Positions 1 through 35,471 of a stretch of 35,471 nt of DNA are shown here, in pieces; positions within the stretch are counted from its first letter, which is position 1; every line of letters begins with the position of its first letter. The DNA is from a virus. The notes under the pieces are model-generated. The model had not been told where the DNA came from, searched no databases, and was given only the letters and a program-made list of their open reading frames with translations. The translations under genes were made by a program, and so were the position numbers. The stretch is from the IMG/VR virus record IMGVR_UViG_3300024259_000096, positions 1-35,471 of that record, one strand, 5' to 3'.

Positions 1-111
1 GGTATCACTTCGTTGTCCGAATGATACTCTTGCTGCATTAACTGGAGTTAAATCATCTCCAAGTTTATCCACTAATTCTATATAACCCTTATCTAATACA
101 TCAATTTTCAT
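1..111 (-). CDS. thyX: Flavin-dependent thymidylate synthase ThyX, N-terminal part (cut by window edge)
   Basis: Only the first 37 codons are present; the gene runs off the left edge. The translation contains [20 protein letters not shown] (residues 18-36 approximately), which matches the conserved N-terminal region of ThyX, where a G[13 protein letters not shown] stretch precedes the folate and FAD binding region. ThyX makes dTMP from dUMP using methylene-tetrahydrofolate and reduced FAD, and phages carry it to feed DNA synthesis. The ATG is at 109-111 and the gene overlaps the end of the nucleotidyltransferase gene upstream by a few bases, so the two are probably translated from one message. 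The catalytic RHR-type motif lies outside the window, so activity cannot be judged here. Confidence 0.85.
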
Positions 112-442
112 TCAGTTGTCCTCTTATTTCTGTGGCAGATATTTTTTTTATATCTTCTGGTGGGGAATGTTCAATAATATCATATCCTACTCCTCTACCA
201 TAGTTTACTGATTCGATATCTGGTATAATCATAACTTTAATTACGCCCTCATCTATAAATTCTCTTAATTGATGTTGTATATTATCATAAACTTCTTCAC
301 AAGTATATGGATTTTTTTCATCAGGTAACACATCTCGAATACAAATTAAAACATTCTTACCTTCTTTAAGTCTTTGGTCAATCAACCATTGATGTCCTTT
401 ATGCCACGGTTGCCATCTGCCGATAAACATTGAGTACTTCAT
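101..442 (-). CDS. Small nucleotidyltransferase (cytidylyltransferase-like, HxGH family)
   Basis: A 113-residue protein. The N-terminus has [14 protein letters not shown], containing the HxGH nucleotide-binding signature (H14-K-G-H17) of the NMN/pantetheine-phosphate/glycerol-3-phosphate adenylyl- and cytidylyltransferase superfamily. Near the C-terminus ISATEIRG matches the second family signature (IS-S/A-T-x-I-R). It is shorter than most cellular members, so it is a minimal catalytic domain. It overlaps the APS-kinase-like gene by 44 bases upstream and thyX by about 11 bases downstream, suggesting a coupled metabolic group. The preceding message has a GAGGAG ribosome site. The substrate is unknown; it might activate a nucleotide-linked small molecule, and NMN adenylyltransfer is one alternative. 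Confidence 0.72.
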
Positions 443-866
443 CTAAACACTCCTCTATTGTTTTGTCTGTATTTATATCTACATAATTATGTAATGGTGG
501 TTCGTAATCTTCTACGAAATAATCTTCCTTACCACGTATATCCGTTGTGTGAAGATAAAACTCTGCTATATTTCTGTTAGATTTTAACTTCTCTCTCATA
601 TCTCGATATGGTGATACTAAAGATACTATTACTATAAAACCCTTATCATCCAACACCTTCGTCATATCGATAGCAAATTGAATATTTTTTCTACGACCTT
701 TTTCTGAATAATCTTTATTATCCAATACATCTCGTAAATCATCACCATCAATGTGCACAATTCTAACTGGTTGGATTTTCATGAATCCAATTAATTTATC
801 TTCTATGAATCTATTTGTTAATGTAGTCTTGCCCGAGCCGGGTTGACCTGTGAACCATAAAACCAT
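399..866 (-). CDS. Adenylylsulfate-kinase-like P-loop kinase
   Basis: A 155-residue protein starting MVLWFTGQPGSGKTT, with a Walker A loop at residues 7-15. HIDGDDLRDVL, then RRKN, then IVSLVSPYRDMR follow in the order and spacing seen in APS kinases (CysC), which phosphorylate adenosine 5'-phosphosulfate to PAPS. The protein is shorter than bacterial CysC (about 200 residues), so the C-terminal lid is reduced or altered. Phage relatives often sit in nucleotide or sugar metabolism groups and their true substrate is uncertain. An AAAGG ribosome site precedes the ATG at 866. The gene overlaps the nucleotidyltransferase, so the two may act in sequence on the same small molecule; that is inference. 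Confidence 0.75.
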   Translation of the reverse strand: MVLWFTGQPGSGKTTLTNRFIEDKLIGFMKIQPVRIVHIDGDDLRDVLDNKDYSEKGRRKNIQFAIDMTKVLDDKGFIVIVSLVSPYRDMREKLKSNRNIAEFYLHTTDIRGKEDYFVEDYEPPLHNYVDINTDKTIEECLDEVLNVYRQMATVA

Positions 867-916
867 TTATTATAACCTTTAGATATACATATTAATTTAA
901 AATCTCAAATAAAGAA

Positions 917-2968
917 TTATTTTGAAGTTCGAAAAATACTTTCAGCTGAACTTATATCGAGAGGCATTGTATAAAATTTACGGGCCTTACTCAACCCCTT
1001 TATTCTCTCTTTCCCGTTTTTATTTGTTCCTAAATCAGGAAAATTCTCTTTTGTAAAAATATCCTTCCTTACATCTCCCGCGTAATATACTTTTTCCTGA
1101 AGCTCCTTATGAAGTTTCCCACCTGTTACTTTACGGGTTTTCCCATCTTTATCGATTTTCGTGAATGTTACCGTCCCACCATGTTGATCATATTTTATCT
1201 GATACTCACCATAATTTGTCATAGGTACAGTTCCTTGCCAGTTTGGTTCGTTATCATCATATGCCATTTTAGTATCATTACGAAGTGTATCATATATATC
1301 ATCTTCAAGTTCTTTTAAATCAACCAATGTAACTGGACCAGAATTTTTAATACGATCAATTAGCTTCTTATCTCTACCTAATGATCCTTCACCAGTGGTT
1401 TCATATGCATCATTAGCCTTCAACATAGTCATGTTAAATATTTTATTAAGTATTAAAGTTGTTTTATCCTCTTCAACTTCTTTTGTTTTTGCAAATTTAT
1501 TCAACTCATTTATAGAAACTCGTAACAATCCATCTATTGAAGTTGTCCAACCAGTAGTACCTACAGTATGACTTACTTTAGAAACTTGAAAAACAGAATA
1601 TTGTCTATAAACTTCAGGTAAATAATCAATTGCAAAACAATCACCAATTCTAATACCACCAATACCATTTATAGTGAAACTAACACTTACTGGTACTATA
1701 GGATCTATTTCTAATGTTGAATTTACTGATTTATTCAAGTGAAATAACATACCTTTTTTAAGTTGCTTAAACATTTCTCCATCAGACTTATAAATAAGTA
1801 ATTTTGACTTAGAAGTGTCCTTTGGCCACCAAGCACCCTCCTCATAGGCGTGACGTGCATCTCTTTCTTTTATTCTTTTATTTGCGTTCTCTACTGCAAC
1901 TTCAATTTGTTTATTTACTTCACTTATCTCTCTAAACCCTTTAAGTCTAAGAGGGCCATAAGTACTGCCTTTTGCATATGTATATAGACCTTTTAGATAA
2001 GGTGTTGTGACCTCAGTTAGAATAGCATCTTGTGCCTTAACTTCATTACCTAAATTATCTATTTCATCTTCGGTAATTATTGCATTATTTAAAGTTGATA
2101 ATGCTTTAATACTTAAATATTCAGGCATATTCATACCTGAATTTCCCGTAGCGACTATATCTTTATTGGTATGATATACTGCTTGAGTAACCATTTTACT
2201 ATCTAAACTCACATCTACTGAAAATTCACTCATTAAAGAATTCAAACTATAAACTGAAAACTCAAAATTTTTCTTTGGGTTTTTTGGTGTTGATTTATTA
2301 TCGATAACAGGAAAACAACTTACACTTTGAACACTATTCTCAGTAACAAAATTATCTATCACACCTATTCTACCATTTGTATTTTGTGATTGTACTATTT
2401 CAAAATTCCAATATCCACCATAAGTAGAACTAACTCTACTCCAAAAAGAATTTAGTGCTGATTCTAAACTTCTAACACCAGCACTAAAATGTTTTATTAA
2501 ATAATCTGCACTAAAAACAAAGTTTCTTATAATACCTCTGTTTTTATCGGGATGTTTAAAATCTTCAAAATATTCATCTATTGCTGAATGGAAAACTCTA
2601 AGAGCCTCATATTCTTGTTCTGTTTGAGATTTAGTATTGAATGTACTTATCACTTCTTCTGAAGGTAAACTATAATGTTTACCTGGTAAAATTATATCTT
2701 TACTTATAGTGTATAAATGGTCACTACTAAATCTACAAGTACTGGGATCCATACTCACTATACTATGCAAACCATTAGAATCTACTTTAGTATTTGTTGA
2801 GAAACTTCTAATATAACTTCTATGTTTAGTTTGTAACGTACCCTCTTTATTAGTAATAAATCCAAAATGAGTATTCAGTATGGTATCTTCAAACCATCCC
2901 CAATTACACCAACCTTTTCCATTATACCAGAAAGTACCTCTATTAAAATCTGTTTCTTGTCTAGCCAT
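917..2968 (-). CDS. Baseplate hub-type structural protein (hub C-terminal-like domain)
   Basis: A 683-residue protein and the last gene of the tail block. The clearest region is around residues 430-500: VSFTINGIGGIRIGDCFAID, then LP.VYRQYSVFQVSKVSH and GWTTSIDGLLRVS. This pattern of a beta-rich domain with G-I-R-I-G-D and W-T-T is familiar from phage tail hub proteins of the gp27 / late-control-D kind. The remaining sequence is not recognised and has no signal peptide or membrane segment. The neighbour at 2978-4087 looks like the other half of a hub, and the genes are separated by only nine bases. An AGGAT site precedes the ATG. The family assignment rests on motif memory rather than a search. 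Other possible roles are a tail-tip structural or spike-carrier protein. Confidence 0.5.
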   Translation of the reverse strand: MARQETDFNRGTFWYNGKGWCNWGWFEDTILNTHFGFITNKEGTLQTKHRSYIRSFSTNTKVDSNGLHSIVSMDPSTCRFSSDHLYTISKDIILPGKHYSLPSEEVISTFNTKSQTEQEYEALRVFHSAIDEYFEDFKHPDKNRGIIRNFVFSADYLIKHFSAGVRSLESALNSFWSRVSSTYGGYWNFEIVQSQNTNGRIGVIDNFVTENSVQSVSCFPVIDNKSTPKNPKKNFEFSVYSLNSLMSEFSVDVSLDSKMVTQAVYHTNKDIVATGNSGMNMPEYLSIKALSTLNNAIITEDEIDNLGNEVKAQDAILTEVTTPYLKGLYTYAKGSTYGPLRLKGFREISEVNKQIEVAVENANKRIKERDARHAYEEGAWWPKDTSKSKLLIYKSDGEMFKQLKKGMLFHLNKSVNSTLEIDPIVPVSVSFTINGIGGIRIGDCFAIDYLPEVYRQYSVFQVSKVSHTVGTTGWTTSIDGLLRVSINELNKFAKTKEVEEDKTTLILNKIFNMTMLKANDAYETTGEGSLGRDKKLIDRIKNSGPVTLVDLKELEDDIYDTLRNDTKMAYDDNEPNWQGTVPMTNYGEYQIKYDQHGGTVTFTKIDKDGKTRKVTGGKLHKELQEKVYYAGDVRKDIFTKENFPDLGTNKNGKERIKGLSKARKFYTMPLDISSAESIFRTSK

Positions 2969-2977
2969 AATACTATC

Positions 2978-4087
2978 CTACCTTAGTGGATTAAAAGGAA
3001 TAGATTTACGTGCGGCTTCTTCCTCTTTTTTTAGCCTCGCTTCTTCTTCTTTAGTAAGTTTTCCTCGATGAAAATACCCAACTAATTTTGAGTTTATCCA
3101 TGCACCTGCCAATCCACCAAAGGCTGCAGTAGGTGAACCTGTACTGAGTTGTAATGCCATATTGGCTTTAAACGTGGCCTCTTCTATTGCATCACGCGTC
3201 TTTGCCTCTGCCTTTATGGACTCACCTCTTGCCCAAGCATTAAATGCATCTTCATCATGTTGCATACCAATCCATTCATTTAACATTTTCATTTGAGAAA
3301 GAAATGTAAAATTTGCCTTTTTATATGCTTCTTTCACACTAACTGATTTAGCCTGAGAACTGACATCGGGAAACTCTCCACCAATATAAGGTTCAATTTG
3401 AGACTTAAACATAGTATTACCCATTGTGGTTAATGTGGTCTGACATTCAAATCCACCACCCTCAACTACATTCCAAGTAAATCCATTTACTACACCACAT
3501 GATGCATAATAATCACCATTCATATCAAATATTTTTTCTTGTATATTTTCAAAATACTCTAACATACTATCCACATTATTTACTTTTATTTTTCCTAAAG
3601 TATCATAACTTCCCCAACCAAATTCAACCAATACAGTTCTACCGTGTTTTAAAAATGCATTTTGATATTTCTTAAATTCATCCATATCATACACTTTCCA
3701 ATCAATAGTAACGCTTTGTATTGAATGATTTTGAAACTCAGTAGTTATACCAGTAACTCCTGAATGTGGTCTAAAAGTATTTTTTATATTCTCACCAAAC
3801 CCACTCTTGCTCGTCAATGGTTTATTTTTAGGTGTATAATTACCATCAGAATAATCAAACGCACTTGATAATCTAAGAAAATCTGTTTTATATGAATTAT
3901 TTTCTTTTATTTGTGTAGGAACTGCAGAAATAACTCTTACCCAACAAGTTTTCATCAATTCATTTAGTTGAATATTTTTACCTTCTTTAAGTGGTTCTAA
4001 GGGATTTATATTAGTTCGATTTAATTGAGATATTCTTTCGAATAATTTCTTTTGAATACGTTCATCGATTAGTGTCATTTGAAACAT
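2978..4087 (-). CDS. Baseplate hub-like protein (hub N-terminal-like domain)
   Basis: A 369-residue protein. Residues about 110-160 hold HSGVTGITTEFQNHSIQSV, then a V-x-D-M-D-E-F stretch, then HGRTVLVEFGWG. This arrangement resembles the domain near the start of baseplate hub proteins in marine contractile-tail phages. A further segment (SCGVVNGFTW.V..GGGFECQTTLTTMG) fits a beta-barrel repeat. The C-terminus is charged and helical (GKLTKEEEARLKKEEEAARK). A TAGG ribosome site precedes the start; a second ATG, three codons later (MTLIDE), is an alternative start. The gene follows the LysM gene by two bases and precedes the 683-residue protein, so the two may together form the hub. I am confident it is tail/baseplate but not of the exact T4 counterpart. 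Confidence 0.5.
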   Translation of the reverse strand: MFQMTLIDERIQKKLFERISQLNRTNINPLEPLKEGKNIQLNELMKTCWVRVISAVPTQIKENNSYKTDFLRLSSAFDYSDGNYTPKNKPLTSKSGFGENIKNTFRPHSGVTGITTEFQNHSIQSVTIDWKVYDMDEFKKYQNAFLKHGRTVLVEFGWGSYDTLGKIKVNNVDSMLEYFENIQEKIFDMNGDYYASCGVVNGFTWNVVEGGGFECQTTLTTMGNTMFKSQIEPYIGGEFPDVSSQAKSVSVKEAYKKANFTFLSQMKMLNEWIGMQHDEDAFNAWARGESIKAEAKTRDAIEEATFKANMALQLSTGSPTAAFGGLAGAWINSKLVGYFHRGKLTKEEEARLKKEEEAARKSIPFNPLR

Positions 4088-4089
4088 AA

Positions 4090-4398
4090 TTAACCTAACA
4101 TTTTATTATCACGATTTAAATTTGCTAATATTGAAGATATATCCTTCGGTATTACAAGTTTTTTTCCAATTTTTGGTTTTATGTTTCCTTCAAATTCACT
4201 ATTAGCACGAGCTATAACCCACCATAAAGATTGATCTTGATAAAATCTATGTGCTAAAGTTGAATAACTATCTCCATATTTAACTCTATAATTAATATCA
4301 CCATTAGTAAATTCCACTTTAGCATAATCAGTAGTGGATAATTTTCTACGACCATCTGAAGAATCTTTTTTTACTTTTTGATATTTGTATCTATTCAT
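4090..4398 (-). CDS. LysM-domain baseplate protein (gp53 / tail protein X-like)
   Basis: A 102-residue protein that is mostly a single LysM-type fold: YRVKYGDSYSTLAHRFYQDQ (residues about 36-57), then SLWWVIARANSE, then KIGKKLVIP. In cell-wall enzymes LysM binds peptidoglycan, but in contractile phage tails (T4 gp53, P2 gpX) it is a structural clamp in the baseplate that joins the tube or hub to the wedges. With no catalytic domain, and with baseplate genes on both sides, a structural role is far more likely than lysis. An AAAGG site lies close to the ATG at 4398. The gene starts five bases after the stop of the upstream gene. Confidence 0.72.
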   Translation of the reverse strand: MNRYKYQKVKKDSSDGRRKLSTTDYAKVEFTNGDINYRVKYGDSYSTLAHRFYQDQSLWWVIARANSEFEGNIKPKIGKKLVIPKDISSILANLNRDNKMLG

Positions 4399-4403
4399 TA
4401 CCT

Positions 4404-5789
4404 TTAACGCCCTATAGTCTTTTTATATGCTTCATTATGCATTTGTTTATGGAATGGATACTTTTTCTGATGTGCAACGTTGCTAATGGCCTTTTCTAAA
4501 TACGGAGTGATTTCACCTACCACCTCTGGTAAAAATGGTGCTTCATAATGTTTACCAAGTGTTTGAGGTAAGTATTTTCCAATATAAGTAAACTCACACC
4601 CTACATCAAAGTACATTGGTATTTGAAATCCATCATCTAATTCCCAAATAGCAGTCTCATTAATTGTTATTGTAATTGAACTAAAATATCCTGGAGTATT
4701 TTTGAATAAATCTCCTATGGTCAAACTAATATAAGGTGCAACAGGTCTTTTTCCAGAATCATCTGTAAATTGTTCTTTATAACTTGGATAACCTAATCCC
4801 ACTAAATAATTCATTTTTTCTTGTATGATTGGTATTTCTTGTTTAGTAAATGCTGCTACTTTAAAATCAAATGATACACTTCTATCTGTTCCAGTATAGA
4901 TGTGTGTTGAATCTGGTCTACCAATATATCTTTCTTGAGAATATGTTGGTGTAACGGTATCGGTTATTGAACCCAAAAAAGCAGGAAATATTAACCATTT
5001 ACCATTTACTAAATCTCTAATTCTAAATTTTATAAAATCTTTTGGTAGTTTTGTAGTTCCAGTTCTATTTAACTGACCACCATAAGGAACTTGTAATGCA
5101 TTATGTACGGTAACATCATATAACTTTTTATTAGGATTGAGGAATGATGTTATTCCAGTACCTTTTAAATTACCACTTTTAAATCCATAATCTTCTGCCA
5201 TCTCTGGCCCTGCTAATTTATCAAATAATTTTCCAATAGACTTACCTAATCCACTTGCTTCAGGAGTAACATCTGCATTTTCCATCGGTTTAGAAACACT
5301 TTTATTATATCCAGGTGGATTTTTAAAATCTATAAATGTTCCTTTTGTATGTCTTGGAGCATGAACATAAGGTAGTACTGATGCTAACACTCCCAATGGA
5401 TTATAAATTCTGGTTTTACTGTTAGCGTTGAATCTTTGTAATACTGCTTGTTTTATATTAAAAAGAAGTCCTCTTGGTGTGACTGTCCATTTTGCCCATC
5501 TCTCTACATCCTCAATCGTCTTAATAACTTGTAATCCAATGTTACCAAACCCATCATTAAACCTATGCATTCCTAAATAAAAATCACCTGGCTGTTTTAC
5601 ATCATTACGTCCTCTATTCATACCTGCTAATTTTGAATAATCTATTGACACAGTTGTTGAATCGACCTCACTAACACGTGCAGGTGGTGTGGGCAAATTA
5701 CTTGTATTACTCGGGTTTGAACGAGATTTCTCAACTTTTTTATAGTTGAAACTTGATAAGTCTGTTTTTAATTTATCTATTACTGACAT
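4404..5789 (-). CDS. Baseplate / tail-tube-initiator-like structural protein
   Basis: A 461-residue protein. The C-terminal half carries YIGRPDSTHIYTGTDRSVSF, then a segment ending GYPSYKEQ, then PYISLTIGDLFKNTPGYFSS and LPQTLGKHYE. I recognise this as a conserved block of baseplate proteins in contractile-tail marine phages, with a tube-like fold that docks between hub and tube. A gp48/gp54-type role (starting the tube on the baseplate) would fit its place between the tape measure and LysM genes, but I cannot prove it. The N-terminal 180 residues are low in recognisable motifs and rich in N, S, P and G. Its start codon overlaps the tape measure stop (TAATG), implying translational coupling. 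Confidence 0.5.
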   Translation of the reverse strand: MSVIDKLKTDLSSFNYKKVEKSRSNPSNTSNLPTPPARVSEVDSTTVSIDYSKLAGMNRGRNDVKQPGDFYLGMHRFNDGFGNIGLQVIKTIEDVERWAKWTVTPRGLLFNIKQAVLQRFNANSKTRIYNPLGVLASVLPYVHAPRHTKGTFIDFKNPPGYNKSVSKPMENADVTPEASGLGKSIGKLFDKLAGPEMAEDYGFKSGNLKGTGITSFLNPNKKLYDVTVHNALQVPYGGQLNRTGTTKLPKDFIKFRIRDLVNGKWLIFPAFLGSITDTVTPTYSQERYIGRPDSTHIYTGTDRSVSFDFKVAAFTKQEIPIIQEKMNYLVGLGYPSYKEQFTDDSGKRPVAPYISLTIGDLFKNTPGYFSSITITINETAIWELDDGFQIPMYFDVGCEFTYIGKYLPQTLGKHYEAPFLPEVVGEITPYLEKAISNVAHQKKYPFHKQMHNEAYKKTIGR

Positions 5790-7561
5790 TATTTACCTGC
5801 TAAACCTGCTACTGTATGCATATCTTGTTTCATTGTTTTCAAAGCAAAGAGTTCCTCTTCTGCTAATTCTATTTGTCTTTGCACTTGTTTATTACTCAGG
5901 TCTCTTTCTTTTTGTTTTTCTGATGCAGCGTTTCTTTTATCTACATTACTTTTATTTTCTTTTTCACCCCTAAGAGCTGCTGTATTTGAATTTATAGCTT
6001 CCATTAATTGTTTATTAGAATCTAAAAGTGGATCACTTGTCAATTCAACTGTATTTTCTCCACGTATCAATGCACCTAATTCATCCACACCAACACCAAG
6101 TGCCTCAGCTAATCCGCGGCGTTGTAATACATTTAATCTTTGAAACTCTGCAACTCCACCAAGTTGACCAACCATATCTTGAACGGCTTCATTAACTTTA
6201 CCTTCTAATGCTAATCCTCTTGCCCTATCGAAGTTTAATTGTTTTCCAATCAACAAAGATGCTTCCATTGTTTTTGTAATAGAAGTTTCAAACTCTAATA
6301 ACCCATCTGCTATCTTAGATACTGTACCTAATTCTAATCCCATTTTATGTGCTTCTATAACAGCTTGAGTCATACTCGATACTGTACCATCCATATACTC
6401 TGCTAAAAATTCTGCATTCTCTGCCATTTCATTTATTGCAGAACCAGCTGCTATTCCCGCTTCATCAAATGTATCCCCAATATCTTTAATTAAACCTAAA
6501 CTATCTTTAATACTAACACCCAATGTGTCGGTAAAGAGTTTTGATAAACCAGCAATACTTTCTTCACTTGCCCCAAACTCTCTTCTAAGATTTGCAGCTG
6601 CAATTAATGTATCGCCTTGAACCGATTCTATTGTACCGAATGTATCTATAAATGCTGCTCCAAGTTTCGTAACATCTTCACCCATAAGTTTTATTGCGAT
6701 AGCCGCTGGGCCCATTCTTACTGCGAGTTTTGCAGCCTCCATTTGTGATATACCTAATTCATCTCGAAGGTCACCTGTAACGTTGTATGCTGCTATTAAA
6801 GCTGTAATGACTACACCTATAACCACCAAAAGTGCACCTACTCCTGTACCCATAATGGCCGCCTTCATGGCCAATCCAAAACCTTTTGCTCCTTTTATCA
6901 TACCTTTTAATCCAGCTACACTCCCACCTAACATACCAAGCATATCATCTGCAGCTTTATTACCCAACTCACTTGTTGCTTGTTCCTGTTCTTTCGCTGA
7001 AGCAATTTGTTCTGTCGTATTCAACATATTTTGTAGTTTATCTACTTTATCTTTATTTTGCTCTGCTTCTTCTCCAACCAGCGCTGCAGATTCTGTATTT
7101 AAATCATTTATTTCTTCTTGCCAAGCTGCAATTTGTTCCATAGTTTGTTCGTGGTCATACATAGCCAATTGACTAGCTGATTGATGTTTTAAAGTATCTT
7201 GTTGTGCTAACAACATCTCTTCCATCATATTTTTAGTTTCGCCGGCATTTTCGGATTGCCACACACCTACCTGTTTTTGTAATTGTTGTGACGAAACAGT
7301 ATCTTTTATTATTTTACTGGAAGTTCTATGAATCTCTGAGAGTTTCTTGGCATGAGATAATTTTGCAATATCATCAGCAAGTATTTCTTTTCCTTTATCT
7401 CTTTGCTTTTGTATCGCAGCTATTTTTTCATTAATAATCTTTAAATCTTTTTTATTAATATCAACATTACTTTTGAGCATAGATTGATATTCCTCTTGCT
7501 GTTGTTTTAGTTTTTTGAGGTCGGCTATCTGAGATTTTATTGTAGGTGTTTTGGCGGCCAT
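5789..7561 (-). CDS. Tail tape measure protein
   Basis: A 590-residue protein, close to the length of T4 gp29. The first 200 residues are strongly helical and rich in K, E and Q, as expected for a coiled-coil ruler. A hydrophobic segment at about residues 236-258 (GTGVGALLVVIGVVITALIA) is the membrane-type helix typical of tape measures. Further alanine- and glycine-rich helices follow. The protein sets tail length inside the tube and is ejected before the DNA. Position supports the call: it follows the tube and tail-chaperone-like genes and precedes the baseplate genes. The T4-like length suggests a tail of about T4 size if the usual residues-per-length ratio holds. Confidence 0.8.
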   Translation of the reverse strand: MAAKTPTIKSQIADLKKLKQQQEEYQSMLKSNVDINKKDLKIINEKIAAIQKQRDKGKEILADDIAKLSHAKKLSEIHRTSSKIIKDTVSSQQLQKQVGVWQSENAGETKNMMEEMLLAQQDTLKHQSASQLAMYDHEQTMEQIAAWQEEINDLNTESAALVGEEAEQNKDKVDKLQNMLNTTEQIASAKEQEQATSELGNKAADDMLGMLGGSVAGLKGMIKGAKGFGLAMKAAIMGTGVGALLVVIGVVITALIAAYNVTGDLRDELGISQMEAAKLAVRMGPAAIAIKLMGEDVTKLGAAFIDTFGTIESVQGDTLIAAANLRREFGASEESIAGLSKLFTDTLGVSIKDSLGLIKDIGDTFDEAGIAAGSAINEMAENAEFLAEYMDGTVSSMTQAVIEAHKMGLELGTVSKIADGLLEFETSITKTMEASLLIGKQLNFDRARGLALEGKVNEAVQDMVGQLGGVAEFQRLNVLQRRGLAEALGVGVDELGALIRGENTVELTSDPLLDSNKQLMEAINSNTAALRGEKENKSNVDKRNAASEKQKERDLSNKQVQRQIELAEEELFALKTMKQDMHTVAGLAGK

Positions 7562-7585
7562 ATATTAATATTCCGTATGGAAGTT

Positions 7586-7621
7586 AAAAAGAAATTATAT
7601 TATAATAAAAAGAAATTATAT
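7586..7621. repeat. 15-base direct repeat between two tail genes
   Basis: The sequence aaaaagaaattatat occurs at 7586-7600 and again at 7607-7621, a 21-base period. The second copy includes the stop codon of the 64-residue gene. Low-complexity AT-rich DNA makes a chance origin possible. Confidence 0.6.
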
Positions 7622-7810
7622 ACCCACAATATCATCAAGTTCATCACTTAATCTATCTAAAGACTTTTTGATATCTTTGAATTTTCGTTGAACTTTGGGA
7701 TCTCGCATAGCCTTTCTATTAACTTTCTTTCGATTTATTTCAACACCTCTTTTAAGTGCATTAAAAGCTTTATCGATTAATCCCTCTTGTATCTGTTGTT
7801 TCTTCGTCAT
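7616..7810 (-). CDS. Small basic helical protein in the tail gene cluster
   Basis: A 64-residue protein, lysine- and arginine-rich with a predicted all-helical pattern (GLIDKAFNALKRGVEINRKK, then KFKDIKKSLDRLSDELDDI). I do not recognise the family. It lies between the tail-chaperone-like gene and the tape measure. The N-terminus MTKKQQIQE-G has an I-x-E followed by glycine, the same type of site that follows the leader of the head-protein cassette near the right end. A role packaged in the head cannot be excluded, but a tail role is simpler. A repeated TATAAATATCA motif lies 34 bases upstream of its ATG. Its ribosome site (AGGAAT) is adequate. Confidence 0.6.
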   Translation of the reverse strand: MTKKQQIQEGLIDKAFNALKRGVEINRKKVNRKAMRDPKVQRKFKDIKKSLDRLSDELDDIVGI

Positions 7811-7843
7811 AAAAAATTCCTATTTTGTATAGAGTTATACAAT

Positions 7844-7854
7844 TATAAATATCA
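7844..7854 (-). promoter_or_regulatory. Repeated intergenic motif, copy 1 (TATAAATATCA on + strand)
   Basis: Exact copy of an 11-base motif found in several intergenic gaps. It sits 34 bases upstream of the start of the 64-residue gene and just past the stop of the frameshift extension of the gene before it. On the coding strand it reads TGATATTTATA. A promoter or processing element is possible. Confidence 0.4.
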
Positions 7855-7861
7855 TGAAAAT

Positions 7862-8059
7862 CTATTTTCTTCGAGCCCCGCGACGAGCATCCGAGTATGC
7901 CTTTTCTTCTTTTTGCTTAGCATCTACTAATAGTCTTAAATAATAATTTCTAAAATGAACAGGCATAAAATATACTTCAGAAAAAGAAAAACCATTTCCG
8001 TAATTAACTAAACTAAAAATATCTTCGTGAAGTCTTTTTTTATATTGTGAGGTCAGGCC
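7862..8059 (-). CDS. Frameshift extension of the tail-chaperone-like gene (65 codons)
   Basis: After the seven-T run at 8060-8066, a second reading frame on the coding strand gives GLTSQYKKRLHEDIF, then NYGNGFSFSEVYFMPVHFRNYYL, then a helical K/E/R-rich tail, ending at TAG 7862-7864. The segment reads like real protein and is well ordered, yet this frame has no ATG, GTG or TTG between the upstream in-frame TAG and residue 32 of the extension. It is therefore most simply made by a +1 (or -2) shift from the 254-residue frame on TTT TTT T, giving a protein of about 313 residues. Tail-assembly chaperone genes between tube and tape measure are the classic place for such shifts. A single-base homopolymer error or mutation is the alternative. 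Confidence 0.7.
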   Translation of the reverse strand, partial: GLTSQYKKRLHEDIFSLVNYGNGFSFSEVYFMPVHFRNYYLRLLVDAKQKEEKAYSDARRGARRK

Positions 8060-8804
8060 AAAAAAACGTAACCCCTATAGGTATACTTACCTTGTGGGGT
8101 TCTCCAATCTGACTTGTATAATCGAATGTTAAATCAACATCTGGTGTTATTTTTTTTAAATATTTTCTAAACTCTCTCGTATCAAGAGTAATAAATTCTT
8201 TATCAATAAATCGATTTATTGACGTTTTAGAAGTATCTCCATCTACTGAAACAATGTGTTGTTTAAGTCGTGTAGTAAATGTGGATGAATGTCCTACTTT
8301 TTGGAAGGCCTTTTCTGTTTCAGTTATTACTTCATCATCTTTATGTGTGAGTAATCTAAATTCAAGAGTTCTTTTTGAATTAGGTAAAGTAAATGAAAAC
8401 TTATTATCACTACCCTCTATTAAAGAATAATCTATTTCTTTATGTTTAATAGTAGTCAAATCAACTACAGTTTTTTCTTGTAACTTGGTATCAGGATCGG
8501 TTACTGATACTTCATAATCCTTACCATATCCAAGAATTCTTGCGCCAATCATAATTGCATTTTTATCACCTAATAAAATATCATCAAGTTTAATTTTTGG
8601 GTCTGCAATTATAGATTCTAACAATTTAGTTATTGCAAGTCCCTTTTCCAGCAAATTAGTAGAAGTAAGTATATCTTCTTCTTTTGCTGTCATATATTTT
8701 ATTTCTATTTTACCACTTGAGAGTGGACTATCTTTTGGATATAGTAATCCCTTTGAAGGTAAATCTAATACCTCTGTAGGAAAATCATATTGATTTTCAG
8801 CCAT
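8040..8804 (-). CDS. T4 gp26/PF12322-like tail assembly protein, candidate tail chaperone (unshifted form)
   Basis: A 254-residue protein. Its N-terminus has LDLPSKGLLYPKDSPLSSGK, then IKYMTAKEEDIL, then LLEKGLAITKLLESII and ILLGDKNAIMIGARILGYGKDY. These are hallmarks of the T4-type baseplate/hub assembly family often labelled gp26. The gene lies between the tube and the tape measure, where other tailed phages encode the tail-assembly chaperones G and GT. The frame ends at TAA 8040-8042, just after a seven-T run that overlaps a second coding frame. A good AGGAG ribosome site supports the ATG at 8804. It likely binds the tape measure while the tube polymerises; that is inferred from position. 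It could instead be a baseplate hub part. Confidence 0.75.
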   Translation of the reverse strand: MAENQYDFPTEVLDLPSKGLLYPKDSPLSSGKIEIKYMTAKEEDILTSTNLLEKGLAITKLLESIIADPKIKLDDILLGDKNAIMIGARILGYGKDYEVSVTDPDTKLQEKTVVDLTTIKHKEIDYSLIEGSDNKFSFTLPNSKRTLEFRLLTHKDDEVITETEKAFQKVGHSSTFTTRLKQHIVSVDGDTSKTSINRFIDKEFITLDTREFRKYLKKITPDVDLTFDYTSQIGEPHKVSIPIGVTFFWPDLTI

Positions 8805-8875
8805 ATTTAGCTCCTTTAAAAAAAATTATTTATTTTGAATTTAAAACCATTTAATATTATAACCTTTGGAATAGT

Positions 8876-9028
8876 TTACTTACTTGGTGAGAATTTCTCT
8901 TTGATTGGTTTAAGTAACATATCAAATAAGATATCGTCATATTTAGTGGGCGTCATTTTTACGATTTTTTCTAAAGCGTAAATAACCACTAAAACATATT
9001 CCCAATTTCCTGCTATCCATTCAGTCAT
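8876..9028 (-). CDS. Small membrane-type protein (50 residues)
   Basis: A short gene translated as MTEWIAGNWEYVLVVIYALE, then KIVKMTPTKYDDILFDML, then a lysine-rich end. AGGAG precedes the ATG at 9028 with normal spacing, and the gene fills the gap between the tube and chaperone genes. Residues 10-23 form one hydrophobic helix, followed by a T-P-T-K-Y-D-D turn and an amphipathic helix. Small holin-like or membrane-associated proteins with this EKIVK.TPTKYDD pattern are common in marine phages, but I cannot assign a function. A tail or virion role is possible because of its location. Confidence 0.6.
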   Translation of the reverse strand: MTEWIAGNWEYVLVVIYALEKIVKMTPTKYDDILFDMLLKPIKEKFSPSK

Positions 9029-9046
9029 TTTTTTTCTCCTATAGTT

Positions 9047-9538
9047 TTAGAACGACAATACTGCGTAATCGTAACGAAGTGTTAGATTAATATCCACAAC
9101 ATCTGTTCCATTTGCAAAATCTAAATCATTAAAATTGGCGGTTTGGATAAATGCACCATGCAATACCCATTCCTCTACTTTATCACCGACAGGACCCAAT
9201 AAATTAAATCTAATTTCTTTCTTATAGAAATCAGAATATCCATCACGACCTGTTACTGATTCATGATGTAATCTAACCCATTCCATTACTGCCTGTGCTC
9301 CACTTGGAACGATAGGGTCATATAGAGTTATTTCTAAAGGCTCCCATACTCCCTTGCCTTTTACAAATCTCTTAACATTAATATGGTTTAGTTCAACCTC
9401 ATCAAAAGTAATTTGTGGACGATTAGCCGTCTTTACAAAATATGAAGGTATATCTTCTATATACATAATGAACCGATTTTTCGTTTTCGGTTCAAACGGT
9501 GTAAAAAAGATTTCGTCTTGATTTAAAATCTCGGCCAT
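9047..9538 (-). CDS. Tail tube protein (gp19-like)
   Basis: A 163-residue protein, the same length as T4 gp19. It stacks as hexameric rings to form the rigid tube inside the sheath. Features in order are FEPKTKNRFIMYIEDIPSY, a block running VELNHINVKRFVKGKGVWEP, PIVPSGAQAVMEWVRLHHES, then a C-terminal beta segment ending TLRYDYAVLSF. I chose the ATG at 9538 (MAEILNQ), because AGGAG lies seven bases before it. A longer frame to 9589 starts inside the repeated intergenic motif and has no ribosome site. The gene is downstream of the sheath gene and a terminator, with its own possible promoter motif 40 bases upstream. Confidence 0.9.
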   Translation of the reverse strand: MAEILNQDEIFFTPFEPKTKNRFIMYIEDIPSYFVKTANRPQITFDEVELNHINVKRFVKGKGVWEPLEITLYDPIVPSGAQAVMEWVRLHHESVTGRDGYSDFYKKEIRFNLLGPVGDKVEEWVLHGAFIQTANFNDLDFANGTDVVDINLTLRYDYAVLSF

Positions 9539-9577
9539 TTTCATTCTCCTGTTATGCCGTTCAAATACTATTACATA

Positions 9578-9588
9578 TATAAATATCA
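9578..9588 (-). promoter_or_regulatory. Repeated intergenic motif, copy 2
   Basis: Exact TATAAATATCA on the plus strand (coding strand TGATATTTATA), 40 bases upstream of the tube start codon and downstream of the sheath terminator. This is where a promoter for the tube-to-baseplate genes would be expected. Confidence 0.45.
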
Positions 9589-9653
9589 CTTTATTAAAAA
9601 AAAATGATACTCAAATATATTGTTTTTTGAAGTTTTATTGAAGTTTTTTTTAA

Positions 9654-9685
9654 AAAGAAAAACCCCAATCGAAATTGAGGCTTTT
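9654..9685 (-). terminator. Rho-independent terminator after tail sheath gene
   Basis: On the coding strand GCCTCAAT, loop TTCG, ATTGGGG, then a run of T. The stem is seven base pairs with one G-T pair and a bulged G, extended by A-T pairs. It lies 33 bases after the sheath stop codon and should end most transcripts there. Confidence 0.8.
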
Positions 9686-9717
9686 CATTATACGTTACTG
9701 TTTGTTATAAGTCAAAC

Positions 9718-12069
9718 TTATTCAGGGAACGCTGCTCCTGTAGGTTGGATGATAAAGTCTAATACAATAAACTCTGCTGTTCTTGTAGGTTGAATAAAGA
9801 TTTGTCCTCTTAATTCATTTCTATCAACAACATCAGGTGTATTATTACTATCGTCCATCACTACTTTAAATGCACTTAAACCACTATTAGCCTGTACGGA
9901 ATTCAAAAATGGATTCACAATACCCAAGAATCGATTTCTTGTTGCTGCTGTGTTTTGTTCAAATACTAAGTATCTTGAAGATGAAGCAATAAATTTACGA
10001 AGTCTAATTAACAATCTTCGTACATTGATTCTATCAAGTGCCGATGGTTTACCCTGTAATGTTTTTTGTCCAAACACCACTACACCTTGTTGTGGGAATG
10101 ATGCGATTGGATTAACACGACCATCATAAAGTGTATCTCGTTCTTTATGAGTTAATCTTGTTTTTGCTTCCAATACTGAACTTAATCCACCACGATTCAA
10201 ACCTGCTGGTGCGAACCATTCGTGTGCTACCGCATCGGTGTTAGCTATAACACCAGGTATCACAATTGAAGGTGGCACCCAAACGGGTTTACTCTTAACT
10301 GGATCTTCAATCTTAACCCAGGGGTAATAAGTAGCTACGTAATTTGAATCTAATGATTTAACATCAGAAACTGCGTTTGTTACAGAACGGCCCCATCTTG
10401 AACCATCCATAACATAGAAACAATCTGCTCTATCTTCTACTTTTGAAATTACATGATTAGTAACTTTAGAATGATACTCGTGTATAATTCCTGGTGTTAC
10501 CACCATATTAATATCATACTCATCAGGATTACTAATTGCGTTAATTGCTCGTTTGTACGCTACTGTACCACTTGCTTCAGCATTAGTACAATTAAATCCT
10601 TGTGTATTTGTAGTTGAAATATCATTACCAGTTGACTTTTGTACAATTGGATCATCACCATCAAATCCACCTTGTAATGGTACAACAAATTTTCTTTGTT
10701 CTTTTGCTGATAATGTCATTGTAATTGCCTGTGATGCATTTGCATACGTGTCAGCACCTATCGTAGATGCATCTGCACTTCCTAACATATTTTCAAGTGT
10801 AAAGACAATATTATTACCATTACCTGCAGATGCTGGTAGTGGTGCTAAATATTCTCTATTAGTATCATTATCAAAATCCCAACCAAAGTATACATTTGAA
10901 TCAAATGTACCTTGAGAATTAGTTTGTGCAGTTTTAAAACTTGCACTTGGAACTGAAGTAGTTTGTAAACATGGATTAGTTACTTTACCAAATCCGTGTG
11001 GTAATGCATCTCCACTAATACCTTCAAGTTCTGTACTATAATCACTAAGACGTATATGTGCTGATTTATTTGGCCAATCACCATGATGAGTGAGTTTACC
11101 ATTTGAATCTATTGTTACATATCTATCACCAATTTGTCGTCCTATATAATTTACTGATTCATCATCAAAACTTAAATTAGTGAACTCTTCCATAAGTTCA
11201 CCATCGTCATTTTCACCTGGATTATTTTTCAATACTCTAAGTGAGAAAGAACCATAATCACTACCAGCAATATCATCTTTTGAAGTTAAATCTGCAATCG
11301 CAATTTTAAATTCTGAACTAATATCTGTACCATGTGAAAGAGTATTAACTTTAAACAAATTCTTTCTTGAACCACCAATTTCTTGTGAAATAATATACGG
11401 TGAGGTTGCAACTGCGTAATCATGTGTGAAATCTTCACCACTGCTACTTGCTACCGATGCCGATGCGTTTGTTCCTGAAAATCCACTTCCAACTTGAAAA
11501 TGTTCAAAGTTTTTATAAACATATACATCTTTATTTGTATTTTGTGGATCAGTTCCAAAAACTTTTGTTATATAGCTATCTGAACCTGTATCAAATGAAG
11601 CACTATATGTAGTACCTGCAATTTGAAGTGCAAATAAACTCCAACTGTAATTATCACCTATCGCTGCGACAGATGCACTTCCTGGCCCGTCTAAATCTAT
11701 TGAGGAATTACCTCTTGATGGTTTTAATACTGCTGCTACTTCTTCACCAACTCCAATTCCTGAAGATGAAACTTTCAAATAAACTGATTCACTTTGGTAT
11801 CCCCCTATACCTAAAACTCTTACTATTGTTACTGAGGGTGCACCATTTTCAAGGTATTCTTTTACCGTATATGGTACATAATATCGTGTATCTACTTTTC
11901 CAAAAGCATTTTCAAATTCTGAGTAACTGGTAATATTTGTTGGTACAAATGCAGGGCCTTTAACTGTTGGCCCGATTATTGCTGCACCAATTTCACCAAT
12001 TCCTTGTGGTAGAAACGAAACATCTTTTTCTCTTGTAAATACACCTGGACTAACGATTCGTTCTGCCAT
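9718..12069 (-). CDS. Contractile tail sheath protein (gp18-like)
   Basis: A 783-residue protein. It begins MAERIVSPGVFTREKDVSF, a standard sheath start, with GAAIIGPTVKGPAFVPT and a motif on the E-N-G-A-P loop following. The C-terminal 200 residues hold the strongly conserved core: RDTLYDGRVNPIASFPQQGV, GQKTLQGKPSALDRINVRRL, FEQNTAATRNRF, then ELRGQIFIQPTRTAEFIVLD. The sheath surrounds the tube and contracts to drive it through the cell envelope. It is longer than T4 gp18 (659 residues), with the extra length in surface-exposed beta domains of the middle part (about residues 100-450). An AGGAG site precedes the ATG. A variant of the repeated intergenic motif lies 63 bases upstream and a terminator lies downstream, so it may be a single-gene unit. 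Confidence 0.95.
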   Translation of the reverse strand: MAERIVSPGVFTREKDVSFLPQGIGEIGAAIIGPTVKGPAFVPTNITSYSEFENAFGKVDTRYYVPYTVKEYLENGAPSVTIVRVLGIGGYQSESVYLKVSSSGIGVGEEVAAVLKPSRGNSSIDLDGPGSASVAAIGDNYSWSLFALQIAGTTYSASFDTGSDSYITKVFGTDPQNTNKDVYVYKNFEHFQVGSGFSGTNASASVASSSGEDFTHDYAVATSPYIISQEIGGSRKNLFKVNTLSHGTDISSEFKIAIADLTSKDDIAGSDYGSFSLRVLKNNPGENDDGELMEEFTNLSFDDESVNYIGRQIGDRYVTIDSNGKLTHHGDWPNKSAHIRLSDYSTELEGISGDALPHGFGKVTNPCLQTTSVPSASFKTAQTNSQGTFDSNVYFGWDFDNDTNREYLAPLPASAGNGNNIVFTLENMLGSADASTIGADTYANASQAITMTLSAKEQRKFVVPLQGGFDGDDPIVQKSTGNDISTTNTQGFNCTNAEASGTVAYKRAINAISNPDEYDINMVVTPGIIHEYHSKVTNHVISKVEDRADCFYVMDGSRWGRSVTNAVSDVKSLDSNYVATYYPWVKIEDPVKSKPVWVPPSIVIPGVIANTDAVAHEWFAPAGLNRGGLSSVLEAKTRLTHKERDTLYDGRVNPIASFPQQGVVVFGQKTLQGKPSALDRINVRRLLIRLRKFIASSSRYLVFEQNTAATRNRFLGIVNPFLNSVQANSGLSAFKVVMDDSNNTPDVVDRNELRGQIFIQPTRTAEFIVLDFIIQPTGAAFPE

Positions 12070-12131
12070 GTGTTATTCTCCTGTTAAATTTTTATCTATA
12101 GATTACTCTTAATATAACTTCTATTACTTCT

Positions 12132-12142
12132 TATAAGTATCA
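12132..12142 (-). promoter_or_regulatory. Repeated intergenic motif, one-mismatch copy upstream of sheath
   Basis: TATAAGTATCA on the plus strand, one base different from the consensus, 63 bases upstream of the sheath start codon, within the 120-base gap before the sheath gene. No other structure is evident in this gap. Confidence 0.3.
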
Positions 12143-12189
12143 ATGTAAATTCCCAAAATACATATACTTACAGGGTTTTTATAAAAAAA

Positions 12190-12495
12190 TTAAGAACCTG
12201 TAGTAAATGTACCAGTAGAAATGTCAATAGTACCTGCTCCGTACTTATCTTCTAAAGATTTTAATAATTTTACTTCATTTTCTCTCATTTGAGTGAAACT
12301 TACTTCCAATTCTGACAAATTGTTTTCTATTTGTTCAAGTTGTTGAGTTGCGTGATGTCTTCTTAAATAAACTGTGCCGATTGCATTTTGTAAATTTATA
12401 TAATCTTGTTGCATAGCTTCAATCAGTTTAACATCACCTTCTTCAAATTGAATTGTTTCTGTTTTTGTTTCTGTTTTTGTTTTTGTTTTTGGCAT
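12190..12495 (-). CDS. Small coiled-coil protein between fibres and sheath
   Basis: A 101-residue protein. It begins MPKTKTKTETKTET, encoded by a short tandem repeat, then has a long heptad-like helix (residues about 25-85: LIEAMQQDYINLQNAIGTVY, then ATQQLEQIENNLSELEVSF, then KLLKSLEDKYGAG) and ends TIDISTGTFTTGS. The ending, K-Y-G-x-G-x-I-D-x-x-T-G, is typical of a small conserved protein in marine T4-like phages that I cannot name. The coiled coil suggests an oligomer, possibly a fibre or virion assembly helper. A strong AGGAG site lies before the ATG. Confidence 0.65.
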   Translation of the reverse strand: MPKTKTKTETKTETIQFEEGDVKLIEAMQQDYINLQNAIGTVYLRRHHATQQLEQIENNLSELEVSFTQMRENEVKLLKSLEDKYGAGTIDISTGTFTTGS

Positions 12496-12549
12496 ATTTA
12501 TAACTCCTTTTAATATTAATATTAATAAGTATAATACTAATTCTTCAAA

Positions 12550-15500
12550 TTAATCTTTTAATTCCTCGACTTCGGTTAAAACTTTCAATGAGTCTACCTC
12601 TATTTTTAATTCTTTAATAGATTCTATCAAAATAGGTACAAGTTTATTATAATCAACTGATTTAAATGAACCTTTACCATTCAATCCTTCGTGTTCTTTC
12701 ACAAGTTCAGGAATAACTGCTTCTACTTCTTGTGCTAACACACCAACATCGTGTCCCATATCTTCTCGTTTCCAATCATACTCAACACCACGAAGTTGCA
12801 TCACAGTATCTAAACCATATTTAGTATCTGTAATATTTTCTTTAAGTCTCATATCAGATGCAACGGTTGAAGAATAAGCAACAATGTCAGCGTCTGCGTG
12901 GAATGTTCCACCATTTGCGAATCTAAATTCTTCTTCACCTGCCAATGCAACTCCAATATCATCTGCACTTTCTAAGAAGAAACCACTATTACCATCAGAA
13001 GTAAATCTTATAGATGGTGCAGCTTTTGTACCACTTGAAACTTCAATTCTTGAAGATGATACATATGTTGTTGTTTGTAAACCACCACCAGAAGCACTTA
13101 CATAATTCACACCATAGTGTCCAAAGAATGCATCTGAACTACCACTTATTACACCTGATGAATCTAAACGACCTTTAATCTCAACAGCTTCTTGTGAATT
13201 AACAGTATGAACTGATAGTACTGAATTTCCACCAGATCCTGCTTGAAATACTATAGCTCCTGTAGCGTTATCTTTTAGAGCTACCTCTGTGGGGTTATTT
13301 GTCAATACAATATCACCACCCTGTACTGTTAAATCTCCACTTAATGTTAACCCTGTGAATTCTGGTGAATCACCAGTTCCAACTCCTAATGAAGTTCTTG
13401 CTGTATTTCCACTTTCTGCTACTGGATCAGTTGTACCATCACCGACAAGAAACGCTCCATCAGCCGTAACATCTAAAGCCGTTATAGCTCCAGTTCCACT
13501 ACCAAGTAAAACGTGACCATCTGTAAATGAACTTGCTCCAGTTCCACCATCGGCTACTGTCAAATCAGTAATTCCTGTAATTGTACCACCAGTAATAGTT
13601 GCCGTAGTAAACAAACCGATAGATGCACTTACACTTGAACCAGATATATTAGTGGTTCCTGAACTATTTCTAAATAAGACAGAACCATCACCAGTAAATG
13701 AAGCACTCATAGAATTTCCACCAAGTGTTCCTACTACGAAATCTCCACTACCACTCAATAATCCAGAAGTTTGTAAATCACCAGTAATTGTTGTTCCACC
13801 TACAGCTATTGTACCAAAAGTAACATCTGCATCAGATGAAACGTCTTGGTTAATTATTGAGTTTGCCTCTATAGAAATTGTTTTAACACCACCACCAGTA
13901 TTCTGTCCTAATGTAGTTCCATAGACCGCTGAACCTGTAATCGTTCCAGTAGAATTAACATTACTAACTCCATCAATAGTTCCACTATCGATATCAACGG
14001 ATGTCATATTTTGACTACCAAAATTTATCGCTCCAGCTGCTTCAAATGCTCCAATTTTAGTAACAGTTAAAGTATCCGTAGCAAAAGTCATATCTGAATC
14101 ATGGGATAATACACCATCAGTTCCTGCAAAAACTACTCGTGTTGCAGTTAATCCATCAGCTGTTAATGTTGCTGCTCGTAAATCGTGAGAACCAATATCT
14201 AAGTTTCCATCTGCTGTAAGACTTGTAACACCACTAATAGATGTATGTACTGCTTTAGAAGAACTTAATTGTGAACCTGATATATGAGTTGTACCTGAAG
14301 TATTTCTAAATATAACTTCACCACCACTATCGGAAGAACTTATAGAGTTTCCACCTACATCTCCTATAAATAAATCACCACTACCACTAATATCACCTGT
14401 TACTCTTAAATTTCCACCAGCTGCATATCCTATAACTAAATCACCACCAACTAAATTAACTTTTCCAGCTGCATGTGATAAGGACATATTACCATTATTC
14501 CAATTAATTACACCCTCACTACCTAAAAATAAATCACTAAACATTTTTGAAGTAGTACCAAGTGCTATATCATCATTTGTAGTTGGTTCAATAGTTCCAT
14601 CTGTAAATGCTACTTGGTCTGCACCAGCCGCTTCAAATGTAATAATATCATCATCAGATGCTCGAATTGATGTATCTAAATCATCATCTAAATCTATTCT
14701 ACCTTGTCCATCTAAGGTTACATTATCAGTAAATACATTTGTAAATTGTGTTCCAGATGCACCTATTGCAAATACACTATCTGTATGAGCAGTGATATTA
14801 CCCGATACCTCTGTATTACCCATAATAGATAAACTTCCAGAGAATACGTGAGTATCATCATTGGTATCACCAAAGATGGTTGAACCACTTGAATAACTTT
14901 GAGTTACATTAGTAACCGATGAACTTACTATCAATTCTTGTGCTGTTAAACTACCTGCAAGTGTTAAATTATTAAATTGTGGATTCGCATCTTTTGTTAA
15001 ATCTTGGTCTACAGTAGCACTATCTTCTACAGTTAAAGTTTTTGATGCTGCACTATATGTTATTGTTCCACTATTTCCATCACCGACTGTAAGAGACTCA
15101 TTCATTGTAAATGTATTTGCTTGTCCAGCTGCCGCTAATACTACATTTTGTCCATCACTAACTGTTAAATCTTCATTTAAAGTAAGTTGATGTAATCCTG
15201 TACCAGTATTATGTTTTATTTCTGTAAAGTGTCCAGTTGAACCAGTAATACCACCTGCTGCTGTTGCCTGTGATGTAACTTCTAATCCACCACTCATCTT
15301 TACTTTTTCAGAACCATCTGTAGTAACAACTTCTAATATACCAGCTTTACCACTTGCGTCAAATGACAATGCTGAAGCATTATTATCAATCAAATCTACA
15401 TCCGTAGCCTGGCCAGTTATAGTTATATCTCCAGTAGAAGTTAATCCAGCAAAAGTTGGTGCTGCATCTGAACTAAGGTCTTGATTAACTACTGAATTTG

Positions 15501-17016
15501 CTTCAATACTAATAGTTTTAAGACCGCCACCAGTATTTTGACCTATAGTAGTTCCATAAACTGCAGAACCACTAATTGTTGCTCCTGTTATATTAGTAAA
15601 TGTAACATTATCTCCTGTACCAACACCAATAGATGTTCTAAGTGTTGCTCCACTTTCTGCTACTGGGTCGGTTGAACCATCTCCAACAATCATCTCTCCA
15701 TCTGAAAGAACTCCCATTGCTGTTATAGCATCAGTACCACTACCTAATAATACACCACCATCAGTTAATGAACTTGCTCCTGTACCACCATCTGCTACAG
15801 TTATATCTGTAATTCCTGTGATTGTACCAGCAGATATAGTTGCAGTACCGAATGTTCCTGTAGGTGCTTTTACTTCAGAACCACTTATATAATTTGTCGC
15901 TTGTAAACTACCAGCCGATGCACTTACATAATTCACACCATATTGACCAAAGAATGCATCTGAACTACCACTTAATATACCTGATGTTTTCAATACACCT
16001 TGAACCTCAACCGCTTCGGCTGAATTATTAGTGTGAACAGATAATACCGAAGTTCCACCAGCTCCTGCATCAAATGTTAATGCAGATGTAGTATTATCAA
16101 TTAAGTCAATATCAGTAGCTTGTCCAGTTAAAACAATATCACTCGTAGAAGTTACTCCTGCAAATGTTACTGCTGAATCGGTCTTAACATTTTGATCCAT
16201 GTCATACAATTCATTCGCACCTTGACCAGTGTCAACTGTAGCGAATGTTACTGCTGCGTCTGTAGTTAAATCTTGATTTACAGTTGAATTGGCTTCTATT
16301 GTTATAGTTTTAACACCATCAACCCTATTTTGACCTAATGTAGTTCCATAAACTGCGGAACCTGTAATCGTTCCATTAGATGTTATATTACCAACTGCTG
16401 ATTCTGCACCCAATGTAACACCATCAATTTCACCTGCGTTAATATAAGCAGTAACTGGATCCCCATCCGTTCCTAATGAATCAATATAACCTACTCCATT
16501 TACATAAATGTCTTTCCATTGTTTACCACTTGAACCTAAATCAAATGCGTTATCATTATTTGGGATTAATGAGGACGAAACTTCAGCTTCAAAAACTACA
16601 TCATCAGAATCTGCATCTCCAAGAGTTATTTGTCCTCCAAGTGTTAAGTCACCTGTTACTTTAGCATTACCTTGTATATGTAGTGCTGAACCTGATATAA
16701 TTGAACCACTAATATTAGCAACTGCTCCAGAACCACTCGTAAATGTTATTCCACTATCTGTAGCTTTAATTTGTTGTATAATTGTACCTGCTGGATCTAC
16801 AAAATTAATAGAAGATGTTGCAACATATATCTCTTGCCAAACGTGAGAAGTACTACCTAAATCATAAGTATGTGTTGTTGATGGTACAAAATCTGCACTG
16901 GCAGTAATCGTATTCGAAGTTTGATTAAGTGCCAACATCGAAGCAGTTGATTCAGCAGTAATCCCTTTAGGATCGTGTAATTCGGCGTTGGTTAACGCAC
17001 TATGTAATTTAGCCAT
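12550..17016 (-). CDS. Large tail fibre/adhesin with C-terminal Peptidase_S74 chaperone domain
   Basis: A 1488-residue protein. Most of it is a G/S/T-rich beta shaft with repeated modules: three copies of GSAVYGTT(I/L)GQN, two of a VADGGTGASS block and two of a SSDAFFGxYGVNYVSAS block. The last 102 residues form an intramolecular chaperone/auto-protease: SDMRLKENI, then GVEYDWK, HDVGVLAQEVEAVIPELV, and a coiled coil at the end. In this family (endosialidase and T5 L-shaped fibre chaperones) a serine and a lysine five residues later cut off the chaperone after trimer folding; here they are Ser1387 and Lys1392. A GAGGA site precedes the ATG. The fibre probably recognises the host surface. It is the longest protein in the window. 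Confidence 0.88.
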   Translation of the reverse strand: MAKLHSALTNAELHDPKGITAESTASMLALNQTSNTITASADFVPSTTHTYDLGSTSHVWQEIYVATSSINFVDPAGTIIQQIKATDSGITFTSGSGAVANISGSIISGSALHIQGNAKVTGDLTLGGQITLGDADSDDVVFEAEVSSSLIPNNDNAFDLGSSGKQWKDIYVNGVGYIDSLGTDGDPVTAYINAGEIDGVTLGAESAVGNITSNGTITGSAVYGTTLGQNRVDGVKTITIEANSTVNQDLTTDAAVTFATVDTGQGANELYDMDQNVKTDSAVTFAGVTSTSDIVLTGQATDIDLIDNTTSALTFDAGAGGTSVLSVHTNNSAEAVEVQGVLKTSGILSGSSDAFFGQYGVNYVSASAGSLQATNYISGSEVKAPTGTFGTATISAGTITGITDITVADGGTGASSLTDGGVLLGSGTDAITAMGVLSDGEMIVGDGSTDPVAESGATLRTSIGVGTGDNVTFTNITGATISGSAVYGTTIGQNTGGGLKTISIEANSVVNQDLSSDAAPTFAGLTSTGDITITGQATDVDLIDNNASALSFDASGKAGILEVVTTDGSEKVKMSGGLEVTSQATAAGGITGSTGHFTEIKHNTGTGLHQLTLNEDLTVSDGQNVVLAAAGQANTFTMNESLTVGDGNSGTITYSAASKTLTVEDSATVDQDLTKDANPQFNNLTLAGSLTAQELIVSSSVTNVTQSYSSGSTIFGDTNDDTHVFSGSLSIMGNTEVSGNITAHTDSVFAIGASGTQFTNVFTDNVTLDGQGRIDLDDDLDTSIRASDDDIITFEAAGADQVAFTDGTIEPTTNDDIALGTTSKMFSDLFLGSEGVINWNNGNMSLSHAAGKVNLVGGDLVIGYAAGGNLRVTGDISGSGDLFIGDVGGNSISSSDSGGEVIFRNTSGTTHISGSQLSSSKAVHTSISGVTSLTADGNLDIGSHDLRAATLTADGLTATRVVFAGTDGVLSHDSDMTFATDTLTVTKIGAFEAAGAINFGSQNMTSVDIDSGTIDGVSNVNSTGTITGSAVYGTTLGQNTGGGVKTISIEANSIINQDVSSDADVTFGTIAVGGTTITGDLQTSGLLSGSGDFVVGTLGGNSMSASFTGDGSVLFRNSSGTTNISGSSVSASIGLFTTATITGGTITGITDLTVADGGTGASSFTDGHVLLGSGTGAITALDVTADGAFLVGDGTTDPVAESGNTARTSLGVGTGDSPEFTGLTLSGDLTVQGGDIVLTNNPTEVALKDNATGAIVFQAGSGGNSVLSVHTVNSQEAVEIKGRLDSSGVISGSSDAFFGHYGVNYVSASGGGLQTTTYVSSSRIEVSSGTKAAPSIRFTSDGNSGFFLESADDIGVALAGEEEFRFANGGTFHADADIVAYSSTVASDMRLKENITDTKYGLDTVMQLRGVEYDWKREDMGHDVGVLAQEVEAVIPELVKEHEGLNGKGSFKSVDYNKLVPILIESIKELKIEVDSLKVLTEVEELKD

Positions 17017-17070
17017 TAAAGTTCCTCATATATATTAAATATTTCATTATAAATTTTTCATCTGTTTTTT

Positions 17071-17532
17071 TTATTCAAAATAAACAAATTCACCTGTATT
17101 TGTAGTTACAAACCTGAGATTACCTAATGTTAGTTCGGCCGAACCATCAGAAGTAACAGCAACACCCCTTTCGAATGCTGCAACTGATAATACGCCTGTT
17201 AAACCTTCACCACTTCCTTCATATGTTGAAGAAGATACATGATTAAATGAACCAGTACCTTGTCCTGTACTCGTCATTACTTCTAATTCACCAAATGAAC
17301 CTGTTGAAGTTTCTGAACCACTTATTATATTTAAGCTTCCAGAAAGTGCACCTCTCCAAGATCCACTAACATCAGATGATTGAGCGACTCCAGACAATGA
17401 AGTGGCATTACCAACAAACGAGCCACTAATAGTAGTAGCACTTATAGTATTACTTACTAATACATTACTACCTGTAATTTGGTTGAGTTGGGCGTTTGAG
17501 CCCGAAACTATGACTTTTTTCCAACTTGGCAT
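17071..17532 (-). CDS. Short fibre-type structural protein
   Basis: A 153-residue protein starting MPSWKKVIVSGSNAQLNQIT, a start typical of small pelagic-phage fibre proteins. The body has S-G-S repeats (GSFVGNATSLSGVA, SGSWRGALSGSLN, GSFNHVSSSTYEGSGEGLTG) and a beta-rich end, RFVTTNTGEFVYFE. It could be a short adhesin, a fibre connector, or a decoration protein. An AGGGAG ribosome site precedes the ATG. It is the second smallest member of the fibre group and shares composition, but not the long repeats, with the larger fibres. Confidence 0.65.
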   Translation of the reverse strand: MPSWKKVIVSGSNAQLNQITGSNVLVSNTISATTISGSFVGNATSLSGVAQSSDVSGSWRGALSGSLNIISGSETSTGSFGELEVMTSTGQGTGSFNHVSSSTYEGSGEGLTGVLSVAAFERGVAVTSDGSAELTLGNLRFVTTNTGEFVYFE

Positions 17533-17537
17533 TTAAT

Positions 17538-17588
17538 TTATCTCCCTACGGTTGGTAACTCGTTGTGAGCCCACTTCCCTGTTGCCAT
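17538..17588 (-). CDS. Candidate 16-codon mini-gene upstream of short fibre gene
   Basis: The coding strand reads MATGKWAHNELPTVGR then TAA, ending five bases before the ATG of the 153-residue gene. The stretch has about half G+C, well above its surroundings, which fits constraint on it. There is no clear ribosome site, so translation is unproven. It could be a leader peptide, or the constraint may be on RNA or DNA. Confidence 0.25.
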   Translation of the reverse strand: MATGKWAHNELPTVGR

Positions 17589-17612
17589 ACAAGGCCAATA
17601 AGTTTTCTGTTT

Positions 17613-17623
17613 AATAAATATCA
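17613..17623 (-). promoter_or_regulatory. Repeated intergenic motif, copy 3
   Basis: AATAAATATCA on the plus strand (ten of eleven bases match), in the gap between the 636-residue fibre gene and the 153-residue gene, 25 bases upstream of the mini-gene ATG. Confidence 0.35.
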
Positions 17624-17639
17624 AAAATTTCACTTTTCT

Positions 17640-19550
17640 TTATCCTGTTCTTACCCAAATTTCTTCATCTGTGGTATTTACCCACATTTCACCTGAACCA
17701 TATGAACCAGAATCCGTATTTGGATTATGATTTGCAGTGGTTGTTGTGGTTACATATGCGGTTGGTGTTACAGCAGTTCCATCTGATGCAACTCCTTTTC
17801 CTACTGCCCATCTTTCATCTTGTATGTCGTGATATATAGCAGAACCACTATCTGCTGCTGAACCACTCTGTACAATCAATCCACCATCTACATTGGATGC
17901 TGCTGAACCTGTTGCTGCAAATACAAAAGCGTCCTGAACTTTCAAGTTTGTAGTAGATAATGTAGTGGTATCACCTCGTACTGTTAAATCTCCAGTTAGT
18001 GTCAAATCTGCAAATGTAGGATTTGCATCTGTCGTTAAATCTTGGTTTACAGTTGAATTAGCCTCAATAGTAATGGTTTTCAGTCCATCAGTTCTATTCT
18101 GTCCTATTGTAGTTCCATAAATTGCTGAACCACTAACTATTCCAGTTGATGTAAGAGAAGTTCCTATTATTGCTGCAAATGTACCAGCACGTGCAGTATC
18201 AGCACCAATAATACCATCAACATTAGTACCAATTAAATCTGTAGCAGTGATTGATGTAGCTGCAGATACCGTACCTAAATCTACTATTGTATTTCCTGCG
18301 TTTGTCCAATTACCAATAACCTCACCCATTGTAATTGCTCCAAACGAACCAGTTGATGTAGCAGAACCACTAATATCACCACTTGCGGTCATATTACCTG
18401 TAATATTTATATCATCTGTAAACGATATACCATCTACTGAACCACCCGTTGATTGAAAATTGTCAGCGTATACTGTACCACTTGAACTAATATTACCACT
18501 TGCAGTTATATGATTAAATTGTACATTGGCGTCTGTTGTTAAATCTTGATTAACTGTAGAGTTAGCTTCAATGGTTATTGTTTTTACACCATCAACTCTA
18601 TTCTGTCCTATTGTAGTTCCATAAACTGCTGAACCACTAATTGTACCAATAGATGTTATCGAATCTCCTGATACAGTCGAACCACTAATAGTTCCACTTG
18701 CTGTAAATCCAGCATTAAATGAACCACTTATATCATCTGCAATTTGAGCAGAACTACTAACAGTACCACTTGGTAAAGACTCTACAACTTGTAATGAACC
18801 ACTATGTAAAACTGGTTTACCAGTTATGTCTGCAAATGCAACTGAAACTTCTTCTGATGATAATCCTGTTAATCCTGCACCATCACCTGCAAAATAAGAT
18901 GCAGTTATTGCTCCTTGTACATCAAGACCAGTTTTTAATGTTCTTCCAACATATTGATATGCTGTTAAAAATACAACTTCATTTGAAGCGGGATCGTGTG
19001 CAGAACTTAAAAATTGTAATACCCCCGTTTTATAATCAAATATATAATCATTTCCAGAAATTTTATCACCCGAACCTAATGAACCAGTTTGTGAAGCTTG
19101 AGTATAAGTTGAAGATTTATAAGCAACTACACCATACCCAGGAGTTGCATCTTCAGTTGTAGAGTTTGCTAAAGAAGCAACTGAATATTTAGGTGATATA
19201 AAACTTGTTTGTTGATTATCATCTATTAACTGAGCACCAATTCCATCATCACTTCCTGTTGGATTCAAAAAGAACCAAACTTCATCATTTACATTAGAAG
19301 GTGTTAACTTATGTCTATACCAATATTTCATCACGTTTGAACCTGATGCTGATTGGGTAAATCCATGTTGAGAACTTCCACTATAAGGTAATCCAGAAGA
19401 AGGAATATACTGAGCTTGTGTATAAATTTCTTCTTCTCTTAAATCAAGTACATTCGTAAACGACTCTTGTGCAGTCGTATATGTGTTATGCGTATATCTT
19501 CTTGACGCTAACAGTCTACTTGATTTTGAACCTGAATCTATAAATCCCAT
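17640..19550 (-). CDS. Tail fibre/adhesin protein with shared repeat modules
   Basis: A 636-residue protein. Residues 1-230 form a distinct domain (MGFIDSGSKSSRLLASRRYT, then LDLREEEIYTQ, MKYWYRHKLT, EVWFFLNPTGSDDG), probably for attachment to the virion. Then comes a repeat shaft with two GSA(V/I)YGTTIGQNR modules, each followed by KTITIEANSTVNQDLTTDAN. The C-terminus (DERWAVGKGVASDGTAV, then GEMWVNTTDEEIWVRTG) looks like a tip domain. No chaperone domain is present, so it folds alone or with a helper. The gene begins eight bases after the stop of the 1122-residue gene with a GAGAG site, so it is in the same unit. Confidence 0.75.
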   Translation of the reverse strand: MGFIDSGSKSSRLLASRRYTHNTYTTAQESFTNVLDLREEEIYTQAQYIPSSGLPYSGSSQHGFTQSASGSNVMKYWYRHKLTPSNVNDEVWFFLNPTGSDDGIGAQLIDDNQQTSFISPKYSVASLANSTTEDATPGYGVVAYKSSTYTQASQTGSLGSGDKISGNDYIFDYKTGVLQFLSSAHDPASNEVVFLTAYQYVGRTLKTGLDVQGAITASYFAGDGAGLTGLSSEEVSVAFADITGKPVLHSGSLQVVESLPSGTVSSSAQIADDISGSFNAGFTASGTISGSTVSGDSITSIGTISGSAVYGTTIGQNRVDGVKTITIEANSTVNQDLTTDANVQFNHITASGNISSSGTVYADNFQSTGGSVDGISFTDDINITGNMTASGDISGSATSTGSFGAITMGEVIGNWTNAGNTIVDLGTVSAATSITATDLIGTNVDGIIGADTARAGTFAAIIGTSLTSTGIVSGSAIYGTTIGQNRTDGLKTITIEANSTVNQDLTTDANPTFADLTLTGDLTVRGDTTTLSTTNLKVQDAFVFAATGSAASNVDGGLIVQSGSAADSGSAIYHDIQDERWAVGKGVASDGTAVTPTAYVTTTTTANHNPNTDSGSYGSGEMWVNTTDEEIWVRTG

Positions 19551-19558
19551 ATCTCTCT

Positions 19559-22500
19559 CTAACTAAAGGTTAATGTAATATCATCTATTGGTGCCGGGTC
19601 ACCTGTATATCTAACTATTACGTATAATTCGTTATCTGTATTATCTAAATACATTCCATCACTATTTCTCATTGGAACTGTATATGTTCCACTTCCAACA
19701 CTACCACCAGTATTTCCATATAAATCTATTGCGGAACTAAATGGATTTAAAAAATTATCATTTGCCACACTTGACGAAATTACATTTTCGGTTGTCTCAG
19801 AAGGATCATATATCCTTGCCGTTGACAATTCACTATTTCCACCACTTCCACTTCCTGCACTCTTAAATAGTAATGCACAAGCTACTTTATTATTAGTAGA
19901 AGCCTTCCAATTAACTAATGTATTATTATTAAGATTAACTGTCATACTTGTTTTTGTTCCACTTATTTGAAATCTTCGTACATAATACTTATATGTTGCA
20001 CTACTATGATAATCTTCAGGATACCAATATCTATAATCTCCACCTGGTTCTACCAAATATCCAGGTTTCACTTGTAAATCATAATTTCCTAAATGATCTT
20101 GACTTGACGTAAAATTAGTAAACCAAGGCAAACCATTAAATCCTGTTACATCATTTGTTAATCTAATTCTAAAATCTTCACCCGTAAATGTCTCGGTTGT
20201 TCCTGCTAATGCACCACCATCATATCCTTGTGCTCTCTGATAAACTCCCAAAGAACCACTTGAAGCAGGTTGTCCAAGTGTACTTCCACTATGATAGAAA
20301 AATGTATAAGTTGCTAAAGTAGATTGAGAATTTGCTCTATTTCTTCCTCTCACACCAACAGTAAATGTTGTATCGCCTGTTCCCGTTTGGTCTATATTTT
20401 CTCCAGTAGTTCCACTTAATGTATAAATTGCATTATGTCTATATACATCAGTTCTATATGGAACTGTACTTGTACTTCGTAATGTTGCTCCCGAACCAGA
20501 CGTACTAAGTACTGCATTTGCAGTTTGTATAGTTCCACCACTTGTACTTAATCCATCTACTCCAGATGTTGCTGCAACTGAACCAACTCCAACTGAACCT
20601 ATCGTATCATCCGCTATTGTTGATGAATCCTTATACATTGGATCAAATAATCCATGAACTGATGCACTTAAATGATAAGTTGCACCTATCAAATAAGGTA
20701 CACCACTTAAACTTCTACTTGTTGCTGTTAAATAACTTTGAGTTACTGAAGTTATTCCTCGTGTATTACTTCCAATATCACTTTCTATTTGATCGATTGG
20801 TGCCCAAAAATTATTTTTTGTTGTTCCATCTTTAAATGCATAATTTCCTGAACCAGATGAAATTCCAACTACTAAGTCATGAAATCTATAATATCCACTA
20901 GCGGATACACTTGAAAAATCTTGTGCTCCTGTCTTATATAATCTTGTCAAAGAACCAGTCATATCAGTACCACCTAAATTTTCAAACTTTCCATCTTGAT
21001 ATGCTGCTGGAATAACTGCTGGTTGTGCTGTATTAATTTTTGCTAATTCTACTCCATTCGAACTCCCAAATGAAGTTAATGACACATCAAACTGTGACTG
21101 AGTATAAAATGTAGCTGATGCAGTTGTAGGTGCCGAAACACTTCCCGTATCACTAAATGATTGTGTTGCAACTACTCTAACATCAAATCTTGTAGCCGCT
21201 CCACTTGTCAATCCACCCAAACCAAATAATTGTGCATCTGCAGAAGAACTAATTGTCGTAGTACCACCTGCTACAGTATCAAAATCTACAGAATAAGATG
21301 GGCCATTATCGTGATATACTGTAATTCCACTAAATATTTTCGTACCTGTACCTACCCAATTCTTAGTAACTAAATATTTTAAAGTAGCATTTGAATCATC
21401 ATAACTTTGAGGTAAATATCCATCACAACTATCTGTAGTACCTAAACTATTTTCAGTTGTAGTTAAACTTGCCCAAGTTTTTGTATTTGGTGAAGCATCT
21501 GCAACATCTAAGGAATGACTTAACACACCTGACATAAATCTTAAAATTTCACTTACATTAGTGGTGTTATCAAAATTATTAAAATAACTACCACCTAAAC
21601 TTGTTCCCCAGGGATTTGAAGTTGGGTATCCATTTGTAATATTATTTGTATAAATTGCTGTAGAACTTGAGTAAACACCCTCTGCTTGTACATTTAAAGT
21701 ACCAGATATATAATTTGAACCAGTAATATCTAAAGAACCACTAAATACGTGTGTATCATCCATACTGTCACCAAAAATATTACTACCACTTGCAAAACTC
21801 TGAGTTAAATATGTTACAGAAGAACTAACAATATATTGTTGTGCAGTTAAATCTCCTGTAATGATAAGACTTCCTGTTATATTAGAATCACCAGTTAAAT
21901 TTACTCCAGCAAAAGTTGGTGAACTTGTAGTTAATACATTTTGATTCATATCATAAAGTTCATTCGCACCCTGACCAGTATCAATTGTAGCAAATGTTAC
22001 TGCTGCATCTGTACTAACATCTTGGTTTATTGTAGAATTTGCTTCAATACTAAGAGTTTTAACACCTGTAGCAGTGTTTTGTCCAATAGTTGTACCGTAA
22101 ACTGCAGAACCAGTAATAGTTCCAGTTGAAGTAACATTACCAACACCTAACGTACCCAATGTAGCATCTGCATCTGTAGATACGTCTTGATTTATAATTG
22201 AGTTTGCTTCTATCGTAATGGTTTTCAAACCATCTGTACGATTTTGTCCAATCGTAGTTCCATATACTGAAGAACCACTAACTATACCTGTAGATGTTAC
22301 GTTACCTACACCCAAAGTTCCTAATGTGGCATCTGCGTCAGTAGAAACATCTTGATTTATAATTGAGTTTGCCTCAATTGTAATAGTTTTCAACCCATCA
22401 GTTCTGTTTTGACCTATTGTAGTACCATAAACAGATGAACCAGTTATAGTTCCACTTGCTGTAACGTGTGTAGTACTAACATTTGATATTGTACCACCTA

Positions 22501-22927
22501 TTGTTAAACTATCTACAATTTCCGCGTCATCACTTGAATACAAATGTTCTGAATATACTATTCCACTTGCACTTATATTAGAACTAGCTGTTACGTTTGT
22601 TGCAGATATTTCTTCTATATGACCAGATTTCCAATTTTTACTTGTACTACCAATATCATATGTACTATCTGCATTTGGTATAAGATTAGAAGTTAAATCT
22701 GCATTAATGGTTATTGAATCACTATCTGCATCACCGATTGTAATATTACCACCAAGTGTTAAGTCACCTGTAAGAGTTGAATTGCCAGCAACCTCTAACT
22801 TACCAAAAGAACCAGTTGAAGTGGAAGAACCACTAATGTTCCCATTGGTAACTTCAATTCCACCTCTTCTAACTTTGAGTTTATGATTGAGGTGATTTAA
22901 TCCAAGTCTTTGTAGAGAATCAGCCAT
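19559..22927 (-). CDS. Large tail fibre/adhesin with triplicated shaft repeats
   Basis: A 1122-residue protein. The first 420 residues form a shaft: three consecutive modules GS(S/A)VYGTTIGQN followed by IEANS(I/T)INQDVSTDA, the first two nearly identical in protein and DNA. The remaining 700 residues are a large beta-rich head with no recognised enzyme motif (YTNNITNGYPTSNPWG, GYYRFHDLVVGISSG, VPYLIGATYHLSASVHG, YLVEPGGDYRYWYPEDYHS). Such C-terminal heads of pelagic phages probably contact the cell surface or cap the fibre. AAGGGAA precedes the ATG. There is no S74 domain. I cannot tell whether this is a long fibre or a baseplate-associated adhesin. Confidence 0.75.
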   Translation of the reverse strand: MADSLQRLGLNHLNHKLKVRRGGIEVTNGNISGSSTSTGSFGKLEVAGNSTLTGDLTLGGNITIGDADSDSITINADLTSNLIPNADSTYDIGSTSKNWKSGHIEEISATNVTASSNISASGIVYSEHLYSSDDAEIVDSLTIGGTISNVSTTHVTASGTITGSSVYGTTIGQNRTDGLKTITIEANSIINQDVSTDADATLGTLGVGNVTSTGIVSGSSVYGTTIGQNRTDGLKTITIEANSIINQDVSTDADATLGTLGVGNVTSTGTITGSAVYGTTIGQNTATGVKTLSIEANSTINQDVSTDAAVTFATIDTGQGANELYDMNQNVLTTSSPTFAGVNLTGDSNITGSLIITGDLTAQQYIVSSSVTYLTQSFASGSNIFGDSMDDTHVFSGSLDITGSNYISGTLNVQAEGVYSSSTAIYTNNITNGYPTSNPWGTSLGGSYFNNFDNTTNVSEILRFMSGVLSHSLDVADASPNTKTWASLTTTENSLGTTDSCDGYLPQSYDDSNATLKYLVTKNWVGTGTKIFSGITVYHDNGPSYSVDFDTVAGGTTTISSSADAQLFGLGGLTSGAATRFDVRVVATQSFSDTGSVSAPTTASATFYTQSQFDVSLTSFGSSNGVELAKINTAQPAVIPAAYQDGKFENLGGTDMTGSLTRLYKTGAQDFSSVSASGYYRFHDLVVGISSGSGNYAFKDGTTKNNFWAPIDQIESDIGSNTRGITSVTQSYLTATSRSLSGVPYLIGATYHLSASVHGLFDPMYKDSSTIADDTIGSVGVGSVAATSGVDGLSTSGGTIQTANAVLSTSGSGATLRSTSTVPYRTDVYRHNAIYTLSGTTGENIDQTGTGDTTFTVGVRGRNRANSQSTLATYTFFYHSGSTLGQPASSGSLGVYQRAQGYDGGALAGTTETFTGEDFRIRLTNDVTGFNGLPWFTNFTSSQDHLGNYDLQVKPGYLVEPGGDYRYWYPEDYHSSATYKYYVRRFQISGTKTSMTVNLNNNTLVNWKASTNNKVACALLFKSAGSGSGGNSELSTARIYDPSETTENVISSSVANDNFLNPFSSAIDLYGNTGGSVGSGTYTVPMRNSDGMYLDNTDNELYVIVRYTGDPAPIDDITLTFS

Positions 22928-22937
22928 TAAAATTCCC

Positions 22938-23264
22938 TTATGTTATCTCTAATATACTTGCAAAAACATCTATATCATCATTAGCGGATGCTTGTGTTTC
23001 TAATTTATCCCCCGCTCCCAAGTTGATTGGTTTCTCCAATACAACTGTTGAATCGGCTGGTACATCAATGGTTTTCATTAAATACCGTCTTTCTTGAAAG
23101 TTTGCACTTCCACTAACTGATAAATTAAATGTTACATCATTCGTACCATCTATATTACTAATATAAATTGCGTGAACCACACCTGTCGTATTTGCTGGAA
23201 CAGTATACATTGGTTGTAATGTAGTTGTTGAGCCTGTTGCTGCACTTTTAAAGCTTTGTGCCAT
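22938..23264 (-). CDS. Small beta-sandwich virion protein
   Basis: A 108-residue protein: MAQSFKSAATGSTTTLQPMY, then VPANTTGVVHAIYISNI, then a run ending TIDVPADSTVVLEKPINLGA. The length and alternating hydrophobic pattern suggest a small all-beta virion protein. Proteins beginning MAQSFKS with a YTVPA motif are common near fibre genes in marine T4-like phages and are found in virions, but their role is unknown. It could be a collar, decoration or fibre-base protein. A GGAGG ribosome site precedes the ATG; the preceding gene stops three bases upstream. Confidence 0.65.
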   Translation of the reverse strand: MAQSFKSAATGSTTTLQPMYTVPANTTGVVHAIYISNIDGTNDVTFNLSVSGSANFQERRYLMKTIDVPADSTVVLEKPINLGAGDKLETQASANDDIDVFASILEIT

Positions 23265-23266
23265 TA

Positions 23267-23485
23267 TTATCCTCCAAACACTATGGACAATGCTGTGGCA
23301 GTATCCACAATGCTTGTACCTTCTTCATACACACGACCACCAGCAGTATTTACACTGCCACTCGTAGTCAAAACATAAGTACCACTCGTGGGTGTTTCAC
23401 TACCACTAATGAAAAGTGAACCAGTATTGATTCCAAATGCCCCCGAAAGGTCTTTACTTAATTGTTTGCTGTCTATTAAAGCCAT
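23267..23485 (-). CDS. Small fibre-region protein of unknown function
   Basis: A 72-residue protein: MALIDSKQLSKDLSGAFGIN, then a G/S/T-rich stretch (GSLFISGSETPTSGTYVLTT) and IVDTATALSIVFGG. The composition matches the fibre proteins around it, so it is probably structural. Its start lies inside the end of the zinc-ribbon gene, overlapping it by 32 bases, with an AAGAGA ribosome site. I do not recognise a family. Confidence 0.55.
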   Translation of the reverse strand: MALIDSKQLSKDLSGAFGINTGSLFISGSETPTSGTYVLTTSGSVNTAGGRVYEEGTSIVDTATALSIVFGG

Positions 23486-23744
23486 AGTTTATCTCTTGTT
23501 GTTTACGTTCTTCCCACCATTGTTCTATACTACGAGAAATTTTCTTCTTATGTTCAATGGTCTTGGGTTGTTTCATTTTTTCAATAGTTTCTACTGTAAG
23601 TTTTCTGTCCATTTGAGCACAAGATTTACATACTGAATTATTTCCTACTGCCCTATCAAACGTATCTTTTCGTGTGTAGGTTAACATTCTACTACAATCA
23701 GGACAAGGACGATTTTTTCTATTTTTCCAATGTCTTTTTCTCAT
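23454..23744 (-). CDS. Zinc-ribbon / NUMOD3-like DNA-binding protein
   Basis: A 96-residue protein from the ATG at 23744. The N-terminus has RPCPDCSRML and later VCKSCA, two CxxC pairs about 24 residues apart, forming a likely zinc ribbon. Then KQPKTIEHKKKISRSIEQWW resembles the NUMOD3 helix found in homing-endonuclease DNA-binding regions. No HNH or GIY-YIG catalytic core is present, so it is a DNA-binding remnant or a stand-alone regulator. It has no ribosome site, and the repeated intergenic motif sits directly before its ATG. It sits among fibre genes, where mobile endonuclease genes often land. Codon and base use match its neighbours. Confidence 0.5.
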   Translation of the reverse strand: MRKRHWKNRKNRPCPDCSRMLTYTRKDTFDRAVGNNSVCKSCAQMDRKLTVETIEKMKQPKTIEHKKKISRSIEQWWEERKQQEINYGFNRQQTIK

Positions 23745-23747
23745 ACA

Positions 23748-23758
23748 TATAAATATCA
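23748..23758 (-). promoter_or_regulatory. Repeated intergenic motif, copy 4
   Basis: Exact TATAAATATCA on the plus strand, only three bases upstream of the ATG of the zinc-ribbon gene. If it is a -10-like element the transcript would be leaderless, which fits the missing ribosome site. Confidence 0.4.
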
Positions 23759-23792
23759 AAGAATGGTAAAAGAAAAGTGGAAGTGGAGAGAT

Positions 23793-24641
23793 TTATGCAT
23801 TAAATTTTCCCCACACTACGATTTCATCATTACTATCCAAACCGTAACCCAATGAACTGGCATTTATCTTCATTAAAAATTTTGAACTACTTTGTTCTAT
23901 ATCTATAGCATCATGTTCCATCAACATACCTTGATTAAAAAACATAAAATCGTGTTTAGATGTATCAACTAAATCACTTGGTGCAGATGCTGTTACTGCA
24001 GTAAAACTCGAAGTAGTAGAACTCACAAAACTACCCTTATGAGCATATTTTTTTCTTGAATATAGAAATCCAGGTGTCTGATCACCGAAAGCACTATATG
24101 CAACGTTTTCAGTTGCAACTGCAGTTTGACTTCCACCATCTTCCGTAGTATCATTTGAAATTTCTACCATAGTCGTACTATTATTTAAAGCATATGAACC
24201 ACTTATCAACATACTACCAGTAATATAATGAACATCATTTGAATCATCTCCAAACTCTGTACTTCCACTTTCGTACAATGTGCTGGATCCAGTAAGTGCT
24301 ACTTCTATTTTATCAACTATAAGATTACCAGTAAGAGTTACATTGGGTACATTTAAATCACCACTTATATTAAGATACTCTCCTGCAGTCTGAGTTAATG
24401 CACCATTAGAAGCAGAAACTGATTTATCAGCCAATACAATATGAGTTGAATCAATTGAACCTATTATAATACTATTTGGAGTAATTTGATTAAAAACAAC
24501 ATCAGAAGTTGTTGCTACATCTTGACCAATTGTAAAAGTTAGTTCATCTCTACTTAATCCATCTATATTATCACCACCATCTACTTGAAATCCAGTTGAT
24601 CCTGATACTATTAATGGGTGTGTATATTTAAATAACGCCAC
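23793..24641 (-). CDS. Short tail fibre protein sharing its C-terminus with the gp15-fibre fusion
   Basis: A 282-residue protein with GTG start and a TAGGAA ribosome site. It begins MALFKYTHPLIVSGSTGFQV, then LTFTIGQDVATTSDVVFNQI, a module also present in the preceding gene. The last 70 residues (SFTAVTASAPSDLVDTSKHD, FMFFNQGMLMEHDAIDIEQS, SKFLMKINASSLGYGLDSND) are clearly homologous to the C-terminus of the protein at 24651-26360. The two are probably the products of duplication. The terminal domain is likely a knob or trimer cap. Both genes lie at the neck-to-fibre boundary. Confidence 0.7.
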   Translation of the reverse strand: MALFKYTHPLIVSGSTGFQVDGGDNIDGLSRDELTFTIGQDVATTSDVVFNQITPNSIIIGSIDSTHIVLADKSVSASNGALTQTAGEYLNISGDLNVPNVTLTGNLIVDKIEVALTGSSTLYESGSTEFGDDSNDVHYITGSMLISGSYALNNSTTMVEISNDTTEDGGSQTAVATENVAYSAFGDQTPGFLYSRKKYAHKGSFVSSTTSSFTAVTASAPSDLVDTSKHDFMFFNQGMLMEHDAIDIEQSSSKFLMKINASSLGYGLDSNDEIVVWGKFNA

Positions 24642-24650
24642 TTTCTATTC

Positions 24651-26360
24651 CTATGAATTAAACTTACCGAGACTTATAACTTCATCATCACTTTCTAAAT
24701 CATATCCTATAGAATCACTATCGACCATTAATAACATCTTAGAACCACTTTGTTCTATTGAAAGTGCATCGTGTTCCATATATTGACCATTAATAAAAAA
24801 TATAAAATCATTTTCATTTGTAGCCGTTAATGTAGAGGGTGCTGATGCCGTTACTGCTGTAAAACTAGCAGTTGAAGAATTTACTATTGCAGTAGCTGAT
24901 TTAAAATACTGTTTTCTTAAATACGCCTGGTCAGTAGTTAAACTTGTACCATATTGTTTTACTGCGTATTCTGTAATAAGAGCTGTACTACTTTGATCAG
25001 CTAAAGAAGTATCATTAGAAATTTCATCTACAGTATATCCATTTAAACTAAATGAACCACTTGTACTCATACTACCAGTAAATTGATGTGTGTCATCTAT
25101 TGTATCACCAAACAATGTACTACCACTTTGAAATAATATAGAAGCAGATGTATATGTGGTGTGATATTCTTTTGCAGTTAATGTACCTTCTATTGTAGTA
25201 TTACCTGCTACAGTCAAATCACCACTCGTAGTTAATGAACCTGTAACTGAAAAACTTCCACTAATACCAGCAGAGCTCCAAGTAGTCGGATTACCAAGAA
25301 CAATTGTACTTGCACTAACTTCTGCAAATGTAACATCCGCAGAAGTTGCCACATCTTGTCCAATAGATACAAGTTGAGTTACTTTTTGTGAACCATCAAA
25401 AGAAGCTCCATCTGCAGATAATGTTACACCAGTTCCAGCACTCATAACAAACGGATATGCTACAGATATAGAAAAAATATCTCTTGTGTCTTGAATACTA
25501 ACCGATTGTCCACCTTCAGGAGTATCAATTAACTGGTCTTTCGGTCTCTCAACATCCATATTGAAAATTAAACGTTTAGGTGTAAGGTGTCTTCGAGTAG
25601 TTAACATACTATTAAATTCTTCAGGTATAATATATCCCATCATTTGTACTGCAAATGTAGTTTTTATCAATCTTTCTTGTGTATCCAGTTCACTCGCATC
25701 TGTAAAATTCTCAATTTTAGTTCTAAATCTCATTTTACCAGGTTCACCCCAATAAGCTCCATCTGTATAATTAATCTTTTCAACCAACTTATTCATTTGG
25801 TCTATATAACTTGTCCAAATTGTAAATTCATAATTTAAAATAACATAATCGGGTATAACTACATTAAAATATTCTTTATTAGGTGACACTCCTATTGTTC
25901 TTGAAAATTGATCGTAACGATTACTTTGAGAATATTTCTGTTGAAACGTCATAAAGTTTTGAGGATTGTTTGCATCCAACTTATCTACAGGTATATTTTC
26001 ATTTTTTTCAATACTTGTTCTCTTGAATACAATTGCAGGAACGATAAGTTGTTGTTTCTTATCTCTCATGAATCCCATTTTTTGTATATTAACCCAACGT
26101 TCAGGTGATGCATACAAAACGGGTACTGTTACAGTTTCTTTATTTTCTTTTACATTTGGTTGTATAACTTCATTAAAATAGTACATAATGGCACTATCCA
26201 TGTCCATAATAGAAACCGAGATATTCTTTTGATCATCTTTATCTCGTCTAACTTCTCTAGCTCTATTAAAATCTTGTCTCAGTGCAACTGAATTTAAATC
26301 TCGTCTTGCTCTTCGACTTAACGGTTTAGTTCTTGCCCTATTTGATTGGGGTTGTGCCAT
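24651..26360 (-). CDS. gp15-like tail terminator/sheath stabiliser fused to a fibre-like C-terminal domain
   Basis: A 569-residue protein. Residues about 50-280 match the layout of T4 gp15, which caps the tail and joins it to the head: YYFNEVIQPN, VTVPVLYASPERW, then YVILNYEFTIWTSYIDQMNK, then FRTKIENFTDASELDTQERL and TTFAVQMMGYIIPEEF. From residue 325 (VSIGQDVATSADVTF) to the end the sequence changes to fibre style: GSFSVTGSLTTSG, LFQSGSTLFGDTIDDTHQF, and a C-terminal knob shared with the following gene. T4 gp15 is 272 residues, so the extension is as long as the core. The start overlaps the stop of the neck gene at 26360. The extension could project from the collar as a whisker or fibre anchor. 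Confidence 0.7.
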   Translation of the reverse strand: MAQPQSNRARTKPLSRRARRDLNSVALRQDFNRAREVRRDKDDQKNISVSIMDMDSAIMYYFNEVIQPNVKENKETVTVPVLYASPERWVNIQKMGFMRDKKQQLIVPAIVFKRTSIEKNENIPVDKLDANNPQNFMTFQQKYSQSNRYDQFSRTIGVSPNKEYFNVVIPDYVILNYEFTIWTSYIDQMNKLVEKINYTDGAYWGEPGKMRFRTKIENFTDASELDTQERLIKTTFAVQMMGYIIPEEFNSMLTTRRHLTPKRLIFNMDVERPKDQLIDTPEGGQSVSIQDTRDIFSISVAYPFVMSAGTGVTLSADGASFDGSQKVTQLVSIGQDVATSADVTFAEVSASTIVLGNPTTWSSAGISGSFSVTGSLTTSGDLTVAGNTTIEGTLTAKEYHTTYTSASILFQSGSTLFGDTIDDTHQFTGSMSTSGSFSLNGYTVDEISNDTSLADQSSTALITEYAVKQYGTSLTTDQAYLRKQYFKSATAIVNSSTASFTAVTASAPSTLTATNENDFIFFINGQYMEHDALSIEQSGSKMLLMVDSDSIGYDLESDDEVISLGKFNS

Positions 26361-26848
26361 TAAAATGCCCTCGTTCTCTCAATATTGAGTGAATTAATTC
26401 TTGATAAGTGTGCTGTACAACTAATAGTCCAATTTTTATCGGTTTGGCCACCAATTAATTGATTCTCATTAGTTCCATTGATTTCAAAATAACCACTATT
26501 CCAACTCACAATATCACCAATATCTGGTCGGAAATTTACATCAACCAACATATCTCGTTGAAAATGAAAACTAACTTCTTGTCTTGTATCCGAACCGAAG
26601 TCATCAGTATTCCAATCGAAATCTGCTGCCTCTATAATACAAGACAATTTTACTCCAGCCTTATATACTTTACCAGTTTCTCCTGCTTCACCATACATAT
26701 TAGTTTGAGTATCATAAACTGAAACTCTATATATGATTACACTTTGTCCTATAATGCCATCTTCACTTTGATACAAATTACCTACAAGTTCATCATTAAA
26801 TCGTTTTGCTAAATCTGTATCTCTTGTTGGCCAAAATCTACTTGCCAT
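26360..26848 (-). CDS. Neck/head-completion protein (gp14-like)
   Basis: A 162-residue protein. Motifs are TNMYGEAGETGKVYKAGVKL, then DFGSDTRQEVSFHFQRDML, then FRPDIGDIVSWNSGYFEING. The order YGEA, DFGxDxxQ, then P-x-I-G-D-I and Y-F-E-I fits the T4 gp14 family of neck proteins, although this protein is shorter than T4 gp14 (256 residues). It would close the DNA-filled head below the portal. It lies between a probable gp13-like protein and the gp15-like gene, the same 13-14-15 order as T4. An AGGAT site precedes the ATG. Confidence 0.6.
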   Translation of the reverse strand: MASRFWPTRDTDLAKRFNDELVGNLYQSEDGIIGQSVIIYRVSVYDTQTNMYGEAGETGKVYKAGVKLSCIIEAADFDWNTDDFGSDTRQEVSFHFQRDMLVDVNFRPDIGDIVSWNSGYFEINGTNENQLIGGQTDKNWTISCTAHLSRINSLNIERTRAF

Positions 26849-26852
26849 TTTT

Positions 26853-28013
26853 TTATCCTATGTAAATTGGGTATGGAACTTTTTTCAACTTTTCCTGTAA
26901 GAAATCTGAAGCGTCTCTATCTGCCTCTAAGAGAGATTTTTGACTTGTTTGGTCTAACATTTCTCTCAATTGTTCTACTAATTGTTCTTTTTCTGCACTT
27001 GCTTCTGCTCTCAAAGTATCTCCATCTAATGAAACTTCTGAATTAGGTATAGGAATAGTCCCATATTTACTCCGAACCATACCTAATAATTCTTTTGATA
27101 AAGCTAATCCATATTTTCTAATCCATTGAACACCCACATCATTAATATACTGAAATTGCATATTATCATATGGTGCATTTGAAATATCTGATATTGTATC
27201 ATTTGAACCACTATATCGTGTCCTCAGGACATTATCTCTATCAGTAACTTTTGACCATTCAAGCCAAAGTGAACCTGTGGTTGTGGAAGTCCATGTTGGA
27301 TGAATTCTTAACTTATTATTACGAAGTTCAAAAGAATATGCAGATTTTCTAATCTGGTCGTTAAATTCTATTGCCTGAACTCTAAGTAAATCAGCATATA
27401 TTGGTTGTAACATAAATGTAATTGCTGGTGATGAACCACCAAAACCAAATGCATCTAACATATTGTTTGTTTGTTGTCCAGTACCCGCATAAGGGTCAAA
27501 GTATCTTGTTATTGCAGGATCTGATTCATAAAATACTCGTTTTACTTCAATTGGGCCACTTCCACTTTTATCTGCAATTAATTCATTTAAATCATAATCT
27601 TGTGAACCACTCGTCAATGAAATCTTATTTAAGTATACTTCTACTTGTCCACCTACCTGAGCTTCACTTCCATAGGTTTCTGATAAGAATATTTGTTCTC
27701 CCATTGTATTTGATACTCTTTTATGAGTCAAACTATTAGATGAACCTGTTGCTTGTCCCTTTAAACTCAATAAATTGTCTTTTATATTGAATTGATTGAC
27801 TTGAGCAGAATATTCCGTTACGGATTCTTCAAAACAAGTAAAAAATTGAGTATCTTGTAGTTCTACCGCAGTTATTGGATAACCAAGTCTTTTTGCTGCC
27901 CAATTTGCAAATTTATTAGCCGATGAAGTAAATTCATTATCTGTATCATATAAACCCCACGGCGTATCTCCTGCACTAAAACTGGAACTACCTGGCCAGA
28001 TTGCTGCTGCCAT
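26853..28013 (-). CDS. Neck/head-tail connector protein (gp13-like)
   Basis: A 386-residue protein. The N-terminal half is G/S/T-rich (MAAAIWPGSSSFSAGDTPWG) and the C-terminal half has IRKYGLALSKELLGMVRSKY, then GTIPIPNSEVSLDGDTLRAE, then QLREMLDQ and VPYPIYIG. Proteins with this IPIPxxE-x-LDGxxLxxE tail occupy the neck position, next to gp14 and gp15, in marine T4-like phages. The assignment to gp13 rests on that and on gene order. It is the first gene after the capsid terminator, with a strong AGGAG site and a promoter-like motif about 40 bases upstream of the ATG. Confidence 0.55.
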   Translation of the reverse strand: MAAAIWPGSSSFSAGDTPWGLYDTDNEFTSSANKFANWAAKRLGYPITAVELQDTQFFTCFEESVTEYSAQVNQFNIKDNLLSLKGQATGSSNSLTHKRVSNTMGEQIFLSETYGSEAQVGGQVEVYLNKISLTSGSQDYDLNELIADKSGSGPIEVKRVFYESDPAITRYFDPYAGTGQQTNNMLDAFGFGGSSPAITFMLQPIYADLLRVQAIEFNDQIRKSAYSFELRNNKLRIHPTWTSTTTGSLWLEWSKVTDRDNVLRTRYSGSNDTISDISNAPYDNMQFQYINDVGVQWIRKYGLALSKELLGMVRSKYGTIPIPNSEVSLDGDTLRAEASAEKEQLVEQLREMLDQTSQKSLLEADRDASDFLQEKLKKVPYPIYIG

Positions 28014-28053
28014 ATTTATCTCCTAATATTAGAATTAATTAGTTTTATCTGTA

Positions 28054-28064
28054 AATAAATATCA
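28054..28064 (-). promoter_or_regulatory. Repeated intergenic motif, copy 5
   Basis: AATAAATATCA on the plus strand (ten of eleven match), between the capsid terminator and the neck operon start, 41 bases upstream of the ATG. This is a sensible place for a promoter. Confidence 0.4.
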
Positions 28065-28071
28065 AAGCAAC

Positions 28072-28102
28072 AAAAAAGGGTGAGAAAAAATCTCACCCTT
28101 TT
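28072..28102 (-). terminator. Strong rho-independent terminator after major capsid gene
   Basis: A perfect 12-base-pair stem (28074-28085 with 28091-28102), AAAAGGGTGAGA on the coding strand, five-base loop, then six T on the coding strand. It lies 50 bases after the capsid stop and should separate head from neck/tail transcription. Confidence 0.92.
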
Positions 28103-28152
28103 AAATTTGAGATGATAAAATACCACCTCTATGACCACTATGTTTAAATCAA

Positions 28153-29811
28153 TTAAACGTAGTTTACATCAGCTACGACCACTTCGCCATAGAATTCTGG
28201 ACGAACCATTTTCTTAGCGTATCGTGTCATTACACCTTTTCTTGGTGTAAAGTTCTTAGGATCGTATACGAGAGGTGTCATTATCAACGGAACATATGGA
28301 GCATAAACCGCACCTGTTTCAAGGAAGTTACTTCCTCTGAAACCGACAAGGATTTTATTCTCTAACATATATGGGTTTTTGTAAACCGTATATCTGTTAT
28401 TTAACTGTCCGACTTTTTGTACACCCATTGCAAATGATTTCTCAGTTGCATCACCTGATGTATCAGCTGCGTATCCAGGAATACTCTCTATGATTGTTGC
28501 TGTTTCTGGTGAAACCACCAAGAAGTTAGCACCACCACGTAGAGTTTTCTGATGGATTGCGTTTGACACTGCTTGTATCTTGTTTCCAAGAGTCTGGAAC
28601 CAAGTACCTTTGGTGTAAGCGTTAGAGTTAGCTGAAGATTCAGTAAACAATGAAGTTAGTGAATCATATTCATATCCAACTCTTGCAGACCACCTTTCTT
28701 TCTTAGCATATGTGTTTGCAAACAACATATCAAGAATTTCAAGGTCAATTTCCATTGAGATGTATTCACTCAATAGAGCTGTTAATTCAGCTTCTGCATC
28801 AACACTATGATAAGCGTTAAGGTCTTGAGCTAACTCAGGAGTCCATACGGCTTTCAGTTTACGTGTTTTAGCGATTATAGGAACACTCTTCAATGCAATG
28901 TCTAATTCAGGTATATCAATATCTGATTCAGGATTCAAATCAATTTGTGTAGTTGTTGCTTCAAAATCACCACGTGTGTAGTTATTAGCGGCTTCTTTGT
29001 GATATTTCACAACGATACCACTTGGTACACCTGCTGCTGATTTTAATACAATAAATGCAAGCTCTGAATCATCAGAGTTTGCTGAGGTGTAAGCTGGATA
29101 AAATGCATCAATTCCAGAACCACTAATTGAGAATGCACGAATGCCTTCTTTATCATGGTTTGGTAGATCGTTTGTAGCATCAACTGTAACTTTTAACAGT
29201 CCGTTATCAGCTCCTGCACCTGTTGCCATAGAAGCAGATAAATCTGGTTCAAAATCAACGTCTTTCCAAGTTACAGAACCTGTTGTAAATGTGTTATCAG
29301 CTACTGATGTGCCAACAGTTAATGCGTCTGAGGATTGGTCGTTGATAGAGTATCCAAATTTACCAGCACCATAAAGACCACCACTTGCGTCAGAGTCAGA
29401 TGCAGATGTGTTACCATGTACGTCTGTATTTTCTGTATGGTTGCCTGTTTGGGCTGTTCCGTATTTAAAGTCAAGATAGAAGATCAGTCCTGAAGGAAGG
29501 TTCATAGGCTGTACAGAAACGAATTCCTGTGCTGCTAACTCACCAAAGATTCTACGAACCAATGGTAATGCTACGCCAGACCACTCTTCAGAGTTTGCTG
29601 ATGTTCCAGTTCTTGAAGCCTCGTCTATCAGCTGACGTGCTTGGTTCTCTAAGAGAACTGCCATGCCATTAGTCTGATGATCGGTTCCCATGCCTTCTAA
29701 AAGGCCTGTAGGCTCCCACTTCTTGACCAACTTACGGGTTTGTTCAATCAATTGACGTTGTGGATTATATTCATCCATCAACTTTTCAATTGTTCCAATG
29801 TTTTTATTCAT
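28153..29811 (-). CDS. Major capsid protein (gp23-like), proprotein
   Basis: A 552-residue proprotein. It has a helical N-terminal region, then QLIDE64-A65SRTGTS, the site cut by a T4-type prohead protease in gp23 (T4 cuts after E65), then GVALPLVRRIFGEL and QEFVSVQPMNLPSGLIFYLD. The middle is the family's variable I-domain. The C-terminal half has MEIDLEILDMLFAN, and LVVSPETATIIESI, VYKNPYMLENKILVGFRGS, APYVPLIMTPLV. I chose the ATG at 29811, because a GGGAG site lies just before it; the frame extends five codons upstream through a TTG. The gene ends in a terminator and begins 25 bases after the scaffold. It would form the hexameric head lattice. Confidence 0.95.
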   Translation of the reverse strand: MNKNIGTIEKLMDEYNPQRQLIEQTRKLVKKWEPTGLLEGMGTDHQTNGMAVLLENQARQLIDEASRTGTSANSEEWSGVALPLVRRIFGELAAQEFVSVQPMNLPSGLIFYLDFKYGTAQTGNHTENTDVHGNTSASDSDASGGLYGAGKFGYSINDQSSDALTVGTSVADNTFTTGSVTWKDVDFEPDLSASMATGAGADNGLLKVTVDATNDLPNHDKEGIRAFSISGSGIDAFYPAYTSANSDDSELAFIVLKSAAGVPSGIVVKYHKEAANNYTRGDFEATTTQIDLNPESDIDIPELDIALKSVPIIAKTRKLKAVWTPELAQDLNAYHSVDAEAELTALLSEYISMEIDLEILDMLFANTYAKKERWSARVGYEYDSLTSLFTESSANSNAYTKGTWFQTLGNKIQAVSNAIHQKTLRGGANFLVVSPETATIIESIPGYAADTSGDATEKSFAMGVQKVGQLNNRYTVYKNPYMLENKILVGFRGSNFLETGAVYAPYVPLIMTPLVYDPKNFTPRKGVMTRYAKKMVRPEFYGEVVVADVNYV

Positions 29812-29836
29812 TTTTTTTTCTCCCAATAAGAAAGGT

Positions 29837-31003
29837 TTAAATTATATTAGCTAATTTCTTGAACCTTGCTTTAATACTATCACCTTCAGTAATTACTTTT
29901 TTAGAGGGTTTAGTTGAAGCAACGGCTTTAGAACTTGAACCTTTAGATTCTTGAATTGGTTTAGATTTTGTCTGACCAAAAGATTCTGCAAGTGTTGAGA
30001 AAACAAGTTTGATTTCTCTAAGATTCTTAGTTCTATCAAAAGTTTCAACAACTTTCATTTTCTGTTCGTTACTTAAACCATACGCACGAAATAGTTTATT
30101 AGTGAATAATAGTTTAGCGTTCAATAAATTAACTTCATTAAGTTTAGAACGTAGATATTTTACAACATCTCTATGTTCTTTAACTTCTTTTTTAAGTGTA
30201 GCGATTTGTTCCACGTCTGCTTCTTCATCATCTTCTTCAGAAAGAGCTTTCAATACTTCTTCAAGATCAATATCTTCTTCAACATCTGTTACAGCATCCT
30301 CTTGTGGGGGTGCTAGTGGATCATCAGTTGATTTATCAGTATTTTCAACAACTTCATCGTCTTCGTTCTCTTTACCTGCTGGTGCGTCAGCACTATCAGA
30401 AGGTTCTTCAGAACCCTGACCTACGTCAGATGAATCAGCTGCGTCAGCTTTGACTTTGTTATCAGCATCACCGATTTCAGAGGATACATCGTTTTCAGAA
30501 ACTTCTTCGTGACCATCTTCAGTATCTTCATCTTCGTATTCTTCAGATACTTCTTCGTCATCTTCTTCAAGTTCACGTAGAATAGCTTCTAAATCGAGTT
30601 CATCAACTGTTTCGTCATCTTCATCAGTTTCTTCAGCAACTGGTTCTTCTTCGTCTTCATCAGACATTTCGTCTTCTTCAGCTACTGGTTCTTCTTCATC
30701 TTCATCAGATATTGCTGCTACAGGTTCAACTTCGTCATCTTCATCAGATAGTTCATCTTCTTCAGATACAGGTGCACTTGGTTCTTCAGATGGAACTACT
30801 TCGTCATCCTCATCTTCCAAAGGTGCATCTTCTGTTACTTCTTCATCACCATCTTCATCTTCGATTTCATGTTGAATCTTCTTTGCTAACATTGATTTTA
30901 AACGTGGAGTAAATGCTTCTTCAAGCGCCATTTTAGCATTAGCGAGAGCTGTTTCACGAACTGCTTTTGCATCTGCGATGGCTTCTTTCAATAAGTCATC
31001 CAT
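29837..31003 (-). CDS. Prohead core/scaffolding protein (gp22-like)
   Basis: A 388-residue highly acidic protein. Residues about 45-270 are dominated by E and D, with near-tandem repeats of SDEDEEEPVAEE. The N-terminus is helical. The C-terminal block NEVNLLNAKLLFTNKLFRAY, then GLSNEQKMKVVETFDRTKNL, then EIKLVFSTLAES matches the layout of T4 gp22. The protein forms the inner core on which the head assembles and is later degraded by the prohead protease. It contains several L/I-x-E sites, for example VITE near the C-terminus. It lies just upstream of the major capsid gene, as in T4. The 146-base leader carries two perfect inverted repeats. A CGGAG site precedes the ATG. Confidence 0.85.
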   Translation of the reverse strand: MDDLLKEAIADAKAVRETALANAKMALEEAFTPRLKSMLAKKIQHEIEDEDGDEEVTEDAPLEDEDDEVVPSEEPSAPVSEEDELSDEDDEVEPVAAISDEDEEEPVAEEDEMSDEDEEEPVAEETDEDDETVDELDLEAILRELEEDDEEVSEEYEDEDTEDGHEEVSENDVSSEIGDADNKVKADAADSSDVGQGSEEPSDSADAPAGKENEDDEVVENTDKSTDDPLAPPQEDAVTDVEEDIDLEEVLKALSEEDDEEADVEQIATLKKEVKEHRDVVKYLRSKLNEVNLLNAKLLFTNKLFRAYGLSNEQKMKVVETFDRTKNLREIKLVFSTLAESFGQTKSKPIQESKGSSSKAVASTKPSKKVITEGDSIKARFKKLANII

Positions 31004-31028
31004 TATATTTTCTCCGTTTGGATTACAG

Positions 31029-31048
31029 TATAGTTATTGGGAACTATA
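31029..31048 (-). promoter_or_regulatory. Inverted repeat in scaffold leader, proximal
   Basis: Seven-base perfect arms tatagtt (31029-31035) and aactata (31042-31048) around a six-base loop, about 15-20 bases before the ribosome site of the scaffold gene. It may affect translation or bind a regulator. Confidence 0.45.
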
Positions 31049-31069
31049 ATTTTATTATTATTATTTAGG

Positions 31070-31103
31070 TACACTATAAGAAGTACGAATGTACTATAGT
31101 GTA
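31070..31103 (-). promoter_or_regulatory. Inverted repeat in scaffold leader, distal
   Basis: Nine-base perfect arms tacactata (31070-31078) and tatagtgta (31095-31103); the spacer holds a second pair gtac (31083-31086 and 31091-31094). No T-run follows on the coding strand, so it is not a classic terminator. It may be an operator, mRNA-stability hairpin or processing site. Confidence 0.5.
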
Positions 31104-31113
31104 TTTCGTTTTA

Positions 31114-31124
31114 TATAAATATAT
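31114..31124 (-). promoter_or_regulatory. Near-match of the repeated intergenic motif upstream of scaffold
   Basis: TATAAATATAT on the plus strand, nine of eleven bases matching, in the gap after the bS21 gene and before the scaffold. Weak because the gap is very AT-rich. Confidence 0.25.
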
Positions 31125-31149
31125 ACTTATATTAAAAAAACGATGTTTC

Positions 31150-31353
31150 TTACAAATTATTTTCATCACGTAATCTTTGATAATAATTACGTCTTTTAGC
31201 TCTATTCTTCTTTTCTCTTCGTTCTTCTGATGGTTTTGTATAATATTGTCGTTCTTTCAATGTGAACAAAAAACCATCTTCTTTTACTTTTTTCTTGAAT
31301 CTTGAAATTGCTCTTTCAATAGATTCGTTTCTTTTTACTTTTACTTCTATCAC
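31150..31353 (-). CDS. rpsU: Ribosomal protein bS21
   Basis: A 67-residue protein that matches bacterial ribosomal protein S21 along its length: MIEVKVKRNESIERAISRF, KKKVKEDGFLFTLKERQYYT, then KPSEERREKKNRAKRRNYY. bS21 binds the small subunit near the anti-Shine-Dalgarno end of 16S rRNA and helps initiate translation. Phage copies are known in several marine phages and may bias ribosomes toward phage messages. It starts with GTG, preceded by an AGAGG site. It lies between the head-protein cassette and the scaffold, so it would be made with virion genes. It has no capsid-targeting leader, so I see no sign of packaging. Confidence 0.92.
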   Translation of the reverse strand: MIEVKVKRNESIERAISRFKKKVKEDGFLFTLKERQYYTKPSEERREKKNRAKRRNYYQRLRDENNL

Positions 31354-31369
31354 TTATAACCTCTTTAAA

Positions 31370-31444
31370 TTATTTATTTATCCTCTTACCAAAAAGTCTC
31401 TCATAATTCTCTTGAAATAGATGTTTTTTCATCTTTTTACTCAT
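31370..31444 (-). CDS. 24-codon mini-gene upstream of bS21
   Basis: The coding strand reads MSKKMKKHLFQENYERLFGK-RINK then TAA. A GGAG ribosome site lies in the preceding stop region, six bases from the ATG, and the reading frame fills the gap between the cassette and bS21. The peptide is strongly basic and helical, similar in character to ribosome-binding or nucleic-acid-binding peptides. Very short proteins with this kind of pattern occur in marine phages, but I do not know a function. Confidence 0.5.
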   Translation of the reverse strand: MSKKMKKHLFQENYERLFGKRINK

Positions 31445-31446
31445 AT

Positions 31447-31818
31447 TTAACTCCATCCCGCTAAAATTTTATTTACTCTTTCCTTTTCCCTTTTTCTATA
31501 ATCCTTCATTGCGCTTTTAGCATCTTTAAGAAACGAATTAAGTTTACTATCGTTTAATTTATCAAGGTCATCAAGACCCCCAATCCTATACTTCTTTTTT
31601 AAAGGTTCAAACGCCGTCGCTTTGGCTGATAGTGTTTTAGCCCCACCACCACCAGATGGTGATAATTGATTTCGAAGATAGGCTTTAACTTTTTTTAACA
31701 AATCGGGGTCAGTACCTTCATATACTGTTTTTGATTGATGTTTTTCAGCAACACTTTTTAAAGTTGGTAATGGTTCACCAAATTTTCTTTCGTTTAGTAA
31801 TTTTTTTAATTTAATCAT
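31447..31818 (-). CDS. Candidate internal head protein with leader and FGEPLPTL module
   Basis: A 123-residue protein that starts MIKLKKLLNE-RKFGEPLPT. The first ten residues match the leader of its neighbours and end in L-N-E, the type of site that T4-style prohead protease cuts. Next is the module KFGEPLPTLKSVAEKH, also found after the leader in the gene at 34636-34983. The rest is basic and helical (LLKKVKAYLRNQLSPSGGGG, then LKDAKSAMKDYRKREKERVN). The gene overlaps the next upstream gene at one base (TAATG). The likely role is an internal or core protein packaged in the head; the function after injection is unknown. Confidence 0.65.
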   Translation of the reverse strand: MIKLKKLLNERKFGEPLPTLKSVAEKHQSKTVYEGTDPDLLKKVKAYLRNQLSPSGGGGAKTLSAKATAFEPLKKKYRIGGLDDLDKLNDSKLNSFLKDAKSAMKDYRKREKERVNKILAGWS

Positions 31819-32516
31819 TAGTCTGTCTCGTTATCTGCTTTATAATTCTTATCTACATAATTAAAAAGTGCTTTTTTCTTCTCGTCATCTAACTCATCTG
31901 GAGAACTTACACCAAATTTTGCCAGTGCTTTCTTAAAAAATGCTTCATAATCACCTTCTTCAATTGAATTACCTTCATTACCTTCATTACCTTCATAAGT
32001 TTCATCATCATGAGTTTCCTCGTGACCAGGTTCATGAGCTTCATCATTCATTTCATAATACCGACCAACAATATGTCCCATATCCTCATATAATGCACTC
32101 ATTCTTTCTTGTAATCCTTGTGCTTCTTGTGCAAATTTACCAAAAGATTTTGATAATGTGGTAAGTTCTTTCATATTACGATTTACAGTAACTTTATCAA
32201 ACCAATCATCTGTTTCACTTAATGTATAGGTTTTTGCTTTAGTGGCGATTTCTGAAAGAGAACTTGCAATTTCTTTTAGATTTTCTTCTCTATGAAGTAA
32301 ACTACCCATCTTAGAAAATGAATTCATTGCCTCTTTTATTTCTTTTGCAGAAACTTTCTCTTGACTACCATAAATATCTTCTACGATATCAGCTAATCCC
32401 ACAGTTGGTTTACCATCCCAACCCATTACACCACTACCACGGTTTATTGCAGGTGTACTAACTACTCCACCTAATATTGAAAAGTTTTCTTTTATTAAAT
32501 CTTTTAATTTTGCCAT
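31818..32516 (-). CDS. Candidate internal head protein with capsid-targeting-like leader
   Basis: A 232-residue protein from the ATG at 32516, preceded by AGGAG. It starts MAKLKDLIKE-NFSILGG, where the leader ends in I-K-E. The middle is helical (EAMNSFSKMGSLLHREENLK, ELTTLSKSFGKFAQEAQGLQ). Near the end is an acidic, H-rich region with a three-fold EGN repeat coded by a nine-base tandem repeat, followed by AFFKKALAKFGVSSPDELDD. I do not recognise the body. A longer frame to 32567 lacks a ribosome site. A near-match of the repeated intergenic motif lies 20 bases upstream of the start. It could be a core protein or an injected effector. Confidence 0.65.
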   Translation of the reverse strand: MAKLKDLIKENFSILGGVVSTPAINRGSGVMGWDGKPTVGLADIVEDIYGSQEKVSAKEIKEAMNSFSKMGSLLHREENLKEIASSLSEIATKAKTYTLSETDDWFDKVTVNRNMKELTTLSKSFGKFAQEAQGLQERMSALYEDMGHIVGRYYEMNDEAHEPGHEETHDDETYEGNEGNEGNSIEEGDYEAFFKKALAKFGVSSPDELDDEKKKALFNYVDKNYKADNETD

Positions 32517-32535
32517 TATTATTCTCCTATTACTA

Positions 32536-32546
32536 TATAAATATAA
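32536..32546 (-). promoter_or_regulatory. Near-match of the repeated intergenic motif before the 232-residue head protein
   Basis: TATAAATATAA on the plus strand, ten of eleven bases matching, 20 bases upstream of the ATG at 32516 and overlapping the ribosome-site region only marginally. Confidence 0.3.
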
Positions 32547-32547
32547 A

Positions 32548-32943
32548 CTATCTACTTTTTCGACCACCTAAATATTTACGAAATCTTTTTTCTACTTTAT
32601 TCCATAATACTTGTAACATATCTCTAACACCTGAACTTGTATCACGAATATTTCCTTGTTTAATACCACGAATCAAATCCATAGCATCATATTTGTTATT
32701 CTTTACACCACTTAACATAATTGCAATTGCTCTTTGTGAAGATTTATTAAAAATTTTACCCATTTCTTGTACATCTTGTTGAACGTGTTTCTCAGCTTCT
32801 CCACTTGAATATGATTTACCATATGCCGAAAACTCATCTATTCCAGCTTTCTGAAATTCTTCGAATAATTTAGTCAAATCATCAGATTGTTCATCTAATC
32901 TCCAGTCTTTCCAAGTATCCCACATATTTTTTGTATAATTCAT
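32548..32943 (-). CDS. Small helical protein in head-protein cassette
   Basis: A 131-residue protein: MNYTKNMWDTWKDWRLDE, then QSDDLTKLFEEFQKAGIDEF, then GKIFNKSSQRAIAIMLSGVK and a basic end NKVEKRFRKYLGGRKSR. The N-terminus is unlike the leader but has an L-D-E site at residues 16-18, so it might also be cleaved. The body is helical and basic at the C-terminus, suggesting contact with DNA. It is separated from the next upstream gene by only 13 bases. I do not recognise the family. Confidence 0.6.
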   Translation of the reverse strand: MNYTKNMWDTWKDWRLDEQSDDLTKLFEEFQKAGIDEFSAYGKSYSSGEAEKHVQQDVQEMGKIFNKSSQRAIAIMLSGVKNNKYDAMDLIRGIKQGNIRDTSSGVRDMLQVLWNKVEKRFRKYLGGRKSR

Positions 32944-32956
32944 TTAATATATCACC

Positions 32957-33694
32957 TTATTTTATATAATCACTATCATATACGAATCCGAACCAGCCGC
33001 CAAATTTCATTTTCAATGCACGAATAGCCTGTTCCCAATCTTTACTGGTGTTATATAATACAGAATCACGTGTAGAAACTTTATGTTTTTGTCTAAACAT
33101 CTTTAATAATGTTTCTGAATCCTTAATGATTTTATCAGAAAGTTTCTCCATCTTTTTTACATCTGATTTAGAAAGAGCAACTGTTTCTTCATTTATAAAT
33201 TCATTTACTAAATTAATCTGTGACATTCCACCACCTTTCATAACTCCTTTTTTGATTGACTTATCAAATACATAGTCAACTACAGAAGTTAAAGTTCTTA
33301 TATCACCTCTAACCATAAACCCATTTGAAATTTTCTCTAATTCTGCACCAACTTTTTTAGTAACTGTTTTAAGATGTTTCTCTAAGGTTCTATCCTTAAT
33401 ATTTGTAAACTTTAGTGCCTTTCCTTCATTTACGGATTCTACTTTCATATCTGAAGTTCCCGCTAATTTATATCCCAATTGTTCTGCGTTATCTTTTCTC
33501 CATTGTTCGAATTCTTTTATTCCTTTTTTATTTAAAGTATCTTCACTGCCAAATCCCTCATCTGTAGTTTCTTCATCTAAATCTTCTTCTTTCATAAAAG
33601 CTTTTCCTTGACCAGTAAAGATTCTACCCATTTGGATTTTTTTTCCATTTGGTAATTGAGAAGTTTCATTTATAAGTTGTTTTAATTTAATCAT
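32957..33694 (-). CDS. Candidate internal head protein with leader and DEGFG...NAEQLG module
   Basis: A 245-residue protein starting MIKLKQLINE-TSQLP. The leader ends I-N-E. Residues about 44-75 carry DEGFGSEDTLNKKGIKEFEQ, then WRKDNAEQLGYKLAG, a module also seen at the C-terminus of the gene at 34232-34636. Residues about 90-160 look like a compact alpha-beta domain (KALKFTNIKDRTLEKHLKTV, then FMVRGDIRTLTSVVDYVFD), possibly a small fold similar to a phage inhibitor domain, but I cannot name it. A further EFINE-E site occurs near residue 168. The C-terminus is helical and aromatic (GGWFGFVYDSDYIK). Starts and stops overlap the neighbouring genes. Confidence 0.6.
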   Translation of the reverse strand: MIKLKQLINETSQLPNGKKIQMGRIFTGQGKAFMKEEDLDEETTDEGFGSEDTLNKKGIKEFEQWRKDNAEQLGYKLAGTSDMKVESVNEGKALKFTNIKDRTLEKHLKTVTKKVGAELEKISNGFMVRGDIRTLTSVVDYVFDKSIKKGVMKGGGMSQINLVNEFINEETVALSKSDVKKMEKLSDKIIKDSETLLKMFRQKHKVSTRDSVLYNTSKDWEQAIRALKMKFGGWFGFVYDSDYIK

Positions 33695-33984
33695 TAAAAT
33701 GATCCTTGTATAGCATCATAATTACTATAATATCTTTTTGCCTGTGTGAATAGCATTTTGTCTAATTTTTCTCTGACTTTCATCAAATCATTCATTTGAT
33801 TCATTTGGTTATGTAATACCATTACTGCATCATATGATTTTACTAAGTTTTTATTACCAAGTTTTCTTGCCAAATATATTCTCGCTTCATTATGATTATT
33901 ATAATCAGTCATTTTAGCCAGCATCTTAATATCTTTTAATGGTAATTCTTTGGCCTCAGTTAATATGTCCTTTAACTTAATCAT
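33694..33984 (-). CDS. Candidate internal head protein, paralogue A of NNHNEAR family
   Basis: A 96-residue protein starting MIKLKDILTE-AKELP, an L-T-E followed by alanine, the best match to the T4 IP leader (E-A cut). The body has DYNNHNEARIYLARKLGNKN, then LVKSYDAVMVLHN, and a C-terminal Y-S-N-Y-D. It is clearly related to the gene at 34983-35276 (leader, NNHNEAR.xLAxxxGNKxLVKxY, final S-K/N-Y region). The fold is helical. Two diverged paralogues in one cassette suggest a duplication followed by specialisation. Function unknown. Confidence 0.65.
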   Translation of the reverse strand: MIKLKDILTEAKELPLKDIKMLAKMTDYNNHNEARIYLARKLGNKNLVKSYDAVMVLHNQMNQMNDLMKVREKLDKMLFTQAKRYYSNYDAIQGSF

Positions 33985-34232
33985 GATATTTTATCCATTA
34001 ATCTTTTAATTTGTTTTAAAATCTTATTAGTACCTTGAGCATTTTGAAATACACCATAATCTTGTCCAATCTTTACTAATTCATCAAACTGGTCTCTTAA
34101 ATCATATTTCAAACTTCTCCAAGTTCTACTATCAATTTTCTTAGCAGGAATTACTTTAATTCTTTCATTGATTTGTGTTTTGGTATTTAGTTTACCACCA
34201 CCAATTCTATCAAATTCTTTTTTAAAATCCAT
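33981..34232 (-). CDS. Small basic protein in head-protein cassette
   Basis: An 83-residue protein: MDFKKEFDRIGGGKLNTKTQ, then INERIKVIPAKKIDSRTWRS, then LKYDLRDQFDELVKI and KQIKRLMDKIS. An I-N-E site sits at residues 21-23. It overlaps its neighbours at both ends by one to four bases, so it is co-translated with them. It is strongly basic and helical, consistent with DNA packaging or core contact. I do not recognise a family. Confidence 0.6.
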   Translation of the reverse strand: MDFKKEFDRIGGGKLNTKTQINERIKVIPAKKIDSRTWRSLKYDLRDQFDELVKIGQDYGVFQNAQGTNKILKQIKRLMDKIS

Positions 34233-34636
34233 TATACTTTTCTCCCTAATTGTTCTGCATTTTCTTTTCTTGCTTTTTCGAACTTATCTTTATCTTTACC
34301 TTTAAGTTCTCCACCGAAACCCTCATCTACATCATCTGGGTCATATTCAAAATTAGGTTTTTCAGGTTCTCTATATCCTTTATCAGATTTAGGACTAACT
34401 GCCATAATGGTTTCTTTAACCCTTTTAGCACCATATTTAGATATTAGTCTCATTAAATCTTCTTTTTTCACTTTTCTTGGTAAACCCTTATGTTTTGTAG
34501 AAGCATAATCCTCAGCATCTTTCTTTTTCATTCTTTTTGCTACTTTAGCTACTTTAGTACTTGCAGCTTTTTCACCTTTTTGAGCTGCATGAACCATTCC
34601 CATAAATTTTTGTTGTGCTTTAGATTTTGCAGGCAT
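34232..34636 (-). CDS. DUF3008-like basic protein with DEGFG...NAEQLG module
   Basis: A 134-residue protein starting MPAKSKAQQKFMGMVHAAQK, which fits the DUF3008-type start of small basic phage and bacterial proteins. The middle is rich in K (KVAKVAKRMKKKDAEDYAST, then RKVKKEDLMRLISKYGAKRV). The C-terminus has DDVDEGFGGELKGKDKDKFE, then KARKENAEQLG, a module also present in the gene at 32957-33694. It lacks the short leader of its neighbours. The positive charge suggests nucleic-acid or DNA-core binding. It starts at the base where the preceding gene stops. Confidence 0.65.
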   Translation of the reverse strand: MPAKSKAQQKFMGMVHAAQKGEKAASTKVAKVAKRMKKKDAEDYASTKHKGLPRKVKKEDLMRLISKYGAKRVKETIMAVSPKSDKGYREPEKPNFEYDPDDVDEGFGGELKGKDKDKFEKARKENAEQLGRKV

Positions 34637-34983
34637 TACATTATCCGTTTTAACACCTTTAATATTGCTCTATGTGTATCACTATATTGTGAATTATAAT
34701 TATCTTGATCAACTTCCACATCTATTTTAGATGCCAACATAGCCAATTGTCTAACTGCTTGTTTTCTATCACCAATTAAATATCTTGTTATAGCATCAGC
34801 TAATTTTTTATCCATTTGTTCTGTAATAACTTCTTCTTCTACTGAACAACAAGTTTCTCCTTCTGCACAATTATCACAACAAGAATTATGTTTTTCCATT
34901 ACACTTTTAAGAGTTGGTAATGGTTCACCAAATTTTCTGTCCCATGCTACTGTTTCTAATAATAAGTCTTTTAACTTAATCAT
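34636..34983 (-). CDS. Candidate internal head protein with cysteine-rich segment
   Basis: A 115-residue protein starting MIKLKDLLLE-TVAWDRKFG, the leader ending L-L-E. It shares KFGEPLPTLKSVMEKH with the gene at 31447-31818. Then comes a compact cysteine cluster, NSCCDNCAEGETCCSVEEE (five cysteines in twelve residues), which may bind metal or form disulfides. A second site, VITE-Q, follows, so processing could release the cysteine-rich piece. The C-terminal half is helical (DAITRYLIGDRKQAVRQLAM). The gene starts with a good GGAG site and overlaps its neighbours by one base. Confidence 0.65.
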   Translation of the reverse strand: MIKLKDLLLETVAWDRKFGEPLPTLKSVMEKHNSCCDNCAEGETCCSVEEEVITEQMDKKLADAITRYLIGDRKQAVRQLAMLASKIDVEVDQDNYNSQYSDTHRAILKVLKRIM

Positions 34984-35276
34984 TAAAACACTCCTACTAT
35001 AACATTATGATCTGAATACTTACTGTAAGATTGTTTAAATAATTCTTTATCCATTTTAATACGAAGTTTACTTAACTCTGGTGGTAAGTTACCAAGTGCC
35101 ATATTTAAATCCTCTATAGCAGTATAAACTTTTACTAACTTTTTATTCCCTATAGCCTTAGCTAATATTCTTCGAGCTTCATTATGATTATTGCTATCAG
35201 TTGCCCTATCAATCTGATTAATTATGGCCCCACCTAATTCTTTTTTCTCAGTTAATATATCTTTTAACTTAATCAT
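34983..35276 (-). CDS. Candidate internal head protein, paralogue B of NNHNEAR family
   Basis: A 97-residue protein starting MIKLKDILTE-KKELGG, then SNNHNEARRILAKAIGNKKL, then VKVYTAIEDLNMALGNL, ending SKYSDHNVIVGVF. It is a paralogue of the gene at 33694-33984. The leader ends L-T-E. The body is helical and basic. The gene start overlaps the stop of the partial gene at the right edge (TAATG). The likely role is core or internal head protein; exact function unknown. Confidence 0.65.
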   Translation of the reverse strand: MIKLKDILTEKKELGGAIINQIDRATDSNNHNEARRILAKAIGNKKLVKVYTAIEDLNMALGNLPPELSKLRIKMDKELFKQSYSKYSDHNVIVGVF

Positions 35277-35471
35277 TATGAAATCTTTACTTGGTTTCCG
35301 AACTTATGCCACATCTTACCAATTACAACATAAAGTCTTTTCTCGTTCATTTTATTCAACTTCTCTTTTATGTCATCACTTGCTTTATCATAAAGTTGTG
35401 TGAATAATCCTGCACTTAAACTATCTAACATTTTCCCACCAAGTTTTGCATAACCAGTCTTTTGAATATCA
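35276..35471 (-). CDS. Partial gene at right edge, C-terminal 64 residues
   Basis: Only the C-terminal part is in the window: GYAKLGGKMLDSLSAGLFTQ, then LYDKASDDIKEKLNKMNEKR, then LYVVIGKMWHKFGNQVKIS and TAA. It is coupled to the next gene by TAATG. The tail is helical and basic, with no known signature. Whether it begins with the same leader as the cassette cannot be seen here. Confidence 0.7.
   Translation of the reverse strand, partial: DIQKTGYAKLGGKMLDSLSAGLFTQLYDKASDDIKEKLNKMNEKRLYVVIGKMWHKFGNQVKIS

Follow-up and report, generated by a model that had tools for sequence, protein, structure and literature searches.

A conserved YTT TGG C site and a predicted +1 frameshift in the gp26/gp51-type tail chaperone gene of a clade of T4-superfamily phages

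Background

The lambda G and GT proteins are the short and long products of one gene beside the tape measure gene, the long one arising by a -1 shift. A 2016 review describes the G-T frameshift as widely conserved, with T4 as the exception and with shifts of -1, -2 and +1 in different phages; HSTV-2, belonging to another phage group, appears there as a likely +1 tail-chaperone case (PMC5009743). In a review of the T4 tail, gp26 and gp51 are listed as hub assembly chaperones, gp51 being required and absent from the particle (PMC3004832). In some T4-like phages a short gene is accompanied by a long fused one (PMC10885494), and the TAC-N genes of T4-like phages are known to contain poly-T signals for -1 shifts (PMC12846349). 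Chaperone identity and -1 sites are, in consequence, prior knowledge for this family. Vladimirov, Gautam and Davidson reportedly identified the tail assembly chaperones of T4-like phages in 2022 and recast gp26 and gp51 as such. As for forward shifts, the prfB (RF2) gene has the +1 site CUU UGA C and yeast Ty1 the +1 site CUU AGG C.

Here we describe a tail-chaperone gene that very probably makes its short and long forms by a programmed +1 frameshift. It is found in the IMG/VR virus record IMGVR_UViG_3300024259_000096, analysed over its whole 35,471 nucleotides (the window). Like lambda G/GT it is one gene beside the probable tape measure, with a predicted short and a predicted long product, and it differs in the direction of the shift. 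With T4 gp26/gp51 it shares the PF12322 short form, a homologous C-terminal extension and, presumably, the chaperone role, whereas T4 has two separate genes in place of one gene with a frameshift. The gp26-gp51 pairs of cyanophages and KVP40 (P-SSM2, S-PM2, HTVC008M, KVP40) consist of these two pieces as well, and there too the frames overlap at a T-rich site shortly before gp26 ends, but the second frame is -1, an apparent shift in the opposite direction, and in most cases an ATG comes after the stop. Regarding the slip itself, prfB and Ty1 have the forward slip of a YUU P-site codon that is predicted here, prfB also a G-rich Shine-Dalgarno-like element upstream and Ty1 the same +1 codon GGC; the A site differs, being occupied by sense UGG in our locus and by a stop (prfB) or AGG (Ty1) in the others.

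The overlapping frames and their genomic setting

The features of the locus are the following.

8040..8804, minus strand: short-product gene (G-like, TAC-N), 254 aa, T4 gp26 / PF12322 family
8057..8063, minus strand: slip heptamer TTT TGG C, with P-site TTT at 8063-8061 and A-site TGG at 8060-8058
8066-8060, minus strand: seven-T run, read directly, containing the start of the slip heptamer
7862..8062, minus strand: extension (T-like) in the +1 frame, 66 codons (FGLTSQYKKRLHEDIF...) and TAG
7862..8804, minus strand: predicted frameshift product (GT-like, TAC-NC), 313 aa, ...GVTFF-GLTSQYK...
8072..8075, minus strand: Shine-Dalgarno-like GGGG(U), 8 nt upstream of the P-site codon
9050..9541, minus strand: tail tube gene, upstream of the chaperone gene (phrog_4542 tail tube protein, E 7.3e-26)
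5789..7561, minus strand: probable tape measure gene, 590 aa, downstream, assigned by position (the annotated tape measure of Flavobacterium phage immuto follows the homologous locus)

Read directly on the minus strand, the short-product gene starts with ATG at 8804 and ends ATA GGG GTT ACG TTT TTT TGG CCT GAC CTC ACA ATA TAA. The zero-frame stop TAA lies at 8042-8040 and the C-terminus of the short product is ...VTFFWPDLTI; the original prediction, made from the window alone, had this frame ending directly after TTTTTTTGG and was wrong here, as six more codons (WPDLTI) precede the TAA. The overlapping, startless coding frame that it had placed in the +1 (= -2) frame at the T run was confirmed. 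After a TAG at 8077-8075 this frame is open from 8074 and ends with the TAG at 7864-7862, with 66 codons counted from the slip codon (8062-7865). The -1 frame, as had been seen, is stopped at once by the TGA at 8055-8053 (TTG GCC TGA), two codons past the T run, so the extension is not open in it. Equally correct was the absence of a start codon for independent translation: there is no ATG, GTG or TTG ahead of the conserved domain in the window, and the first ATG falls inside the domain (MPVHF). The 313-aa fusion was translated with TGGC read as one step (TGGC=G). The predicted +1 junction peptide of the window phage is VSIPIGVTFFGLTSQYK, while a -2 slip would give VSIPIGVTFFFGLTSQYK instead.

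The gene had also been placed between the tube and the tape measure, which holds, with the tail tube upstream and the probable tape measure downstream by synteny with immuto. The product of 5789..7561 had no family match in PHROGs or Pfam. Small ORFs lie between the chaperone gene and the tail tube, and likewise between the chaperone gene and the tape measure; a sheath gene is found beyond the tail tube, further upstream, and the major capsid protein in the window is of the Gp23 type. The combination of PF12322, tail tube, sheath and Gp23-type capsid therefore identifies the window as part of a T4-superfamily myovirus. The small proteins flanking the chaperone gene (8879-9028 and 7619-7810, both minus strand) have no assigned role and match phrog_402 (E 4e-5) and phrog_994 (E 0.005), respectively.

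Protein family and structure

The short product matched PF12322, the T4 baseplate protein gp26 family, with 30.1 bits over residues 28-248 (curated cut-off 24.5), and the baseplate hub family phrog_150 with an E of 6.4e-11. Both gp26 and gp51 of T4 belong to PF12322, gp51 carrying an extra C-terminal stretch. When the +1 extensions were compared by hhalign with a set of gp51 C-termini from cyanophages, pelagiphages, KVP40 and T4, the match reached 93.6% (E 2e-7), against a best value of 3.9% in 100 column shuffles. With the cyanophage rows removed, the T4 gp51 C-terminus alone was not detected (hhalign 0.56%) and the link to T4 therefore runs via the cyanophage sequences. This profile comparison makes the extension a homologue of the extra C-terminal stretch of T4 gp51.

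An AlphaFold2 model of the fusion had a mean pLDDT of 81.5 and a pTM of 0.74, with a confident short part and a low-confidence extension. In BFVD it matched PF12322 proteins, among them the baseplate hub subunit of SP-15 (TMt 0.81). The similarity to the HK97 tail chaperone 2ob9 was weak (TMt 0.45, prob 0.11, E 5.0), even if this was the top TM among the 50 PDB matches listed. A sequence search of the PDB with the queries P0002 and T4 gp51 returned nothing useful.

Conservation of the slip site and of the extension

Searches of IMG/VR gave 80 loci through the short product and 24 through the extension, with others added later. Counting distinct sequence contexts, 71 were obtained, nearly all from IMG/VR and including two isolate genomes. 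No relative was detected in contigs of bacterial or archaeal genomes. The slip site is YTT TGG CC, with the prfB-type YUU U at the P site, in all 71 contexts, and the +1 frame is open through the homologous extension in 70 of them, the exception being L228. The variants of the site are distributed as follows.

TTT TTT TGG (TTTTTTTGG): 53 contexts
TTC TTT TGG (TTCTTTTGG): 10 contexts
TTT CTT TGG (TTTCTTTGG): 7 contexts
TTC CTT TGG (TTCCTTTGG): 1 context

In 18 of the 71 the T run is thus interrupted and only three or four T remain; 17 of these 18 keep the +1 extension. In the window phage the extension gave dN/dS values of 0.20 and 0.37 against its nearest relatives (L006 and L007, respectively) and, judged by these values, is under purifying selection. 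In an alignment of 28 relatives the invariant residues F and G start exactly at the slip. As far as sequence comparison goes, then, the site, the frame and the direction of the shift are conserved and the extension is coding.

Both isolates show the same arrangement. In Microcystis phage Mel-JY01 (PP395634) the two pieces are annotated as hypothetical proteins, and in Flavobacterium phage immuto (NC_055915) one is called a "baseplate hub subunit" and the other a truncated hypothetical protein; their predicted +1 junction peptides are ...VNFFGLSNEYR (Mel-JY01) and ...IPIGVSFLGLTPEYR (immuto). The fusion is nevertheless not universal: a nested pair of relatives, L223 (around 2218) and L228 (around 2215), encodes the extension on its own, as a gene that begins with ATG in the -1 frame and adds some new N-terminal residues. 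In L223 the slip site has been lost too.

Mechanism and alternative explanations

The ribosomal event, together with its rate and its role in assembly, we infer as follows. Most ribosomes would read on to the TAA and produce the short chaperone (G / TAC-N). In a minority, with tRNA-Phe on UUU in the P site and the presumably slow Trp codon UGG in the A site, the tRNA would slip one base forward, from UUU UGG C to U UUU GGC, and the stop would be bypassed. The +1 product, the long form (GT / TAC-NC), would gain a 65-residue C-terminal extension. If the parallel with lambda G/GT and T4 gp26/gp51 holds, the tape measure would be coated by the short form and tail tube subunits would be recruited by the extension.

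A +1 slip moves the P-site tRNA from UUU or CUU to UUU in every variant of the site, and the variants with a broken T run keep the frame, which argues for a +1 P-site slip (YUU to UUU) over both a -2 slip and transcriptional slippage. On the seven-T site alone tRNA-Phe could also re-pair after moving back two bases, reaching the same frame with one extra Phe at the junction, and -2 shifting is known for phage Mu (PMC5009743). However, in the relatives with TTC TTT TGG or TTT CTT TGG a P-site tRNA shifted by -2 would meet UCU or UUC, both mismatched, and we consider such a shift very unlikely. The event had been proposed as +1/-2; its first half survives in a conserved +1 extension of a gp26-family gene, and the second does not, these variants keeping only the +1 re-pairing. 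Even less credible is slippage of transcription on the T run, with mRNAs containing one U fewer or two U more, a process for which the seven consecutive T of the window would be suitable but for which the relatives with four T or fewer have no homopolymer left.

The extension might instead be a separate small gene, translated from a non-standard start or coupled to the upstream stop, as suggested by the ATG-started ORFs of L223 and L228 and by the cyanophages, most of which have an ATG after the stop of the short form and a piece annotated as gp51. We find this improbable for the window phage and its relatives: besides the startless extension in the window, 22 of 62 relatives have no ATG, GTG or TTG in the extension frame as far as the slip and slightly beyond it, the remainder share no consistent start, the invariant F and G begin where the slip does, and the site itself is conserved at the nucleotide level. 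An ATG-started gene for the extension had been named as a result that would speak against the frameshift; it is absent from the window phage and present, in the -1 frame, in two relatives from another sublineage, L223 and L228. Finally, the homopolymer at the junction raises the suspicion of an assembly or sequencing error, or of a decayed gene. The chance of this is negligible, and the relatives have refuted it already: in dozens of independent contigs and in both isolates the two frames are related in the same way, also at sites lacking a long homopolymer, and the extension is under purifying selection. Nor can the extension be an open frame by chance, as it is open and homologous in 70 of 71 distinct relatives. 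The slip site is moreover identical in four further contigs carrying the window allele, which excludes a homopolymer miscall, so that the wrong T count which the original prediction had named as a refuting result is ruled out by the site variants and by these contigs. Its overall interpretation is partly supported, and the programmed +1 slip is the reading followed below.

Constraint at the RNA level and candidate stimulators

Synonymous codon choice around the site is constrained, a sign of selection on the RNA. The Gly codon of the +1 frame is GGC in 62 of 62 relatives against a background of 8.7%, a position where dual coding contributes to the constraint. At codon -4, GGG is used in 43 of the 55 relatives with Gly there (78%), against 6.2% of the Gly codons elsewhere in these genes, and at codon -2 the Thr codon is ACG in 32 of 39 (background 3.9%). 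The SD-like GGGG is a possible stimulator, but several lineages lack it and it lies 8 nt away from the slip codon; a spacing like that of prfB, where the SD is 3 nt upstream, had to be discarded. No conserved RNA structure was found in a search for a downstream stem-loop or pseudoknot in the relatives (mean z -0.65 and -0.41). A hairpin around the slip site of the window (GGGGUUA / UGACCUC, -9.9 kcal/mol in a 33-nt fold) was rejected as well, with no convincing covariation and another register pairing equally well.

Direction of the frameshift in the gp26/gp51 family

All 75 distinct cyanophage-like loci from IMG/VR are -1, with the heptamer T TTT TTC in 74, and four of them offer no start codon from which a separate product could be made. 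In P-SSM2, S-PM2, HTVC008M and KVP40 it is the -1 frame that holds the extension, annotated there as a small gp51 gene. A fused gp26-gp51 product is likely in cyanophages. Taken as a whole, the cyanophage-type pairs (L130-L209, NC_006883, NC_006820, NC_020484, NC_005083) are mostly -1 with T TTT TTC, and gp51 is annotated separately.

Three phages of Gram-positive hosts, SP-15 (Bacillus), LIS04 (Listeria) and GXN1 (Streptococcus), have a PF12322 gene followed by a homologous +1 extension, unannotated or truncated, and differ from our locus in having no YTT TGG C site. Their shared motif CC CGA is a possible but doubtful slip site, with poor re-pairing for GCC and ACC. In a maximum-likelihood tree of the short products a fully supported branch separates all -1 members plus T4, whose rows are long branches, from all +1 members, SP-15, LIS04 and GXN1 included. 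On this tree a single change of direction would be enough. It is conceivable, if doubtful, that the proportion of long and short chaperone is set by slow decoding of the one Trp codon in a sense-codon site, YUU_UGG_C, fixed across a deep clade of the T4 superfamily, with the sister clade using -1 for the same two-part protein, so that the direction changed once and the product was kept.

In the literature searched, where Vladimirov 2022 is represented by the papers citing it, we found no description of a +1 YTT_TGG_C site. This site, which a whole deep clade conserves and which the annotation of isolates has overlooked, is the part that looks new; recasting the gp26 "baseplate" family as tail chaperones, also proposed from the window, is supported but had already been published. 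The gp26/gp51 family lines up the two-gene solution of T4, the -1 site, the +1 site and the separate gene for the same short and long proteins, and the evolution of recoding direction becomes testable inside one gene family. Furthermore, the locus brings a +1 site at a sense codon for which natural variants already exist, and it puts right the annotation of phage genomes that leave the extension out or label it as a separate hypothetical gene.

Other features of the window

Six genes at 31447-35276 (minus strand) have a common N-terminus, M(I/A)KLKxL(I/L)xE, and both an acidic scaffold-like gene (29837-31003) and the Gp23 capsid gene are close by. In T4 the prohead protease cuts a capsid targeting sequence, which this N-terminus resembles, and the six genes may code for internal head proteins. 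At one end of the window, a cytidylyltransferase-like gene (PF01467) adjoins an APS-kinase-like gene (PF01583, 62 bits) at 104-442 and 402-866 (minus strand), a pair that possibly represents host-metabolism genes. Several large fibre genes at 12550-22927 (minus strand) have common repeated modules of the type TIGQNRxDGLKTITIEANSxxNQDLTTDA.
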